Assembly (NCBI GenBank): GCA_031315865.1 | Contig: JALDRJ010000002.1 | Location: 1,834,001-1,898,000 of the forward strand | Length of the DNA: 64,000 nucleotides | Source: Nitrospirales bacterium | GTDB lineage: Bacteria; Nitrospirota; Nitrospiria; Nitrospirales; UBA8639 | Direction: 5' to 3' | In this document: in pieces, positions 1 through 64,000 of the stretch | Layout of the letters: every line of letters starts with the position of its first letter | Numbering within the stretch: the stretch's first letter is position 1 | The notes under the pieces: model-generated | What the model saw: only the letters and a program-made list of their open reading frames with translations | The model's database searches: none | What the model was told of the DNA's origin: nothing | Program-made: the position numbers and the translations under genes

Positions 1-44
1 GAAAATGATCGTAGTGCGGTGGGCATTTTGAGGAGATTTTGGGA

Positions 45-1829
45 ATGTGTAGGGCTCAGCCAGTAATGGGGCTTCTTATGAGTCTGTTGCTCATGATTCT
101 TCCCGAACTGGTGTTCGCCGAGTTGCGTCCGGACCAGATTGTTATTCTCGCCAATCAGAATAGCCATGAGAGTGGTTCAGTCGCGAGGCATTATGCGAAA
201 AAACGAGGAATTCCCGGTTCTCACATTGTCAACGTCGATACCTCCACTCAAGAGACGATCAGTCGAAAGGATTATGAAGAATTTATTCTTGAGCCTCTTC
301 GAAAAGCCTTAGAAACAAGAAAGCTGTCGTCCAAAATATGTGTCCTCGTCACGACATTCGGCATTCCCCTCCGTGTAAAAGCCCCAAGTCCGTCTCCACA
401 AGAAAAGAGTTGGCGTCAGGATGCCAAGGCCTGGAGGAAATCCGCTGGAGAGTTTCTCCAAGAGCTCACGGATCGCGTCATGGCTATAGCCACATCTGAA
501 CGTTTTTCTCAAGAGTCCCGTGATGCTGAGGATGGTCAGTGGGATCAGCGAGCGAGTGAGTCATTGATTCAGCGATTGAATCAGGCCACGCAAGAGGCCT
601 ATCAACGGGTTGAACGATTGTCGGATGACGAGGAACGGTCCGCGCAATTGCATCTCCTTGAAAAGACCATCAAACAGATCTATGGCCTAGCTGGGCAGGT
701 ACAGATTGCACAACATGCCGAGGGGAAAGGGGCGACAGCCGACGATATCCCCTTATCGAGTTTTCTGGCAAAACTCCGTTCGGCAGAGCAGATGTTGGCC
801 CTCTTCCAAGCCAGTCCGTCAGATAAAAGTAGAGAACTTGCCTATCGGGTCGCACAAGAGCATTTTGGCGTGATGGGCGTCCTTCGTCTGGCCAATCGAG
901 AGGTCCAGCAGTTCGGCTATGAACAGGCCGATGCCAGTGTCGATAGCGAATTGAGTCTGTTGTGGTGGGATCGAGCCTCAGGGCATCCTTCAGGAAAACT
1001 TCCCAACCCTTGGTATGCGTGGTATCCGGAATCGTCCCGAGATCAGATGATGGGTCTTCCTGTGTTGCTCGTGAGTCGCCTTGACGCTCCGACCTCGGCA
1101 TTGGCCAAACAATTGGTCGATCATGCCGTGCGCGCGGAGCAGGACGGATTAGTTGGCAACGCGTATTTTGACGCGCGCGGGATGGATTCGGAACAACCGC
1201 TGAGTTATGGACACTATGACCGGGACATCCGAAATCTGAGTGAGCTCGTCCGGAATCTTTCCGCGTATCCGGTCATTTTGGAAAATACCCAGAAGCGTTT
1301 CAACCAGCCAGGCGATGCTCCAGATGTTGCCCTGTACGTCGGATGGTATCGTCTCCGGCATTATGAAGATGCTTTTACCTTTCTCCCTGGGTCGATTGGA
1401 TACCATATTGCGTCGGGTGAAGCCGTCAGTTTGCGTGATCCAATCGAACGGGGTTGGTGTAAAAATGCTCTGGAACGGGGCATCACGGCAACTTTGGGGC
1501 CGATCGGAGAACCTTATCTCGATGCGTTTCCATTACCCACTCAATTTTTCGGGCTGTTACTGACTGGACGGTATTCACTCGTCGAGGCGTTTTATCTGAC
1601 CTCGCGGCATGTGAGTTGGCGAATGGTCTTGGTGGGGGACCCGCTGTATAATCCCTGGAAAGACGGACGGTTTGCCGAGAAGGTGAAGGCTTCCGGTGTC
1701 TTGCGGTTGGAGTCCTGGCCGATCCCGCCATCCGAACGGGATTTTCCTGATCCTGTTCGCATGCGTAAGATCATGAATGAAGAAAGAACGAGAATCCTGT
1801 CGCGACTCTCATCGAGTGCTGGGAGGTAG
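45..1829 (+). CDS. Secreted TIGR03790 family protein
   Basis: A 594-residue protein with an N-terminal signal peptide (hydrophobic stretch ending in a VFA cleavage-like site). The body reads as the TIGR03790 family: an early VILANQNS motif, a central region around LLWWDR, and a C-terminal VGDPLYNPW motif. The family function is not established; members are exported and common in environmental Gram-negative bacteria. I prefer ATG 45 because an AGGAGA sits 8 bases upstream; an in-frame TTG at 39 and an ATG at 66 are alternatives. The alkyltransferase gene starts 5 bases after its stop, so the two are probably cotranscribed. Residues about 110-260 look helical and charged, possibly an insertion relative to the core family. 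Confidence 0.8.
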   Translation: MCRAQPVMGLLMSLLLMILPELVFAELRPDQIVILANQNSHESGSVARHYAKKRGIPGSHIVNVDTSTQETISRKDYEEFILEPLRKALETRKLSSKICVLVTTFGIPLRVKAPSPSPQEKSWRQDAKAWRKSAGEFLQELTDRVMAIATSERFSQESRDAEDGQWDQRASESLIQRLNQATQEAYQRVERLSDDEERSAQLHLLEKTIKQIYGLAGQVQIAQHAEGKGATADDIPLSSFLAKLRSAEQMLALFQASPSDKSRELAYRVAQEHFGVMGVLRLANREVQQFGYEQADASVDSELSLLWWDRASGHPSGKLPNPWYAWYPESSRDQMMGLPVLLVSRLDAPTSALAKQLVDHAVRAEQDGLVGNAYFDARGMDSEQPLSYGHYDRDIRNLSELVRNLSAYPVILENTQKRFNQPGDAPDVALYVGWYRLRHYEDAFTFLPGSIGYHIASGEAVSLRDPIERGWCKNALERGITATLGPIGEPYLDAFPLPTQFFGLLLTGRYSLVEAFYLTSRHVSWRMVLVGDPLYNPWKDGRFAEKVKASGVLRLESWPIPPSERDFPDPVRMRKIMNEERTRILSRLSSSAGR

Positions 1830-1834
1830 TCTTT

Positions 1835-2353
1835 GTGAAGAAAAAACATGAAATATTCTATTACCTCCTTCAAAGTCCAGTGGGTCAATTGCTGCTCGTC
1901 GGCAACCGTGATGGGTTAAGCAGGCTTCAGTTTCAGGACGGGAAGCATCCTTATCCTATCCATTCGCAATGGACAAAAGATCGGCGAGTGTTTGAAAATG
2001 TGATCGCGCAGCTGAAGGACTATTTTGATGGAAAACGAAAACGCTTCACTGTGAAACTTGCTCAGGAGGGAACAGAGTTTCAACGGCGGGTCTGGCGTGC
2101 CTTGCGGACCATTCCGTATGGAGAGACCGTCTCATACGGGGACATAGCCAAGCAGATCGGAAACCCTCAGGCCTCCCGAGCTGTGGGCGCTGCCAATGGC
2201 AATAACCCGGTTTCTATCATCGTCCCCTGTCATCGGGTTATCGGACATAATGGAAAATTAGTCGGTTTTGGCGGAGGATTGCCGATCAAGCGAGCGCTCC
2301 TTGAACTCGAGCGACGGCATGACGGGACAGACAAAGCCAAACAGAAGGCGTGA
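1835..2353 (+). CDS. ogt: Methylated-DNA--[protein]-cysteine S-methyltransferase
   Basis: A 172-residue suicide DNA repair protein that takes the alkyl group from O6-alkylguanine onto its own cysteine. The active-site PCHRV motif is present, with the acceptor Cys at residue 132, followed by IGHNGKLVGFGGG. The recognition-helix segment ASRAVGAANGNNP (residues about 113-125) carries the expected arginine finger at Arg115. Length and domain order (degenerate N-terminal RNase H-like half, then the winged-helix methyltransferase domain from about residue 80) fit Ogt rather than the longer Ada fusion. It starts at GTG 1835, only 5 bases after the previous gene. No regulatory Ada box was seen. Confidence 0.93.
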   Translation: MKKKHEIFYYLLQSPVGQLLLVGNRDGLSRLQFQDGKHPYPIHSQWTKDRRVFENVIAQLKDYFDGKRKRFTVKLAQEGTEFQRRVWRALRTIPYGETVSYGDIAKQIGNPQASRAVGAANGNNPVSIIVPCHRVIGHNGKLVGFGGGLPIKRALLELERRHDGTDKAKQKA

Positions 2354-2376
2354 GAAGCTGGAAGGACTGAACGATC

Positions 2377-2964
2377 TTACCTCGCGCTCTTCATTTGAGT
2401 CGCCGTGTTCGTTCGGTTCATCGGGGCGATGGACCCAAAATGTACGCCGAAACAATGCTGTCTCAGGTCATTCACATAATGAGTCAGGGCTTCGCGGATC
2501 ACGGGAAAGGCCAGCTCGTCCCAGGGGATGCAGTCAGGATCGACCAATTTGACTTCTAAGCTCTCGTCTCCCACCCCAAATTCATGTCGCCGTAAGGTTC
2601 CGCGGTAGATGGTATAGACTTGATCAACATGCCGTAAGGTGTACACGGCATACAGAGCGGTGATACGCACATCGGCTTGAGCTTCCTCCATGGTTTCTCG
2701 TGCGGCGGCCTCCTCCGTACTTTCTCCCATTTCCATGAATCCTGCCGGAAAGGTCCAAAATCCGACTCGAGGTTCAATGGCACGTCGACAGATTAGAATC
2801 TGCCCTTCCCATTCAGGTATGCATCCCGCGACGATTTTAGGATTCTGATAGTGGATGGTGTCGCAGGAGGGACAAACCGCTCGTAGACGATCTTCGCCCG
2901 GAGGAATCTTACGCTCGACTTTTGTGCCGCACAGACTGCAATAATGAATCGGCGGTATTGCCAT
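2377..2964 (-). CDS. NUDIX hydrolase with N-terminal zinc ribbon
   Basis: A 195-residue protein beginning with a four-cysteine zinc ribbon (Cys9, Cys12, Cys31, Cys34) followed by a YQNPK segment and a NUDIX domain. The NUDIX box (GFMEMGESTEEAAARE followed by TMEEAQ) has the consensus glycine and the REXXEE metal-binding glutamates. Members hydrolyse nucleoside diphosphates linked to another moiety, for example NADH, ADP-ribose or FAD. The zinc ribbon resembles that of NudC-type enzymes, but the substrate cannot be set from sequence. The gene runs towards ogt, the two stops being 23 bases apart, with no obvious terminator hairpin between them. Confidence 0.88.
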   Translation of the reverse strand: MAIPPIHYCSLCGTKVERKIPPGEDRLRAVCPSCDTIHYQNPKIVAGCIPEWEGQILICRRAIEPRVGFWTFPAGFMEMGESTEEAAARETMEEAQADVRITALYAVYTLRHVDQVYTIYRGTLRRHEFGVGDESLEVKLVDPDCIPWDELAFPVIREALTHYVNDLRQHCFGVHFGSIAPMNRTNTATQMKSAR

Positions 2965-3198
2965 TATTCACCGCCGGGAGTGTTGAGTAATGGAGTTCTC
3001 AAAGGCCATGTTTCGCCAGAAAGAGGTGGCGGACCAAAAGCTTCGGGGCGGTTCAAAAAAGTCCGGATCCGTCACGAGGTTGTGAACGAACGTCAGGGGC
3101 TGTTTGGCACCTGTGCTCGTTTTCTGTCTCGACTCTAGGACACCTCTTATAGATGTACCACAAGTTTTCGGCTAGGTCACGTGCTGTCCACGAGCGAC

Positions 3199-3204
3199 AC
3201 GGTA
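3199..3204. repeat. Left 6-bp target site duplication (ACGGTA)
   Basis: ACGGTA directly abuts the left inverted repeat and is repeated exactly at 6253-6258 just outside the right inverted repeat. This is the signature of a transposition event. Both copies are followed by GG, so a longer direct repeat (ACGGTAGG, 8 bp) overlapping the element end cannot be excluded. Confidence 0.85.
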
Positions 3205-3224
3205 GGATAATGTCTCAGTCTGAA
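3205..3224 (+). repeat. Left terminal inverted repeat of the element (IRL)
   Basis: The 20 bases starting GGATAATGTCTCAG are the exact reverse complement of 6233-6252. The match stops abruptly on the outer side, where the target duplication begins, and weakens on the inner side, as expected for transposon ends. Confidence 0.92.
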
Positions 3225-3257
3225 ATGGATAGTGCCTAGTCGTAAGTTTGCGCCCTG

Positions 3258-3266
3258 TGGCATAAT
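3258..3266 (+). promoter_or_regulatory. Extended -10 promoter of the small basic protein gene
   Basis: TGG-CATAAT forms an extended -10 element ending 6 bases before the ATG at 3273. That places the predicted transcription start at or next to the start codon, so the message would be leaderless. The -35 region is poor, which an extended -10 can compensate. The -10 to ATG spacing is identical to that of the transposase gene at the other end of the same element. Confidence 0.5.
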
Positions 3267-3272
3267 ACGTAT

Positions 3273-3509
3273 ATGGCGAAAGGCCCACAAGGACAAAAAA
3301 GACCAGGTGATGTAATTGGTGCAGCTATTAAGGTTGCGAAGATTGCGACTGGGGAAGAAGAAGAAACTTTCCAAGAGGAGGGGAAAGATGAAGCTGCTCA
3401 AACACTTGGACGCAAGGGAGGAAGAGCCAGGGCTGCCAAGCTAACGAAGAAACAACGCATTGAAATAGCTAAAAAGGCTTCTAGAAAACGATGGGGTCTT
3501 AAGAAGTAG
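3273..3509 (+). CDS. Small basic cargo protein, 78 residues
   Basis: A 78-residue protein with an acidic middle (TGEEEETFQEEGKDE) and a very basic C-terminal half rich in Lys and Arg (LGRKGGRARAAKLTKKQR then IAKKASRKRW). It resembles short, widely scattered proteins sometimes labelled RNA-binding or histone-like; no function is proven and I do not assign one. It lies 49 bases inside the left inverted repeat of the mobile element and is convergent with the XRE-ImmA gene, whose stop abuts its own. The only plausible promoter is an extended -10 directly before the ATG, and there is no Shine-Dalgarno sequence, so leaderless translation is likely. A nucleic-acid-binding accessory role for the element is possible but is inference. 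Confidence 0.75.
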   Translation: MAKGPQGQKRPGDVIGAAIKVAKIATGEEEETFQEEGKDEAAQTLGRKGGRARAAKLTKKQRIEIAKKASRKRWGLKK

Positions 3510-4619
3510 CTATTTCGCCAATCTCAGTTTGGGCCCAGATGGATTCTTTTCCGTCTCACTTAAATCATAATATTGCTTCAGTCGATGAGGATGGAAGTGC
3601 AGTATCTGACCAAATTCAGGGACTGAATACCCAAAATTACAGAGATGTAGTTTGATCATCTGTGAAATTATCCCTGGCTTCTCCATAGGAAAATCCAATT
3701 CAATTGGCTCTCTCAGTTTAATACGATGGAGGCTGAATTTACGCCAAAGATGTGCGGCCTGCCCCTTGTCTACAAACCCTAATGATTGTGCTCGGTACAA
3801 AAGTGCCTGCATAGAAACTTTCCATTCCGGCTTAAGCGCAGCAAGCCGTTCTAAATCAATGCGACGACCAGAGAAGGCCGTTTGTATATCACCAGGTGGC
3901 ATTAAAAGAGCGCTTGCGAATGAATTTGCTTGCAATTCCATCTCTGCATTGGGGAATCGATGCATCACAAGATGGGCTAATTCATGTGCGAGAGTAAATC
4001 TTGCCCGATCTGACGGTTGTTCATTATTTAAGAGAATGATTGGTAGCAGCCCAGGAACAGACATTGTCACACCGCTTACCGAGCTACCTCCTAATGCTGA
4101 ATGGATAATGATTATCCCCGCTCGCTCCATTATGGCAGTAAGGTTTTGTATAGGTCCTTGAGGAATTTGCCACTGCGCTCGAACTAGGGCGGCTATTCGC
4201 TCTGCATCCTCTCCATACTCTTCAATATCAAGCTTAGGAATCTTTGTCTGTGGTTCAAAATCCACCCCCAGAAGCATTCTCCGAATGTGCATTATGCGAA
4301 TGTTTAGCTCTGCAATGATTAAATCCATCTCCTTCGTTGAAATATTCTTTTTTTTTCGCCACATGGGATGTACGCTCACGGGTGCCCCCAGAACTGCATC
4401 TGGTTGGCGAAAAAACTCGATTGGGATGTCGTAGGCGAAAGCTGCCTGTTTGAGAAATTCATCCGTGGGAGTCGAAAGAGAGTTCTCGTAACGGGAGAGT
4501 GTTACTTGTGGAATATTTAATTTAGTTGCAGCATCCCCCTGAGAGAATCCGCTAGCCTGTCTCGCGACCCGCAGCAACCCATTATTCACAAACGCTTTCA
4601 TGTTATTTGCTGTCTTCAT
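3510..4619 (-). CDS. XRE-family regulator with ImmA/IrrE metallopeptidase domain
   Basis: A 369-residue protein with an N-terminal Cro/CI-type helix-turn-helix (residues about 13-70, including SQGDAATKLNIPQVTLSRYE) followed by a COG2856 ImmA/IrrE zinc-peptidase-like domain. The HELAH zinc motif is at residues 212-216, with an E-x-x-A-x-x-F-A-x-x-LLMP segment supplying the third ligand. Known relatives cleave or inactivate repressors of mobile elements or stress genes (ImmA cleaves ImmR of ICEBs1), and HTH-fused forms act as self-contained regulators. Here it is cargo of an IS1-like element, just downstream of an unknown gene whose end overlaps its start by 17 bases; an ATG at 4601 would remove the overlap. 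I infer, without proof, that it controls the element's own genes. Confidence 0.88.
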   Translation of the reverse strand: MKTANNMKAFVNNGLLRVARQASGFSQGDAATKLNIPQVTLSRYENSLSTPTDEFLKQAAFAYDIPIEFFRQPDAVLGAPVSVHPMWRKKKNISTKEMDLIIAELNIRIMHIRRMLLGVDFEPQTKIPKLDIEEYGEDAERIAALVRAQWQIPQGPIQNLTAIMERAGIIIIHSALGGSSVSGVTMSVPGLLPIILLNNEQPSDRARFTLAHELAHLVMHRFPNAEMELQANSFASALLMPPGDIQTAFSGRRIDLERLAALKPEWKVSMQALLYRAQSLGFVDKGQAAHLWRKFSLHRIKLREPIELDFPMEKPGIISQMIKLHLCNFGYSVPEFGQILHFHPHRLKQYYDLSETEKNPSGPKLRLAK

Positions 4620-5205
4620 TTACTTGTTTGTTTGTTTTTCGTGGTTGAACCATCTTGTCAATATCGTTGTCTAACGGAGGTAGTTGAGATTGCGTGATTG
4701 GAATAACTGTTGCCTCACCACTCTCTGTAATGGCGTAGCTCCAGAGTCTTCGGTCACCATTTCGAGCAAGTACCGTGATTTCAGCTATGGCGCTTGCTGT
4801 TGCATTGAGGGTGTAGACAATCTCAACCTTTTGCACTCCAGGAAATCCTGGTAGATCAGTTTCTAGATCGCGAAAATCCATTTCTGTCTGTGTGCTGATG
4901 TTAGAACCCACGCCATGACTATTGGATTTTTTAAAGCGGATTACCAGGCGTTCCTGAATGATAAGCTTGAATGTTTCTCGTTCAAAGATGAATCGAGCTT
5001 CAGGATCATCGCTGAATTCATCAATGAGATGATTCGAGAGGTATTCAAAAAGGTTATTGGCTCTCGTCCGTGGCCATCGACTTAATTCCTGGCGTTTATC
5101 ACTGCTCCACCAATCTATCCACGCCATTTTGTATGATCGATTAATTTTCGTCTCGCGTTCTGATGTCAGGATTGATCGTACTTCTATCTCATCAACAATA
5201 GCCAT
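4603..5205 (-). CDS. Unknown cargo protein, partner of the ImmA/IrrE regulator
   Basis: A 200-residue soluble protein I do not recognise. It begins MAIVDEIEVRSILTSERETK, has an aromatic, basic segment (MAWIDWWSSDKRQELSRW), then probable beta-rich sequence, and ends in a Lys/Asn-rich tail. There is no signal peptide and no membrane segment. A strong AAGGAG stands about 8 bases before the ATG at 5205. It is the first gene of a two-gene minus-strand operon with the XRE-ImmA/IrrE gene and is divergent from the transposase across a 155-bp AT-rich gap. The tight pairing resembles toxin-antitoxin or repressor/antirepressor gene pairs, but no catalytic motif supports either reading. Confidence 0.75.
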   Translation of the reverse strand: MAIVDEIEVRSILTSERETKINRSYKMAWIDWWSSDKRQELSRWPRTRANNLFEYLSNHLIDEFSDDPEARFIFERETFKLIIQERLVIRFKKSNSHGVGSNISTQTEMDFRDLETDLPGFPGVQKVEIVYTLNATASAIAEITVLARNGDRRLWSYAITESGEATVIPITQSQLPPLDNDIDKMVQPRKTNKQVNEDSK

Positions 5206-5244
5206 AGATTTTCTCCTTGTCTAAGTTAATAGTTCCTTGTATCA

Positions 5245-5252
5245 TGACGCTA
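5245..5252 (+). promoter_or_regulatory. Upstream TGACGCTA repeat, candidate operator
   Basis: TGACGCTA here recurs at 5327-5334, 82 bases downstream (about eight helical turns), where it overlaps the transposase -35 box. Two identical octamers in a 155-bp divergent promoter region suggest paired regulator sites, the natural ligand being the XRE protein encoded on the element. This is inference. Confidence 0.3.
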
Positions 5253-5321
5253 CAAAAATATCAATATTTTTTCATATTTCAATCCATAAATCATAAATAT
5301 TTGAATTACAAGATAAAAATA

Positions 5322-5339
5322 ATGCTTGACGCTAAGCAT
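5322..5339. promoter_or_regulatory. Palindrome over the transposase -35 box
   Basis: ATGCTT-GACGCT-AAGCAT has perfect 6-bp arms around a 6-base centre and covers the -35 element TTGACG. A dimeric repressor bound here would shut off the transposase. The XRE-ImmA/IrrE protein on the same element is the obvious candidate, but binding is inferred only from position. Confidence 0.4.
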
Positions 5340-5354
5340 AAAAGTTCATATAAT
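5326..5354 (+). promoter_or_regulatory. Transposase promoter, near-consensus, giving a leaderless message
   Basis: TTGACG (5326-5331), a 17-base spacer and a perfect TATAAT (5349-5354) form a near-consensus sigma-70 promoter. The ATG at 5361 lies 6 bases after the -10 box, so transcription should begin at about the start codon. There is no Shine-Dalgarno sequence, which agrees with leaderless translation. Confidence 0.65.
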
Positions 5355-5360
5355 ATACAA

Positions 5361-6242
5361 ATGAACAAACTCACTTTAGCCAAGCGAGTTCAAATCCTCT
5401 CAATGCTGGTGGAGGGTTCCTCAATGAGGTCTATTTCTCGTGTGGTGGATGTGAGTATCAATACCGTTACCAAGCTACTTGTTGATGCCGGGAAAGCCTG
5501 TGAGGAGTTTCACGATAAGCGAGTACGAAACGTCAAGGCCTCTAAAGTTCAATGCGATGAAATTTGGAGTTTCTGTTATGCGAAGGTAAAGAATGTGAAG
5601 ACAGCCAAGGCTGCACCAGAAGATGCTGGTGATGTTTGGACCTGGACAGCCCTTGATAGTGAATCAAAGATGATTTTGTCTTGGATGGTTGGAGGACGAG
5701 ACGTGGGATATGCCACTGAGTTTATGAATGACCTAAAAGAACGTCTTGCTCACCGCGTTCAATTAACGACGGATGGACACAGAGCTTATCTTGACGCGGT
5801 ATGGGATGCCTTTGGGCCAGATGTTAATTATGCCCAGTTAGTAAAGCTGTACGGTGAGCCAAAAGAGCAAGGACCGGAGAGGAAGTACAGCCCTTCGGTT
5901 TGTAACGGTTCGCGAAAACAGAAAATACAAGGCAACCCTGATACTGCTCACATTTCGACTTCTCACGTTGAACGACATAACCTCACCATGAGAATGTCCA
6001 TGCGCCGTTTTACACGTCTAACCAATGCGTTTTCTAAAAAGCTAGAAAATCACTGCCATGCATTAGCCCTGTATTTTGTCTATTACAACTTCGTGAAGAT
6101 TCACAAAACCCTGAGAGTGACGCCAGCTATGGCCGCTGGACTGACTGATACGCTCATGGGTATGGATGATATTATAGCTCTTATCGACCAGCGAGAAGCT
6201 CCGCCAAAACGCGGACCTTACAAGAAAAGAAATTCAGACTGA
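5361..6242 (+). CDS. IS1-type DDE transposase
   Basis: A 293-residue single-frame transposase. Residues about 5-45 form a helix-turn-helix ([20 protein letters not shown]). The catalytic triad reads as Asp66 in CDEIWSF, Asp138 in TTDGH, and Glu204 in TSHVERHNL, followed by [17 protein letters not shown], the pattern of IS1-type DDE domains. I chose ATG 5361 rather than upstream in-frame codons because a near-consensus promoter ends 6 bases before it; upstream codons would lie inside or before the promoter. Unlike classical IS1 there is no insA/insB frameshift. The stop codon (6240-6242) is inside the right inverted repeat. It should mobilise the whole 3-kb unit including the divergent cargo operon. 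The gene appears intact. Confidence 0.9.
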
Positions 6243-6252
6243 GACATTATCC
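6233..6252 (-). repeat. Right terminal inverted repeat of the element (IRR)
   Basis: An exact 20-base reverse complement of 3205-3224. It contains the last codons and the stop of the transposase gene. The sequence outside begins at once with the target duplication. Confidence 0.92.
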
Positions 6253-6258
6253 ACGGTA
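6253..6258. repeat. Right 6-bp target site duplication (ACGGTA)
   Basis: An identical copy of 3199-3204, directly abutting the right inverted repeat. Confidence 0.85.
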
Positions 6259-6352
6259 GGTCCTGATTGTGGTAGTGTGATGGCCTTTGTTATGGTTGGA
6301 ATCCCATATAAACTTGGTTATTCACGCCCACGGGCTAAAGGAACATGGATTC

Positions 6353-8038
6353 ATGAGTGCTGATGAGAAGCAAGTGATTTTTTCGTTAATTGGGGTCGGG
6401 CGTGTCCATCCGCCCAAAAAACAAGTGTTGAAGGACATCTATCTGTCCTTTTATTACGGAGCCAAAATTGGCGTGCTGGGCTTGAATGGCTCCGGAAAAA
6501 GCACCTTGTTACGAATCATCGCGGGAGTCGATCAGGACTACCTGGGCGAGATCACGTTTTCCAAGGGCTATTCGGTGGGGTTGCTGGAACAGGAACCTCA
6601 GCTTGAATCAGGCAAGACCGTCAAAGAAGTCGTCGAAGAGGGAAAGGCTGAGCTGATTGGACTATTACATGAGTATGAGGCGGTCAGTGCCAGGTTTGCG
6701 GAAGAAATGTCGCCAGAAGACATGGAAAAGTTGATCGAGAAGCAATCGCAGCTCCAAGAAAAAATCGAAGCCGCCAATGGATGGGAGCTCGAACATGAAT
6801 TAGAGGTGGCGATGGATGCGCTCCGGTGCCCTCCCTCCGACACGGTCGTGGATCATCTTTCTGGAGGAGAGCGTCGCCGGGTGGCACTCTGCCGACTCAT
6901 GATCCAAGAGCCTGATATCTTACTCTTAGACGAACCGACGAATCATCTCGACGCTGAATCGGTGCAATGGTTAGAGCAACATTTACGGCAATACAAAGGA
7001 ACGGTGATCGCGGTCACGCATGACCGGTATTTTTTGGACAATGTGGCCGGCTGGATTTTGGAGTTAGATCGAGGCCACGGGATTCCTTTCCAGGGCAACT
7101 ATTCGTCCTGGCTGGAACAAAAACAGCAGAGACTGGAAAAAGAAGAAAAAGCCGAATCCAAGCGTCGTAAGACGCTGGAACGTGAGTTGGAGTGGATTCG
7201 TATGTCGCCAAAGGGTCGCCAAGCGAAAGGGAAAGCTCGGGTCACACGTTATGAGCAACTCATGAGCGAGGAACAGGACCGGCAAAGTCAGGAGTTAGAA
7301 ATTTATGTGCCGCCGGGGCCCCGGTTGGGAGATGTGGTTATCGAGGCCAAAGGGCTTTCTAAATCGTTTGGAGACAAGCTGTTGTTTGACGGTTTGTCTT
7401 TTACGCTGCCGCGTGGTGGAATCGTGGGTGTGATTGGACCGAACGGCGCTGGTAAAACCACGTTGTTTCGTATGGTTATCGGACAGGAAAAACCGGATGC
7501 TGGCGACTTCACGATTGGAGAAACGGTCAAGCTGGGCTATGTCGATCAAGACCGGACACTCGATGGCAACAAGACGGTGTGGGAAGTGATTTCCGATGAT
7601 CAGGAAACCATTACATTGGGGAAATCTGAGGTGAATTCTCGAGGATATGTGTCTCGATTTAATTTCGCCGGTGCTGATCAACAGAAAAAAGTGAACGACC
7701 TCTCGGGCGGGGAACGCAATCGGGTACATTTGGCGCGGATGCTGAAGGAAGGCGCGAACGTCCTCTTGCTCGACGAGCCCACCAATGACCTGGATGTGAA
7801 TACTCTCCGTGCCTTGGAGGAAGGGTTGGAACAATTTGGGGGATGCGCTGTCGTGACGAGCCATGACCGGTGGTTTCTCGATCGTATTGCCACGCATATT
7901 CTCGCGTTTGAAGGAGACAGTGATGTGGTCTGGTTTGAGGGAAATTATAGCGACTATGAGGCTGACCGAAAGAAGCGATTGGGAAAATCCGCTGAACGTC
8001 CGCATCGAATCCGTTACCGGAAACTGAAACAAGCTTAA
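6353..8038 (+). CDS. ettA: Energy-dependent translational throttle protein EttA (ABC-F ATPase)
   Basis: A 561-residue ABC-F protein with two ATPase domains and no membrane segments, close to the 555 residues of E. coli EttA. Domain 1 has Walker [10 protein letters not shown], signature LSGGERRR and Walker [12 protein letters not shown]; domain 2 has [17 protein letters not shown] and [12 protein letters not shown] charged linker (about residues 245-315) joins them, and the C terminus HRIRYRKL is typical of EttA. The factor binds the ribosomal E site and gates entry into elongation according to the ADP/ATP ratio. ATG 6353 is preferred; AAAGGA lies about 10 bases upstream, and the possible TTG extension to 6287 is not needed for homology. 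It lies just outside the right end of the transposon. Confidence 0.95.
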
Positions 8039-8047
8039 CGGCATCCT

Positions 8048-8263
8048 ATGTTTGGCCAACGTCCTGAAGTATTGATTGCGCGATCAGTTGGGATCGTCTG
8101 TATTGCCCTAGGGTTTGTCCTTGGCATGCATGGGTTAGACCATCCGGACACGATCTGGCTGCCCACGGCTTTGGGATTGATCGTCACCGGGATGATCGCA
8201 CAATTATTCGCGCTGATTCGAACGTTCATAAGAACGACAGAAAAAAAAGGTCCAAAATCTTAG
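8048..8263 (+). CDS. Small two-helix membrane protein
   Basis: A 71-residue protein with two probable transmembrane helices (about residues 10-28 and 37-58) separated by a short HGLDHPDTIW loop, and a basic C-terminal tail (RTTEKKGPKS). I do not recognise a family. It begins 9 bases after ettA and ends about 11 bases before the next gene, so the three look cotranscribed. Codon use resembles its neighbours, supporting a real gene. Confidence 0.6.
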   Translation: MFGQRPEVLIARSVGIVCIALGFVLGMHGLDHPDTIWLPTALGLIVTGMIAQLFALIRTFIRTTEKKGPKS

Positions 8264-8274
8264 CGGTGCCATTC

Positions 8275-8739
8275 ATGTCTCAAAGTTCTCTCCGTTCCTG
8301 CAACATCATGAGGTTCTGGTGGGGGGCTTTGCTCGTGCTTCTGTTGTGCATCATGGTGAGCTGTGCACATTGGCGCGACAAGTATTTTGAGGGCGGCGTG
8401 GGGGAACTTACGCAATTCGACGTGCGAGAACGATTTGGGAAGCCACATATCGTGGAGCACTCCCTGTTAGATAAGCAAACCTTGTGGGTGTACCGCATCG
8501 CGATTCCGGAGAGCGAACTTGATCCTTCCGGGCTCAAAGTATTTGGGTCCGGGGTCGCCGAAGTCGGTGAAGCTGTCGCGTCGTTGGTGGGCAAGGGCGG
8601 TCAAGGCGGGGCGCCTCGGGACCGTATCGTGTGCTTACGGTATGAACTGACCTTTGATCAAGAACGTATCCTCAGAGAGTGGGTCAGGGAGTTTTGTCAA
8701 TTGAAAAAGCCGAAAGATCCGTTCGCTGGCGATCAATAG
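8275..8739 (+). CDS. Putative lipoprotein with a SmpA/BamE-like segment
   Basis: About 154 residues. The N terminus has a strong hydrophobic run (WWGALLVLLLCIMVSC) ending in a lipobox-like Cys, consistent with a lipoprotein. After it, a segment VRERFGKPHIVEHSLLDKQTLWVYR resembles the repeat used in SmpA/OmlA (BamE-type) outer-membrane assembly proteins, but overall similarity is not assured. A mid-region is Gly-rich and may be flexible. Possible starts are GTG 8266, ATG 8275 and ATG 8308; the last would give a 19-residue lipoprotein signal. It is probably coexpressed with the preceding small membrane protein. Confidence 0.6.
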   Translation: MSQSSLRSCNIMRFWWGALLVLLLCIMVSCAHWRDKYFEGGVGELTQFDVRERFGKPHIVEHSLLDKQTLWVYRIAIPESELDPSGLKVFGSGVAEVGEAVASLVGKGGQGGAPRDRIVCLRYELTFDQERILREWVREFCQLKKPKDPFAGDQ

Positions 8740-8850
8740 AAGTCCATCAGCGTCGATGCGAAGCTCCAGCGGTACATATGCTTTTCCGCCGGGAGGCGAG
8801 ATTCTAGAAGAGTGAGTCCCGAGACGAACGATTGTTGACTTGATGATGTA

Positions 8851-9195
8851 ATGCCAATTTTTAAAAGCCCAGCTTTCATACAGCAATGTTTCGCTGTTCA
8901 TCCTTTGTCGCTCAACGTCAAGATGGTGTCGTTACCTCAAACGGTTGGAATTCTCTGTACGAATTGCAATATGCGACATCGTTTGCAGATTCAGTCTTGT
9001 CACACTCAGCTAGGGGAAGAGCCGTTTTCCGAAACCAGCGCTGCGCAAAGTTTAGAGCATTGCATGGCCGATCACGCCATCGATCTGCGGGTCAGTGAGG
9101 TTGATGCGAAATCGGGGACCGTGCAATTTCGCTGTCGTGTGTGTCGCCGTGCGTATCATCTGGCGGTCTCCCTGTTCGAAACCCACCAGCGATAA
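8851..9195 (+). CDS. Small protein with paired CxxC motifs
   Basis: Up to 114 residues. It has two Cys pairs, CTNC near residue 37 and CRVC near residue 98 (long-form numbering), plus two isolated Cys between, so it could bind one or two zinc ions as a split zinc ribbon. Family unknown. Start codons at 8851 and 8923 are both possible; the shorter form (MVSLPQTVG) still contains both CxxC motifs. A strong terminator follows at 9277-9306. Confidence 0.5.
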   Translation: MPIFKSPAFIQQCFAVHPLSLNVKMVSLPQTVGILCTNCNMRHRLQIQSCHTQLGEEPFSETSAAQSLEHCMADHAIDLRVSEVDAKSGTVQFRCRVCRRAYHLAVSLFETHQR

Positions 9196-9276
9196 GCCAT
9201 CCTAAGATCCTTCTGACCGTGAAAAAATGTACGACGTATTAATTCGGACGCGTGCGGTCTGTGTCTGAGAGCAAAC

Positions 9277-9306
9277 AAGAAGAGCCGCTTTGGAGCGGCT
9301 CTTCTT
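9277..9306. terminator. Bidirectional intrinsic terminator between convergent genes
   Basis: AAGAAGAGCCGCT and AGCGGCTCTTCTT form a perfect 13-bp stem with a TTGG loop. The A-rich start and T-rich end give a short U tract in either direction. It lies between the CxxC protein (+) and the peroxiredoxin (-). Confidence 0.85.
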
Positions 9307-9333
9307 CGAAGACACACGTTCATGTTCCGTGAC

Positions 9334-9969
9334 TTATTTATTGGGTTGTGGCGTGTAGCGAAGGTATGGCTTCACGACCCGATGGCCCTTGGGAAAGAGT
9401 GAAGGAATTTCTGCATCGGTCACCGCCGGTGTGATGATACAATCTTCTCCATCCTGCCAGTTGGCAGGGGTGGCGACCTTATGCTTGGCCGTTAGCTGTA
9501 AGGAATCCACGACGCGAAGCAATTCATCAAAGTTTCGCCCACAGGATGCGGGATAGGTCAACGTAAGCTTGATTTTCTTATCCGGGCCGATGATGAAAAC
9601 CGAGCGAACCGTCATGTTGTCAAGGGCATTGGGATGGATCATGTCATACAGGTTCGCGACCGTTTTCTCCGGGTCCGCGATAATGGGGTAGCCAACGGTA
9701 CAACCTTGCGTTTCATTGATATCGTTCACCCAGCCTTTGTGGGAGTCCAATGGATCGACGCTGATCGCTAGCACCTTGACGTTTCTTTTCTTGAATTCAT
9801 CGTTGATCTTCGCGACCGTGCCCAGCTCGGTCGTACAGACCGGAGTAAAGTCCTTGGGGTGAGAGAACAGAATTCCCCAACTGTCGCCCAACCAATCATG
9901 AAAATTGACGGTTCCTTCCGTGGTTTCTGCGGTAAAGTTTGGAGCTTCGTCGCCTAATCGCAGTGCCAT
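9334..9969 (-). CDS. Peroxiredoxin, 1-Cys (Prx6) class
   Basis: A 211-residue thiol peroxidase that reduces hydrogen peroxide and organic hydroperoxides. The peroxidatic Cys45 is in the PxxxTxxC-type motif HPKDFTPVCTTELG. The C-terminal half (WQDGEDCIITPAVTD, LFPKGHRVVKPYLRYT) is characteristic of the Prx6/AhpC-TSA long form. Other cysteines do not sit where a resolving Cys of typical 2-Cys enzymes would be, so a 1-Cys mechanism with an external thiol is expected. ATG 9969 is the only sensible start. The upstream TetR gene is on the same strand but 246 bp away, so a shared transcript is uncertain. No OxyR-like site was recognised. Confidence 0.93.
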   Translation of the reverse strand: MALRLGDEAPNFTAETTEGTVNFHDWLGDSWGILFSHPKDFTPVCTTELGTVAKINDEFKKRNVKVLAISVDPLDSHKGWVNDINETQGCTVGYPIIADPEKTVANLYDMIHPNALDNMTVRSVFIIGPDKKIKLTLTYPASCGRNFDELLRVVDSLQLTAKHKVATPANWQDGEDCIITPAVTDAEIPSLFPKGHRVVKPYLRYTPQPNK

Positions 9970-10215
9970 ACTGTGCCTCGCTTGTTATGAAGTGGATAGA
10001 TAAAGTCCTCTGAGAGAGAGGGGCTGTTATTCTCGCCTGATTGACTGTTGAATATTGGAACGTGGGGCTGCGCTGACTCTCAGGTGGAAAGTCTACGTCA
10101 TGGTAGAGAAGATGGTCAACTTCCTTGTGCTCGGGAAAAACGAGGCTTGTAAAAGTGATGTGTCTGGTGAGGAAGTCTCAAAAGAGGAGAACAATCGGAT
10201 AAGGAAAGCCGGCTG

Positions 10216-10815
10216 TTACCCCTGAGATTGCGTGATGTGCTGTTCCTGGGTTTTGCTGAGAGCATGGTCGATCATGATTTCAGCAGAACGCCTGGCATGT
10301 AGGGCGGCCGTTTTGGGCTGACTCACGTGAGCGGTAATGACGGCGCCTTCCATTAAGAGCAGTAATTGTTCAGCGAGTTCATCGGGTTTTTGTACGTCCA
10401 GCTTTTCGATAATCTCCCTCACGTGACGACCAAAGATGCGTTTGTGTTCGGCGGCGGCTTGATTGATGGGGTCGTTCGCATCTGGGAACTCGACCGTGGC
10501 GTTGATAAACATGCAGCCACGATAATCTTCCGTCTGAAAAAACTCGCCTAACGTATCAAACAGCGCCAGAAGTTGCTCCCGAGGCGTTGATCCGCGACGT
10601 TCCATTTCCCGCATCAACCAATTCCGCGATTGTTCGTCCCGGCGGCGAAGAGCTGCCAAGATCAGTTCGTTCTTCGAACGGAAATGTTTGTACAGTGTCG
10701 GCTTCGAAATTCCGGCTTCAGCCAGGATCGCGTCCACACTTACGACATGAAAGCCCTGGTCGTAAAAGAGCTTTAGCGCGGTGTCGATGAGTATATCCCG
10801 TGATTTGGCAGTCAT
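10216..10815 (-). CDS. TetR/AcrR family transcriptional regulator
   Basis: A 199-residue repressor. Residues about 5-50 form the TetR helix-turn-helix (LKLFYDQGFHVVSVD then AEAGISKPTLYKHFRSK). The C-terminal ligand-binding half contains FQTEDYRGCMFINATVEF, seen in TetR proteins that sense small hydrophobic or reactive compounds; the ligand is unknown. ATG 10815 is preferred over an extension to 10842 because GGAGAAAGGGG lies just upstream. It is divergent from a PEP-CTERM protein gene across a 575-bp, partly very AT-rich region containing a large paired palindrome typical of TetR operators, so it probably controls that gene and perhaps itself. Confidence 0.9.
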   Translation of the reverse strand: MTAKSRDILIDTALKLFYDQGFHVVSVDAILAEAGISKPTLYKHFRSKNELILAALRRRDEQSRNWLMREMERRGSTPREQLLALFDTLGEFFQTEDYRGCMFINATVEFPDANDPINQAAAEHKRIFGRHVREIIEKLDVQKPDELAEQLLLLMEGAVITAHVSQPKTAALHARRSAEIMIDHALSKTQEQHITQSQG

Positions 10816-11042
10816 CTCATTAGCCCCTTTCTCCTGAAACAACGTAGTTCAGGGCACCTCTAAAAACTGTCTGTCCTTTTCCGCGCGCGGTTTCCTTGCC
10901 CTCACAGGAAAAATCCTCGTTTTGAGAGATGCCCTTCATTGCCTGGCCCTGTTGACGTGGCTCGCATTGCTCATGTTCATCGCCACTAGCCCATTTCCTC
11001 GAACTCATAAGCATGGTTATGGAGAATCACAAAGCCATAATA

Positions 11043-11060
11043 GTTACTTACCAGTAATTA
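11043..11060. promoter_or_regulatory. Third candidate TetR operator, near tetR
   Basis: GTTACTTACCAGTAATTA shares its TTACTTAC-AGT core with the paired operators at 11203-11251 and contains 5-bp inverted arms TTACT/AGTAA. It is on the tetR side of the intergenic region, where it could mediate autoregulation. It is a weaker match than the pair. Confidence 0.35.
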
Positions 11061-11194
11061 ATGACTATAACAATTATGTTGACATGTTTGAATATATATG
11101 GGGCCTAGCAAGTAAATTTCGATTATATGTAGTGTATCCTTTAAGAGATAAGAAAATTATCTATATAAATTTAAGTTCAAAACATAATTAAGTA

Positions 11195-11231
11195 TTGACA
11201 AATACTAACTAGTAAGTAAACATGCTAAAAT
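11195..11231 (+). promoter_or_regulatory. Promoter of the PEP-CTERM protein gene
   Basis: TTGACA (11195-11200) precedes the first operator, and an extended -10 TGC-TAAAAT (11223-11231) sits between the two operators. The 25-base distance is too long for these to be one classical promoter, so either the extended -10 acts alone or TTGACA pairs with a weak TAAACA at 11217-11222. The 5' leader to ATG 11392 would be about 155 bases. Confidence 0.45.
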
Positions 11232-11251
11232 GCATTACTTACTAGTTAGTA
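11203..11251. promoter_or_regulatory. Paired TetR-type operators flanking a promoter
   Basis: Two 17-bp sites, 11203-11219 and 11235-11251, are perfect reverse complements of each other. Each is itself near-palindromic around ACTAGT (TACTnACTAGTnAGTA). Their centres are 32 bp apart, three helical turns, so two dimers would lie on the same face. The extended -10 box of the PEP-CTERM gene is between them and a TTGACA is just upstream, so occupancy would block transcription. Confidence 0.75.
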
Positions 11252-11391
11252 AATGTATTTCTGACATCACAAGACTTGCCAATTTTGAGACACGAGACGT
11301 TTTGAGACTACACGTGTCTCTCGATACTTCTCATCGGAGAATGCCTCTCCGAATTATTCACCTTCATTTCTCAACATCATAGGAGGATGCC

Positions 11392-12258
11392 ATGAGACAT
11401 CACATGGGTAGGTGGGCTTTCATGTTCACAAGACGAGAACCCTGTCACCGTAATGGGAATTTCGAGAAGACAGGTGCCCAGTCGCTTTTCAAGCTGTCCA
11501 AATACATAGCCCCGGTCATGATGATCAGCCTTACGATGTTGCTGATGAGTGCTGACCTCCATGCCGCAACTCTGCGCTTCACGAGCGATTCTGCATTTCA
11601 GGCGGCGTTGCCGGGTCCGGCATCCGTAGTCAATTTCGACAACGTCAATGCGGGTACACCGATTTTTGAAGGGGTTCCCTTTCAAGGCATGACCTTTATG
11701 AGTAACGTCGACACTGTGCCCGGGCGAGCTGGATTACTCGTTTCAGCGCAGTTTCTGACGACCTCACCACTTAATTTTCTGGGCGTGGATGATGGGTTTA
11801 CGAATGAATTCCTGTTCGGCGATGAACTGACCTTGGATTTTACCGATCCAATACAGGCCATTGGCCTGTCACTTGTCGCTGCCCCTCGCGCTACTCTGGC
11901 CAATGATTTCTTACTCGTAGCGGGAGGAGGTAGCGTGTTCAATACAGACATTCCAGAGCAAACCCTGTTCGATGGGGGCGAAGTGTTCTTTTTAGGGCTG
12001 ATCAGCGATCAGCCATTCAGGACAGCGCAGATAATCAGCTTTGGCGATCAACTGGACACAGCTCTCGGGTTTAATATCGACGATATCACCTCTGTGTCTT
12101 CGGCGAATCCCGCAGCAGTCCCGGAACCATCCGCGTTGCTCCTGCTTGGCACGGGCTTGCTGATGCTTGGAGGGATCGCACAAAGAAAAAGACAGAGCCA
12201 TGCAAAACTTATGGGAACGCCTGACGGGCTCACATCGCTTCCATCTGACGAACCCTAA
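11392..12258 (+). CDS. PEP-CTERM sorting-domain surface protein
   Basis: A 288-residue exported protein. The C terminus has the PEP-CTERM signal: VPEPS, a hydrophobic helix (ALLLLGTGLLMLGGIA) and a basic tail (QRKRQ), expected to be processed by an exosortase (not encoded in this window). An internal hydrophobic stretch near residues 38-60 ends in a DLHAA cleavage-like site, suggesting an unusually long signal peptide from ATG 11392, which has a strong AGGAGGA ribosome site; a start at 11518 would give a normal length. The body (VVNFDNVNAGTPIFEGV, then FTDPIQAIGL) resembles the beta-sandwich common in PEP-CTERM proteins of unknown role. Likely under control of the divergent TetR regulator. 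Confidence 0.85.
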   Translation: MRHHMGRWAFMFTRREPCHRNGNFEKTGAQSLFKLSKYIAPVMMISLTMLLMSADLHAATLRFTSDSAFQAALPGPASVVNFDNVNAGTPIFEGVPFQGMTFMSNVDTVPGRAGLLVSAQFLTTSPLNFLGVDDGFTNEFLFGDELTLDFTDPIQAIGLSLVAAPRATLANDFLLVAGGGSVFNTDIPEQTLFDGGEVFFLGLISDQPFRTAQIISFGDQLDTALGFNIDDITSVSSANPAAVPEPSALLLLGTGLLMLGGIAQRKRQSHAKLMGTPDGLTSLPSDEP

Positions 12259-12360
12259 CCCGATTCGAGAGGAGAACAAACAAGGAGATTGTAGCACTCG
12301 AACGGCCAACGTATCGATTGTAGTGAGGTCTTATTCACCTTTCACATTTGGAGAATAATC

Positions 12361-13494
12361 ATGAAGATGTTTTTCCATTCTGTAAAAAATTTCATTGGGA
12401 CAGCCGTGCTAGTCACAACGCTTGGAATCACTGGATTGGCCGATGCGATCGTCTATACCGCCAGCAATGAGATCAGCGGCAACGATGTCATTGCGTTCGA
12501 TATCGACAGTCGAGGAAATCTCTCTGAAATCGGCCGATTCCCCACGGGTGGGACTGGCACGGGGACTCCGCTGGGAAATCAAGCCGCATTGATGACTGAT
12601 GCCAGCGATCGCTGGATGTTCGTGGTCAGCCCAGGCAGTGGGGAGATCACCAGTTTTCGCTTGCAGCCGGACGGATTGCAGTTTGTGAACAAACTGCCGT
12701 CTGGCGGGTTTCGGCCGTTAAGCGTCACGGTATTCGGCACGTTGGTCTATGTGTTAAATGAGGGAAGCGGAGACGAACAGGATTCCCGGCGCATGCGCTA
12801 TGATAATCTGAGCGGATTTCGCTTTACCGGTGGCGGGATTCTTGTCCCGATTCCCGATTCCACACGCATCATCGATCGTACACAACTCACTGCGCCAGCG
12901 CAGATCGGCTTTAATAAATCGGGAACCGTGTTACTCATCACGGAAAAAGCCACGAATACGCTGACGACGTTCGTTATGCGACGGAATGGCACGCCAAGAC
13001 GACGACCGGAAAAACGGCTGTCGTTTATTCCGACCCCGTTCGGATTTGCGTTTGGTGATCGGGATTTCGTCTTTGTCACGGAAGCCAACAATGGCGGCCC
13101 CGGTATGACCGTCTCCTACCGGATCGATCGAGAAACCGGTGAAGTATCAGGAAGAGTGGGCTCGCTGGAGCAGGGGACTGCGACGTGCTGGACGGTCCTC
13201 TCCAGCGATCAGACGGTCGGCTATGCGACCAATACCGGGGATGGCACGGTTTCGTTGTATCGAGCAGGTTTTGGCGGCGACATGGAATATTTTTTTCCAG
13301 CCAACCAGGATACGCCTATCCCGACGGGAGCTGGGGTGCGTGATGTCGTGTTAACCCAAAATAACCAGTTTTTGGTCACGCTCAATAACGGAGACGGGGC
13401 AATTCGCGCATTTTTCGTGAATCCCACCGGCGCCATTGCGCCACGAGGGACCGCGCCGGTTCCTGGAAGCGTCACGGGGTTAGTCGCCAGGTAG
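12361..13494 (+). CDS. Secreted beta-propeller (lactonase/YVTN-like) protein
   Basis: A 377-residue protein with a signal peptide (GTAVLVTTLGITGLADA) and repeated blade-like motifs such as VYTASNEISGNDVIAFDID, VYVLNEGS and GYATNTGDGTVSLYRAG. These fit a seven-bladed propeller of the 6-phosphogluconolactonase/YVTN superfamily. In exported proteins this fold is usually structural or ligand-binding, and lactonase activity is not supported by any residue I can point to. TTGGAG precedes the ATG. It lies 102 bases after the PEP-CTERM gene, possibly in the same transcript, and is followed by a hairpin at 13543-13579. Confidence 0.75.
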   Translation: MKMFFHSVKNFIGTAVLVTTLGITGLADAIVYTASNEISGNDVIAFDIDSRGNLSEIGRFPTGGTGTGTPLGNQAALMTDASDRWMFVVSPGSGEITSFRLQPDGLQFVNKLPSGGFRPLSVTVFGTLVYVLNEGSGDEQDSRRMRYDNLSGFRFTGGGILVPIPDSTRIIDRTQLTAPAQIGFNKSGTVLLITEKATNTLTTFVMRRNGTPRRRPEKRLSFIPTPFGFAFGDRDFVFVTEANNGGPGMTVSYRIDRETGEVSGRVGSLEQGTATCWTVLSSDQTVGYATNTGDGTVSLYRAGFGGDMEYFFPANQDTPIPTGAGVRDVVLTQNNQFLVTLNNGDGAIRAFFVNPTGAIAPRGTAPVPGSVTGLVAR

Positions 13495-13542
13495 TGAAAC
13501 AAGGCTATTTATGCATTTCCGAATATGCGCCCCCTGAGTCGT

Positions 13543-13579
13543 CCACCGGCGGAGAGTATGTGTAAACCTCCGCCGGTGG
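13543..13579. terminator. Terminator-like hairpin between convergent genes
   Basis: CCACCGGCGGAG and CTCCGCCGGTGG form a perfect 12-bp GC-rich stem with a 13-base loop, 49 bases after the propeller gene. No clear T tract follows, so termination may be factor-assisted or the hairpin may only protect the 3' end. Confidence 0.55.
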
Positions 13580-15388
13580 TCCTGACTCGACATGGCCAAG
13601 ACGACGGTCAACGTGGATTGGCCCGGTCAACAACTCCGGAAGTGGGGTGTTCCGAATCGTATCCACAAACATCCCTCGGTAGGGTTTTATGATTATTACC
13701 ATGAAAATCCAATGTTTCCCGTCAGGGTGTGTGTCACCAAACGATCGCTAATTTGGGAGTAATAACTCATCCCAACTTGGTACCTCGATCCTAGGCTCCC
13801 CATAATGCTCGTTCCGAGAATCCCTCGATTCTCTCGTGGCTGGTAGGATTGAATACGAAACACGTGACTCGGAACATCAGCAAACCTGGCCGACAACTCG
13901 TAATCACTCTCAAAAATCTTTCGATTCCACCTTCCCCAGATATCGCCTATCACTTCCGTCTCTGGACCTAGGTAGACGGGTATCGCGACTCGAAGACCAA
14001 GTGATGTGCGGAATGAGTGGGCCGTAAAATCATCGACGGATAGGTTTAAAGATTGAGCGCCTGATTCAGTGCTTCCTTGTTGGTGCAGGTAGGAGTAGTG
14101 GAGTGCCAGCAATGGTTGAATTTCCATGTAATGAGAAGACCAACGATGTCCTGACTCAAGATACATGGATGCTTTATACCCATTGAATGTCGAGGCTGCC
14201 GTCCGGTCGAGCGTACCAAACGCGATATGACGTTCGTTATCGTAATGATTAAAGGCGAGCGTGACTCCGCTATCAATATACGGTGCTCCTCGTGAGAAAC
14301 TGCTGTAAAGCCCCAAGAGATAACTATCGATAGTGTGAGTATTCGGCGTACCCTCGAACGTGACATTGGTGGTGGTGTATCCTCCAACTATCCCGAAGAG
14401 CCAGGAGGAGCCTAATCGTTTGTCCACACCTAACAGTACGCCTTCGTTGTGAAACTCAAAACCGGCGATGTTGGAGCCATCAGAAAGTTTCCCATAGACA
14501 CCGAGTCCCTGCATCCAGAACCCAGGCTTCCATAGGGGAAACTCGCCTGTCGTGTGATGAAAGGGCGACCGATCGACCGTGCCTGGTAACCGAAATGTCC
14601 CGATGGCTTGGTCGAGATCGGTATGTCCACTCTGAGAGGTAAAGGATTGTGCTTGAAGGTCCTGCAGTGTTTGCTTCCGTCCCTGCCGTAACCCCCAAGC
14701 GCGCCGCCTCAAGGTTTGCAAATACAGATTTGTCGATGTCTCAACTGCTGAGATAAGACTTCCCTTAAATTGAGCACCTGTTCCAATCTGTCTGAATGCA
14801 TCGCGCGCTTGATCGGCGTTCAGCCCCCAAAGCATATTGATAACGGAATCCATGTCGCCGGTAGCTCCGGCGCTGAGGGTGTCGAGTTTGGTCGCGACAG
14901 CTAGCTGGTTACTGGTGTCAGCAAGATCCGCAAAGTTTATGGAATTACGTGTAAGACGTAACAGTACACTATGACTGAGATGGGTTAACGTTGGAGTGAG
15001 AAATGCGAAATTGTGAGACAGAGAGCCCAGTGTACCGCTCACTCCTCCAGCCGCAGTCAGGATGGTATAGTCGGTCCCTGGGATGAAACCTGATCCCAAT
15101 GGCTGAACCTCCACGATGCCACCATTGAGCGTGGCTGAACCGGTCACTTGTATCAGGTCAGAATTTCCATTGGGGTCGATTTCGACTTCATACTCGCTAT
15201 TGGCCTGGCTGGTAAAGTTGCCATTGACCACTAATGTTCCTATTGAGTTTCCCGGCGCAACTTGTCCGAAATTTTCGAATGTCCCAATCTGTCCAATTCC
15301 TGAGAGCGTACCTCCTGTTTGGTTGGTGACCGGTCCTACCAGAGAACCGTTCACTTCAAGCCTTCCCGCCGAAATCGTGGTTGTTCCC

Positions 15389-15772
15389 GCATACGTGTTG
15401 GCGCCTGAGAGCATGACCGTCCCCGTCCCTGTTTTCGTCAGCGCACCGGTTCCGCTGAGTACGCCCGTATAGGTGCCAGACCCCGCTTGATCAAACGTCA
15501 CCATCGCGTTGTTCGTGATATCCCCTTGCAGCGAGGTCGTCGTTCCCCGCAGTGTGCCGGCGCTCACCGTGGTGCCGCCGGTGAAGGTGTTGGCGCCTGA
15601 GAGTGTGATCGTCCCCGTTCCCGTTTTCGTCAGCGCACCGGTTCCGCTGAGGATGCCCGCATAGGTGCCAGACCCCGCCTGGTCAAACGTCACCGTCGCG
15701 TTGTTCGTGATATCCCCTTGCAGCGAGGTCGTCGTTCCCCGCAGTGTGCCGGCGCTCACGGTGGTGCCGCCG
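15389..15772 (-). repeat. Two 192-bp (64-codon) tandem units, type A
   Basis: Units starting at about 15389 and 15581 are nearly identical and lead into a third start at 15773. Each encodes GTTTSLQGDITNNATVTFDQAGSGTYAGILSGTG-type sequence in frame with the autotransporter. Nucleotide identity between units is high enough to imply recent duplication. Confidence 0.8.
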
Positions 15773-18700
15773 GAGTAGGTGTTCGCACCGCTGAGGGTTA
15801 AGGTGCCGGTGCCTTGTTTGACGAGGCTCCCGGTCTCGCTGAGGATGCCGGCGAAGGTGGTGCTGGTGGTGTCGCCGACGGTCAAGGTGCCGGTGCCAAG
15901 GAGGGCGGCCCCGGAGCCGGTCAACGAGCCGATGGTGGCGCTGACATCATTCAAGTCCAGGGTGCCGCTGGCGCCCAGGGTGACGGCACTGCCGACCCCC
16001 AGGGTGCCGCTGCCGCTGAGTTGGAGGGTGCCGGCCGTGATGTTGGTGGCGCCGGTGAAGGTGTTGGCGCCACTGAGAGTCAACGTGCCAGTGCCCTGTT
16101 TGACGAGGCGCCCGGTCCGCTGAGGATGCTGGTGCTGGTGGTGTCGCCGAGGATGCCGGTGCCGAGGAGGGCGGCCCCGGAGCCGGTCAACGAGCCGATG
16201 GTGGCGCTGACATCATTCAAGTCCAGGGTGCCGCTGGCGCCCAGGATGACGGCACTGCCGACCCCCAGGGTGCCGCTGCCGCTGAGTTGGAGGGTGCCGG
16301 CCGTCAAGGTATTGGCACCCGTGACCGTTCCCGTGCCAGTGCGCCGGTCCCGCTGAGGATGCCCGCATAGGTGCCGGACCCTGCCTGATCAAACGTGACC
16401 GCCGCGTGTTGCCTTGCAGCGAGGTCGTCGTTCCCTGCAGAAGGCCGGCGCTCACGGTGGTGCCGCCGGAGTAGGTGTTCGCACCGCTGAGGGTCAACGT
16501 GCCGGTGCCCTGTTTGACGAGGCTCCCGGTCTCGCTGAGGATGCCGGCGAAGGTGGTGCTGGTGGCGTCGCCGACGGTCAAGGTGCCGGTGCCGAGCAGG
16601 GCGGCCCCGGAGCCGGTCAACGAGCCGATGGTGGCTGACATCATTCAAGTCCAGGGTGCCGCTGGCGCCCAGGGTGACGGCACTGCCGACCCCCAGGGTG
16701 CCGCTGCCGCTGAGTTGGAGGGTGCCGGCCGTGATGCGCCGGTGAAGGTATTGGCACCCGAGAGCGTGACCGTGTTCCCGTTTTCGTCAGCGCGCCTGGG
16801 ATGCTAGGTGTTCAAACGTGACCGCCGTTGCCTTGCAGCGAGGTCGTCGTTCCCTGCAGAAGGCCGGCGCTCGGTGGTGCCCTGGTTTCGACCGCTGAGG
16901 GTCAACGTGCCGGTGCCTTGTTTGACGAGGCTCCCGGCTCGCTGAGGATGCCGGCGAAGGTGGTGCTGGTGGCGTCGCCGACGGTCAAGGTGCCGGTGCC
17001 GAGCAGGGCGGCCCCGGAGCCGGTCAACGAGCCGGGTAGCGCTGTGGTACTGACATCATTCAAGTCCGTTGAGTTGCAGGTGCCGCTGGCGCCCAGGGTG
17101 ACGGCACCGCCGACCCCCAACGTGCCGCTGCCGCTGTTTGGAGGGTGCCGGCCGTGATGTTGGTGGCGCGGTGGTGCTGGTGGCGTCGCCGACGAGTGCC
17201 GGTGCCGTTCGCACCGCCGGTCAACGAGGTGGTCATCATTCAAGTCCAGGACCGCTGCCGGTGACCTTGTTTGACGCAGCGCTCCCGGTCCGGCCGTCGC
17301 TGAGGATGAGAGTCAACGTGGGTGCCTTGAAGGCGGTCTCGCTGAGGATGCCGGCGAAGGCGGTGCTGGTGGCGTCGCCGACGGTCAAGGTGCCGGTGCC
17401 GAGCAGGGCGGTCAACGAGCCGATGGTGGTACTGACATCATTCAAGTCCAGGGTGCCGCTGGCGCCCAGGGCGACGGCACTCCGACCCCCAGGTGCTGCC
17501 GCTGAGTTGGAGGGTGCCGGCCGTGATGTTGGTGGCGCCGGTGAAGGTGTTGGCGCCACTGAGAGTCAACGTGCCGGTGCCTTGTTTGACGAGGCTCCCG
17601 GTCTCGCTGAGGATGCCGGCGAAGGTGGTGCTGGTGGCGTCGCCGACGGTCAAGGTGCCGGTGCCGAGCAGGGCGGCCCCGGAGCCGGTCAACGAGCCGA
17701 TGGTGGTACTGACATCATTCAAGTCCAGGTGCCGCTGGCGCCAGGGTGACGGCACTGCCGACCCCCAGGGTGCCGCTGCCGCTGAGTTGGAGGGCGCCGG
17801 CCGTGATGTTGGTGGCGCCGGTGAAGGTGTTGGCGCCACTGAGAGTCAACGTGCCAGTGCCCTGTTTGACGAGGCTCCCGGTCTCGCTGAGGATGCCGGC
17901 GAAGGTGGTGCTGGTGGCGTCGCCGACGGTCAAGGTGCCGGTGCCGAGCAGGGCGGCCCCGGAGCCGGTCAACGAGCCGATGGTGGTACTGACATCATTC
18001 AAGTCCAGGGTGCCGCTGGCGCCCAGGATGACGGCACTGCCGACCCCAGGGTGCCGCTGCCGCTGAGTTGGAGGGTGCCGGCCGTGATGTTGGTGGCGCC
18101 GGTGAAGGTATTGGCACCCGAGAGTGTGACCGTTCCCGTTCCCGTTTTCGTCAGTGCGCCGGTCCCGCTGAGGATGCCGGCGAAGGTGGTGCTGAGGATG
18201 CCCGCATAGGTGCCGGACCCTGCCTGATCAAACGTGACCGCCGCGTTGTTGGTGATGTTGCCTTGCAGCGAGGTCGTCGTTCCCTGCAGAAGGCCGGCGC
18301 TCACGGTGGTGCCGCCGGAGTAGGTGTTCGCACCGCTGAGGGTCAACGTGCCGGTGCCCTGTTTGACGAGGCTCCCGGTCTCGCTGAGGATGCCGGCGAA
18401 GGTGGTGCTGGTGGCGTCGCCGACGGTCAAGGTGCCGGTGCCGAGCAGGGCGGCCCCGGAGCCGGTCAACGAGCCGATGGTGGTACTGACATCATTCAAG
18501 TCCAGGGTGCCGCTGGCGCCCAGGGTGACGGCACTGCCGACCCCCAGGGTGCCGCTGCCGCTGAGTTGGAGGGTGCCGGCCGTGATGTTGGTGGCGCCGG
18601 TGAAGGTATTGGCACCCGAGAGCGTGACCGTTCCCGTTCCCGTTTTCGTCAGCGCGCCGGTCCCGCTGAGGATGCTCGCATAGGTGCCGGACCCTGCCTG

Positions 18701-19340
18701 ATCAAACGTGACCGCTGCGTTGTTGGTGATGTTGCCTTGCAGCGAGGTCGTCGTTCCCTGCAGAAGTCACGGTGGTGCCGCCGGAGTAGGTGTTCGCACC
18801 GCTGAGGGTCAACGTGCCGGTGCCTTGTTTGACGAGGCTCCCGGCCTCGCTGAGGATGCCGGCGAAGGTGGTGCTGGTGGCGTCGCCGACGGTCAAGGTG
18901 CCGGTGCCGAGCAGGGCGGCCCCGGAGCCGGTCAACGAGCCGATGGTAGCGCTGACATCATTCAAGTCCAGGGTGCCGCTGGCGCCCAGGGTGACGGCAC
19001 TGCCGACCCCCAGGGTGCCGCTGCCGTTGAGTTGCAGGATGCCGGCCGTGATGTTGGTGGCGCCGGAGTAGGTGTTCGCACCGCTGAGGGTCAACGTGCC
19101 GGTGCCCTGTTTGACGAGGCTCCCGGTCTCGCTGAGGATGCCGGCGAAGGTGGTGCTGGTGGCGTCGCCGACGGTCAAGGTGCCGGTGCCGAGCAGGGCG
19201 GCCCCGGAGCCGGTCAACGAGCCGATGGTGGTACTGACATCATTCAAGTCCAGGGTGCCGCTGGCGCCCAGGGTGACGGCATTGCCATTGCCTAGTGCAC
19301 CACTACCAAAGAGTTGTAGGGTGCCGGCGATAATGTTCGT
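15773..19340 (-). repeat. Tandem array of 282-bp (94-codon) units, type B, partly scrambled
   Basis: The intact period is 282 bp, measured between 18781 and 19063. Each unit encodes TLQLSGSGTLGVGSAVTLG, LDLNDVSTTIGSLTGSG and TTFAGILSETGSLVKQGTG. The landmark for TTFAG (near cgaaggtggtgctggtgg) recurs about nine times between 15.85 and 19.15 kb. Units at both ends keep frame. Units between about 16.08 and 18.77 kb carry many short deletions and patchwork joins; for example the 17541-17821 unit is 280 bp, and 17160-17330 is a jumble of fragments. Some units are interleaved with type A pieces. Confidence 0.85.
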
Positions 19341-21092
19341 TGCGCCAGTAAATGGATTTGAACTGCCCAGCGCGAGTGTGCCGAGACCTTGCTTACTCAA
19401 TCCTCCGGTCCCCGCGATTGCTTCCGGTAATATCAATGTATAGCCGGAGCTGATATCCCACAGTGGCGTCACCACATCGACGAATAACACACCGCCCAAT
19501 GCCTGGCCAGCTGTCGAGTCTACACCTCCAGCCGCGCCAGCCGTCACCGAGCTATTGGCAAAGCTTCCATCTTGGATAGTCAGGTTTCCGCCTTGTCTCA
19601 CAAATATCGCCCCGCCCAAACCCGCCCCGCCCCCGCCTGTAACAAGACCACTACTGCCAGCCCCAGAGCCGGCAATCCCACCATTACTTCCTGCGCCGGC
19701 ACCAAACCCTCCATCGCCACCATTGCCACCACCACCACCACCGTATCCGCCATTGCCACCATTGCCGCCGCCGCCTCCCCCAAATCCTCCGATTCCTCCA
19801 GTCCCATCGGCCCCTATGACGCCAACCCCGCCGCCGCCGCCGCCGCCGCCAAAACCACCGTCTCCACCATCTCCTCCAGTATTCGTGCCCAAGCCGCCGC
19901 CGCCTCCACCACCTCCATCGCCGCCAGCCGTCCCGTCTCCTCCCGTTAAAACATTTCCGACTCCTCCCGTTCCACCGTTAGGGGCGCCGCCTGAGCCTCC
20001 GAAATTAAGAATACCATCGCCTCCGTCACCGACTTCACCGCCGCCGCTCCCGGCTCCTCCCAGCAAGGCCGAACCTCCGTCACCCACAAGGCCGCCCCCG
20101 CCTCCATGTCCAATGGGATCCGCTGGCTGTCCCCCATCTCCACCAAGGCCGCCCCCGCCTCCAAAAACCATGTTTACTGATCCTCCTCCATTTCCACCCA
20201 CGGCTGAATTTTGATCAAAGTCAACATTTTGAAGAGTGACGTTTGCACCGTCATTCACGAAGAGCCCTCCACCTGCCCCTAGGCCGCCTCCACCTCCAAG
20301 CCCTCCCGCGCCTCCTCTTGCGCTTCCATTTTCTACGTTAAAGTTTGAGATTTGAACGGTCCCTGCTCGAACAAAGAAGATGCGGTGAGCGTTATTCCCG
20401 TCAATCGTGACCTCGCCTCCAGTTGCGCCACTGGCATCAATTGTGACGGACTCATCGATTAATGGGAGCGCGCTAGATAATGTAATGGTGCCGATGGAGC
20501 CTGAGAACACGATTGAATCCGTGCCCCCTGTACTGTTGGCATCTGTGATGGCTTGTCGCAGTGAGCCCGCACCTGTATCGTTGTTGTTGGTGACGGTGAA
20601 GATTGCGGAATGACTCGTCGAGGGAATGAGGAACCAGGCAACGCATAAAAGATTCAGTACGGCAATCCGTAATTTCTGAGAAAACCGCAAGGTGAACACC
20701 TCTTGTTGCTGTATTGAGTATTGCCGTATTGACCGAATTCTTTGGCAGGGGGACGCCCAAGATCAGTCGATACGTGTTTGGAAATTCTCTCAATCAGAAT
20801 CTAGGTGGCAGTGTCCCTGTGTAGAGATGAAGGAATACAATGAATGAAAGAGAGGGACTCCAACTGACAATATGAATGATGGAAGATAAACGGAGGTATG
20901 AAGACTTGGGCTTGCGCAAGATCAATGAGATCTCTGGTCGAATCGGCTGAACACGTCTGACGACAAATAGAAATTATGGAGGAACGTCTCCCGAGATTGC
21001 TGATAAATTCACCGAAAAAATGTGTTGATAGTTCGTACGGTTCGATTTCTTTCCTTGAAGAGAAATCTTTTTACGAGACACGCAATGTAGTG

Positions 21093-21116
21093 CTGATGAA
21101 GAGTTTTCTTCATCAG
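21093..21116. terminator. Hairpin downstream of the LuxR-type gene
   Basis: CTGATGAAGA and TCTTCATCAG form a perfect 10-bp stem with a GTTT loop. It could terminate the minus-strand LuxR-type gene or lie in the autotransporter's upstream region. No U tract is evident. Confidence 0.35.
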
Positions 21117-21200
21117 TTTGCATGAAAGGCGAAGAACGTTCTTTAATCTAATTATGGCGGTTCTTTGCTATGTGATGTAGAGGCTATCGGGCAGGTGTGG

Positions 21201-21246
21201 CTAGTCCATTGCTCTAAGTTTGACTAGTCCATTCTCTTAAGTTTGA
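21201..21246. repeat. Two tandem copies of a 23-bp sequence
   Basis: CTAGTCCATT, a variable TC-rich middle and TAAGTTTGA occur twice back to back (21201-21223 and 21224-21246), differing only by a shifted G/T in the middle. It abuts the end of the LuxR-type gene. Function unknown; it could be a replication-slippage duplication or a paired protein site. Confidence 0.6.
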
Positions 21247-21250
21247 TAAT

Positions 21251-21925
21251 TTAGGATTTACTGCTTAGAAGTTTCCCTGATCCTATCAGTGAAGCAATTT
21301 GACTCCGTCGAGTGACGTGCAGCTTGCCGAACAGATGCGAGATGTAGTTTTTGATTGTTTTCTCACTCAAATTCAGATTCTCCGCGATTTCTTTATTCGT
21401 GAGTCCCTGTGCAATCATGACGGCAATGTGTTTTTCTTTTTCGGTCATTGTCTCCATGCTTGATTGGTCATGATGCCCGGCGTTCGAACGCCACTGCGCT
21501 TCCTGCAAAAGCAGGTCGGAGAGATTCGACGAAAGTACCGGTATCCCTGTGTGGAGTAATCGAAGACATCTGATCAGCTCCGCGGCTTTGATATTTTTGA
21601 GCATGCAGCTGGTATCCTCCATGTGAGAGACTGTCAGGAACACCTGTTTTTCTGCGCTGCACGCCAGCAACATGAATTTGGCATGAGTATACCGCTTAGC
21701 GAGCTGTCGATATGTTTTTAGAGGATTGACGTTTTCTGGAGAGATCGCCCAGATCAGAATGTCGACCGGCTCTGTCGACTTCGCGGATAGTGAATCTTCC
21801 GGTGTGTCATATTCACAGGCAATCTCAAATTCGGCTGTTTTTTCAAGGACCGTACGCATGCCTGTGCGCATCAATTCGTTTTCATCGATCAAGATAAGTC
21901 GAATGCGTTGAGGGTTTTTGCTCAT
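21251..21925 (-). CDS. LuxR/NarL-type regulator with degenerate receiver domain
   Basis: About 224 residues. The N-terminal half has the receiver fold (RIRLILIDENELMRTGM start, conserved Lys in CMLKNIKAAEL), but the phosphoacceptor position after VDILIW is Ala rather than Asp, so ordinary phosphorelay control is unlikely. The C-terminal LuxR helix-turn-helix is intact (LTNKEIAENLNLSEKTIKNYISH). I prefer ATG 21925, directly before the receiver; a GTG at 21982 would add 19 residues without homology. It lies next to the autotransporter and the two-component block and could regulate either; that is inference. Confidence 0.85.
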   Translation of the reverse strand: MSKNPQRIRLILIDENELMRTGMRTVLEKTAEFEIACEYDTPEDSLSAKSTEPVDILIWAISPENVNPLKTYRQLAKRYTHAKFMLLACSAEKQVFLTVSHMEDTSCMLKNIKAAELIRCLRLLHTGIPVLSSNLSDLLLQEAQWRSNAGHHDQSSMETMTEKEKHIAVMIAQGLTNKEIAENLNLSEKTIKNYISHLFGKLHVTRRSQIASLIGSGKLLSSKS

Positions 21926-22151
21926 CAGGAGTATTGAGTCTATTTTGTGAACAAGAGATAGCAGGTTCGGCGTGAGGACCACTCATCTGTGAGAACAGGG
22001 ATGTTCTACGAAAGATGATGGTGTAAGGCCTTAGCCAGACTCACCAAGAAAATGACCATACGTTGAATGTGGAATCTTAGAATGTCAGGTCGCTATGTTG
22101 CAAGATGCGTCGTGGATCGATACGTATGATGCAAAGGATTGGGGTATGCCA

Positions 22152-23378
22152 CTATGATTTTTTGGCCGTACCGGCCTCTGCGAGTTCTGACTCCAGGGGC
22201 TGGGTTTCGGGAACCAGGGCTTGAACATGCTCGTTAATGTTTCGCATTTTGTGAAAATTCTTCAAACGCGAGATTAAAAGCGGAGTCGTTTCGAGTCCTT
22301 TCGGCACCAATAATGTGCCTTCCGTATCGCGCACTTCTTGCGCCAGAAGCATGTAGGGTTTCAGGTCGTCTAGATGAACGCGTTGCTCGATGTAGGTCAC
22401 TTCAATGACACATGTCTGATGAAAACTCTCAAGGATGGCGGGGTCATACCATCCTTCTCGAAGACTCAGTTGTTTGACGGCTTCGGCGTGGTCAATCCCA
22501 CGGCCGATCAGCGCGTCATAATCCAGGGCAATTCTCAAAATTCGAGATCCGATCGGAATCTCGTCGCCTTTTTTCCCGTCTCGTGGACATCCTCCCCCAT
22601 CAAACAATTTCTCCTGCGATGCGACCATTCGAGCCACTTCCTCCATTCGCGGGATTTTCCTGAGCAGGTCGAAGGCAATGAGCGGGTGTTGGGCGAATAA
22701 TTCATATTCGTCTTTCGTGAGCGATTCGTCCATATGGACCTTTTGCATGATGGTTTCCGGAATAATCACACATCCTATCTGCGACAGGATGGCCGCCATC
22801 TCGTACATCCAAATGTCCGGAAGGTCTAATTGAGCCGCGGTCAGCTTAACACTCCGTTGAATGCGGGATGCACGACTAAATGCTTCGGGGTTGAGTAGGG
22901 ATAAAATTTCCCCAAGCACTCGAATACAGCCATTCAATGTATCTTTCAATAGCTCGGTTTGCGCCATGACCAGACGATATTGTTCAACGCCTGCCCGTAA
23001 AGCTGGAATATAGATTTCTGGTCCACAGGGCTTCTCGATAAAACGAAAGATGTGGCCATCGTTCACGGAATCAATCGCCGTCCGCATATCGGCATTGCCT
23101 GTCAACATCATACGAGTGGTGTCAGGTGCAAGTTTTCGAAGTTTCCCCAAGAATTCGACACCATTCATCCCCCCCATTTGCATGTCACTGACGACGACCG
23201 CAAAGGGTCCTTTTTGGCTGACGATTTCCAGTGCTTCTTCTCCACTTAATGCCGCTTCAATCTCGAATTCGTTTCGGACGTTTCTCTTGATTCCTTGGAT
23301 GAGCGAGAGCTTATCGTCAACGATAAGAATTTTAGGGATAGTAGGTGTGTCGTTCATGGCCGTTGCTGGTGGTTCCAT
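22152..23378 (-). CDS. Receiver protein with ligand-less HD-GYP-like output domain
   Basis: A 408-residue protein (or 401 from ATG 23357). Residues about 15-130 are a typical receiver (ILIVDDK, phosphoacceptor in VVVSDMQMGGMNG, Lys in IEKPCG). The rest aligns with HD-GYP c-di-GMP phosphodiesterases, but every metal site is altered: the HD pair is SQ (ILSQIG), the HH pair is SQ (VASQEKL), and GYP is GCP. EIPIGSRIL remains, so the fold is probably kept. I infer a catalytically dead, phosphorylation-switched adaptor. It is divergent from a histidine kinase gene 262 bp away, suggesting one signalling unit. A paralogue is at 26527-27666. Confidence 0.85.
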   Translation of the reverse strand: MEPPATAMNDTPTIPKILIVDDKLSLIQGIKRNVRNEFEIEAALSGEEALEIVSQKGPFAVVVSDMQMGGMNGVEFLGKLRKLAPDTTRMMLTGNADMRTAIDSVNDGHIFRFIEKPCGPEIYIPALRAGVEQYRLVMAQTELLKDTLNGCIRVLGEILSLLNPEAFSRASRIQRSVKLTAAQLDLPDIWMYEMAAILSQIGCVIIPETIMQKVHMDESLTKDEYELFAQHPLIAFDLLRKIPRMEEVARMVASQEKLFDGGGCPRDGKKGDEIPIGSRILRIALDYDALIGRGIDHAEAVKQLSLREGWYDPAILESFHQTCVIEVTYIEQRVHLDDLKPYMLLAQEVRDTEGTLLVPKGLETTPLLISRLKNFHKMRNINEHVQALVPETQPLESELAEAGTAKKS

Positions 23379-23640
23379 ATTTTCTTTGATTGCTGAGATA
23401 TCTATACGTTCCGTTAAGAGTCGTTTCGCTCGGTAGACTGAGATTCCTTTTAACGCTTTCGGGTTTAAAGAAGAAAAACTTGAGAGCGTCTGCTCACGAG
23501 AGGAGGCACGATCACCTCACAAGAGGAGTCTGCCAGCGTTCGATTTTCTGGCTTTCTGACGTATGCCTAAGACTTTAATTTACCCTGCAATAGGCCGATA
23601 GAGAACGAAGACCATGTAGTGTCTTTCCTGGAGTTGTTCT

Positions 23641-25107
23641 ATGAATCAGAGTCCTTTTTGTCCACGAATCCTCGTCATCGATGAAAATCGAGATATTCAT
23701 GATGATTTTAGGAAGATTCTTGGCCATGACCAATCCCAGGTGGTCTCCTTCGATGCATTCGATGCGTCCCTATCCGACGATACCGCTACGGTTACTCATG
23801 AACAGACCCTCTCGTTCGATCTACAGTTTGCTCAACAGGGAGAGGAAGGCTTTGAAATGGTCAAGCGCGCCATTGAAGAGGATTGTCCATTTTCATTGGC
23901 ATTTGTCGATAAGGAAAGGTCCCCTGGGTGGGATAGCCTCGAGACCATTTCGCATATTCTGAGGGTTGATCCCAAAATTCAGGTCGTCATCAGTTCAGCC
24001 TATTCCGGTTATCTTTGGAGCGATATCGTTCAGCGCCTGGGCATTCTTGATAATCTGTTAATCATCAAAAAACCCTTTGATGAGGTCGAAATCCTACAAT
24101 TGGCCCATGCGTTGACCAAAAAATGGTCGCTTCAAAAAGAAAACGACGCCTCGTTCGCGGTGCTTGATCATGTCATCCAGGAACGGAGCAGTGAGTTGGA
24201 AGAAGCCACGTTCCATCTGAAGCAAGAAATCGAACAACGTAAACACATCGAGGTCGAGCTTCGATTGGCGCATAAGCTGGAGTCAGTCGGGCGATTGGCG
24301 GCAGGGGTCGCTCATGAGATCAACACGCCGACACAGTTTATTGGTGACAATCTCTGCTTTCTGAAAGACGCCTTGGCCGACATTTTTCGTCTCATCCAAG
24401 AATTCCATGTTCTCTTGGAGGCCCTCGGAAAACGTGAGGACTTCTCCGATCTGACGCGACACGTTCACCAATGTATGGACGATATTCAACTGCCGTACCT
24501 CGTCGAAGAAATTCCGAGAGCCGTAACAGACGCCTTTGCGGGAAATTCACATGTCGCCGACATCGTCGGCGCGATGAAGGAGTTCTCGTATCCTGGGACC
24601 AAGATCAAGGAACAGACCGATCTCAACGCCCTGATTCGGAATGTGATTCTTGTGGCCAGTAATGAGTGGAAACATGTCGCGTACCTCGAAGCTCATCTGG
24701 ATCCCTCCCTTCCGGCTATTCCTTGCTTGCCCCAGGAATTCAGACAATGCATCTTGAATCTTCTCGTCAATGCTGCGCATGCGATTTCGGCGCTTCACAC
24801 GGGGGGAGGAGAAAGGGGCACGATCGTCGTTACCACGCAATTGAAAGACGAAATGGTCGAAGTCACCCTGTCTGATTCTGGGGTTGGTATTCCTGAAGAA
24901 ATTCAGGATAAAATTTTTGATCCCTTCTTTACGACGAAACCTGTTGGCAAGGGGACGGGGCAAGGCCTGTCTATTGTCCATTCGATCATCGTCGATAAGC
25001 TGCGTGGCCGGCTCTCGTTTCAAACCGCGAAGGAGAAAGGTACGACATTTGTGATCACGTTGCCAGTCAACGCGATATCAGAACATCTCTCCGTTGCGAT
25101 GGTTTGA
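23641..25107 (+). CDS. Cytoplasmic hybrid histidine kinase with N-terminal receiver-like domain
   Basis: A 488-residue soluble kinase. Residues 1-160 resemble a receiver (RILVIDENRDIHDDF, FVDKERSPGWDSLE, IIKKPFDE), with DK in place of the usual phosphoacceptor pattern, so its state is uncertain. A helical linker leads to the phosphoacceptor His in LAAGVAHEINTPTQFIGDN, and the ATPase domain has the N box (LNLLVNAAHAI), DSGVGIPEE and [11 protein letters not shown]. There is no membrane segment, so it senses internal cues or a partner. GGAG lies before ATG 23641. The HDOD response regulator follows 90 bp downstream in the same direction and is its likely partner. Confidence 0.88.
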   Translation: MNQSPFCPRILVIDENRDIHDDFRKILGHDQSQVVSFDAFDASLSDDTATVTHEQTLSFDLQFAQQGEEGFEMVKRAIEEDCPFSLAFVDKERSPGWDSLETISHILRVDPKIQVVISSAYSGYLWSDIVQRLGILDNLLIIKKPFDEVEILQLAHALTKKWSLQKENDASFAVLDHVIQERSSELEEATFHLKQEIEQRKHIEVELRLAHKLESVGRLAAGVAHEINTPTQFIGDNLCFLKDALADIFRLIQEFHVLLEALGKREDFSDLTRHVHQCMDDIQLPYLVEEIPRAVTDAFAGNSHVADIVGAMKEFSYPGTKIKEQTDLNALIRNVILVASNEWKHVAYLEAHLDPSLPAIPCLPQEFRQCILNLLVNAAHAISALHTGGGERGTIVVTTQLKDEMVEVTLSDSGVGIPEEIQDKIFDPFFTTKPVGKGTGQGLSIVHSIIVDKLRGRLSFQTAKEKGTTFVITLPVNAISEHLSVAMV

Positions 25108-25197
25108 CCAAAACGTCATGTCTCTATACGTTCAAGATGTCGGAAGGCCTTGTCTGTTCTCGATTCATCGAAGGACAGGCTATTGGAGATTCCTGAG

Positions 25198-26394
25198 ATG
25201 AAACAACAGGTCCTTTTCGTTGACGATGATCCGTCAATTCTCCGAGCCATGCAACGAGTCATGCGAACGCTCCAGGATGATCTCGATATGGAGTTCAAGG
25301 CCAGTTCCAAAGAGGCCCTGCAAGTGATGGAGCATCGCCGATTTAATATCGTGATCTGCGATATGCGGATGCCTGGGATGGATGGCCCGGATTTTCTTGG
25401 TGAAGTCAAGGCTCGGTTTCCTGAGGTCGTTCGCATCGTCCTCTCTGGTCACTCGGACGACAGTATGGTGTTTCGAGCGTTAGAGTCGACCCACCAATAT
25501 CTGGCGAAACCTTGTAGCGCGGAGACCGTCAAGCAGACGATTCATCGTGCCTGTGAGATGCAGGCCTTGCTCACGGATGAGAACTTAAAACGGGTCGTGA
25601 CCGGCGTGAATCGCTTGCCGAGTCTTCCTAAAATTTATGCCCAACTCGTCGAAGAACTCCGAGAAGATCGCTGTGATCTGGAGCGAGTTGGAGAGATCAT
25701 CGCGCAGGACAGCGCGCTGTCCATTAAAATTTTACAACTCGTCAATTCGGCTTTTTTTGGATTGTCTCGTCCGATTTCAAACCCCGCCGAAGCGGCGAAT
25801 CACCTGGGTCTTGATACGGTAAAGACGTTAGCGCTGGTGGTGGAGGTCTTCGAGGCGTTTTCAATCGACCATGTTTCGACATTCTCGATGGACGCCTACT
25901 GGAAGCATTGCTTGAGAGTGGGGTTTCTTGCCGGAGCCATCGCCAAACACGAAGGTGGAGATCTGTTGCTCCAGGATCAATCCAAAATGGGTGGAATGTT
26001 GCATGATGTCGGAAAGCTGATTCTCGCTTCGTTTGTGCCTGAAGAGTATCAACGTATCCAAGAAGTCGTGATGGCTGAGTCGGTACCTGAATGGCAGGCA
26101 GAGGAGCAAATTCTTGGCACGACCCATGCGAGGATTTGTGGATATCTCCTTGGGACATGGGGATTGCCGATGGGCATCGTAGAATCCGTCCTCTATCATC
26201 ACCAGTTAGATCAACTCTCCGTGGAAACGTTTTCTCCCCCTATTGCGGTTCATGTCGCCAATGCGCTCACCCATGAAGAGGATGGCGTTTCGCCGCAAGA
26301 CCACAAACTTGACGAAGAAACCTTGGGTCGAATGGGCCTGCTGATGAAGCTTGATGACTGGAGAGGCCTAGTTCAGAAACCACTCACAGAATAA
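25198..26394 (+). CDS. Response regulator with HDOD output domain
   Basis: A 398-residue protein. The receiver (residues 1-125) has VLFVDDDPSILRAMQ, the phosphoacceptor Asp in IVICDMRMPGMDG and Lys in YLAKPCS. From about residue 145 an HDOD domain follows (LPSLPKIYAQLVEEL, then ILQLVNSAFFGLSRPISNPAEAA), a non-hydrolytic HD relative used for protein or nucleotide binding in signalling. ATG 25198 is chosen because the receiver starts there; an in-frame codon at 25150 adds 16 unrelated residues. It is downstream of the kinase at 23641 and likely phosphorylated by it. Confidence 0.88.
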   Translation: MKQQVLFVDDDPSILRAMQRVMRTLQDDLDMEFKASSKEALQVMEHRRFNIVICDMRMPGMDGPDFLGEVKARFPEVVRIVLSGHSDDSMVFRALESTHQYLAKPCSAETVKQTIHRACEMQALLTDENLKRVVTGVNRLPSLPKIYAQLVEELREDRCDLERVGEIIAQDSALSIKILQLVNSAFFGLSRPISNPAEAANHLGLDTVKTLALVVEVFEAFSIDHVSTFSMDAYWKHCLRVGFLAGAIAKHEGGDLLLQDQSKMGGMLHDVGKLILASFVPEEYQRIQEVVMAESVPEWQAEEQILGTTHARICGYLLGTWGLPMGIVESVLYHHQLDQLSVETFSPPIAVHVANALTHEEDGVSPQDHKLDEETLGRMGLLMKLDDWRGLVQKPLTE

Positions 26395-26526
26395 ACAATC
26401 TGCTGATAAGGATTTTTATGATGGCGAACAGACTTCGTGACAGCGATGCCGTGGGTGGACGTTCTGTTTGGTGGTATCCTCAGCCTCAGCCTTGAGCGTG
26501 ACGGGATCAGCGGTTTTTGGCGAAGC

Positions 26527-27666
26527 TCATGTCGTCACCTGTTCTTCCTGCGTCACCACGGCGATCGGTTCTTGTATCGGACACCATTTCGTCCGTTGCG
26601 AAAGCCAAGTAATCATCCATTCTGAGAGATCTTGCCCCTTGGCGACGAGGGTCTCGCCCTGTTCGCTGAAAATACCTTCGGCGAGGACCATGTGGGGTTG
26701 AAGGGCAGATAAGGGAAGTTTTGAGATAATATGTCGTTGGTCAGGGACAAAAAGCTTTTTTAATGATTGCATGACTGCAGGGTCATACTTTTCCTGATTA
26801 TCAACAAGGTGTTCATAGGCCTGACCTCTCGGCATATCTTGCATGCGGAGCCTATCAAAGTCGGCTGCGACTTGGAGAAGTCTTGCGCCAATGGGGGGGT
26901 GCTCTCGCGTCTGTGATTGGCTGGCGCACTTCACGTCATGATGGTGATGATCTTGGTACGATAAAATTTCCACGACATCTTCCAATCGAGGAATATTGGC
27001 TAACACCTTGGCTCCGATGAATGGCGGCTTCTGGGTAGACTCTGTTTGAGAGATTGGATGGCCATTGGCATCTCCAGAAGATGGAGCCATTTCAATGCAA
27101 TCCATCTGAGAGAGCAGTGCTGCGATTTCGAATTTCCAGCTATTTTCAAGCCCGAGATCTTTGGAAAATTCTTTGACATACCGTCTGAGTCGATTCGCTC
27201 GACCCATTGCTTCGGGATTCACCAACGCAAGGACCTCGATTAATGCCTTGACACTTCCTGTGAGCGTCTGTTCGAGCAACTCTTTCTCGGCACGCACCAA
27301 CCGATATTGTTCAATCCCGGCCTGTAATGTCAGCTTGAAGTCCTCTATCGAGCACGGCTTGGTCAAAAATCGAAATATCTGCCCACGATTGACCGCATTC
27401 ATGGCGATCTCGAGATCGGCAAACCCTGTGAGGATCACGCGAATGGACTCGGAATCGATCTTCGTAACTTCTTCAAGAAACTGAACCCCGTTCATGTCCG
27501 GCATCGCATAATCTGACACGATGACGGCAAACGGACCGTTGGACCGAACGACTTGCAGCCCTTCAGCTCCCCCACCGGCGGTATGGATTTCATAGTGTTC
27601 CCGTAAATGGCGGACAAATCCGTTGACGACCTTGGGCTCATCATCAACGAGCAAGAGCTTTTCCAT
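26527..27666 (-). CDS. Receiver protein with ligand-less HD-GYP-like output domain (paralogue)
   Basis: A 379-residue protein. The receiver is canonical (LLLVDDEPKVVNG, VIVSDYAMPDMNG, FLTKPCS). The output domain parallels the protein at 22152-23378: ALLSQMDC replaces the HD motif, LSYQDHHHH replaces the HHE segment, and there is no GYP, though PPIGARLLQVA is retained. An extra low-complexity insertion (SSGDANGHPISQTEST) replaces part of the active-site region. It is almost certainly inactive as a phosphodiesterase. It lies 225 bp downstream of the membrane kinase at 27892-29640 on the same strand, which is its probable partner. Confidence 0.85.
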   Translation of the reverse strand: MEKLLLVDDEPKVVNGFVRHLREHYEIHTAGGGAEGLQVVRSNGPFAVIVSDYAMPDMNGVQFLEEVTKIDSESIRVILTGFADLEIAMNAVNRGQIFRFLTKPCSIEDFKLTLQAGIEQYRLVRAEKELLEQTLTGSVKALIEVLALVNPEAMGRANRLRRYVKEFSKDLGLENSWKFEIAALLSQMDCIEMAPSSGDANGHPISQTESTQKPPFIGAKVLANIPRLEDVVEILSYQDHHHHDVKCASQSQTREHPPIGARLLQVAADFDRLRMQDMPRGQAYEHLVDNQEKYDPAVMQSLKKLFVPDQRHIISKLPLSALQPHMVLAEGIFSEQGETLVAKGQDLSEWMITWLSQRTKWCPIQEPIAVVTQEEQVTT

Positions 27667-27891
27667 TTCTGCGATTCTCCCTTATCGAGTGCTGAAGGTC
27701 TTCGTGTGGCCGTCCGTATTCTGCATGGCGATCGCATCGACGTCCATGGACGCCCTTCTCCTGGCAATTTTATCGGTTGTTCTCTTGGATACCCTTAGGC
27801 ACGTTCACTCGACAACCGCTCGTTTTTTTCGCTTATTGTCTCTTGTTTTTTGAAGATTCCAGGCTTCTTGTGCGAAGTCTTCTTGCCCTGC

Positions 27892-29640
27892 TCAGGTAGT
27901 GACATCTTCTGTTTTGAGCGGGAGGTGAATAATAAACGTGGTGCCACTTCCCACTGCTGTTTTTACGGTAATGCGGCCTTTATGTTTTTGAACGATGACA
28001 TCATGCACGATAGCCAATCCCTGGCCTGTCCCTTTTCCCACATCTTTGGTCGTAAAGAACGGGTCAAATATCCGATCGCGAATCTTTTCCGGAATACCGG
28101 TCCCGCTGTCCTGGATGCGCAATTCTACCCAATCCTCATGCTTTCTTGTCTGAATGATAATCCGTCCCTTGGGACCTTCTTGGTTCCCGTTGGCTTCCTC
28201 GATGGCATGGGCCGCATTCACGATGAGATTGAGTAATACCTGATGAAACTCTCCAGGTAATGCAGGTATCTTCGGCAAGTCGGGGGCCAGATCCGTCTGT
28301 ACGTCCGCGACGTATTTCCATTCATTGCGGGTTACGGTTACGGTATTGGTAATGGCATGGTTCAAATCAATGGTTTTCTTCTCGGCTGTCCCGGGATGGG
28401 AGAATTCTTTCATCGCGCGGACAATTCGGGAAACGTTTTCCGTGCCCTGTAATGCATCGGCGAGGGCTTCAGGTATTTCTTCTTGAATCTGTTTCAGGTC
28501 CGATGCTGATAATGGGGAGGGCGGTTGAGGTTCGGGGGATTCGCCGTGAGGCGTCTGAGCCTTGGCTTCAATCTCCGCGATGGCCCAGGAAAGTTGTGAG
28601 GAGAGTAAGGCAAATTGGTCTTTCAGGAAGAGCAGATTGTCGCCTATGTATTGCATCGGGGTATTGATTTCGTGCGCAATGCCGGCCGCGAGTTGGCCGA
28701 TCATTTCCATCCTCTGGGCGAGCGTCAGTTGCGCCTCCAGCTCCTTGCGCTCTGAAATATCTAGTCCCATGATTAATAGCCCCTCGGAGACTTCCTGTTC
28801 ATTCGTGATTGATGTGACGGTTAAATCCAAAAATCCGTCTTTCTCCGAAGGCCGGGTAAAGAGAATATCCTTGATCTGTCTCGATCTCCCTTCTTCGAGG
28901 CATTGAGTCATGGTCGGGCAGAGGATATCCCAATTGAGGGAGAGCAGGGTTTCATCGAAGGCACGGCCTGTCGCGGTCTCCGACTTGACGCCAAAGGCAT
29001 CTTCTGCGAGGCGGTTCCATCTCGTGACCTGAAATTTTGTATCGACGCCGATGAGAATGGCTGGGATCGCTTCTAAGATATTGGCATTTTCAGCGTGAGC
29101 GACTCGCAAATGTTTTTCAGCATTTTTTGCGAGTACCCTGTCTTTCTCCGCGTGTTCCATCATAGTGATGGCTGCCTCTTGGGAGGCTTGTAGTTCTCGG
29201 ATGAGCTCATTCACTTTATCTTCCATGGTGGCCATGAGTGTTTTTAAGATTGTCAGTACTGATTTGGTCTGACCGCGAGCTTGTCTGAGAGCTTGATTTT
29301 TCGATTCGAGTTCATGACTTTTTCGTTTGAGGCGACCGTTCATCACGGACATTATCAGGATGCCACCAACGAGAAAGATCGTTCCGCCTATCAAGGCGAC
29401 GATGCTTACTATGGAGGTGTCCATTGAATGGACCAGCATACCCATCTGTTGGGATGCAGTTGTAATGGGTACTCCAGCCATCGCGGAATCGTGAATGAAT
29501 GAGATTGCCAATCCCATGCGTATGGCGCTCCTCCCTATCTTCCAGGTTTTTTGATGAGAGGCGGACTTCTCATGTAAGCCGCATTTGACTCGAATTGCCA
29601 ACCACGTTATGAAAACGGCGAGGCTGCCTAGCTCAATCAT
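27892..29640 (-). CDS. Membrane histidine kinase with PAS domain
   Basis: A 582-residue kinase. An N-terminal hydrophobic run and a clear transmembrane helix ([20 protein letters not shown], about residues 80-100) are followed by a long coiled coil, a PAS domain ([19 protein letters not shown], then [20 protein letters not shown]), the phosphoacceptor His in [19 protein letters not shown] and an ATPase domain ([36 protein letters not shown]). The kinase core closely resembles the one at 23641, including the NTPxQxIGDNLxFLKD run, pointing to recent paralogy. Start uncertain: ATG 29517 would drop the first hydrophobic run. It probably phosphorylates the downstream receiver protein. Confidence 0.87.
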
Positions 29641-29932
29641 TGGGGGCTCTGTATTGAAATCTGGTTCATCAGGCCGGGATTGCCTTCAATGAGAGAATGG
29701 CATGGGTTGTGGTTTGCCCCGAGCGGCGTAACATGGGTCAATTTCTTTTCTTTTGTTATCGGATGATCGGAATCTCGGCTTAATGACTCAAGTCTGATTA
29801 CAGAAAGTCAATTTCCAAAGAGTCGATATGGCAGGGTAGGCAAAGACGTCGAATAGGGACGACAAGCCGTCATGGAAAGGCACGTGGAAGAAGGTTAATG
29901 AGAAAGAATGGAATCGGATAGGGAGGTTCGTT

Positions 29933-30829
29933 TTAATCACACCGACTTTTAAAGGTAAGTTCTGCGACGGCTGATTTGTCGAGGTCGCCTTTCCCACGTT
30001 GAACGAGGCGCGTGTATTGGTCCAGTGTGGCCTGGGCAAGCGGAAGCGAAAGTCCGGCCTCTTGTCCGAGGCGAAGGGCAATGCCTGAGTCTTTGGCCGC
30101 ATGTGCGGCTGAAAAATAACATTCGTGGTCGCGATTGATCATGTCTTCTCCATCCGTTTCCAGAACGCGTGAAGCCGCGCCGGTTTGAGCAAACACTTCC
30201 CGTAACATCGTGAGATCTAAGCCGAGAGCCTCGCCCACGCCTAGCCCTTCCGCAAGGCCAGCCGTGTTGATGTTCATGACCATATTGACCAGGGCCTTTA
30301 CTTTGGCGGCCTCTCCGGCACGGCCAATATGACGGAGTGCCGAACTCATGGATTGCAGTAATGTTGATGCGCGTTGAAAGGCGTCAGGCGTTCCTCCACA
30401 CATCAGATAGAGAGTACCTTCCCGTGCTTGGGTAATACTGCTTGCCATACAGGCTTCCAGGCTTTGCCCGCCCCGCTGGCCGACCAATGCCTCGATTTCA
30501 ACGTGTACGGGAGGAGAGATCGTGGCGCAATTGATGAATAAACGATCGGACGCATGCGTGAGCAAGCTGTCTGTCGAGTCCGGGTTGAAAATGTCGCGCG
30601 TGGCCTGATCGTCGCTCACGACGGTGAGGATCGTGTTCGAACTTTCTGCGACCTGAGCCGGAGTCTGGGCCAGTTGGCATCCGAGTTCCTGAGCTACTTT
30701 TGTCGACGCCTCGAGATTCCTGTCAAAAATGGCCGTCAGCTTATATCCATGGTCGTGAAGCCGGCGGGCCATATTGGCTCCCATTCGACCGACTCCGACA
30801 AACCCGACTCGAAATTCATGTTTCTGCAT
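29933..30829 (-). CDS. NAD(P)-dependent beta-hydroxyacid dehydrogenase-like oxidoreductase
   Basis: A 298-residue two-domain enzyme of the 3-hydroxyisobutyrate dehydrogenase family. The N-terminal Rossmann motif is VGFVGVGRMGANMARRL. The substrate signature is altered (FINCATISPPVHVEIEALVG), the GGTPDAF segment matches the family, and the catalytic Lys region reads AAKVKALVNMVMN. The family includes 3-hydroxyisobutyrate, tartronate semialdehyde and succinate semialdehyde reductases, so the substrate is not fixed by sequence. ATG 30829 sits directly before the Rossmann motif; the upstream open frame to 31126 overlaps purE and is not needed. It is divergent from purE. Confidence 0.88.
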   Translation of the reverse strand: MQKHEFRVGFVGVGRMGANMARRLHDHGYKLTAIFDRNLEASTKVAQELGCQLAQTPAQVAESSNTILTVVSDDQATRDIFNPDSTDSLLTHASDRLFINCATISPPVHVEIEALVGQRGGQSLEACMASSITQAREGTLYLMCGGTPDAFQRASTLLQSMSSALRHIGRAGEAAKVKALVNMVMNINTAGLAEGLGVGEALGLDLTMLREVFAQTGAASRVLETDGEDMINRDHECYFSAAHAAKDSGIALRLGQEAGLSLPLAQATLDQYTRLVQRGKGDLDKSAVAELTFKSRCD

Positions 30830-31045
30830 GGCGCCGTTCTCCTTTAGCGTCCTCACCAGGGATGAAAACTTCCTCACTGTACGTGCTGATCGAGTTGATA
30901 GTGTGTACCATGAACCCTGGTGGGTTGTCAGCGAAGAGTCCAGCAAAAAGCTCAGGCAGGAGAGTAGATCTTTCATACAGGATGCAGGTATGGTACTTTC
31001 TCTCCCTTGACTTTTTATGAACCTCAAAATGTGAGTAAAGGTGTG

Positions 31046-31552
31046 ATGGCTCAAGAAACTCAATCCTCGTCTCCTCAGGTAGCGATTTTGATGGGGAGTC
31101 GAACTGATCTCGAAACCATGAATCATGCGAGTGATATGTTGAAAAAACTCGGGATTTCCTATGAAGTACGAATCTTATCGGCCCATCGTGCAACGGATGC
31201 CCTTCTGGACTATGTCGGTCAGGCAGAAGAACGTGGCATTCAAGTGTTTATCGCGGGGGCTGGTGGGGCAGCGCATTTAGCCGGTGTTATCGCAGCCAAG
31301 ACGATTCTTCCCGTCTTGGGAGTTCCGATGCAGTCCAAGGCCTTGCAAGGCATGGACTCACTCTTGTCCATGGTGCAAATGCCCAAAGGCATTCCCGTTG
31401 GGACCTTGGCGATCGGGAATGCTGGAGCGGCCAATGCCGGCTTGCTTGCCGCCGCGATTATCGCGTTGTCGGATAGCGGGGTCCGTGATCGCCTGAAGGC
31501 CTTCCGGGAAGAACAGACCCAAAAAGTCTTAGCCGATCAGATCGCGGATTGA
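31046..31552 (+). CDS. purE: 5-(carboxyamino)imidazole ribonucleotide mutase
   Basis: A 168-residue class I PurE that moves the carboxyl group of N5-CAIR to give CAIR in purine synthesis. Typical motifs are [38 protein letters not shown] and PVLGVPMQS, followed by [21 protein letters not shown]. Length matches the family. Start ATG 31046, with AAAGG upstream. purK is not adjacent, so its partner enzyme must be elsewhere. Confidence 0.95.
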
Positions 31553-31584
31553 TCGGTACAGATGAATTGATATCCGTCTCGTCA

Positions 31585-31812
31585 CTACATTGTCCCGTCG
31601 CCGTCTTCCTCGAGGCGTTGGAAACGAGGTTGGCGTACACCTGCTTTCTCGATCTCCTCTTCGAACATGTGTTTGGGCCTGACCCATAGTCCATGGTCTC
31701 CGTACAGGGCCCGGTACACGACGAATTCTTCTTCGGTTTCCGTATGTTTGGCGCATCCAAGCACCTGATAGTCTTTTCCTTTGTAATGTCGATACCGTCC
31801 GGGGGTGATCAT
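31585..31812 (-). CDS. DUF1653 domain protein
   Basis: A 75-residue protein with the DUF1653 pattern: PGRYRHYKGKDYQVLG, then EEFVVYRALYGDHGLWVRP and MFEEEI. The family is small, cytosolic and of unknown function; homologues are often single-domain as here. It sits 24 bases downstream of the RNA methyltransferase on the same strand, and the two are probably cotranscribed. It converges with purE, their stops 32 bp apart. Confidence 0.85.
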   Translation of the reverse strand: MITPGRYRHYKGKDYQVLGCAKHTETEEEFVVYRALYGDHGLWVRPKHMFEEEIEKAGVRQPRFQRLEEDGDGTM

Positions 31813-31836
31813 AAGCTTCTTCTCCTTAACGACTTG

Positions 31837-32610
31837 TTAGAGGGGAAAGCGTTGGCGGTAGGTAAACAGGGCGATACTCAACGCTGTTGCCGCATTTAAG
31901 GAATCGAGCGTCGGTGCCTGTGGAATCGTGAGCGTTTGTTGAAACGCGCCATTCGGCAATCCCAGTCCCTCTTCACCGACGAGCAAACGAATATGTTCAG
32001 GACATTCCCATGTCGATATATTTTCTCCGTTCAGGTCTAACGCGACGATCCATTGGCTGATTTCAGGTTTCAGGAGCTCAGCAATGGCCGGCCCCGCATA
32101 GAGAGCCTGATCGAAGGCCATCCCGCTGGATGCTCGAATGGCTTTCGGGTGAAAAGGATGGGCGGCTTCTTTCAGTAAGATCAGCCTTTGCACGCCAAAG
32201 GCGGCGCAGCTTCTCATAACCGTTCCAAGATTATTGGGGTCGCCGAAAGGGCAGAGCACTTCCAGGCCATCAGGGGGACGGGAAAGGCTCGCGGACGGAT
32301 ATTCAGGAGCATCACAGATCAAAATCGGGGAGGCCGTCCCGACGATATCAATCCGTTGAAACAGCGTAGCGTCCAGTCGAAATACCGGGAGATGCTGAGG
32401 AAGTGGCAGTTCTTGGAGAGACGTGGCAGAGCAGAGAACCTCGCGGCATCGCGAGGGATGTCGGTCGAGAATTTCTCGAACGATTCTTTTACCGGATACC
32501 ATACATTGTCCGTACCTTTTGATCCCTTTGCTCTCATGAAGCGATATCCAGCGCTTGAAGTGGACATTCTGCGTACTGCCAATCAGGGGTCGTGAAGGGG
32601 ACAAAGACAT
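31837..32610 (-). CDS. SpoU/TrmH-family RNA 2'-O-methyltransferase
   Basis: A 257-residue SPOUT enzyme. An N-terminal substrate-binding domain (about residues 20-105, including MVSGKRIVREIL) precedes the trefoil-knot catalytic domain with its three motifs: PNNLGTVMRSCAAFG, RLLVGEEGLGLP and PTLDSLNAATALSIALF. It transfers methyl from S-adenosylmethionine to the ribose 2'-OH of an rRNA or tRNA nucleotide; the target is not determinable here. N-terminal start alternatives exist within about 37 residues. It is followed by the DUF1653 gene. Confidence 0.9.
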   Translation of the reverse strand: MSLSPSRPLIGSTQNVHFKRWISLHESKGIKRYGQCMVSGKRIVREILDRHPSRCREVLCSATSLQELPLPQHLPVFRLDATLFQRIDIVGTASPILICDAPEYPSASLSRPPDGLEVLCPFGDPNNLGTVMRSCAAFGVQRLILLKEAAHPFHPKAIRASSGMAFDQALYAGPAIAELLKPEISQWIVALDLNGENISTWECPEHIRLLVGEEGLGLPNGAFQQTLTIPQAPTLDSLNAATALSIALFTYRQRFPL

Positions 32611-32854
32611 TAGGTATGCGAACGAAGAAACACGGCTGAGGATTGAACGGCCCCCACATGCACTTCACATCGTGTATGCCTGAGGAATGAACGACAATGT
32701 TCAATATTTTAACAGAACCGGTATTCAGAAACTGATGTTTTGGCCGATAGAGATCTATAGCCGCATGTGTACCTGGTTGAGACGTCCCATGCGAAATCAT
32801 CTCATGATCAATCATCATGAGGCCATCAGCGAGTGTGATTGGTAAGGAGGGGAT

Positions 32855-33979
32855 ATGTTTAAACTGTGGTCTGGGGAGGACAGGAAGGAACAGTCCACGA
32901 CCATGAGCATGGACAAGGCTCAAGAATCATCGGTCACGAGTCGGGATGATCAGGCGACAGAAGCGTTGGCCAAGATCATGCGGATTTTTGGCCGTCATTC
33001 GTTTGAACTTGACTCTATGGGAGTGGGTGAAATTGAGAAGGAATTTGAGCGATGGGCAATGCATGTGCTTGTGGGGACTCCTGTTGTCGAGGATGAAGAG
33101 GCTCCGAATGACGGGCGACGGAACTGGGGCGAACTCAACCGGTTTGTGAACACGCATCGACAGCATGAAAAACAATACGTGACCGACAGTATGGGAGACT
33201 TGCGAGACGTGCTATTGACCTTCACGCAAACGGTGGTCCAGGCCGTGGTCGAGGATAAAGAAACCGATCGGCAGATGGTCAAACATATCGATGAATTGCA
33301 AGTGGCCGCGGCGACAAGCTCTGTGACGGAGATGAAAAAGGCGTTGCTGAGCGCCGTCCATGGCATTGGCCAAGCCATGGAAGAACGAAAGGTGCGGCAA
33401 AAGACACAAGTAGAAACCCTTGGCTCAAAGCTTCAAAAAGTTCAGGCTGAATTAGGGCAAGCTCGCAAGCAGATGGAGTTGGACCCCTTGACGCAACTCT
33501 ACAATCGAGCAGCCCTGGATACCCAGTTAGAACGAATCGTCAGTCTCAGTATGCTCTCCGGGTCAGCAGCCAGTTTGTTCATGATCGACATCGACCATTT
33601 CAAACGAGTCAATGACACGTATGGGCATCGTGCAGGGGATGCCGTGTTGCAGCAATTTGCGGAGCGTATGGTCTCGATCTTCTTGAGAAAGTCTGACTTT
33701 CTGGCTCGGTATGGCGGGGAAGAAATGGCCGTCTTACTCCAGGGCGATGGATTGGAGGTGAGTCAGCGCATCGCCAGTCGCTTATTGGAAGCGATCCGGA
33801 GCCGGCCATTCATTCATGAAGGAACCGAGATTTCGGTTACCGCCTCGATAGGACTGGCTGAGCTGATTCCGGGAGAGCCGCCTGGCGCGTGGGTTGAGCG
33901 GGCCGATCGCGCCCTGTACCAAGCCAAAGAAACGGGACGTGATCGGCTGTGCCTTGCATCGGGAACGGTGGTCGTCTGA
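32855..33979 (+). CDS. Diguanylate cyclase (GGDEF)
   Basis: A 374-residue cytosolic protein. The N-terminal 200 residues are mostly helical with a coiled-coil end (SKLQKVQAELGQARKQME). The GGDEF domain begins at DPLTQLYNRAALD. The active-site motif is GGEEM at 287-291, a variant with Met where Phe is usual, and the product-inhibition I site RxxD is present as RKSD at 278-281. It probably makes c-di-GMP from two GTP. A strong AAGGAGGGG precedes ATG 32855. It converges with an HDOD gene 15 bp away. Confidence 0.92.
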   Translation: MFKLWSGEDRKEQSTTMSMDKAQESSVTSRDDQATEALAKIMRIFGRHSFELDSMGVGEIEKEFERWAMHVLVGTPVVEDEEAPNDGRRNWGELNRFVNTHRQHEKQYVTDSMGDLRDVLLTFTQTVVQAVVEDKETDRQMVKHIDELQVAAATSSVTEMKKALLSAVHGIGQAMEERKVRQKTQVETLGSKLQKVQAELGQARKQMELDPLTQLYNRAALDTQLERIVSLSMLSGSAASLFMIDIDHFKRVNDTYGHRAGDAVLQQFAERMVSIFLRKSDFLARYGGEEMAVLLQGDGLEVSQRIASRLLEAIRSRPFIHEGTEISVTASIGLAELIPGEPPGAWVERADRALYQAKETGRDRLCLASGTVVV

Positions 33980-33994
33980 AGATGGGCCTGAAGT

Positions 33995-34972
33995 TTATGT
34001 GACGGGCTCAGGCTGTGATTCGCACGATGCGTCGGGAGAAAGAATGTTTGCCGAGATCTGTACCGGTCGTACGATGTCTTCCTGACGACCGATATGGACT
34101 TGGAAAAAGCCGGAAATGTCTGAAAGTCCATCTGGAATGAGACTGATGATGCCTTGAACTTCAACGGGATCTAAATCCAGCCACTCTTTGGCCGAATTTG
34201 CCGCTATTTCGGTCGTTTGGGCGAGGTTCTTCGGATAACACCATAGGTCCGCCAGTTGGCTGGCAAGCGCCACACACCGTATTATGCACGCTTCTTCTTC
34301 TGATTGACAGGTCCATGCCAGTGGATCATGGCTCGCCTTGATGGCAGTGTGATATTCCTCCGGAAGTTCCCAGGTCATGGCAATCCAACTTCCTACTTCA
34401 GCGTGATCACAGCCAAAGTGTGTTTTCTCCAAACCTGCAAATTCTAGGTGACTATCTTGCGCGTTTTCCATCAAGTCGCGCATGACGTGCGGGTCGACTC
34501 CATTGAGGGCTAAGAGGCCGATATCTTGTAGAAGCGAGGCAAGGAAGACAAATTCAGGGTCTGCTACGTTATGCCATTTAGCGATGGTGCGTCCCGTGAT
34601 GCTGCTAATTATCGAACGGCGCCAAAATGTCACATGATCAATCCCCGATGAATTCGGTCGTTCGATGTCTCGACAGAGGCGGTAAAAGCAGAATGACAAG
34701 GCTAAGGAGCTGACGGCATCCATCCCTAGCAGGGTAATAGCTTGGACGATGCCCGTGACTTTATGCCGGGCTCCACCATAGTAGCTGGAATTCGCGATTT
34801 GCAAGAGGCGTGCGACAACCGCTGGATCTTGACTCATCAAGTGAGCGAGCTGCTCGACCTCGGTGTTTTCGTCTCGGCACATCTTCATGATTTGAGAGGC
34901 GATCGGAGGCAAGGGGGGAAGATGCAACGATTTCCTGAGGCGCGCGAAAAGAGGCGAGTCGGCGTTCGTCAT
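33995..34972 (-). CDS. HDOD domain signalling protein
   Basis: About 325 residues consisting mainly of an HDOD domain (LPPLPPIASQIMKMC, then LMSQDPAVVARLLQIANSSYYGG and GIVQAITLLGMDAVSSLAL). The helices around LLQDIGLLALNGV keep a residual HD-like segment but without a full metal site. No receiver domain is present. ATG 34972 is chosen; a TTG at 35035 would add 21 residues. Adjacent to the diguanylate cyclase, so a role in cyclic-dinucleotide or stress signalling is plausible but not shown. Confidence 0.85.
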   Translation of the reverse strand: MTNADSPLFARLRKSLHLPPLPPIASQIMKMCRDENTEVEQLAHLMSQDPAVVARLLQIANSSYYGGARHKVTGIVQAITLLGMDAVSSLALSFCFYRLCRDIERPNSSGIDHVTFWRRSIISSITGRTIAKWHNVADPEFVFLASLLQDIGLLALNGVDPHVMRDLMENAQDSHLEFAGLEKTHFGCDHAEVGSWIAMTWELPEEYHTAIKASHDPLAWTCQSEEEACIIRCVALASQLADLWCYPKNLAQTTEIAANSAKEWLDLDPVEVQGIISLIPDGLSDISGFFQVHIGRQEDIVRPVQISANILSPDASCESQPEPVT

Positions 34973-35246
34973 CGTACCTGAATCGTTCTTGAGTTCGTGT
35001 GAAGATCTGGAGTTTTGTTTGCAGCTAGCACTCAATGTGTTGCCCTCCGCATAAGATCAAAGATTGCATCGGCATGCCTTCTATTACATTTCGGAGAAAA
35101 ACGTGAAGCCTTAAGAACGTTTTTGTAGGCTGAAAGTATGAGTCATTGCCGGGGAATACCTCATGTTTGTGGAAGGTGGCGTAGGCAACTGTTCGTTGTC
35201 GATCAGAAGGGGGCGCGTGATGCCGCCGCAAAGGGAAGGCCGGAGA

Positions 35247-37226
35247 TCAACGGGCGTAGGTCAATCCAAAGCGAAAGGTGATTCCAGGAGCTTCAAAACC
35301 CAGGAACTCTTCATAATGCGAATCCGTAAAATTTTCCAGTACGCCAAATAGGCTCCATGCGGAGGTTGGGCGATAGGTCATCGTGAGGTCAGATTTGACA
35401 TACCCTGGCGCTCGATCGTCTTGTGTGGGAATCTGTAAGTCAAACCGCTGTCCAACTGCTCGGATTTGGGCGCGAAGGGTCCAAGAGGGGGAGGGTTCGG
35501 CAAGAAGAATCACTCCCCCGCTCCATGTCGGACGATTGCGAAGATGGTCAGAAGTCCCTTGAATATTGGTGTCCAAGTACGTCATGAATCCTTGAATCGA
35601 GTATCCCGTCAAAGGGCTCAGGCTTGCGGCTAGTTCAATGCCTTGCGTATGCACGGTCCGTAGATTCACGAGTTGAAAGATGCCCATCCGTGCCAGCGTC
35701 GGCTCTAAATCGATCAACCGGGAAAAGGTATTCCGAAAATACGTCAGCTCTACTTGGCCCGAGTATTGGGCAAAGCTATGTTGAACGCTCACGTCCCAGC
35801 CTCGACTCGTTTCAGGTCTCAAGCGGCTATTGCCGATGAACGGATCTCCCAGACTGGCCATGCTCGGTAGCTTGAACCCTTCACTGTAGCCGGCCCGTAG
35901 GCGTGTTGTGGGGGTAGCCTGATAATTGAAGCCGACGCGGGGACTCAGCTCGGTTTCAAAGCCTTCCGGAATATCGACTCGCAGACCACCAGTCATCTGA
36001 ACATCATCGGACAGTGTTGCCGAGAGTTCAGCGAAGAAGGCGCTGGTCGATCGGGTATTCTCAAAATTGGATCGTTGATTGCTGGGCGCGCCTACCGCCG
36101 TGAGTTCTTGATTTCCCCGGCGTTTTCCGATTTCAATCGTCTCCTGCATGCCGACGGCCACTGACCATTCTGGAATCAGCGTCACCGAATGGATCCATGT
36201 CGGTTGAATGCGCGTGTACGTGGTCCGGGATGTGTTGGGAGGAATACCAAACAGCACCGGAGTCGCTAAGACGCCAGGATTGTCACTGTCCTGCGTGCGC
36301 CGGAAGAGATTAACGGAAAGAGCCTGTTTCCATTCAGGGAGAAGCTGATGGTCAAGGTGTAAGCCAGACACCAGTTCGGAGGTATTTCGTCTTTCGGTGT
36401 CTTGGAGAAAAGCCAGACGCGACCCTCCACTTCCTTCAGGAAACGCTCGTGAGTGCGTATGGGTGAATTTCCCGGTCAGACGGACATCAATTGGAAGATC
36501 ATCGAGCCAATTGATATGCCAACCGACAGTTCCTAACTGAAATCGGTCGTGCTTGACCTCTTCATCATTCCGTGTGTGAGAGAGCGAGAGCGCATATGTG
36601 GCTGGACCGATTGGCCCATTGGCTTGAAGCACTTCCCGTGTGTACCCGAAGCGGCCTCCGGCTACCCGGAGCGATTGGTGCGATTCTTCGCTTCCTTGTT
36701 GCGTGCGGATATTGATCACGCCTGAGACCGCCTCTGAGCCATAGCGCGCTGAGAGGGGGCCACGAATGATTTCGATCTGTTCAATGCGTTCTGGAGTGAG
36801 TGTCGAAAGATCGACAGACCCTCCCCGTTGATTCGTCGGGTCGTTGATCGGCACTCCATCGATCAAGACCAGCGTGAAGTTCGGGTCGCCTCCGCGAATA
36901 TAGACGGAACTGATCCCACCTCGTCCTCCCATCTCATCGACGTGAAGCCCGGGGACTTGTTGCAGCAGCTCAGCGAATCGGTTGGCCTGCTGCCGTTCTA
37001 TATCATTTCTCGTGATCAATCGGACACTCGCTGTCGAACGTAAGGCGGTGGTCGGAAGGACGGAGGCGGTGACGATGACGGGATCAAGCTGGGTAATCTC
37101 AGGTTCTTGAGCTTCAGAGCCCGAGGCAACTCTCACGAACAACAATGTGGCGAAAATGACGAAAGAGAGTGCAGAGAAAAACACTTGAGTATGGCTAAGG
37201 GATGCACGATCGTGACAGCGGTGCAT
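35247..37226 (-). CDS. TonB-dependent outer-membrane receptor, BtuB-like
   Basis: About 659 residues: a signal-anchor-like N terminus (VFFSALSFVIFATLLFVRVASG), a TonB box region near DPVIVTAS, a plug domain (RFAELLQQVPGLHVDEMGG, GVPINDPTNQRGG, IEIIRGPLSARYGSEAVSGVINI) and a 22-strand-type barrel ending in FRFGLTYAR. Plug and barrel resemble BtuB/CirA-type receptors for cobamides or siderophores; the ligand is not determinable. ATG 37226 is preferred over TTG 37265. A dispersed 186-bp repeat ends only 13 bp upstream of the ATG and may supply the leader. I found no cobalamin riboswitch consensus. No TonB/ExbBD genes are nearby. Confidence 0.9.
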   Translation of the reverse strand: MHRCHDRASLSHTQVFFSALSFVIFATLLFVRVASGSEAQEPEITQLDPVIVTASVLPTTALRSTASVRLITRNDIERQQANRFAELLQQVPGLHVDEMGGRGGISSVYIRGGDPNFTLVLIDGVPINDPTNQRGGSVDLSTLTPERIEQIEIIRGPLSARYGSEAVSGVINIRTQQGSEESHQSLRVAGGRFGYTREVLQANGPIGPATYALSLSHTRNDEEVKHDRFQLGTVGWHINWLDDLPIDVRLTGKFTHTHSRAFPEGSGGSRLAFLQDTERRNTSELVSGLHLDHQLLPEWKQALSVNLFRRTQDSDNPGVLATPVLFGIPPNTSRTTYTRIQPTWIHSVTLIPEWSVAVGMQETIEIGKRRGNQELTAVGAPSNQRSNFENTRSTSAFFAELSATLSDDVQMTGGLRVDIPEGFETELSPRVGFNYQATPTTRLRAGYSEGFKLPSMASLGDPFIGNSRLRPETSRGWDVSVQHSFAQYSGQVELTYFRNTFSRLIDLEPTLARMGIFQLVNLRTVHTQGIELAASLSPLTGYSIQGFMTYLDTNIQGTSDHLRNRPTWSGGVILLAEPSPSWTLRAQIRAVGQRFDLQIPTQDDRAPGYVKSDLTMTYRPTSAWSLFGVLENFTDSHYEEFLGFEAPGITFRFGLTYAR

Positions 37227-37239
37227 AAAACGTGAGTGA

Positions 37240-37425
37240 CTATAGCGAACCCAAAGACGTTTCAATCGGCAAATATGACAAACTCCACGCGTTACGATGT
37301 TGTCTCAAACGGAAGGTGATACCCGCTTGGATGTTCTGACACACATGGATGTTTCTCTCACGTCTTGCAAAGCCAAGGCGTGCAGGGGCGCACTGTATCG
37401 TTTCGGTATTACTGAAACGGCTATA
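37240..37425 (-). repeat. Dispersed 186-bp repeat, copy A
   Basis: Read on the minus strand, this aligns without gaps to 42508-42693 on the plus strand. I counted 36 differences in 186 positions, about 81% identity, with a nearly invariant core (AGACGTGAG, AAACATCCATGTGTGTC, GGTATCACCTTCCG). The ends TATAGC and GCTATA are complementary. Differences fall evenly over codon positions, so the open frame through it is not under protein selection. It directly precedes the TonB receptor ATG. Confidence 0.8.
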
Positions 37426-37483
37426 CGACACAAGTTTACGGAAGAATGAACAGCTGGATATCGCGCACGAGATTTCTTGTGTC

Positions 37484-38620
37484 CTAGTGAGCCGCGATGG
37501 TGGTTCGATCGAAGTTGGCCAGCCTGTCTAAGCCTACTTGTTTAAGTAAGGAGGCGCGTTGCTCCAGAAACGCAGGATTTTTCGGGTCTGAACGAATCAA
37601 TTCGGAAAGGGCCCAGAACGCGTCATACCAAAGGCCGGCATGAGCATACAGAAGAGGAGCTTCGGGCGAGGGGGGCTGTTGGGCCAAGGTCATGGGTAGC
37701 GAAGAAGTATTCTCCACTCGCTTGATGAACCCGCTCGCTTTCATGGAATTCTGTGGGGTATCGGCTAAAAGGGACACTTCCCACTGGTAGGCCACGTTTG
37801 CTAACAGTCGAATACCATAGTCTTCAAGGGACACCGAATGGACTCCAGCTTCCATGGGAGGCAACAAGCGCATGTCAAATACGACCTCGACCGCTCCCAG
37901 TTCTGTGAGTATCACGTCAATAGGATGCTCAATTGGCTCCGAGAGATGCCAGAAAAGACGGGGTTGTTCGTGGATCGTCTGCCCCAGATGATTTGGTGCG
38001 TAGACCGAAAGCAGGCTGAAGTCATCCTGGGGTATAAATAGAGAATCGGTCTGTTCTTGCAGGTCGGTCGTGGACGGAGCCTGGTAGGCCAGAGCCGGTT
38101 TCTCAAGAGCCGGCGACGGTGTTTTTCGAATCATCGGCTTCTCCACGGAGGGTAATGCAATTTCCGCGGCTGTACCTGGTTTTGAAGCAGGTGGAGTCGT
38201 TGTTGGAGCCAGGGCAATGTGTGGCATTGTTGGCGGGGGAGGCGCTTTAGTCGAGCCCACGGCCTCAAGTTTTTGCCCACCAGGGAGCAGCAAAGTAATA
38301 AAGAATTTCCCTTGCTTCGACGGCCGAGTCATCGCCATTGGGGAGAAAAGCTCATATTGTTCATGGGTTAAGGCCTCGGCATGCAGGACGATATCCATTT
38401 GTTGTCCCTCTCGTGTCAACCGTAACTCAGAATCTCCGGCGGGCTCGACAAAGTATTTTCCCGGCTCCAACGTAATGGGATGGCCATTCGGATCGCTAAA
38501 GTGTAAGGCTCGACTGAGCACGATATTTGGCTGACTGGCCCATGCGCTTTGGAACGCGAATACCAGAAGACAGAACAGGCTTATTCTGAAAAGAAATTGG
38601 CTATTTCCCGTTCGATACAT
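37484..38620 (-). CDS. Exported protein with the recurrent ~100-residue module and a DUF928-like C-terminal domain
   Basis: A 378-residue secreted protein. After a signal peptide (SLFCLLVFAFQSAWA), residues about 32-125 form one copy of a module shared with three other proteins in this window (HFSDPNGHPITLEPGKYFVE, HAEALTHEQ, TLLLPGGQKLEAVGS). A Pro/Ala-rich linker follows, then a domain (FWHLSEPIEHPIDVILTE, GVHSVSLE, YQWEVSLLAD) that resembles DUF928 of cyanobacterial exported proteins. The C-terminal helical segment (YAHAGLWYDAFWALSELI) is TPR-like. Function unknown; likely periplasmic or surface. It is divergent from the tandem lipoprotein genes. Confidence 0.75.
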   Translation of the reverse strand: MYRTGNSQFLFRISLFCLLVFAFQSAWASQPNIVLSRALHFSDPNGHPITLEPGKYFVEPAGDSELRLTREGQQMDIVLHAEALTHEQYELFSPMAMTRPSKQGKFFITLLLPGGQKLEAVGSTKAPPPPTMPHIALAPTTTPPASKPGTAAEIALPSVEKPMIRKTPSPALEKPALAYQAPSTTDLQEQTDSLFIPQDDFSLLSVYAPNHLGQTIHEQPRLFWHLSEPIEHPIDVILTELGAVEVVFDMRLLPPMEAGVHSVSLEDYGIRLLANVAYQWEVSLLADTPQNSMKASGFIKRVENTSSLPMTLAQQPPSPEAPLLYAHAGLWYDAFWALSELIRSDPKNPAFLEQRASLLKQVGLDRLANFDRTTIAAH

Positions 38621-39141
38621 GGTTGCCTCCGAATCTCACGCTCTTTAGAGAAGTCGATAGGGGCTTTTCAGCCGGTACGCAAAGAGTTTTCTATTCTAAT
38701 ACTAATAACCAGTCTTACACCACCATTCGAACAAGTAGTTGTCTGGCGTGAACCAGGTAGCAGTGATCCTGAGGAGAATATCCTGGGAAAGAAGCTTTAT
38801 GGTGGGTGTTGAAAACGGCCCACTATGCTGAGCCGGAGAGACAAGTGCTATGGGAAGAATCATGGAAGCTTGATAAGCAGAATGTCCCCTTTTTGTGCAA
38901 GTCAAGACCCTCGTAGTATGATGATCCGCTTGTGGCCCCATGAACCTTATTGATAGCTAGGACGACTCATCTGTTATGGAGCAGAAATCCCAGGTTCAGG
39001 TGTCAGGTGACACGGGGAATATATCTGTCACTTCTCGTGGGTTGCTTCATCAGCGCGCGCACGAGCAATCATGCCATACACATTCCAGTCCTACGTGAGA
39101 AACCGGTTGTACCGCAAGCAACCAGAGGGGAGAATGACAAG
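38621..39141. other. Divergent intergenic region
   Basis: A 521-bp gap between two divergent genes carrying the recurrent module. A possible plus-strand promoter is TTGTGC (38893-38898), an 18-base spacer and TATGAT (38917-38922), some 220 bp before the lipoprotein ATG. The reading frame of that lipoprotein stays open back to 38950, but there is no signal for an earlier start. Nothing else was recognised. Confidence 0.35.
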
Positions 39142-40368
39142 ATGAGAAAACAACAAAAATACCAATGGTTGATGCCGGTCGTATTGATGATGGTTGGTCT
39201 GTATGGATGCACGTCGGCTCAGATAACCGAGGGAGAGATAGAGGCTGATGCCAGGCCGGCAGAGTTTGAGCAAGTGATCGAATTGGACAAAACCGTATAT
39301 TTTCAATCACCGAACGGGGAACCTGTGATGGTGGTTCCAGGGACCTATGCCGTAGAAGCGGCAGATGATGTACTGAAACTCACATCAAGTTCAGAAGCTA
39401 ACGGAAAACCGGTGACGATTCATGCTGAGGCGGCGACCCATGAAGAGTCAATCGCTGATTCCGAGTCTCTTTCAATGAGTGGCGAAGACGATGATCATCT
39501 CGTGACGTTGCTTAAACCGGATGGGAAGGTCTTACAGGCGACCGGGTCCTATAGTGGAGTGACAATGAGGGGCAAGAAAGAAGCGAAACGTTTTAATTTT
39601 GATTTCAAGGGGCTCTTAAAAGTCATCCCCAAGATTCAAGGTATTTTTACTTCACCGAAATTTGGCGCCATTACGCCGGGTGGAAATCTTTACCTCAAAG
39701 GTAAACAATTTGGGAAATCGAAGGGAACGCTTGTTCTGAGCGTGAAAAATCGATTTGACAAAGTCCAAAAATATCCTCTCACGGTAGAGAGCTGGAGTGA
39801 TACGAAGATCAAAGCTAAGATTCCGAGTCGTATTTCGGAGATTCCAGATCATAACGCCAGTTTTGTCCTGAAAACCTCGCAAGGCATTTCTCATAAAGCC
39901 TGGACTGTCAATTTCTACGCAACTCGGAAGATTCATGTCCTGAAACGTAATGATGCCGTCGTGCGGGTAAAAACCTGCTCACGTGGGGCAGATCACAATA
40001 ATTGCAACGGGGCCAGTTATAGTGATCAAGGAGCATGCACGTTTAGCCACCCTCATCTCCGAACAGATGCGACGTACACGATCATGCATCTCAACTGTGA
40101 TGCCGTCATTGATTGGGATGATGGGACCGATATTTTGGAAGTCAAACTCAAAAATGGATGGGTGATCGACAAGATCGATATTTCAGGAGGCGGGAGCAGT
40201 CCGAGTGAAAAACTGAGACTTCCAACGCAGGAAGAATTGAAACGGTCGACGTATGACACGTCCGTTTGGAGACAAAACGTTAGCTGGGAAGTCAGTCCTG
40301 GGAAAGATTATGTGCTCTATAGTTTTTGGGTCAAAATCAAGGGACCTGAGGGGGTTCCGTATAAGTAA
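39142..40368 (+). CDS. Lipoprotein: recurrent module, IPT/TIG domain, Cys-containing C-terminal domain
   Basis: A 408-residue lipoprotein with lipobox LYGC. Residues about 42-145 are one copy of the recurrent module (VYFQSPNGEPVMVVPGTYAVE, HAEAATHEE, LVTLLKPDGKVLQATGSYSG). An IPT/TIG-like Ig domain follows (GAITPGGNLYLKGKQFG, VESWSDTKIKAKIP). A C-terminal domain has four cysteines (CSRGADHNNCNG, GACTFSH, LNCDAV), probably two disulfides, with LEVKLKNGWVIDKIDI. AGGGGAGA precedes ATG 39142. The next gene is a diverged tandem duplicate, 48 bp downstream. A surface adhesin or matrix protein is plausible; no enzyme motif was seen. Confidence 0.8.
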   Translation: MRKQQKYQWLMPVVLMMVGLYGCTSAQITEGEIEADARPAEFEQVIELDKTVYFQSPNGEPVMVVPGTYAVEAADDVLKLTSSSEANGKPVTIHAEAATHEESIADSESLSMSGEDDDHLVTLLKPDGKVLQATGSYSGVTMRGKKEAKRFNFDFKGLLKVIPKIQGIFTSPKFGAITPGGNLYLKGKQFGKSKGTLVLSVKNRFDKVQKYPLTVESWSDTKIKAKIPSRISEIPDHNASFVLKTSQGISHKAWTVNFYATRKIHVLKRNDAVVRVKTCSRGADHNNCNGASYSDQGACTFSHPHLRTDATYTIMHLNCDAVIDWDDGTDILEVKLKNGWVIDKIDISGGGSSPSEKLRLPTQEELKRSTYDTSVWRQNVSWEVSPGKDYVLYSFWVKIKGPEGVPYK

Positions 40369-40416
40369 GGGAGATCGGTGAAAAGGCGTGATCAAAATTT
40401 CTGGAGGGGGAGAGTC

Positions 40417-41637
40417 ATGAAATATTCGAATAATTGGTTAGCCGTTGGAATTGTGGGATTCGTCTGGGTAATTTCTGCCTGTTCATCAATGAACATCAAA
40501 GGAGATATAGGGGAGAATGACGCCGGGCCAGTGGAAATGGAGAGCGTTGTGGAGATCGAAAAACCCATGCACTTTCTGACGGCAAGCGAGGAAGATGTCA
40601 TGATTTCCATGGGTACCTATACCGTTGAGGCGGATGAGGAGACTCTTCGTTTAACGTCGAGTGATCAGGAAGGCGTCCGCCCGATTACACTTCAAGTCGA
40701 GACGTTTGTTCATCAAGAACCGATCCATGTCGCTGAACCGCGGTCCATTTGGCTCAATGAGGACACGCAAGTGATTATGATGCTTATGCCTGGAGGAAAG
40801 GGGCTGCAAGCAACCGGATCGTCTAGTGGCGTTCAGGCTCGAGGGGCAAAGAATTTCAAGCTCACCCCAGGCTTTCTCAAAGATTTAAACCTGCCGACGG
40901 TCAACGCAATCTTCACCACCCCGAAGTTAGGAGCACTCACGCCCGGAGGGACTCTGTATATCAAAGGGACGCAATTTGGTGAGAAGGGGGCTAAGTCAAA
41001 GGTTGTTTTGCATTTTACGCATCCGAACGAGCACCAGAGGACTCTACAGATTAAAAACTGGAGCGATACGAAAATTACGGTCCAAGTGCCTGGCGATATT
41101 TCTGGAGTGGCGGATCACAAGGTGAAATTTCAAGTGCAAAATGCGAAGGGAGTGGGAGGACTGGCCAGAAAAGTCCCATTCTATGCGTCACGAAGAACCA
41201 AGCTTCTCAAACAGGATGATCCAGCGGTCCATGTTGTTCATTGCTCAACGGGTGCTGATAAAAATTTTTGCAATGCACTTAACACCAGTACGGGAGGCAG
41301 TTGTTTCTCGAGTTCAGTCAAGAGTTTCCGGGAGGGGAGCACGATCTATGGGCGTCACGTCAATTGCGATACGGCCGTTGATACGGATGGAGGAACTGAC
41401 CGGTATGCGGTGACGTTGAAGAACGGGTGGGTGTTTAAAAAGGTCGAGTATTCCTATAAAAAGAGTTCAGGCAGTGAAAAAATTATTCCTCCCGACTATG
41501 GGAAACTCCGTAAAACGCTCCCTGGAACATCGTCGTTCAACCCCAACATTAAGTGGGAAGTGAGCCCAGGGCCAGATCAGCTCGAATATGTGTACTGGCT
41601 CACGATTGAAGGACCCAACGGGATTCCGCATTATTAA
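40417..41637 (+). CDS. Lipoprotein, tandem paralogue of the preceding gene
   Basis: A 406-residue lipoprotein (lipobox ISAC) with the same three-part layout: recurrent module (MGTYTVEADEETLRLTSS, LMPGGKGLQATGSSSGV), IPT/TIG domain (GALTPGGTLYIKGTQFG, KNWSDTKITVQVP) and a Cys-containing C-terminal domain (CSTGADKNFCNA, GSCFSS, VNCDTAV, YAVTLKNGWVFKKVEY). The module has lost the usual PNG turn (TASEED instead). ATG 40417 is preceded by GGAGGGGGAGAG; a GTG at 40378 is less likely. A GC-rich hairpin follows 7 bp after the stop. Confidence 0.8.
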   Translation: MKYSNNWLAVGIVGFVWVISACSSMNIKGDIGENDAGPVEMESVVEIEKPMHFLTASEEDVMISMGTYTVEADEETLRLTSSDQEGVRPITLQVETFVHQEPIHVAEPRSIWLNEDTQVIMMLMPGGKGLQATGSSSGVQARGAKNFKLTPGFLKDLNLPTVNAIFTTPKLGALTPGGTLYIKGTQFGEKGAKSKVVLHFTHPNEHQRTLQIKNWSDTKITVQVPGDISGVADHKVKFQVQNAKGVGGLARKVPFYASRRTKLLKQDDPAVHVVHCSTGADKNFCNALNTSTGGSCFSSSVKSFREGSTIYGRHVNCDTAVDTDGGTDRYAVTLKNGWVFKKVEYSYKKSSGSEKIIPPDYGKLRKTLPGTSSFNPNIKWEVSPGPDQLEYVYWLTIEGPNGIPHY

Positions 41638-41644
41638 ACGGCGA

Positions 41645-41674
41645 TGCGGTGGGCATTTGGCCGAGCCCACCGCA
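41645..41674 (+). terminator. Hairpin after the tandem lipoprotein genes
   Basis: TGCGGTGGGC and GCCCACCGCA form a perfect 10-bp GC-rich stem with a 10-base loop, 7 bp after the stop at 41637. There is no T tract, so it is a weaker intrinsic terminator candidate. Confidence 0.55.
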
Positions 41675-41996
41675 CGATATGGGGAAGATGGGCTTTCGGC
41701 TTTTTGATCAACTTACTCCTTTCCGTCTCGTGCGCACGTCCTTGTGCGGTGAAGGGATTTTCCTTCGTTTGCAGTGGTATCCCTACATATGTATTGGGGG
41801 ACTTCTTGTTCCTTTGCAGAGATGCTGTCCCTAAATTATTGATCTTCTTTCTATTTCTGCCATTCCATTCAATGGATTTCAAAGGGAACACGATTTGCTT
41901 TTTGTTCTTTTGAACGCTAATTCCGGGTAAGGCATTTCGAAGTCTTTACATGCATACATGATTGATGACCCTTTCCGTTAACCAGGAGGTGTTCTG
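41675..41996. other. Intergenic region
   Basis: A 322-bp gap. Open frames on both strands here are low-complexity and hydrophobic without ribosome sites, and I do not accept them as genes. The promoter of the small exported protein should lie here, but no convincing -35/-10 pair was found. Confidence 0.4.
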
Positions 41997-42248
41997 ATGA
42001 TGTCTCGTATACTTTCTCACGGTATAGCTGTCGCTATTCTGATTACGTTTATGTTCGTGCCAGCATCTGTTTTCGCCGGAAGCGCCGCTGAGGCGATGAA
42101 TAAATTGAAAGAGCAAACGAACATAAAGACTGAGTCGTCGTCGGTCAAGGCTAGTGCGTCACGTGCGGATGCTGAAGCTGCTGATGCGAAGGCCAAGGCG
42201 AAAAAGGCCGTCAAGGAATTATTAAAAAAAAGGAAAGAAACTCAGTAA
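41997..42248 (+). CDS. Small exported coiled-coil protein
   Basis: An 83-residue protein with a signal peptide (AVAILITFMFVPASVFA) and a mature part of about 55 residues rich in Ala, Lys and Glu (ASRADAEAADAKAKAKKAV), predicted to be helical. A strong AGGAGG lies about 8 bases before the tandem ATG codons at 41997 and 42000. Family not recognised; small alanine- and lysine-rich periplasmic helices of this kind can bind the cell wall or nucleic acids, but that is speculation. Confidence 0.75.
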   Translation: MMSRILSHGIAVAILITFMFVPASVFAGSAAEAMNKLKEQTNIKTESSSVKASASRADAEAADAKAKAKKAVKELLKKRKETQ

Positions 42249-42507
42249 TGAGTCTTAACAAAAGGCCAGGCTTCTGTGACACAGCGTCAGGGTTAGTCTT
42301 GCACTCCCATTGCATACCCCGCTAATTCTGTTGCAAGAACGGGCTCAACCGTATGGATGCGGCTGAGTCCGTTTGCTTGCTGGTTCACATACCTGTTTAT
42401 CCCTTCTAGGCATCCTCCTGTCTCCCTGATATCTGCCGTTCTCCTTCCCCAAAACATTCCAGAGCGTTTTAATATCCCTTTGTATAGATTGCCCGATGTC
42501 TGACGGC

Positions 42508-42693
42508 TATAGCTGCTCCAGTGATACCAAAACGATGCCGTGCGCTCTTGCAGGCCTAGGCTCTGCAAGACGTGAGGGAAACATCCATGTGTGTCAGGAC
42601 AGCCAAGTGGGTATCACCTTCCGCTTGAGGCAACGTCCTACTGCGCGGGGGGTGTCGTTTGTATCGACTGGAACGTATTTGGATTCGTTATAG
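42508..42693 (+). repeat. Dispersed 186-bp repeat, copy B
   Basis: Gap-free partner of copy A (37240-37425, opposite strand), about 81% identical. Its ends CTATAGC and GTTATAG can pair over 7 positions with one G-U wobble where copy A has G-C. It also contains an internal perfect 7-bp hairpin CTTGCAG/CTGCAAG. It lies 147 bp upstream of the glycosyltransferase ATG in the same relative orientation as copy A to its downstream gene. Confidence 0.8.
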
Positions 42694-42840
42694 AGAGCGC
42701 ACGACTGTGTGGGGTTGAACCATGATGATATTTGGGGTGTCGATGTGCGAAGATATGCCACCTCCACCGGTATAGCCCATGACGAATGGTCCGGACTCTA
42801 TGGTCCTTATGAGTCGAATCTTGAATTGCGACCGCACGAA

Positions 42841-43644
42841 ATGACACAAGAGTTCTCCAAGCCAATCCTTTCCGTCATTATCCCTGTGTTTAATGAGCGG
42901 GACACGATAGAGGAATTGCTCCGGCGAGTCTTGTCGGTTGAGCTCCAGGACGTGAGAAAGGAGATCATCATCGTTGATGACGGATCGGCGGATGGGACCA
43001 CAGCATGGCTGCGTCATCAGGTGAGTGCGCCGGAGACCAAACGCGGCCTTGATTGGCGTTCGCACTGCGGAAATGCTGTTACGGACAGTCTGAAGATCGT
43101 CTTTCACGAGGCCAATCAAGGGAAAGGTTCCGCTTTACGTTCGGGGTTTGGGCAGGCGAGCGGCGACATTCTTCTCATTCAGGATGCGGACCTTGAATAC
43201 GATCCCAAAGACTATGATGCTCTTCTCCGCCCCATCATCGATGACGAGGCTGATGTCGTCTATGGATCCCGATTCCTCAGCCCTGACGAGCCGGCTTGGT
43301 CTCAGTTTGGATATTTTGGGAATAAGGTTATTACGGCTTTGTCCAATCGATTGACGGGGTTGTCGTTAACAGATGTCTGGACGGGGTATAAAGTGTTCAA
43401 GCGACCCGTGATTCAACAGATGACGTTGCTGGAATCAGGATTTGAATTAGAGCTGGAAATTACCAGCAAAGTGGCGCATGGACAGTGGCGTATCCGTGAA
43501 GTGCCGATCTCGTACAGTCCTCGTAGTCGAGAAGAAGGGAAGAAAATAACCTGGCAAGACGGGATCAAAGCCATTCGAGCCATGGTGCGATATCGTCATG
43601 ACCTGAATCAGGTTCGGTCAGAGATCATGCAAAAAACTCACTGA
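42841..43644 (+). CDS. Family 2 glycosyltransferase (DPM1-like)
   Basis: A 267-residue GT-A glycosyltransferase. The N terminus has SVIIPVFNERDTIEELLRR, then IIIVDDGSADGTT, the metal-binding segment LIQDADLEYDP and GSRF, the pattern of dolichyl/undecaprenyl-phosphate sugar synthases. There is no C-terminal membrane segment, so it would act as a peripheral enzyme. TWLR-type insertions after the first DDG motif (residues about 60-85) make it slightly longer than usual. Start ATG 42841 is preferred although the ribosome site is weak; an in-frame GTG at 42709 would add 44 unrelated residues. Confidence 0.9.
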   Translation: MTQEFSKPILSVIIPVFNERDTIEELLRRVLSVELQDVRKEIIIVDDGSADGTTAWLRHQVSAPETKRGLDWRSHCGNAVTDSLKIVFHEANQGKGSALRSGFGQASGDILLIQDADLEYDPKDYDALLRPIIDDEADVVYGSRFLSPDEPAWSQFGYFGNKVITALSNRLTGLSLTDVWTGYKVFKRPVIQQMTLLESGFELELEITSKVAHGQWRIREVPISYSPRSREEGKKITWQDGIKAIRAMVRYRHDLNQVRSEIMQKTH

Positions 43645-43760
43645 CAGCCAGGATGTGTGAATTGGTTTGAGAAACCTGTGTGTTGAGGTTGTATGCGTTC
43701 TGCCGGGAGCATGCGTCACGACCAAATCTTCCGAACGGCTCTTATCCTGCGAAGAAATGA

Positions 43761-43799
43761 CATGCGGGCCTTCTTTCTTCCTGAAATAAGACCCGCATG
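43761..43799. terminator. Terminator-like hairpin between convergent genes
   Basis: CATGCGGG (43761-43768) and CCCGCATG (43792-43799) form an 8-bp stem with a 23-base loop; ATACTTTTTGCC follows on the plus strand. It lies between the glycosyltransferase (+) and the membrane-anchored protein (-). Confidence 0.5.
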
Positions 43800-43829
43800 A
43801 TACTTTTTGCCTTTCTTCCCCCAATATAA

Positions 43830-44729
43830 TTATTGAAGGTCTTCGTATTCGGGAGCCGCGCCCTCAACTGGTAGTTCGACTTCCCCGAGTTCCATGTCTT
43901 GCATGGCATCCGAGGCTCCACCTGGGTCAATCCCCCGGGGACGAATTTTCCCCTTGAGACCTTTCAGCATTTCTGGCTTGACTTTGAGACTTGGGAGGAT
44001 CATTTGCCCCGGTTTTTCCCCAGGAATCGGCTTCAGCGCTCCTGTTTTTTGGATGGTGGCTTTGAACTCCTGTAATGGCTCTCCCTTGAATTGAAGCCCG
44101 AGCCGGTTTTGGACGATCGGACTGATCTTATTGTCCTTTCCGATGCGAAATCTGGTGCTTGGATTGACCAGGGATTTTGTGTCCACTCGTCGCCCTTTCA
44201 CCTTCACGGTGGGGCCGTTTCTCAAGAACATCATGTATCGTTCACCCTTTTTGTATTTCACGTCGTCATGAATGTTGATGGTGTTGGCGTTAAAGGGTGT
44301 GGCACGCTTGGGTGGGTTTGTGGCCCCTTTGGGTTTGGGGGGGGCCTGGCTCATCGGGGGCATCTCACGGTTACTCACCGGGATTCCGGCTGTCCGGAAT
44401 ACCTGAACCTCCTGGGCAGGTTTTCCTTTCAGAGTTCCTTGGACTTTCATCGTGACGACTTCGATCGCGATCCGTTCGACGCCTCCCGGCTCACCCGGCG
44501 CCTTCACGACTAGGTCATCGGCCCGCTCTACGTTCGTCACTTCGGCTTCCACGACTTCTTGGGCCAGGCCTTTTGCTTCGACCATAGTACGGGGATCATA
44601 GGCCCAAGCCGCAAAGACTGTCGGCTTCGGCTTGTTAAACCAGTATTCGTAGCCCACTTGTCCCACGAACGCGACGAGCAAGACGGCAATGAGCCCTTGC
44701 AAGCATTGATGTGTTTTCTTGGATGTCAT
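43830..44729 (-). CDS. Membrane-anchored periplasmic protein of unknown function
   Basis: A 299-residue protein with one N-terminal transmembrane helix (GLIAVLLVAFVGQVGYEYWF) and the rest outside the cytoplasm. The central part has GTLKGKPAQEVQVFRTAG and KKGERYMMFLRNGP, a pattern seen in exported domains beside matrixin-like proteases, and the region about 110-140 is Pro-rich. I do not recognise a named family. It is 59 bp downstream of the matrixin-like gene on the same strand, so the two likely work together, perhaps as protease and anchor or inhibitor; this is inferred from position only. Confidence 0.7.
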   Translation of the reverse strand: MTSKKTHQCLQGLIAVLLVAFVGQVGYEYWFNKPKPTVFAAWAYDPRTMVEAKGLAQEVVEAEVTNVERADDLVVKAPGEPGGVERIAIEVVTMKVQGTLKGKPAQEVQVFRTAGIPVSNREMPPMSQAPPKPKGATNPPKRATPFNANTINIHDDVKYKKGERYMMFLRNGPTVKVKGRRVDTKSLVNPSTRFRIGKDNKISPIVQNRLGLQFKGEPLQEFKATIQKTGALKPIPGEKPGQMILPSLKVKPEMLKGLKGKIRPRGIDPGGASDAMQDMELGEVELPVEGAAPEYEDLQ

Positions 44730-44788
44730 GTGACGGTTCTCCTTCAGAAATTGAGACAACAAGTCGAATGTGTGAATGACACAATCCG

Positions 44789-45316
44789 CTAATACATCGA
44801 GTTGATGTCAGACCAATTGTGACTATTACTCACATTGCTGCTCGGGCTGTAATAGCCCTTCGCCATGCAGCCATTCGTATTGCTATGGTCTAATCCGAAG
44901 GTGTGTCCAACTTCTTGACAGAACACGCCCTGCGCATTGCTATTCGAATATCCGTAGTAGGAATTGTATTGCGCGTGAGCATGCTTAATTCGGCACCAAC
45001 ACCACTTATGCCACCAATCGAACTCATACGACTTGATCGAAGCCAGTCCGGCCCAGCCTGTTGCACCGGAATTTTGTCCAAAAACACTGATGTCAGTGTG
45101 CGAAGACTTGGTTGGTAGGCTAAGATCGGTATGGGAATCCCAATCCTGTACCGAGGCTTTCGCTTGTGTCTGATGACTTCCCCAGTAATACATGCCGAGT
45201 GTCCGCTTGTCCCAATGCCAGCTTCCCCACTGGTGGGCATCAAGCACTTGGGCATTGAGTGTAAGCAATCCCAGGGCGACCAAAACATACGCCGCCGTTA
45301 AAATTTTCCCTCGCAT
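44789..45316 (-). CDS. Exported matrixin-like protein with altered zinc motif
   Basis: About 175 residues with a signal peptide (VLVALGLLTLNAQVLDA). The C-terminal region has CQEVGHTFGLDHSN followed by NGCM, which matches the metzincin HExxHxxGxxH plus Met-turn layout except that the first zinc-binding His is Gln. Cys-rich and aromatic segments precede it (FDWWHKWCWCRIKHAHAQ). The length suggests a minimal protease domain without a propeptide. Activity is uncertain because one of three His ligands is missing. A perfect AAAGGAGG precedes ATG 45316. It is first in an operon with the membrane-anchored protein. Confidence 0.75.
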   Translation of the reverse strand: MRGKILTAAYVLVALGLLTLNAQVLDAHQWGSWHWDKRTLGMYYWGSHQTQAKASVQDWDSHTDLSLPTKSSHTDISVFGQNSGATGWAGLASIKSYEFDWWHKWCWCRIKHAHAQYNSYYGYSNSNAQGVFCQEVGHTFGLDHSNTNGCMAKGYYSPSSNVSNSHNWSDINSMY

Positions 45317-45488
45317 GTGCAACCTCCTTTAGGGTGTGTGTGAAACGCCATCTGTCCTATTCAGGCGTTTCAAGAATGACTTCATGCCTCCTGTCCCTGG
45401 AACGTATTCCGTCCATTGCTAAAAGGGCCATGACCTTTTTCCCCCTTCCTTTCCTTCCTTCTAGGCCTCCCTTCTAGGTCACGTGATT

Positions 45489-45968
45489 TTATGGTTCACC
45501 GGCTATCTGCGGGCCCAACAAGGTCCCGAGTGTTTTTAGGACTGTTTGGTCTGAGCCGATATAGAGCACCAGGATTTTCCCATTTTGATAAAAGTGCGTT
45601 GGCCCGACCCACCCCACGATCGTATCGTCGATGGCCTTGCCGTCAGGAGAGATGCTGTGTGCCTGCGTTTGCGCAGCAGAAGACGAAGCATACTCAAAGA
45701 CCTGAATATCTTGACCGTTTACTCGTAAAATCTGGCCTGGAACAGCGAAGAAAGGTTGAGAAATCGATCCGGTTGGCGAAACTGTAAGGCCCTGCGCTCG
45801 AAGATTATCGACGAGACTCACGTGATCCTGGGCCGGTCCTCCATGCGAGTTGACCGGCGACTCGGCCCCGTTACAGCTTAAGAGAGTCAACGTCACGACC
45901 GTGGCGAAGACTGTAGCCATCACACCCTGGCGAAGCGAACATCCAAAGCAGATCAGGTCATTCTTCAT
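45489..45968 (-). CDS. Small lipoprotein of unknown function
   Basis: About 159 residues. A hydrophobic segment ends in a lipobox (LTLLSC), followed by a mature part with an SLVDNLRAQGLTV start and a small beta-rich domain (ILRVNGQDIQVFEYAS, then WVGPTHFYQNGKILVLYIG). Similar short exported proteins occur widely without known role. GGAGG lies upstream of ATG 45968; a GTG one codon earlier is possible. A good minus-strand promoter is at 46019-46047. Confidence 0.7.
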   Translation of the reverse strand: MKNDLICFGCSLRQGVMATVFATVVTLTLLSCNGAESPVNSHGGPAQDHVSLVDNLRAQGLTVSPTGSISQPFFAVPGQILRVNGQDIQVFEYASSSAAQTQAHSISPDGKAIDDTIVGWVGPTHFYQNGKILVLYIGSDQTVLKTLGTLLGPQIAGEP

Positions 45969-46018
45969 CACGCATACCTCCCCATGGTCATGACCGCACA
46001 GGTTGGCAAGGGGCCGTG

Positions 46019-46047
46019 ATTGTAAGATATCTCACAAAAAAATCCAA
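46019..46047 (-). promoter_or_regulatory. Sigma-70-type promoter of the small lipoprotein gene
   Basis: On the minus strand TTGGAT (46047-46042), a 17-base spacer and TACAAT (46024-46019) lie about 50 bases before the start codon. The spacing is optimal and both hexamers are close to consensus. Confidence 0.5.
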
Positions 46048-46213
46048 CATTGTACTGGGTAATCTGCATGAAACTTTTCCGTCTCACGTTGACAATATTC
46101 AACAATTTCAATTAGTTAAGTGAATTATGACATTATGTTCTGTAGAGTGAGTCGTACCGTGGAGTTCGACGGTTCATAGATTTTGTAAAAATTTTCGGAT
46201 TTTTGTCGGGGGG

Positions 46214-47887
46214 TTAGCAGCGCGAGTCGGTTGTGAGGAGCGAGAAAATTTTGACCTGCGGGTCTTCATACAACGGCTTGCTCAACGGCGAGAACGTCTG
46301 GAGTTGTGGCTCGTGGTCGCGTGCCCAGTGACGATCGATGATGATGGTATCGACATGGAGTTCCTGAATGAGAAAACAAAGAAGATGAGTAGTTGGAAAA
46401 TGTCGAGCCATGTCTAACTGAAAATTCGAATAGCCGGGTGGAAAGTAACCGGAATAGCCATTCGCAAGACGTTTGCGATGCTGAACCTGTGCGAGCATTC
46501 GGACTGTTTCGAACTCATAGTCGGAAACATGCTGTCCGCCGGGAAAGGGGACATGTGCGACGACGCGTCGTGATCCCTGTTCTCGCAACCACGAGACCCA
46601 TTCTTGCTGTTCAACGCGCGGAAAAGAGTGAAGAGGCTGGGGGATGGCCAGGTTTTCCAGAACAGCCAACAAGCCAACAACGCTGAGAACGAGAACGCTC
46701 TTGAACGGAGTCTGTACGTGCCAAAGCTTCCATAATCCAAAGGCGCTGAATACGCACAGACTCATCTGAAACAGAATGGCGAACCGGAATGGACTGCGAA
46801 ACTCATGATATCCAGGAATGACTGTCCGCAAGGTGTTGAATGGCTGCCACCCGCCGATCGACAGATTCAATCCGAACGAAAGGACCACGCTTGCCCCACC
46901 GACGACAAGAAAATACATGACCCATCGTCGTTGTTTCGTCGCTCGAAGACCGTACACGATTCCCAATCCGCTCAATGTCAGCACACAGAAACCGGGGAAA
47001 AGTCCGCCGGTATCGCCATCATGCTCTTCACGAGGAGGGAATCCAATAAGAGCAGTTCGGGGTCGTGTGACGTAATCTCCAGGCAGAGCCGAGAGAGCCT
47101 GTACGACTTGGTCCGTGCGTGTGAAGCCTTGATTCTGGTGGATCTGTAGTGGACCCCATGCAAACCCCACGCAGGCAAGTATGGTTACCAGGCCGACGCC
47201 GCTTAGTGTGATGACTGCCTTCTGAGAACATTGTCGTTGATGCAGCGCGATAATTCCGGCTAGCAAGGCAAAAGGCGCAAAGAGCAACATCAACTGTTGT
47301 GATGACAAGAATTGCCCCGTGATCCCTAACCCCGCCCAGATTGCGCTCTGGATGGAACCTTCTTTTCCGAACCACACGAATCCTTCGAGCGCCCACAGTA
47401 TTCCGAACAATGGGATCAACGGGAGGACGCCCAACAGCTTCGCGGTCACAGGCATCCCGATCACCAATATTCCACAGAACAGAGAAGGTGAAAAAGGCAT
47501 ATCCAGGCTCCTGGCCAGTCGATAGGCGCACAGTCCGTTCAAGAACAGGCAGAGCAGAAGAGTGATGTTGTATACCGTGGCCGACGAGTCGGTGAGCCAC
47601 CATACCGGGATGGACAAGATTCCCGTGAAAAGTTGAGGCTCAGAGAATGAAAACGTGCCAGGTGACGGGTGAAAAATCGGGGCATCCCAATACCCGGGGA
47701 AGCCGTTCATGGCCTGGGTAGCGTTCCACCAGAGTGTCCAGAGATTGAGAAGGGGCACGGTTAATTCATGTTCTGTTCCGATGGGAAGCGCGTCACTGAG
47801 GTGCCAGACGAGTGGCCAAGTGATAGCGACAGTGGTCAGTGCGAGAACGATGAAGGCAACGACGAAGCGCCGGAAGTCTGTGATGTT
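46214..47887 (-). CDS. Multipass membrane protein, GT-C/YfhO-like
   Basis: A 557-residue protein with about 11 predicted transmembrane helices and a C-terminal extracytoplasmic part (about residues 440-557: RVVAHVPFPGGQ, then GYSGYFPPGYSNF). The first loop (WHLSDALPIGTEHEL, then LNLWTLWWNATQ) resembles GT-C type membrane glycosyltransferases and YfhO-like proteins that act on lipid-linked sugars, but no catalytic Asp motif is secure. The start is uncertain: ATG codons at 47887, 47950 and 48013 are all possible. No partner gene is evident; the neighbouring genes are exported proteins. Confidence 0.7.
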   Translation of the reverse strand, partial: NITDFRRFVVAFIVLALTTVAITWPLVWHLSDALPIGTEHELTVPLLNLWTLWWNATQAMNGFPGYWDAPIFHPSPGTFSFSEPQLFTGILSIPVWWLTDSSATVYNITLLLCLFLNGLCAYRLARSLDMPFSPSLFCGILVIGMPVTAKLLGVLPLIPLFGILWALEGFVWFGKEGSIQSAIWAGLGITGQFLSSQQLMLLFAPFALLAGIIALHQRQCSQKAVITLSGVGLVTILACVGFAWGPLQIHQNQGFTRTDQVVQALSALPGDYVTRPRTALIGFPPREEHDGDTGGLFPGFCVLTLSGLGIVYGLRATKQRRWVMYFLVVGGASVVLSFGLNLSIGGWQPFNTLRTVIPGYHEFRSPFRFAILFQMSLCVFSAFGLWKLWHVQTPFKSVLVLSVVGLLAVLENLAIPQPLHSFPRVEQQEWVSWLREQGSRRVVAHVPFPGGQHVSDYEFETVRMLAQVQHRKRLANGYSGYFPPGYSNFQLDMARHFPTTHLLCFLIQELHVDTIIIDRHWARDHEPQLQTFSPLSKPLYEDPQVKIFSLLTTDSRC

Positions 47888-48168
47888 CATATCGCGCGCG
47901 GGAATAGAGTGTCTTCTCGATGAACCTTGCATCGTCAATCGTCGACTCATCGCATAAGGTTCATACATCAGGCATTGTAGCCTATACCTCACGGCGATGT
48001 ATGGATTGACCATGTGAACATGGCGAAGGCTTAGAGGGGGATCTCAGGAAGCCCAGGTCATGTTGACGGTGGCGGAAGATGAGGGACTCCAGAGCGGGTC
48101 CCTCAGCCACTTGGGTATGCCACGCTGCGTCCGCTCGCTTTTTCAACTCGCCTACGAATTCTATTGAG

Positions 48169-48768
48169 CTAGGGAATGGAAACGATGGTTTGATGCTCGG
48201 TGATCCGAACCTTCTGAATGCCAGATGTGTCTTGTGTACTGAAAATCATCAATCCCGTGTGTTCTCTGACACGTTGAAGAAGATAGGAGACTTCCTGATT
48301 GGCGTAGCGATCATGCGCATCTGTCACCGCTGTTCGTTTGCCAAACAGCGCGTCGGCTTCATCGAAAAAGAGGATGGCTTTCTGCGCTTTGGCTCTGCGG
48401 AAAAACGAATCGATATTCTTCTCCGTTTCTCCGATGTAGCGGCTTACCACTCTTCTGATATCTATCTTTACGAGCGGGCGCTGCAACTCGAGAGCGAGGG
48501 CTGCTGCCGCTTCTAGTTTTTCCTTTTGACGGGGTCCCGCAAAGACGAGCGTTTGCGGGGGAGGTTGTTTCCTGACCTTCCGAGCAAGCTTTTCGAGCTG
48601 CGTTCGTGTTTCAGGAGGTACGTTAAGCTTTTCAATGGGCTGTCCTTGGCCGGTGGCGTGGGGCAATGAAGCGCGGGGACGTGTCAATCGTTCTTTGCCG
48701 ATCGCGAAATCGGTACATGCCAGGATCATCAAGGCACCGAGTAGAAACAGGTAGGTTCGAGCTGTCAT
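48169..48768 (-). CDS. Exported AAA-like protein with broken Walker A
   Basis: A 199-residue protein with an N-terminal signal peptide (LFLLGALMILACTDFAIG) followed by a truncated AAA domain. It closely follows the AAA type seen next to contractile injection systems: VVSRYIGETEKNIDSFF, FFDEADALFGKRTAV, HDRYANQEVSYLLQR. Walker B is intact, but Walker A reads GPRQKEKL in place of GPPGTGKT, keeping only the Lys; sensor 1 is STQD instead of ATN; and the lid with arginine finger is absent. An exported AAA domain cannot use cytosolic ATP, so it is probably a scaffold or binding domain. It lies 82 bp downstream of the module protein at 48851-50650. Confidence 0.75.
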   Translation of the reverse strand: MTARTYLFLLGALMILACTDFAIGKERLTRPRASLPHATGQGQPIEKLNVPPETRTQLEKLARKVRKQPPPQTLVFAGPRQKEKLEAAAALALELQRPLVKIDIRRVVSRYIGETEKNIDSFFRRAKAQKAILFFDEADALFGKRTAVTDAHDRYANQEVSYLLQRVREHTGLMIFSTQDTSGIQKVRITEHQTIVSIP

Positions 48769-48795
48769 GACGAGCCTTTATACGACAGAGGTTGC

Positions 48796-48822
48796 GGCCT
48801 GCCCCCTGTGCACGGGCAGGCC
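48796..48822. terminator. Hairpin between two minus-strand genes
   Basis: GGCCTGCCC and GGGCAGGCC form a perfect 9-bp GC-rich stem with a 9-base loop, 29 bp after the upstream gene's stop. Without a U tract it may be a weak terminator or a processing element that sets the ratio of the two messages. Confidence 0.45.
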
Positions 48823-48850
48823 TTACGGGTGAGGTTCTTCGAAACGTTTC

Positions 48851-50650
48851 TTACTTTTTACTCAAGCGAATGCCGCCCCCGATTTTCAGCGCGATATCCG
48901 CGGGCAGAGCGTTTTTCCCTCCTCCGAAGCTCACGCCAAACCCCTGGAAGTGATCGAGGAAGAACTTGGCGGATGTGAGGTTCCACTTGAGTTTAAACGG
49001 TTTTTGTATTTCGAGTGGAAAGTCAAAGTAAAAATCGAGGCCGCCTCCGGTATTTTGGGGAACTTTGGGAAGCGGAAAGCTGACACCGGCTCCCAAAAAC
49101 CATCCACCGGTCTGCACGGGGTCTTTACGGGGAAAGATTCCCAGTTGTACGCCCCCACCCCCACCCACATTAGTTTTTACCATGCCAGCCAAGTCAAGAA
49201 ACCAGTGTGATTGATTCACGAAGTCAAACGCAAACCGGACTCCGATTTCTCCTCCACCGACCTTGGCCGCGTTTCCTCCCAAGGCCAGCGTCGCAGAGGC
49301 AAACGACCCTCGAGATCGGACCTGAGATCCATTCCCGGAGTTCACGACGGCCAATGCCTGGCGGATTGGCCCCCCGATCATGTTTTTAAATGTGTTTTGC
49401 ACGGTCTGAGCCGGTTTGTCGCACATTCTGTCGGGATCCATGAGCTGTTTCACCGCTCGCGTATTCTTCGGATTCGATAGGATCTGTGCGGCTTCTATCA
49501 CACGTTGGATCGACGCGGCCTGCTGTTGTTTAATCGTCTCGATCGCGTCGAGAAGGGCTTTCTGAGCTTTGGGGAGTTGAAGGGCTTTGGCGAGTTGTTT
49601 TTTGAGCGGATCGAGAATCATGGCCTTGGCTTTAGCCACAGCTTGCGTCGTTTTGAGCGCGACTTTGCAGGCTCCGATGGCTGTCTGTTGCGCAAGATAT
49701 TTTGCTTTTTCCGCTGCGTCTTTGGCGGCTTTTTCTGCTGCGCGTTTAGCTTGTAAGGCTGCCTGGTTCACGTCTTTGCCGACTTTTTGCGCCGTTCGTC
49801 CCAAATTTTTGCCTGTTTTTCTGACCGTGCTGTGGGCTTGTTTATACGTCTTGTTGACTTGTTTTTTAGCTTTCTGGAACGTCTTGTCCAGCCAACCACG
49901 AGGTTGAATGCCGCTATACGATCCCGTGGCTTCCAGGGTCTGTCCGTTGGGGAGCATGAGCATGAGATAATGTCGGTCCGATTCTTGTTCTGTAGAACCG
50001 GGAAGAGACAGCGCGATCAGTTCGTCAAGTTCAGCATCGTTTGTCCCTTTCTGCGCTTCGATCAGGAGTGCGTCGTGTCGTTCGCTCCCGGGAATCAAGC
50101 GAATCCAGTCTTGCGCGTCTTCGGCCGTATAGTCTCCTGCTTCCACGATGACGGGACTGCCGTCCGGGGCGGTAAAGTACACGGCTTTGTCGAATGTGAC
50201 GGTGTTAGGGCTTCCTGAAAGCGGCATGTCCTGAGGAATGGCCCGGCTTTGGATGCCTGGGTATGTGCCTACAGCCTGCCACACCTGTCCGTTCGGTAAG
50301 AACAGCATGATGATATGGGTATTGGCTAAGGGGCCTTCCTGTCCAGGAACTGACACGGCGGTCGGCGTGGAGATTTCAGATGTATGAGATGTCTCATCTG
50401 CTTCGAGCGTCGTGGAGGTTTTTGAGAGCGTGTTGGTGAGTTGAAGGGCGTTTTCTTCTTTCGTCACCATGTAGTTTCCAGGTTCGACGAGGGTCTCTTC
50501 TCCCTGGAAGTCTTCGAATTGCACGGTTTTTCCCAAGGAGATGAAATTGGCTGCGTCCTCAGGCACTGCGGCGTGGATCGTTGAGACGAAGCTGAGCAGT
50601 CCAAGAACTGCGGCATGAGTGAATGTGTTCATGAATCGAGGGAATCGCAT
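48851..50650 (-). CDS. Exported protein with two tandem recurrent modules, helical middle and beta-rich C terminus
   Basis: A 599-residue protein with a signal peptide (AAVLGLLSFVSTIHA). Two copies of the recurrent ~100-residue module lie in tandem at about residues 34-137 (VQFEDFQGEETLVEPGNYMV, LFLPNGQVWQAVGTYPGI) and 149-252 (VYFTAPDGSPVIVEAGDYTA, LMLPNGQTLEATGSYSGI). A long Ala/Lys-rich helix follows (about 255-410), then a Gly-rich, beta-strand C terminus (GGGGGVQLGIFPRKD, WFLGAGVSFPLPKV) that could be a small barrel or membrane-associated sheet. AGGAG precedes ATG 50650. The exported AAA-like gene follows in the same direction. Function unknown. Confidence 0.75.
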   Translation of the reverse strand: MRFPRFMNTFTHAAVLGLLSFVSTIHAAVPEDAANFISLGKTVQFEDFQGEETLVEPGNYMVTKEENALQLTNTLSKTSTTLEADETSHTSEISTPTAVSVPGQEGPLANTHIIMLFLPNGQVWQAVGTYPGIQSRAIPQDMPLSGSPNTVTFDKAVYFTAPDGSPVIVEAGDYTAEDAQDWIRLIPGSERHDALLIEAQKGTNDAELDELIALSLPGSTEQESDRHYLMLMLPNGQTLEATGSYSGIQPRGWLDKTFQKAKKQVNKTYKQAHSTVRKTGKNLGRTAQKVGKDVNQAALQAKRAAEKAAKDAAEKAKYLAQQTAIGACKVALKTTQAVAKAKAMILDPLKKQLAKALQLPKAQKALLDAIETIKQQQAASIQRVIEAAQILSNPKNTRAVKQLMDPDRMCDKPAQTVQNTFKNMIGGPIRQALAVVNSGNGSQVRSRGSFASATLALGGNAAKVGGGEIGVRFAFDFVNQSHWFLDLAGMVKTNVGGGGGVQLGIFPRKDPVQTGGWFLGAGVSFPLPKVPQNTGGGLDFYFDFPLEIQKPFKLKWNLTSAKFFLDHFQGFGVSFGGGKNALPADIALKIGGGIRLSKK

Positions 50651-51119
50651 AAAAACTCCTCATTTGGGGGCTATGCCCGTGAAATATTCAATCGGGACGT
50701 TTCTCGATTAGTCGCCTGAATTGGCACAAGGGTTCAACAATGAATTCGAATTTCCTCCATTGGTGTGGCTCAGACGCAAGCCGAGAGCGTACCCAGGGCG
50801 TGGGAACACAAGACGGCTATTCGTACTCAAAGGGATATTGTTATCAGACGGCATACGTGAAGTTATGTCAAGAATCAGGAGTCGCATGTTTCCATTTCCG
50901 ACCCTTCGGGTTGATTATTGGCCAGATAGGAAGCTACCACGTCTGTCGAATGAGATGGAACGCTCGACTGGAAAACATCGGCCTCGATCACATGCTTCTA
51001 GGTACCCAGAGCACGACCGCCGAGAAACATGTTTGAATGAACCGATGTGAACGGGAATGGGAAACTGTTGAGAGGTTCGCCAGTGACCTGACGGAACCCC
51101 TCATCGACGGTCGATAGGA
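50651..51119. other. Intergenic region
   Basis: A 469-bp gap between two minus-strand genes. Overlapping plus-strand frames of about 100 codons are present, but their composition (Arg/Cys/His-rich, no ribosome site, different frames over the same bases) argues against genes. No repeat or hairpin stands out. Confidence 0.4.
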
Positions 51120-51536
51120 TTAGGAAGCAGGGGCATCATACCGAGCGGTGATATAGTCAACTCCGGCACGTAGAACCTTTTGCCAACTTCGTTCTAAATC
51201 AGGGGAAAACTTTTGATCGCACTGCTTGACGGATTTAATCAGACTGTCGATCCAGAATTGGTAGAGATTCGGGTTGATGTTCATGTGTTGTTTGTTGTGG
51301 CTTTCTGCGATCCGATCGAGCGTCATGGTCCCTGCGGGCTTTCCTTCAAGGTGCGCTAGCAGCATCCCGATGCCAGTGCGCAGCAATTCTTTTTGTTTTT
51401 TGAAATCGGTATTGCTGAACATCGGCTTGATGGAAGGGTGACTTTTCAGAAATTCTTCATAGAAGTAGTCGATAAAGTTCGGATTCATGGCACAGCGTCC
51501 ATAGCTTTGCCGAACAGGGGTTAATAATTCTTGCAT
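51120..51536 (-). CDS. Single-domain bacterial globin
   Basis: A 138-residue heme globin. The helix with the proximal His reads ESHNKQHMNINPNLYQFW, matching the F-helix region of flavohaemoglobin-type globins, and PIRQSYGR-like N-terminal and PMFSNTDFKKQKELL segments fit the A and C-E helices. The flavoreductase domain is absent. Roles in the family include oxygen or nitric-oxide handling and redox sensing. ATG 51536 has a strong AGGAGGGC upstream; longer in-frame starts to 51644 are unlikely. No coexpressed partner is evident. Confidence 0.85.
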   Translation of the reverse strand: MQELLTPVRQSYGRCAMNPNFIDYFYEEFLKSHPSIKPMFSNTDFKKQKELLRTGIGMLLAHLEGKPAGTMTLDRIAESHNKQHMNINPNLYQFWIDSLIKSVKQCDQKFSPDLERSWQKVLRAGVDYITARYDAPAS

Positions 51537-51844
51537 GCCTGCCCTCCTGAGTAATGAAGAGATTGATGTTCTGACGATTATCGGCGACGTCTTGCTGTTT
51601 CTGTAGCCATAGCAATCTGACAGGACTGTCCCCGACAGATTCATAGGACCTTTCTCATGAATGATTAAGAAAATGAACGCAGAATATCGTGCTTACTCTG
51701 CGACAAGGCGTGTGACGCGAACTGAGTTTGAGACACCGAAATGCCTGAAGCCGGCTGGTAAAATTGCTAGAAATGATTTTAACGGAGGGTCTTGGTCAGT
51801 GGTTTGAGGTCGATCGTGTCGAAAGTGCCAACAATTTTGAACAA
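51537..51844. other. Intergenic region
   Basis: A 308-bp gap between the globin and antiporter genes, both on the minus strand. It should hold the globin promoter and the antiporter terminator. I saw no clear hairpin, repeat or acceptable reading frame. Confidence 0.4.
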
Positions 51845-53560
51845 TCACGTGGTTCCGGCCAGCAATTCGCGCGCATCGACAGTTTCCAGCGCTTGCTCCT
51901 GCTCCCGCCGCATCCATTTTTGAATTTTGTCATCGCTCACTTTATGCTCCCGCAAGACTAACGCGGCCAAGTCAAGGCCTTTCGGAACGCTCCGCGTCAC
52001 AATGGCCTTCATGCCCAGTGTTTCGAATTTTTGTCGTTCTTCGTCATTCTCAACGGAGACAAACCGCGTCAGATTGGGATAGCGTTCTCGAACGATCGGC
52101 GTGAGAGCCTGGGAGATTTCATAACGGGCAATCGTGATGACGATCGTCGGCCTCTGAGCCATGTCAAACGTTTCCATGAGCCGCACATCCGCCACGTCGC
52201 CAAACGCCACCGGATAGCCATCCGCATGCGCCTTAATGAACCGGTCGTGGTCCATCTCGATCGCGGTGTAGGAAATTCCGTGAGCTTCTAACCCATCTGC
52301 GACGCGTTGACCGACTTCGTTCATGCCGAAGATAACGACTGGCGCAATCTGGTGAACGGGCAAAGACTCGGTGGCATGTCCCGCTTCTGAATCCTTGTTG
52401 GCGAGGTGCGTCGCGAGCCGATGGCCGAGTGTCGCTAATAGGGGCGTCAGTGCCATGCTGGCCGCAATGCTGGTGATCAGAATCGCTGATAACTCTGGTC
52501 CCAAGGCGGCTTTGAGGGCTGGCATCCCAAAAATCACGAACGCGAACTCACTACCTTGCGATAAGAGGAAACTAAGCTGAATGGCGCTTGGCATCGGTCT
52601 ACGCAAGCTTCTCGCTGCGAGGTAGACCATGATGGTTTTGATGCTGACGAGCAGAGAGACAGCCAGGAGTATCTTCCACCATTCTCGATACAGGATTTCG
52701 AAATCGAGAGACATGCCGACTGTCACAAAGAAAAACCCCAGGAGCAACGCGCGAAATGGTTTGACTTCCGTCTGAATCACATGCCGGTAAGGAGTTTCAG
52801 AGATAATCATCCCGCCGAGAAACGCTCCGAGTGTGAGTGACAAGCCCATCGCGCCAGTGGCCGCCGCAGTCGCAAGGACCACGAGCAAGGCTGTTGCCGT
52901 AAAGATTTCCTCTCGTTTGGTCCTGGAAAGAAATACAAAAAGCGGGCCGACGACAAACCGGCCTATCACGATAGCCGCGACGAAAGCCACGCCGCCCTTG
53001 ACTGTCGCGCTCGTGATGGCGCCCGCAAGCGATTCGCGGCTTTCACCCAGCGAATTGGCGAGAATGAGGAGGAAGATCGCGCAAATATCCTGAAAGATCA
53101 GCACCGCTATGGCCGACTGTCCGATCGGGCAGCGTTGCTGGCCGTACTCGGCCAATGTCTGTACCGCAACGGCTGTGGATGACAGCGCCAGTGCGGCGCC
53201 GAGAACGATAGAAATATCCTTGGGTAAATCGCCCGATACAGCAAAGACCAATGCCAGAGCGGCTGTACATAAGACCATCTGCAATGGTCCCAGTCCCAGG
53301 ATGTCACGCCGGGCATCCCAGATATGTGAAAGCGAAAAGTGTAAGCCAATATCGAAGAGCAGAAACACGACGCCCAGCTCTGCCAGGAGATGCGTCGTTT
53401 CACTATCATGGATCAGCCCCAGACCGTGCGATCCGATCATCATGCCGGCTAGCAAATACCCGACGATGGGGCTCATGCGCATCGACCGCATCATGACGAT
53501 CGAGACGATGCCGATAAAGAGCAGCAGAATTACCGGCTGGAGTGTGTGAACGTATTCCAT
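51845..53560 (-). CDS. Monovalent cation:proton antiporter, KefB/CPA2 type, with TrkA-N domain
   Basis: A 571-residue inner-membrane transporter. The N-terminal ~390 residues form a multi-helix CPA2 exchanger (YLLAGMMIGSHGLGLI, SSTAVAVQTL, LTLGAFLGGMIISE). A cytoplasmic Rossmann TrkA-N domain follows (VVIFGMNEVGQRVADGLEAHG, then VAFGDVADVRLM), which binds NAD(H) and gates transport. It resembles YbaL/KefB proteins that release K+ in exchange for H+, some under control of glutathione adducts. The C-terminal tail (MRREQEQALETVDARELL) is short and charged. Start ATG 53560. Its substrate and regulator are not certain. Confidence 0.92.
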   Translation of the reverse strand: MEYVHTLQPVILLLFIGIVSIVMMRSMRMSPIVGYLLAGMMIGSHGLGLIHDSETTHLLAELGVVFLLFDIGLHFSLSHIWDARRDILGLGPLQMVLCTAALALVFAVSGDLPKDISIVLGAALALSSTAVAVQTLAEYGQQRCPIGQSAIAVLIFQDICAIFLLILANSLGESRESLAGAITSATVKGGVAFVAAIVIGRFVVGPLFVFLSRTKREEIFTATALLVVLATAAATGAMGLSLTLGAFLGGMIISETPYRHVIQTEVKPFRALLLGFFFVTVGMSLDFEILYREWWKILLAVSLLVSIKTIMVYLAARSLRRPMPSAIQLSFLLSQGSEFAFVIFGMPALKAALGPELSAILITSIAASMALTPLLATLGHRLATHLANKDSEAGHATESLPVHQIAPVVIFGMNEVGQRVADGLEAHGISYTAIEMDHDRFIKAHADGYPVAFGDVADVRLMETFDMAQRPTIVITIARYEISQALTPIVRERYPNLTRFVSVENDEERQKFETLGMKAIVTRSVPKGLDLAALVLREHKVSDDKIQKWMRREQEQALETVDARELLAGTT

Positions 53561-53924
53561 CTTCGTGTCTTTACCTGAACTCCGCCATGGTTCCGTTTGA
53601 TATCATGGGTAATGCGAGTCTCACACGGTAAGCTGGCGAAGAGTAATGATGTCAGGGGTGATGGTGAATGTCGTACGAGAAGGAAAATGACTTTCTATCA
53701 ACAAATTGTGACGAGGAAGCCAGAGCCTGACTTGTGTGATAAACAACCTCATGGTTACATAAAGTGTCCTGAATCATCTTAGTTACTGATTGTCTCGTAA
53801 GCAACTTTGCCGACACCCCTTGGAGTTTCTGACGTAAAGTTTCATAATGCTTGTCAGTTTTGACAAGTGAGATGGAGGTGCATGAGAATAGCGCGACCTC
53901 GCGATCACGAGAGGGCATCATGAG
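53561..53924. other. Divergent promoter region of the molybdenum hydroxylase operon
   Basis: A 364-bp gap between the antiporter (-) and xdhC-like gene (+). It holds the palindrome at 53850-53867, listed separately. The stretch 53650-53860 is more AT-rich than its surroundings. No convincing open frame was seen. Confidence 0.45.
53850..53867. promoter_or_regulatory. Candidate operator upstream of the xdhC operon
   Basis: CTTGTCA-GTTT-TGACAAG is a perfect palindrome with 7-bp arms, 58 bp before the xdhC-like ATG. It could be a binding site for a dimeric regulator or a short hairpin in the leader. No regulator gene is adjacent. Confidence 0.4.
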
Positions 53925-54941
53925 ATGGCGAATCATCTATTACATTTGCTGACGCAGTGGCGAAAACAGCCAGAGGACTGTGAATGGGTGCTCGGCACGG
54001 TCTATAAAACCGAGGGACCCTGTTACCGAAAACCCGGGGCCATGATGCTGTTCAATGGACTGGGAGAGCAGTTCGGGCTGTTGAGTGGGGGATGTCTGGA
54101 AGCAGATATTCAACGGCAGGCCCGCCGGGTGATGCTGGAAGGCCGGGCCAGGACGTGTTCTTACGATACTCACGAGGATGAGCACATATCTCATGTAGCG
54201 AGTGGCTGTGGCGGGACGGTCCACGTTCTTCTGCAGCCGGTGAACGCTCAGGCACACTTCCTCCATTTGGAAGCGGTCTTCCAGGCGCTCAGTGAACGGA
54301 AAACCGGTTTGTACTATCAACGTATTCCTGATTCACGGGGTTCCGTCGAGTCCCGATTCATCGGGACGGAAGCGATTCCCCGGACCGGTGTCCCGCCAAG
54401 AAGCGAGTTGATCGAGGAAGACGACGCGGAATGGCTCATTACCCCAATCGTCCCGGTTCCACATTTGTTCGTGGCGGGCGGGGGAGCCGATGCGCGGCCA
54501 CTGGTCGCGATCGCGCACCAACTGAGCTGGCAAGTGAGCGTGTGGGACCCTCGCCCGGCGAATGCCCGACGAGAACATTTTTTGAACGCAGACTGGATAT
54601 TGAAGGGAGCAGCATCGGACTTGTTCGAGTTTGTCCTTCGGAAGTCTGTCGACGCCGTCGTACTGATGACGCACAATATTCAGTTGGACAGCGAAGCCCT
54701 GAATGTCTTGAGGGATGTGCCGTTACACTATATGGCCTTGCTCGGTCCGATAGATCGCCGCCTCAAGGTATTGGAACAAGCCCAGATGACAGAGTCCGAA
54801 CTCAAGACGCCGTTAGCCGGTCCTGCCGGGCTGGACATTGGGGCAGAATTACCGGAAAGCATTGCGCTTTCAATCCTGGCAGAATGCCATGCCAGCCTCA
54901 TGCGACGGTCCGCCTGTTCGCTGACGGGAGTACTGGTGTGA
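53925..54941 (+). CDS. XdhC/CoxF family molybdenum-hydroxylase maturation protein
   Basis: A 338-residue protein that sulfurates or inserts the molybdenum cofactor into xanthine-dehydrogenase-type enzymes. The N-terminal XdhC/CoxI part has GTVYKTEGPCYRKPGAMML and LLSGGCLEADI, with Cys residues in SGCGGTVHVLL. The C-terminal Rossmann part has LFVAGGGADARPLVA and VVLMTHNIQLD, then GPIDRR. Its stop overlaps the GTG start of the MocA-like gene (GTGA), so the two are translationally coupled. It serves the hydroxylase encoded next. Confidence 0.92.
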   Translation: MANHLLHLLTQWRKQPEDCEWVLGTVYKTEGPCYRKPGAMMLFNGLGEQFGLLSGGCLEADIQRQARRVMLEGRARTCSYDTHEDEHISHVASGCGGTVHVLLQPVNAQAHFLHLEAVFQALSERKTGLYYQRIPDSRGSVESRFIGTEAIPRTGVPPRSELIEEDDAEWLITPIVPVPHLFVAGGGADARPLVAIAHQLSWQVSVWDPRPANARREHFLNADWILKGAASDLFEFVLRKSVDAVVLMTHNIQLDSEALNVLRDVPLHYMALLGPIDRRLKVLEQAQMTESELKTPLAGPAGLDIGAELPESIALSILAECHASLMRRSACSLTGVLV

Positions 54942-55567
54942 CGCGATCAATCGCTGCGCTGATCATGGCGGCCGGTTATGCCTCACGTTTTGGCCGATGC
55001 AAACAACTGACGCAGGTAGGTGGAAAGGCTCTGCTCCAGCACAGTATCGATTCAGCCCAGGCGGTCTGCCCGGGGAAGGTCTTCGCGGTGAGCGGTGCGT
55101 GGCATGAAGCACTGAGGAAGGCCATGCACTCTGAGGAGCTCCGGAATGTCATCCTTATTTACCACCCTGACTGGTCTGAAGGGTTAGGGAGTTCGATCGC
55201 GCGAGGGGTGACCGGCATTGGCTCGCATGTCGACGGCATTCTGGTTCTGTTGGCTGATCAGATAGCTGTGACAGCGGAGGATCTTCTTCCATTACGCAGG
55301 AAGTTTACCGGTGACAACATTGTTTGCAGTGTCTACGCCGGGAGTCGGGGAGTGCCCGCGATCTTTGGCCGGAGTAGCTTCGGAAAATTAAGAGAGCTGT
55401 CAGGTGATCGCGGGGCCAAGGCGCTGTTGTATGATGAGCATGTTCCCGTCGTCGAGTGTCCACTGGATCACGCCAGCATCGACGTGGATACTCCGGAAGA
55501 TTTGCACAGATGGGTTACGACAAGAGACCACGCGTATGGACTTGAGGCACGAAGGAAGTGTGTGTGA
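54938..55567 (+). CDS. MocA-like molybdenum cofactor nucleotidyltransferase
   Basis: A 209-residue NTP-transferase beginning at GTG 54938, four bases before the previous stop is complete. Motifs include ALIMAAGYASRFGRCKQL (nucleotide-binding loop), NVILIYHPDWSEGLGSSIARG, and ILVLLADQIAVTAEDL. These match MocA, which adds cytidine to molybdopterin for enzymes of the xanthine dehydrogenase family. The motif GR(C)KQL fits MocA better than MobA. It belongs to the hydroxylase operon, and the Fe-S subunit gene follows after 63 bp. An upstream open frame overlapping xdhC is not coding. Confidence 0.88.
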   Translation: MTRSIAALIMAAGYASRFGRCKQLTQVGGKALLQHSIDSAQAVCPGKVFAVSGAWHEALRKAMHSEELRNVILIYHPDWSEGLGSSIARGVTGIGSHVDGILVLLADQIAVTAEDLLPLRRKFTGDNIVCSVYAGSRGVPAIFGRSSFGKLRELSGDRGAKALLYDEHVPVVECPLDHASIDVDTPEDLHRWVTTRDHAYGLEARRKCV

Positions 55568-55630
55568 CGAAAGTCGCTGTCCATTCCCTTTGTGGCGGTC
55601 TAGGAATCTGTTATACAGGAGGGATTCGGT

Positions 55631-56137
55631 ATGATTGAATTTACCTTGAACGGGAAAAAGGTTTCGACCACAGCGTCTCCCGATACGCCGCTTTTATGGG
55701 TCATACGCGATGAGTTTGGCCTCAAGGGCACGAAGTTCGGTTGCGGGATCGCCATGTGCGGAGCCTGTACCGTTCATCTCGATGGTATCGCACAACGTTC
55801 CTGCATTTTGCCCATCAGTGCCATCGCCAATCGTACGATCATGACCATTGAAGGACTCAATGGAGCTCATTCCCTTCAAACGGCTTGGATTGAAGAGCAG
55901 GTCCCTCAGTGTGGATACTGCCAATCTGGCCAGATCATGCAAGCCGCCACTTTGTTGGCGGAAAATCCTCGGCCGACAGATCAGGACATCGAGGCGCACA
56001 TGAATGGCAACCTCTGCCGGTGCATGGCGTATGCCCGTATCAAAAAGGCCATTAAACGAGCTGCCCGGTCAGCGGCAGGACATGCGTCGGCTGACACGCA
56101 GGGTTCAGAGACGAGAACGGCCAAGGAGGTGAGCTGA
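55631..56137 (+). CDS. 2Fe-2S subunit of a molybdenum hydroxylase (IorA-like)
   Basis: A 168-residue small subunit with two [2Fe-2S] clusters. The plant-ferredoxin-type cluster ligands are in [16 protein letters not shown] plus QRSC, and the C-terminal helical cluster ligands are [14 protein letters not shown] and CRCMAYARI. Electrons pass from the molybdenum centre through these clusters. No signal peptide was seen, so it probably rides with the Tat-exported large subunit. The large subunit ATG begins two bases after its stop. Closest in layout to isoquinoline 1-oxidoreductase alpha and similar aldehyde or N-heterocycle hydroxylases. Confidence 0.93.
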
Positions 56138-56138
56138 C

Positions 56139-58439
56139 ATGGCTATCACGCAAGAGCATGAACAGAGCCCAGGAATGACGCGACGCTCGTTTATGGTGGG
56201 GACGGTTGGAGCATCCCTCATGATGGCGTTCGGGGTGTTCCCGAAAACCAGCAAGGCCGCTGCCACCTCGACGAATGAAGCGTTGGCGGCCAGGCAGTTC
56301 GCCCCGACCATTTGGTTCGAAATTGATGCGCAAGGCCGGATTCTCGTTAACATTGCGAAGGCTGAAATGGGGCAACATGTCGGGACGGCTCTCGCCCGTA
56401 TCGTTGCCGATGAACTGGGAGCGAATTGGGATGATATTCATATCAAATACGTGGATTTCAACCCCAAATGGGGGTTCATGATCACGGGAGGATCGTGGTC
56501 GGTTTTTAAGAGCTTTACGTCGTTATCCCAGGCAGGAGCCGCAGGCCGATTGACATTGATCGAGGCTGGGGCCCGATTACTGGGCACGCAGCCGGACCAA
56601 TGTCATGCCCGTGACAGCAAGGTTATTCATGGAGATCAATCGCTGACGTTTGCGGAGATTATACGACGGTCAAAGATCAGCCGTACGTTTAGCGATAAGG
56701 AACTGTCCGCACTTCCCGTGAAACCTTTTCAACAACGACACTTGATCGGGAAAGAAAGCCGTGCATTGGACATTCCAGCCAAAACGAATGGCACGGCTCA
56801 ATACGGGATCGATGTGGACATTCCCGGCATGGTGTACGCCCGGCCGATTGTACCGCCCACCCGCTATGGCAGCAGCGTCACGACCGTGGATGATTCCAAG
56901 GCCAAGACCATACCCGGGTATATCGGATTCAAGGTGCTTAAGGATGCCAGCGATATCCTCCAGGGATGGGTCGCGGTTGTGGCCGAGAACTATTTCGGCG
57001 CGATACAGGCCGCGGAGCTCGTGAAGGTCAGTTACACACCAGGGCCAACCGCAAATATCAAGGAATCTGATATTCAGGACGAAGGGGAGCGGCTCACCAA
57101 AGACAGAGCGGCCGGAGTCCTGTTCGTCGATGAGGGAGACGTGGAGCGATCTCTGGCCAATGCCGCCACGACGCTTGAGGCTCGGTACCGCACCTCATCA
57201 GTCCTGCATTTTCACCTAGAGCCGGTCAACGCGACGGCGGAATTCAAAGACGGGAAATGGCACATCCATACAGGATGTCAATCGCCGACGATCATGCTTC
57301 CGCACATTGCCAAGGCCCTGGGGGTGAAGGAAGAGACGATCGAGATTCATCAATATTATCTTGGCGGAGGGTTTGGACGCCGGTTGTACGGGGATTACAT
57401 CATTCCCGCCGCTCTCACGGCCCAGGCCGTTGGCAAGCCAGTCAAGATGATCTTTATGCGACCTGATGACTCACGCTTCGACTGCATACGCTCTCCATCG
57501 GTTCAGCAGTTTCATGCGTCGCTGGACTCAACGGGCCGTCTTACCGGTTTCGAGCATGCGGCCACCGCCGGGTGGCCAACCTTGTCGATGATGCCGGGAT
57601 TTTTGATTGAAAGTTTGGATAAAAAGGGCAAAATCGATCCATTTTCCAGTAGCGGGGCAGACCATTGGTATACGATGCCCAATCAACGCGTACGAATGGT
57701 GAACAACGATCTGGCGCAACGATCATTTCTTCCAGGCTATCTTCGTGCCGTGGGGCCTGGGTGGATTGCCTGGGGGTTGGAGTCGTTTCTTGATGAAATC
57801 GCGGTCGCGGCGCACAAAGATCCCCTTGAATTTCGTCTGGGAATGCTGGATGGCAAGGGGAAGAATGCGGGAAAATCCCCTGAGAGCGTCGGGGGCGCTA
57901 CACGGTTGGCGAATGTGTTGCGAAAACTCAAAACACAATCCGGCTGGGGAAAACCGTTACCGGCCGATGAAGGCATGGGGGTGGCGACGGCCTTTGGGCA
58001 AGAGCGAACCATGCCGACCTGGATCGCCTGTGCGGCGCATGTTCATGTGAATAGGACGACGGGCAAAGTGACCGTCAAAAAACTCAGTATCACGTTGGAC
58101 TGCGGTACGATCGTCCATCCTGACGGGGCGATGGCGCAAGTGGAAGGATCGACCTTGTGGGGCGTCAGCCTCGCGCTCCATGAAGGAAATCGAATCGAGA
58201 ACGGACATGTCTCAATGGACAATCTTCATACCTATACGCCACTTCGCATGGCGGATGTCCCGGAGCTGGATATTCAGTTTGTCGAGAGTGAAGAGTTTCC
58301 CGTCGGCCTGGGAGAGCCTGGCGTGATTGCTGTCGCGCCTGCCATTGGCAACGCCATTTACGCGGCCGTTGGTGTTCGATTGAGGGATTTACCGATTCGT
58401 CCAGACGCGATTTTGGATGGACTGAAGAGGAAGAGTTAG
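56139..58439 (+). CDS. Tat-exported molybdopterin subunit of a molybdenum hydroxylase (IorB-like)
   Basis: A 766-residue large subunit. The N terminus has a twin-arginine signal (MTRRSFMVGTVGASLMMAFG), so the enzyme should act in the periplasm. Molybdopterin-binding motifs include GGGFGRRLYGDY and QRSFLPGYLRAVGPGW; the catalytic Glu lies in VGLGEPGV near the C terminus. This layout with a separate 2Fe-2S subunit and no FAD subunit matches IorAB-type hydroxylases, which oxidise N-heterocycles or aldehydes and pass electrons to cytochromes. The substrate is unknown. A cytochrome c gene follows 46 bp downstream. Confidence 0.92.
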   Translation: MAITQEHEQSPGMTRRSFMVGTVGASLMMAFGVFPKTSKAAATSTNEALAARQFAPTIWFEIDAQGRILVNIAKAEMGQHVGTALARIVADELGANWDDIHIKYVDFNPKWGFMITGGSWSVFKSFTSLSQAGAAGRLTLIEAGARLLGTQPDQCHARDSKVIHGDQSLTFAEIIRRSKISRTFSDKELSALPVKPFQQRHLIGKESRALDIPAKTNGTAQYGIDVDIPGMVYARPIVPPTRYGSSVTTVDDSKAKTIPGYIGFKVLKDASDILQGWVAVVAENYFGAIQAAELVKVSYTPGPTANIKESDIQDEGERLTKDRAAGVLFVDEGDVERSLANAATTLEARYRTSSVLHFHLEPVNATAEFKDGKWHIHTGCQSPTIMLPHIAKALGVKEETIEIHQYYLGGGFGRRLYGDYIIPAALTAQAVGKPVKMIFMRPDDSRFDCIRSPSVQQFHASLDSTGRLTGFEHAATAGWPTLSMMPGFLIESLDKKGKIDPFSSSGADHWYTMPNQRVRMVNNDLAQRSFLPGYLRAVGPGWIAWGLESFLDEIAVAAHKDPLEFRLGMLDGKGKNAGKSPESVGGATRLANVLRKLKTQSGWGKPLPADEGMGVATAFGQERTMPTWIACAAHVHVNRTTGKVTVKKLSITLDCGTIVHPDGAMAQVEGSTLWGVSLALHEGNRIENGHVSMDNLHTYTPLRMADVPELDIQFVESEEFPVGLGEPGVIAVAPAIGNAIYAAVGVRLRDLPIRPDAILDGLKRKS

Positions 58440-58485
58440 ACACACCCATTTCATGTTATGAACCATTTCTAAGGGGTTATCCGTC

Positions 58486-58803
58486 ATGAAGGTTACGATA
58501 ATTGTGATGATGCTTGTGGTCGGGTTGGGCAATGTCCCGCCGGCGTTCGCGGAAAAGGCGGATATCCAAGCCGGCAGGCTTGCCGCCTCGAACTGCCAGG
58601 GTTGTCATGGCCCTGACGGCATCTCACCGGTGCCGATCTACCCAAATCTTGCCGGACAGCAAGCAGCGTATTTTATCAAAGCGTTGCAAGACTTCAAGCG
58701 TGGCGAGAGGAAAAACCCTATCATGCGTGGCATCGTCGGCAACCTTACCGACGACGATATCAAAAACCTGGCCGCCTTTTTTGCGAGTCTGCCTGTCAAA
58801 TAA
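58486..58803 (+). CDS. Periplasmic class I cytochrome c
   Basis: A 105-residue protein with a signal peptide (MLVVGLGNVPPAFA) and one heme-binding motif CQGCH (Cys37, Cys40, His41). PNLAGQQAAYFIKALQDFKRGERKNPIM is typical of small cytochromes c553/c4-like, with the distal Met in IMRG. It is the last gene of the hydroxylase operon and is the probable electron acceptor of the Tat-exported enzyme, leading electrons to the respiratory chain. Start ATG 58486 with AAGGGG upstream. Confidence 0.93.
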   Translation: MKVTIIVMMLVVGLGNVPPAFAEKADIQAGRLAASNCQGCHGPDGISPVPIYPNLAGQQAAYFIKALQDFKRGERKNPIMRGIVGNLTDDDIKNLAAFFASLPVK

Positions 58804-58943
58804 GGGCTGTTGAAAAAAGCCGCCAGCGGCGTTCTTGGCCTCTCGCCGCTTGAACCCCATGTGGTGAGTGAGCAGGATTTCCGCGCAAGGATCGACGCAA
58901 GGGGCACACCCCAGCGTGTGGCTGATTCGCGAGGGTGCCGTGC

Positions 58944-59825
58944 TCACGGCGAGAGCGGATCTGTCCCCTCCGCGAAGGTCACGGCCTTGAAATTCGGGTT
59001 CAAGGGGGCGGCAATGCACTCGTCGGAGTTTCGGGGACAGGGCCCTTTCACATCCGTTCCTGCGGCAATCGGTTGGGTGACTTTGAATTTCACCGTATCC
59101 TTGGCGGCATTGGGAACGAGTTCTCCGGTTTTCACCGCAAACGCATAGAGCTGATCCGTCGAGACGACGAGTTCATGCGCGGACACCTTTTTATAGGTCA
59201 GGCCAATCTTCCCGCTAGCTGGGACGGTGGGTGGGCCACCGACTTGTAAGCTGGGGGCGATATCCGTTCCATCCACCGAAGAAATCTGCACATGATCCGA
59301 ACGATGCACTTCATAGACCACAAAGGCGCGCTCTCCGTCGTTGAGCGTATCCAAGACGAACCGGGCCGCTGGGCGGGCCTCCCGCTTTTTGAAAAACCGG
59401 TCGACAGCAGCGGGTTCGATCTTCTCGAACGTGGAACGAATCTGGTCGATGCGGACCTCACCGGTAAAGCCCAGATCAACGGACGGTTGCCATTGCAGAA
59501 GGCCCTGGAAAAACGACAGGGCTGCGGCAAACGTGAGCGACCGGTCTTCCCGGTACCCGCTCAAGATCCCTGCGCATCTCCTGGCGGCTCCACAATCACT
59601 GACCGGCAGGAGCGCGTGAGCACGCTCGGGCTGGGTCAGGTAGGTGCTCAGGTGCCCGCGTAAATAGGGCGTGCCGTCCTTCCCTACGATGATCAGCATG
59701 CCGGGGGTGAGATCCGTCCGAAGCATGGCCAGGGGATTGAGGCCCTTGCCGGCAAAGTACCGATGAATCGCCTCCTCGGGGTCGCAGCCGAAGAGGGCGA
59801 GCGCGAAGAGCATGACACTCATCAT
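58944..59825 (-). CDS. Lipoprotein of the caspase/DUF4384 cluster
   Basis: About 293 residues. MMSVMLFALALFGC is a lipoprotein signal with a lipobox; ATG 59825 or 59822 is the natural start, though the frame is open upstream into the caspase-like gene. The mature protein has no recognised domain. Visible segments include LTPGMLIIVGKDGTPYLRG, FAAALSFFQGLLQWQPSVD, and a C-terminal beta-rich half (HELVVSTDQLYAFAVKTGEL). It follows the caspase-like gene on the same strand, 85 bp beyond its stop, and probably belongs to the same transcript and surface complex. Confidence 0.7.
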   Translation of the reverse strand: MMSVMLFALALFGCDPEEAIHRYFAGKGLNPLAMLRTDLTPGMLIIVGKDGTPYLRGHLSTYLTQPERAHALLPVSDCGAARRCAGILSGYREDRSLTFAAALSFFQGLLQWQPSVDLGFTGEVRIDQIRSTFEKIEPAAVDRFFKKREARPAARFVLDTLNDGERAFVVYEVHRSDHVQISSVDGTDIAPSLQVGGPPTVPASGKIGLTYKKVSAHELVVSTDQLYAFAVKTGELVPNAAKDTVKFKVTQPIAAGTDVKGPCPRNSDECIAAPLNPNFKAVTFAEGTDPLSP

Positions 59826-59910
59826 TCGCACAAGATGACGGCCGGGCCAAATGAATCCCGTGCGTATGGGGAGACAAGATGCGTGAGGGACGCGTGGCGA
59901 TCGACGGACA

Positions 59911-61866
59911 TTACTCGGCATGGGGTTCAGCCTCCTTCGCAAAGATCCCGGGGAAAGCCGCTCGAAGGTCAGGGACCAAGGGAATCAGTTTGTCCTGCAT
60001 CCCGGCCTTCAGCAAACACTCCGCATAATTATTCAAGACCGTTTTGGTGTTGGGATGGGCGAGCCCCAATCGGGCTTTAAAAATTGTATAGGCGCGCTGG
60101 TAGAGGGGCTCGGCCTCGGCGTACTGGCCTTGTGAGTCATATAAGGCCGCCAGGTTGTTGAGGCGGATGGCGACTGACGGATGCTCAGAGCCCAGTGCGG
60201 CTTCGGATATGCGTAGGGCGCGCTGGTAGAGGGGCTCGGCCTCGGCGTACTGGCCTTGCGCCCGATAGAGTTCCGCCAGGTTGTTGAGGCTGGTAGCTAC
60301 TTGCGGGTGTTCGGTTCCCAAGGCCTGCTCATTGATGGCTAAGGCGCGCTGGTAGAGGGGCTCGGCCTCGGCGTACTGGCCTTGTGAGTCATATAAGGCC
60401 GCCAGGTTGTTGAGGCTGACGGCCAGGTCGGGGTCGTTGGGTTCCAGCGTGTTTTCGCGAATAGCCAAGGCTTCGGTGAAGTAGGGAAGGGCTTGTTCGT
60501 AGCGCCCGGCCCGGGCCCAGGCCTGTCCCAATTCATTGAGGCGCGTCGGGTCTTTGGTGGGCCGCAGGGCGACATGCTTTTGATACCATGGCAGGGCTTC
60601 TTTGTAGTTGCCACGGAAGGTTTCATTCCTGCCCCGTGCCAGGTAAATCTTGGCGAGTTTCTCTTCATGGTCGGCTTCAAGGTTCGTGGCTTGCGCGAAC
60701 AACGTGCCGGCTTCTTTAAGGCGGCCTTCAGCTTGGGCCTTGATGCCCTGGGCGTAGGGGTCGTCCTTGTTGGGGATGAGTCGCGTGGCCAGGCGTTGGG
60801 CTTCCTGTGGAATTTCGGGTTCCTGTTGCCCATCTGTGGTGACGATGGACGTGGTGGGCACCAGATTACGTTCGAGCGCGGCCAGTTGCAGCGCTTGTCT
60901 GGCTGACGATTCCCATCGCCGCACCTTGGTCCGGTCGTAGGCCAGGATGACTTCCTCGTGACGGCCGCCCACCAATTGGGGATGCATGTGTACGCGCGCT
61001 CCATTGACGGTGAGCCGGCCGGCGAGCGACCACTGTTTGAGTTGATTCGAGGTATAGGTATGGACTTCCCCGAAGCGTAAAACGCCGTCCCCATTGTCAT
61101 CGGCTGTGCGCCACTCTTCGCCTAAGGCTTGCAGTAGTGTCTGGGTGAAGGCGCTCAGTTTGGTGCCGTTTTCGAGCGTGATCGCGATGGAGTTTTGCGT
61201 CGTAGAGCTTGACGTGAGAATCGTGGTCTTGGAGCCCAGCTCTTTTAACGTCAAGGCTCCAGAAAACGCGCCTGTCCCGCTGAAGCAGGCGTCGATGATC
61301 AGATGCAGCTCACCGAAGTATTTCTTATCGCCTCGGGCTGCCTCAATCAGATCTGACACCTTTATCCCCTTGCTGTAGTCCAAAGAGGATTGTCCGGCGA
61401 GTTGTAGCGACACATCCTTGTCGTTGGGACTGGCCACTCCATGACCGCTGTAGTAGATGACGACTGACGCCCATTCCCCTAGCTCGCGGATTTGTTCTAG
61501 CGTTGTTGTGAGGTTATCACGGGTGGCAATGGGTCCGACGATTGGCTTTTGGACCAGCGGGCGGTACCCCAGAGTGTCGAACTGTTTGGCGACTAACGCG
61601 GCATCGGTGAGCGTGAAGGGAAGCTTGGCTCCCGGCACGTCCCGTTGGTCGACGGCTACGATGAGATAGTATTTGGCCTTTTCGTTCCAGACTTGGAGAG
61701 GGCCGTCTTCCTCTTCTGGTATGGGGCCGGTGGAGGCCATGGCCGCCGGTGCCAGGAAGCTGAAGAGCAGGGCCACTCCCCATGCGAGCCGGGTCCATAA
61801 GAGGCGGGCCTGCCGGTTCCCGGGAGCGCGGGGAGTGCCGGGAGTGGTTGGAGCGTGCGCGATCAT
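59911..61866 (-). CDS. Exported caspase-like (C14) protein with TPR repeats
   Basis: A 651-residue protein. An N-terminal hydrophobic segment (LAWGVALLFSFLAPAAMA) predicts export. Residues about 65-300 are a caspase/metacaspase-like domain with the catalytic His142 in YYSGHG and Cys194 in IIDACFSG. A DxNxDGxLxxxE loop at 256-267 (DDNGDGVLRFGE) fits an EF-hand-like calcium site. The C-terminal half is a TPR array with a 42-residue period (YAEAEPLYQRALAI and LNNLAALYDSQGQ), almost identical at DNA level in three units. It is probably a periplasmic or surface peptidase or scaffold acting with the neighbouring DUF4384 lipoproteins; activity is inferred from the intact dyad. Confidence 0.88.
   Translation of the reverse strand: MIAHAPTTPGTPRAPGNRQARLLWTRLAWGVALLFSFLAPAAMASTGPIPEEEDGPLQVWNEKAKYYLIVAVDQRDVPGAKLPFTLTDAALVAKQFDTLGYRPLVQKPIVGPIATRDNLTTTLEQIRELGEWASVVIYYSGHGVASPNDKDVSLQLAGQSSLDYSKGIKVSDLIEAARGDKKYFGELHLIIDACFSGTGAFSGALTLKELGSKTTILTSSSTTQNSIAITLENGTKLSAFTQTLLQALGEEWRTADDNGDGVLRFGEVHTYTSNQLKQWSLAGRLTVNGARVHMHPQLVGGRHEEVILAYDRTKVRRWESSARQALQLAALERNLVPTTSIVTTDGQQEPEIPQEAQRLATRLIPNKDDPYAQGIKAQAEGRLKEAGTLFAQATNLEADHEEKLAKIYLARGRNETFRGNYKEALPWYQKHVALRPTKDPTRLNELGQAWARAGRYEQALPYFTEALAIRENTLEPNDPDLAVSLNNLAALYDSQGQYAEAEPLYQRALAINEQALGTEHPQVATSLNNLAELYRAQGQYAEAEPLYQRALRISEAALGSEHPSVAIRLNNLAALYDSQGQYAEAEPLYQRAYTIFKARLGLAHPNTKTVLNNYAECLLKAGMQDKLIPLVPDLRAAFPGIFAKEAEPHAE
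60091..60468 (-). repeat. Three 126-bp tandem repeats within the TPR array
   Basis: Units begin at 60091, 60217 and 60343, exactly 126 bp (42 codons) apart, with long stretches of identical bases encoding YAEAEPLYQRA. Near identity at synonymous sites implies recent duplication or gene conversion. Confidence 0.85.
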
Positions 61867-62006
61867 GAGTGCGTTCCGCCTGACCCATGGCGGGGCTAGG
61901 CTGTTATCAATCCATGATTGTACGACTCAGTGGGAAGCAGTATAGCGGGTCGGGCTAAGAAAGCAAGACCATCATGGACTGTTGTGAGGGTATTTCAACG
62001 CTGGAG

Positions 62007-63086
62007 CTATTGATGCCGGAACCAGCGCGTGACGCGGAGCGCTTCACCGGCGGTATTGGCGAAGAAGGTGGTGGGAAGGAGTTGTTGTCCCTCTTGAAGT
62101 CCGGTTTGAATGGCGAAGGGGGAGCGGCTGCGCCGGGTCCCGGTAAAGCCTTGAGGAATGATCGGCGCTTCCGTGACCTGATCGGGGGTGTCACGTGGAC
62201 TGCGTTCACGTCCTCCAATGCGAGCCATGATTTGCTCGATATCGTCCCGCTTCTGTTGCGTGGCCACGAAAAAGATGGTTTCGATCCCTTTAAACTGGTC
62301 TAAGCTGAACCAGTTGTTCTGTTCCGGAATGACGTATTGCGTACCGGCTTTGACCGGATTCGCAAAGGGGTTTCCGGGAGGTGGAAAAACGCCTTGGGCC
62401 CAGGCCGACCCATCGATCGCGATCACGTACACGTAGCAATCGGTATTTGCCCGAAACATGATGCGGAATTTATCTCCGGCCTGTGGATTGCCTCGCCCAT
62501 CTCGCAACACATCTCCATCGTTGATCGGTAAGAGTGTGACAGCCCCGTTTCTGATCTTTTGGCGGACAAGCAGGACATCCAAGGTAATGAGGTCAGGCCG
62601 TTCTTTAGGGGACTCAACTCGGTAGCTGTCCGGAATTGAGTCTCCTGAATTGTCATTGTATTGTTGGTATTGTTGACCGGCCGACGGTTCCATACCATCG
62701 TCTGCGTTGTCTTGGTATGGCTCAGATTGTTGATGTTCATAGTGTTCGTCGTATCCGGTCTCTTGCGCACTTGGCCCCTGTCCGTCCTGGTCTGAATAGG
62801 TCGGATCATCGTAGGTGTGATATTCTGCATACGGGTTTTCTGAAAGGACTTGTGGCGAACCTGTCACGTGATTTTCTTGCGAATTGGGATCCGCCCGCAG
62901 CGACATCATGAGTTCTTGCAAGTCATAATTATAGGGCTTGTCGTAATTGTGCGTGGCGGTCTGAAGCATCCCGCTGGCGAATTCCAGGAGCGGCGGGATG
63001 ACGAAGGGGAGGGCCGCCATGCATCCGCTCAGGAGAACGCACAGCACGGAACCGCTGACGAGTGAGGTCCGGTATCGCGTCTTCAT
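62007..63086 (-). CDS. DUF4384 lipoprotein with low-complexity linker
   Basis: A 359-residue lipoprotein (lipobox LLSGC, start ATG 63086). Residues about 90-155 are low-complexity, rich in Gln, Tyr, Asp and Glu (GQQYQQYNDNSGD). From about residue 160 a DUF4384-type domain follows: DVLRDGRGNPQAGDKFRIMF, CYVYVIAIDGSAWAQGVFP, NWFSLDQFKGIETIFFVAT, and a conserved C terminus VTRWFRHQ. DUF4384 is often found beside or fused to caspase-like peptidases. It lies between its paralogue and the caspase-like gene, all on the minus strand. Confidence 0.85.
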   Translation of the reverse strand: MKTRYRTSLVSGSVLCVLLSGCMAALPFVIPPLLEFASGMLQTATHNYDKPYNYDLQELMMSLRADPNSQENHVTGSPQVLSENPYAEYHTYDDPTYSDQDGQGPSAQETGYDEHYEHQQSEPYQDNADDGMEPSAGQQYQQYNDNSGDSIPDSYRVESPKERPDLITLDVLLVRQKIRNGAVTLLPINDGDVLRDGRGNPQAGDKFRIMFRANTDCYVYVIAIDGSAWAQGVFPPPGNPFANPVKAGTQYVIPEQNNWFSLDQFKGIETIFFVATQQKRDDIEQIMARIGGRERSPRDTPDQVTEAPIIPQGFTGTRRSRSPFAIQTGLQEGQQLLPTTFFANTAGEALRVTRWFRHQ

Positions 63087-63132
63087 GATCAATCTTCTCG
63101 GTGGTTCTCTGAGATTCATGAATACGGCGGGC

Positions 63133-64000
63133 CTATTGATGCCGGAACCAGCGCGTAATTCGAAGGTCCTCCCCCGCCGTCTTCGCTAAAAAGCTGGTCG
63201 GGACGATTTCATGTTGACCGCCGGAGGCTAAGGTGATGTCGAACGGGGTTTGACTGGGGTGGGCACCGCCGTAACCATTCGGAATGATCGCAGCTTGTGT
63301 GACTTGTTGAGGAGTCGCGGAAGCTGGCCGTTCCCGGCCCATGATGCTCTTGAAAATATCTTCGATGTCTTGACGAGGCCCATTCGAAGCGATAAAGAAA
63401 AGCGTCTCTACTCCCTTGAACTGATCCAAGCTGAACCAGTGTGATGATTCAGGGATGACGTATTGTTCCCCGGCTTTGACCGGATTCGCAAACGGAGAAG
63501 TCGGGGACGGAAAAATACCTTGTGCCCACCCCGAGCCATCTACAGCGATGACGTAGACGTAAGCGGTACTATTCGGTCGGAACATGACGCGGAATTTATC
63601 TCCGGCTTGTGGGTTGCCGCGTCCATCCCGTAACACGTCGCCATCTTGAACGGGGAGAATGACAGGGGCACCGTTTCGCATCGTCTTCCGGACGAGCGCG
63701 ACGTCCAGGCCGATTGCCTCTCCTGAACCCCCTTGATCGTATCCCTGTCCCTGATCGTCAACGCCATCTTGCGTAGACTCGTCATACCCTTGGTCTTCGT
63801 AGCCTTGCTGTGACTGAGCCTCGTCATACGCATATTGCTGGCCATCTTCTTGGTAGCCATCCTGTTGGCCAGCATAGGTCTGATCGCCGCCTTGCTGGTC
63901 TTGAAATTGCGCACAAGGATCCTGTTCAGGTTGTCCGACCGGAAATCGTCCAGAAATGCCCCGTGAAACCGGTTCCTCGACAAATTGCGCGGAAACTTCT
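63133..64000 (-). CDS. DUF4384 protein, paralogue, 5' end beyond the window
   Basis: Partial gene: 288 residues are visible and the frame stays open to the window edge, so the N terminus is missing. The visible part starts with a low-complexity linker (GQQYAYDEAQSQQGYEDQGY) and then the DUF4384 domain (DVLRDGRGNPQAGDKFRVMF, YVYVIAVDGSGWAQGIFP, SHWFSLDQFKGVETLFFIAS), ending in ITRWFRHQ like its paralogue. A Met start at 63681 is possible but would begin inside the domain, so it is unlikely. Its stop lies 46 bp before the ATG of the next paralogue, consistent with a tandem duplication within one operon. Confidence 0.85.
   Translation of the reverse strand, partial: EVSAQFVEEPVSRGISGRFPVGQPEQDPCAQFQDQQGGDQTYAGQQDGYQEDGQQYAYDEAQSQQGYEDQGYDESTQDGVDDQGQGYDQGGSGEAIGLDVALVRKTMRNGAPVILPVQDGDVLRDGRGNPQAGDKFRVMFRPNSTAYVYVIAVDGSGWAQGIFPSPTSPFANPVKAGEQYVIPESSHWFSLDQFKGVETLFFIASNGPRQDIEDIFKSIMGRERPASATPQQVTQAAIIPNGYGGAHPSQTPFDITLASGGQHEIVPTSFLAKTAGEDLRITRWFRHQ

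Follow-up and report, generated by a model that had tools for sequence, protein, structure and literature searches.

An exported beta-domain of Nitrospirales ending in an arginine motif that resembles the cut site of caspase-like proteases

To our knowledge, caspase homologues are widespread in bacteria; most discussion of them concerns cell death, and few of their natural substrates are known. In sorting systems of the LPXTG and PEP-CTERM type, a short signal is common to many unrelated exported proteins and a dedicated cysteine protease is encoded nearby. Metacaspases and paracaspases cleave after Arg or Lys by means of S1 Asp/Glu residues (PMC4357240), and the cleavage consensus of the paracaspase MALT1 is phi-X-[P/S]-R'-[G/A] (PMC6125328); here and below the apostrophe marks the scissile bond, known or predicted.

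The locus described here lies in a stretch of 64,000 nt (the window) from a Nitrospirales bacterium (GCA_031315865.1, contig JALDRJ010000002.1, positions 1,834,001-1,898,000). An initial annotation had proposed five copies of a secreted module in four exported proteins; all four ORFs and all five copies were located, and the motifs described for them were borne out by an alignment over ~105 columns:

38246-38524, minus strand: module copy fused to DUF928 (gene 37484-38620); hmmsearch iE 3.1e-30, alignment
39274-39573, plus strand: module copy in lipoprotein-like protein 39142-40368; iE 3e-35
40546-40845, plus strand: module copy in lipoprotein-like protein 40417-41637; iE 3e-32
50240-50545, minus strand: tandem module copy 1 in protein 48851-50650; iE 3.6e-31
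49895-50203, minus strand: tandem module copy 2 in protein 48851-50650; iE 2.3e-35

The likeness among these copies is far beyond chance, with F14, G27, Y29, L41, P86, G88, A93 and G95 invariant in the alignment, and a profile built from them identified nine further copies in the same genome (all at E = 1e-10 or better, the best at 8e-29). The family is larger than first noted: the home genome has 14 copies, all inside 120 kb, and the cluster loci examined across Nitrospirales hold 60 or more, spread over 53 distinct proteins. A sample of 396 genomes of the phylum yielded none outside Nitrospirales. A profile scan of the genome contigs gave no conserved stretch, and a single-protein scan of the contigs gave one locus. 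No plasmid match indicating a plasmid origin of the module was obtained, and a viral origin was rejected, the sole viral hit being of 33 residues and not recovered by the profile. A defence system was likewise rejected, as PADLOC labelled the C14 proteins as a generic caspase, gave weak coiled-coil/repeat matches and returned nothing on the module.

As had been claimed, the module is joined to varied C-terminal partners, among them DUF928, TIG-like, PAN, collagen, FG-GAP, CARDB, DUF11, peptidase S74 and cytochrome-like domains. In protein 37484-38620, DUF928 (aa 202-369, E 3.3e-27, 95.9 bits vs a gathering cut-off of 26) falls wholly outside the module. Protein 39142-40368 consists of the module, a TIG-like domain (E 0.018, 15.5 bits vs a gathering cut-off of 20.9) and a Cys-containing C-terminal region, and the TIG match in protein 40417-41637 (E 4.5e-4, 20.6 bits) is just under the cut-off of 20.9. 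The statement that the module always directly follows an export signal held for 48 of the 53 proteins and failed for five, in which it is internal or near the C-terminus, the signal-peptide and gene calls being crude.

The AlphaFold model of the module is all-beta and confident (pLDDT 91). The module had been described as unnamed, and no credible Pfam-A or NCBIfam score was found, either in scans of whole proteins or in a scan of 43 members: among the 43 members the best Pfam E was 0.011, in 2 members and under the curated score, and the best NCBIfam E was 0.0022, in 1 member, to an unrelated reductase. A profile search of PDB sequences gave nothing below E = 0.1, and Foldseek gave nothing at E <= 0.001 against PDB and BFVD. 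The best E against PDB was 0.013, with TM of 0.17-0.36 among the matches listed, a known fold being taken as a match with significant E and TM > 0.5. No confident match to a named domain was obtained, and such an identity was rejected on the basis of the Pfam-A, NCBIfam, PDB-sequence, Foldseek and BFVD searches. Judging from the model, the module is an undescribed exported beta-domain of ~100 residues without a recognised fold relative.

The initial annotation was right about an unnamed secreted module, but it offered no function and missed both the terminal Arg motif and the association with C14 proteases. The 'SGV' at which it ended the module runs on into a conserved x-[SPT]-R-[GA], which is the most informative part of the module. 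The motif [VI]-x-[SPT]-Arg-[GA] is near-invariant at the module end, with Arg present in 55/57 distinct copies and its column at least 90% conserved, and it sits in a floppy tail of low pLDDT (53) beyond the last strand of the high-confidence domain. Its occurrences in the module proteins of the window are as follows:

39559-39573, plus strand: predicted cleavage motif V-T-M-R'G at the module end, protein 39142-40368
40831-40845, plus strand: predicted cleavage motif V-Q-A-R'G at the module end, protein 40417-41637
50240-50254, minus strand: predicted cleavage motif I-Q-S-R'A at the end of tandem copy 1, protein 48851-50650
49895-49909, minus strand: predicted cleavage motif I-Q-P-R'G at the end of tandem copy 2, protein 48851-50650
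49307-49321, minus strand: third motif V-R-S-R'G of protein 48851-50650, at the boundary of the helical region and the beta-rich C-terminus

The L020 orthologue of protein 48851-50650 has VRSRG at the equivalent helical/beta-rich boundary. DUF928 fusions keep the module and have no Arg, the window copy at 38246-38524 ending in GSTKAPPPP, and Arg has mostly been lost as well where a module occurs singly in a genome that lacks a WD40-C14 protease (G352-354, G369). The module-end motif agrees with the consensus of MALT1, which is a C14 protease, and from its sequence it looks like a cut site of caspase-like proteases.

The Arg element was found to recur in exported neighbours that have no module, either near the N-terminus past the signal peptide or ~20 residues before the C-terminus. 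One such protein lies in the window:

43830-44762, minus strand: exported protein without module (translation), with no Pfam family matched, carrying the C-terminal-type motif
43932-43946, minus strand: C-terminal-type motif I-R-P-R'G in this protein, followed by a 33-residue acidic tail

Against backgrounds drawn from sampled genome stretches, [VI]..R[GA] was present in 50/94 module-less exported neighbours vs 21/114 (p 1e-7) and the strict MALT1 motif in 24/94 vs 6/114 (p 3e-5), P values which overstate independence because genomes and clusters are related; three control patterns gave p 0.16-0.95. The bare 'SRG' count was weakly enriched and [SAPT]RG was not. Because a hydrophobe at P4 was needed, the motif was redefined and retested on held-out loci, and since it had been noticed only after inspection, this held-out test alone is clean. 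The N-type motif gave 23 sites vs 2.0 expected (background 1 vs 2.9) and the C-type motif 12 sites vs 0.09 expected (background 0). When the held-out proteins were restricted to those with no relationship to the discovery set, the N-type motif gave 6 vs 0.54 expected. The strict MALT1 motif showed no excess in held-out neighbours (12 vs 10.4 in shuffles) because P2 is often Glu or Gln, so that agreement with MALT1 is closest at the module ends and weaker at the other sites. Motif-bearing neighbours are also present in G214, which has a WD40-C14 protease and no module. The tails past the C-terminal-type motif are hydrophilic and acidic, mostly of 14-33 residues, with no hydrophobic helix and basic tail of the sortase/exosortase type after the motif.

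Genes for C14 proteases adjoin the module clusters (19/58 within 15 kb vs 0.99 expected) and were found near modules in 9/9 genomes. A WD40-C14 protease is encoded in 25/236 genomes, 24/25 of which have the module (Fisher 5e-22), an association which also appears at genus level (9/10, p 8e-7). The fourteen genomes with the module and no WD40-C14 are mostly incomplete or single-copy, the exceptions being G323 (5 copies) and G085 (8 copies); the clusters of G085 hold other C14 genes. Two relevant genes lie in the window:

59911-61866, minus strand: exported C14 caspase-like peptidase with TPR repeats (Pfam C14 E 2.4e-10 plus TPR; ORF)
62007-63119, minus strand: DUF4384 lipoprotein (Pfam E 7e-12; conserved neighbour)

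The peptidase, with His within SGHG and Cys within DACFSG, is a nearby candidate for the processing enzyme. The DUF4384 lipoprotein belongs to an adjoining sigma / anti-sigma / C14 / DUF4384 cluster which extends beyond the window (L018 = L064). The candidate enzymes have the Pfam C14 score and His-Cys dyad of Peptidase C14; the dyad (YAGHG/DSC) and an S1-type Asp align with metacaspases, and Foldseek placed the C14 model with metacaspases and MALT1 at probability 1.00, the model itself being of modest confidence (pLDDT 62.5). By alignment with metacaspases, the dyad and S1 acidic residues are conserved, the latter being the acidic positions (Asp ahead of the catalytic Cys region, ND motif) that mark the Arg/Lys-specific C14B subfamily, to which the enzymes may belong. 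The WD40-C14 protein carries an I/V-x-x-R-G of its own in a variable linker (8/9 homologues), and phi-x-x-R-G-[IL] lies directly past the membrane helix in 4/4 anti-sigma homologues.

We think it somewhat probable that the module serves exported proteins as a detachable prodomain and that exported caspase-like C14 proteases cleave it off after the Arg. A compact all-beta prodomain behind a Sec or lipoprotein signal would present, in its flexible tail, the linear motif [VI]-x-[SPT]-Arg'[Gly/Ala] to an exported metacaspase- or paracaspase-like C14 protease encoded in the same chromosomal neighbourhood, and the cut would free the C-terminal effector or structural domain from the N-terminal module, which is often lipid-anchored. 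Other exported proteins of the clusters would be trimmed by these enzymes too, losing acidic, Pro-rich N-propeptides at [VI]-x-[EQDST]-R'[GA] and C-terminal acidic tails at [VI]-x-[RPS]-R'G-[VI]-[ED], and the local anti-sigma factor may be a further target, on its periplasmic face. We infer the cleavage, C14 as its enzyme and its purpose, which would be to mature or release proteins of the cell surface and matrix; this suggests a previously unreported protein-maturation pathway. A broader version, which we hold tentatively and at rather less than even confidence, is that caspase-family enzymes of Nitrospirales are dedicated exported convertases and that dozens of surface and matrix proteins are marked for maturation by phi-x-x-R'G/A, whether it follows a beta prodomain, lies within an N-propeptide or precedes an acidic C-terminal tail. 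The same protease would trim itself between the WD40 part and the rest and cut the anti-sigma factor, and export and processing would therefore be coupled to transcription.

It is unlikely that the module is instead an uncleaved surface domain for binding or assembly (for example to cell wall, polysaccharide or partner subunits), with Arg part of the fold or binding face and C14 genes adjoining for other reasons. Tandem copies and diverse C-terminal partners are usual for binding modules too, and the DUF928 fusions retain the fold without Arg; however, the tail that holds Arg is predicted to be disordered, Arg has been lost from lone copies in the absence of WD40-C14, and the motif is found at N- or C-terminal boundaries of unrelated module-less neighbours too. 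That the processing site is real and served by another Arg-cutting protease, such as the clusters' trypsin-family protein or a general periplasmic protease, seems slightly less likely again. The trypsin-family protein is present in clusters of several family-f2 genomes (G088, G187, G320, G237), with weak Trypsin_2 hits near modules in G153 and G147, but no homologue was found in the sampled stretches of the home genome, G355, G115 and G151; C14 genes, by contrast, lie close to modules in each of the nine genomes. It has Ser, not the Asp of trypsins, six residues before the catalytic Ser, and its sequence therefore predicts no Arg preference; with both motif types flanking it, the protein itself resembles a substrate. 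As for control proteases, S8 was within 25 kb of a module in 0/13 cases and DegP-type Trypsin_2 near modules in 4/95, all of them the special trypsin-like gene.

We regard it as improbable that cleavage makes surface fibres polymerise, in the way that Arg-gingipain does for the fimbrilins of Bacteroidales, where N-terminal removal opens a beta-domain for donor-strand exchange. Lipoprotein precursors, an N-terminal beta domain, an Arg site and a clan CD protease do parallel the Mfa4/FimA pathway (PMC4789730), and trimeric partners of the needle, collagen and S74 types suggest fibres. Against this, an entire folded domain would be removed and not one strand, the partner domains are too diverse for a single pilin, and a search for C25 gingipains gave no hit in 9 genomes, with control genomes equally silent.

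Nitrifying bacteria are important for the nitrogen cycle, and the prodomain reading gives for them a concrete list of substrates with predicted scissile bonds, adjoining the likely enzymes. If true, caspase-family proteases would have a housekeeping task as convertases of the bacterial envelope, and a domain family without a recognised fold relative would be added. As in LPXTG and PEP-CTERM sorting, a short signal is found on unrelated exported proteins with a cysteine protease gene nearby; unlike there, the signal closes an N-terminal domain, lies within an N-propeptide or precedes a hydrophilic acidic C-tail; membrane helix and basic tail are missing, and there is no sign of transpeptidation. 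Bacterial WD40 metacaspases and orthocaspases share the C14 domain with its His-Cys dyad, and WD40 is their commonest partner domain, but the published discussion, in the parts drawn on here, is centred on cell death and has no set of tagged exported substrates (PMC3501461). For MALT1 (C14B) substrates, phi-X-[P/S]-R'-[G/A] coincides with the module ends (PMC6125328) and the enzyme domains belong to one family, yet that system is eukaryotic, intracellular and used in signalling, whereas here enzyme and substrates are predicted exported bacterial proteins, and P2 is often Glu, Gln or Asp in the candidate substrates without module. The Porphyromonas fimbrial lipoproteins Mfa4 and FimA are likewise exported, lipid-anchored precursors that lose an N-terminal region through cleavage after Arg by Arg-gingipain, a cysteine protease of clan CD (PMC4789730). 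The taxon differs, however, and the protease is C25 there and C14 here; Mfa4 and FimA lose a short strand-forming extension, whereas the module is a stand-alone domain reused on many partners.

All five copies of the module that the initial annotation had placed in four ORFs were found to be present, and these could be aligned over about 105 columns.

Module copies in the window
38246-38524, minus strand, module copy
39274-39573, plus strand, module copy
40546-40845, plus strand, module copy
50240-50545, minus strand, module copy
49895-50203, minus strand, module copy

Their number had been underestimated, as a profile of the five copies identified 14 in the home genome, the whole set lying within 1.788-1.905 Mb, with two more clusters outside the window (loci L017/L061 and L018/L064). 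The module has a patchy, clustered distribution in 38 of 236 Nitrospirales genomes, and all 19 module-positive genomes in a 396-genome phylum sample belong to this order. The loci read contain 60 copies in 53 distinct proteins, with genes and signal peptides called by crude scripts and the clusters sharing ancestry. The module had been described as always following an export signal; it is N-terminal in 48 of the 53 proteins (preceded by a lipobox-like sequence in 17) and internal or near the C-terminus in five. The partners are varied, as reported earlier, and include DUF928, TIG-like, PAN, collagen, FG-GAP, CARDB, DUF11, S74 chaperone and cytochrome-like regions, which suggests that these are surface and matrix proteins. 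AlphaFold (43 sequences) predicts a ten-strand all-beta domain with a mean pLDDT of 91.3 and low confidence in the last residues only. Sequence-family and domain searches gave no match, in keeping with the absence of a named family, and no convincing structural relative was identified in PDB or BFVD using Foldseek.

The module ends in the pattern [GS]-S-x-[SG]-G-[VIL]-x-[SPT]-R-[GASD]. Its Arg lies in the tail of low confidence that follows the last strand, and 55 of the 57 distinct copies keep it; those without it are the DUF928 fusions. The published consensus of the paracaspase MALT1 is phi-X-P/S-R'-G/A (PMC6125328). Elsewhere in module proteins [VILMF].SR[GA] occurs 10 times (1.9 expected), one example being VRSRG at a domain boundary in 48851-50650 and in its L020 orthologue.

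The motif was also found, in two forms, in exported neighbours lacking the module. In the N-type it stands behind a 10-60 residue, often acidic stretch following the signal peptide (GE/DD-VQERG-V, VTERA-V, IETRG, VESRG), and in the C-type ahead of a hydrophilic acidic tail (IMRRG-VEGE, VLSRG-VEGE, IRPRG-ID), as in the window protein 43830-44762 with its 33-residue tail. With redundancy removed at 40%, 50 of 94 exported neighbours contain [VI]..R[GA], against 21 of 114 proteins of a background drawn mostly from the same genomes (p 1.3e-7). For the strict MALT1 pattern the counts are 24 against 6 (p 3e-5). Lys-for-Arg, reversed and acidic-P4 control patterns gave p 0.16-0.95. Because the motif was first noticed by eye, previously unread clusters were used as a held-out test, yielding 23 N-type sites (2.0 expected; background 1 vs 2.9) and 12 C-type sites (0.09 expected; background 0). 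The 25 held-out proteins without a discovery-set homologue had six N-type sites (0.54 expected). In held-out neighbours the strict MALT1 pattern did not exceed shuffles (12 vs 10.4), since Glu or Gln usually occupies P2.

Candidate enzymes are caspase-like C14 peptidases. In nine genomes, 19 of their 58 genes are found no more than 15 kb from a module copy, where 0.99 would be expected, and in the home genome this holds for three of five. The WD40-C14 type (1031-1177 aa among copies read) consists of a signal peptide, WD40, CARDB-like and SH3-like regions, a coiled coil and C14; in eight of these nine genomes its gene lies at a distance of 2-12 kb from the closest module copy. Of the 236 genomes, 25 encode this protein and 24 of the 25 also have the module (Fisher 5e-22; 9 of 10 at genus level, p 8e-7), P values that are optimistic owing to genome relatedness. 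Both the His (YAGHG) and the Cys (DSC) of this type are conserved, metacaspases are its best PDB relatives, and Foldseek relates its AlphaFold model (pLDDT 62.5) to metacaspases and MALT1 at a probability of 1.00. Metacaspases and paracaspases cleave after Arg using acidic S1 residues (PMC4357240). I/V-x-x-R-G is present in the variable linker past the WD40 part in eight of nine of these proteins. Earlier surveys recorded probable signal peptides and WD40 repeats in many C14 proteins of prokaryotes, and a high frequency of C14 proteins in Nitrospirae (PMC3501461); searches of open-access papers turned up no description of a substrate set of this kind.

In genomes with a lone module and no WD40-C14, the Arg is mostly absent (G352-354, one lineage, and G369, with GVRSP), the terminal site being lost at loci L113, L114, L117 and L111; it is retained in G233, G310 and G323. 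G214, which has the protease and lacks the module, still has VQERG, IQERA, IRPRG and similar sites.

The C14-DUF4384 proteins form a second type, whose genes are accompanied by those of a sigma factor, an anti-sigma factor and DUF4384 lipoproteins. The adjoining zf-HC2 anti-sigma factors (L064:684-1403 and homologues in L020, L049 and L052) have phi-x-x-R-G-[IL] directly after the membrane helix in four of four cases, despite variable surroundings, and protease-triggered sigma release is possible.

Other proteases were also considered. Some module clusters encode a trypsin-family protein, which was not found in the home-genome stretches covered and reads as having Ser at S1 in place of the Asp of trypsin. 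At L054:13131-14621, L056:1213-2682, L132 and L137 it is flanked by both motif types (N-type VQERA, C-type SRG-[IV]E), and therefore looks like a zymogen-like substrate with removable ends. No subtilases occur near modules.

Proteins that are exported by Sec and combine a coiled coil with a trimeric needle region like that of phage gp5/VgrG recur in module clusters.

Needle-region proteins
L061:14495-15106 
L139:8298-8882 
L088:11993-12574 
L128:17731-18396 
L083:6473-7306 

The home copy matches Gp5_trimer_C (E 1e-10), and two have VTERA or IQERA immediately past the signal peptide. Such needles usually belong to cytoplasmic contractile-tail machines. DsbA-like thioredoxins with a 'IRAHPEVIEQSL' N-terminal segment (L046-L058; 8 genes in 7 genomes) are also repeatedly found as neighbours, which fits the local Cys-rich exported proteins. 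Adjoining the tandem-module gene, 48169-48768 encodes a small protein of the AAA type (Pfam AAA E 2.7e-14). Its signal peptide is lipobox-like and its DEAD box intact, but its Walker A is degenerate (GPRQKEKL); none of the cluster loci read encodes a homologue of this putative exported pseudo-ATPase. The window also encodes, at 44789-45322 (minus strand), an exported matrixin-like metalloprotease fragment with an HTFGLDH motif (Pfam M10 E 1e-4, just under the cut-off). At 13696-20699 (minus strand), an autotransporter-like repeat region with a Gly-rich head, repeated 'GTLTLSGANTYSG' units and a C-terminal barrel-like part is broken up into several ORFs, as if frameshifts interrupted the repeat tract.

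What the analysis shows directly is the motif, the linkage and the catalytic residues. From this we infer the cleavage, its enzyme and its purpose: module proteins would be exported by Sec, and the module, which carries a lipid anchor in some family members, would hold or shield the C-terminal domain until a C14 protease cleaves behind the Arg of the module tail, upon which the C-terminal part may be released or matured. Known parallels to the module system, which is assigned to neither, are the maturation of fimbrilins by gingipains (PMC4789730) and the specificity of MALT1.
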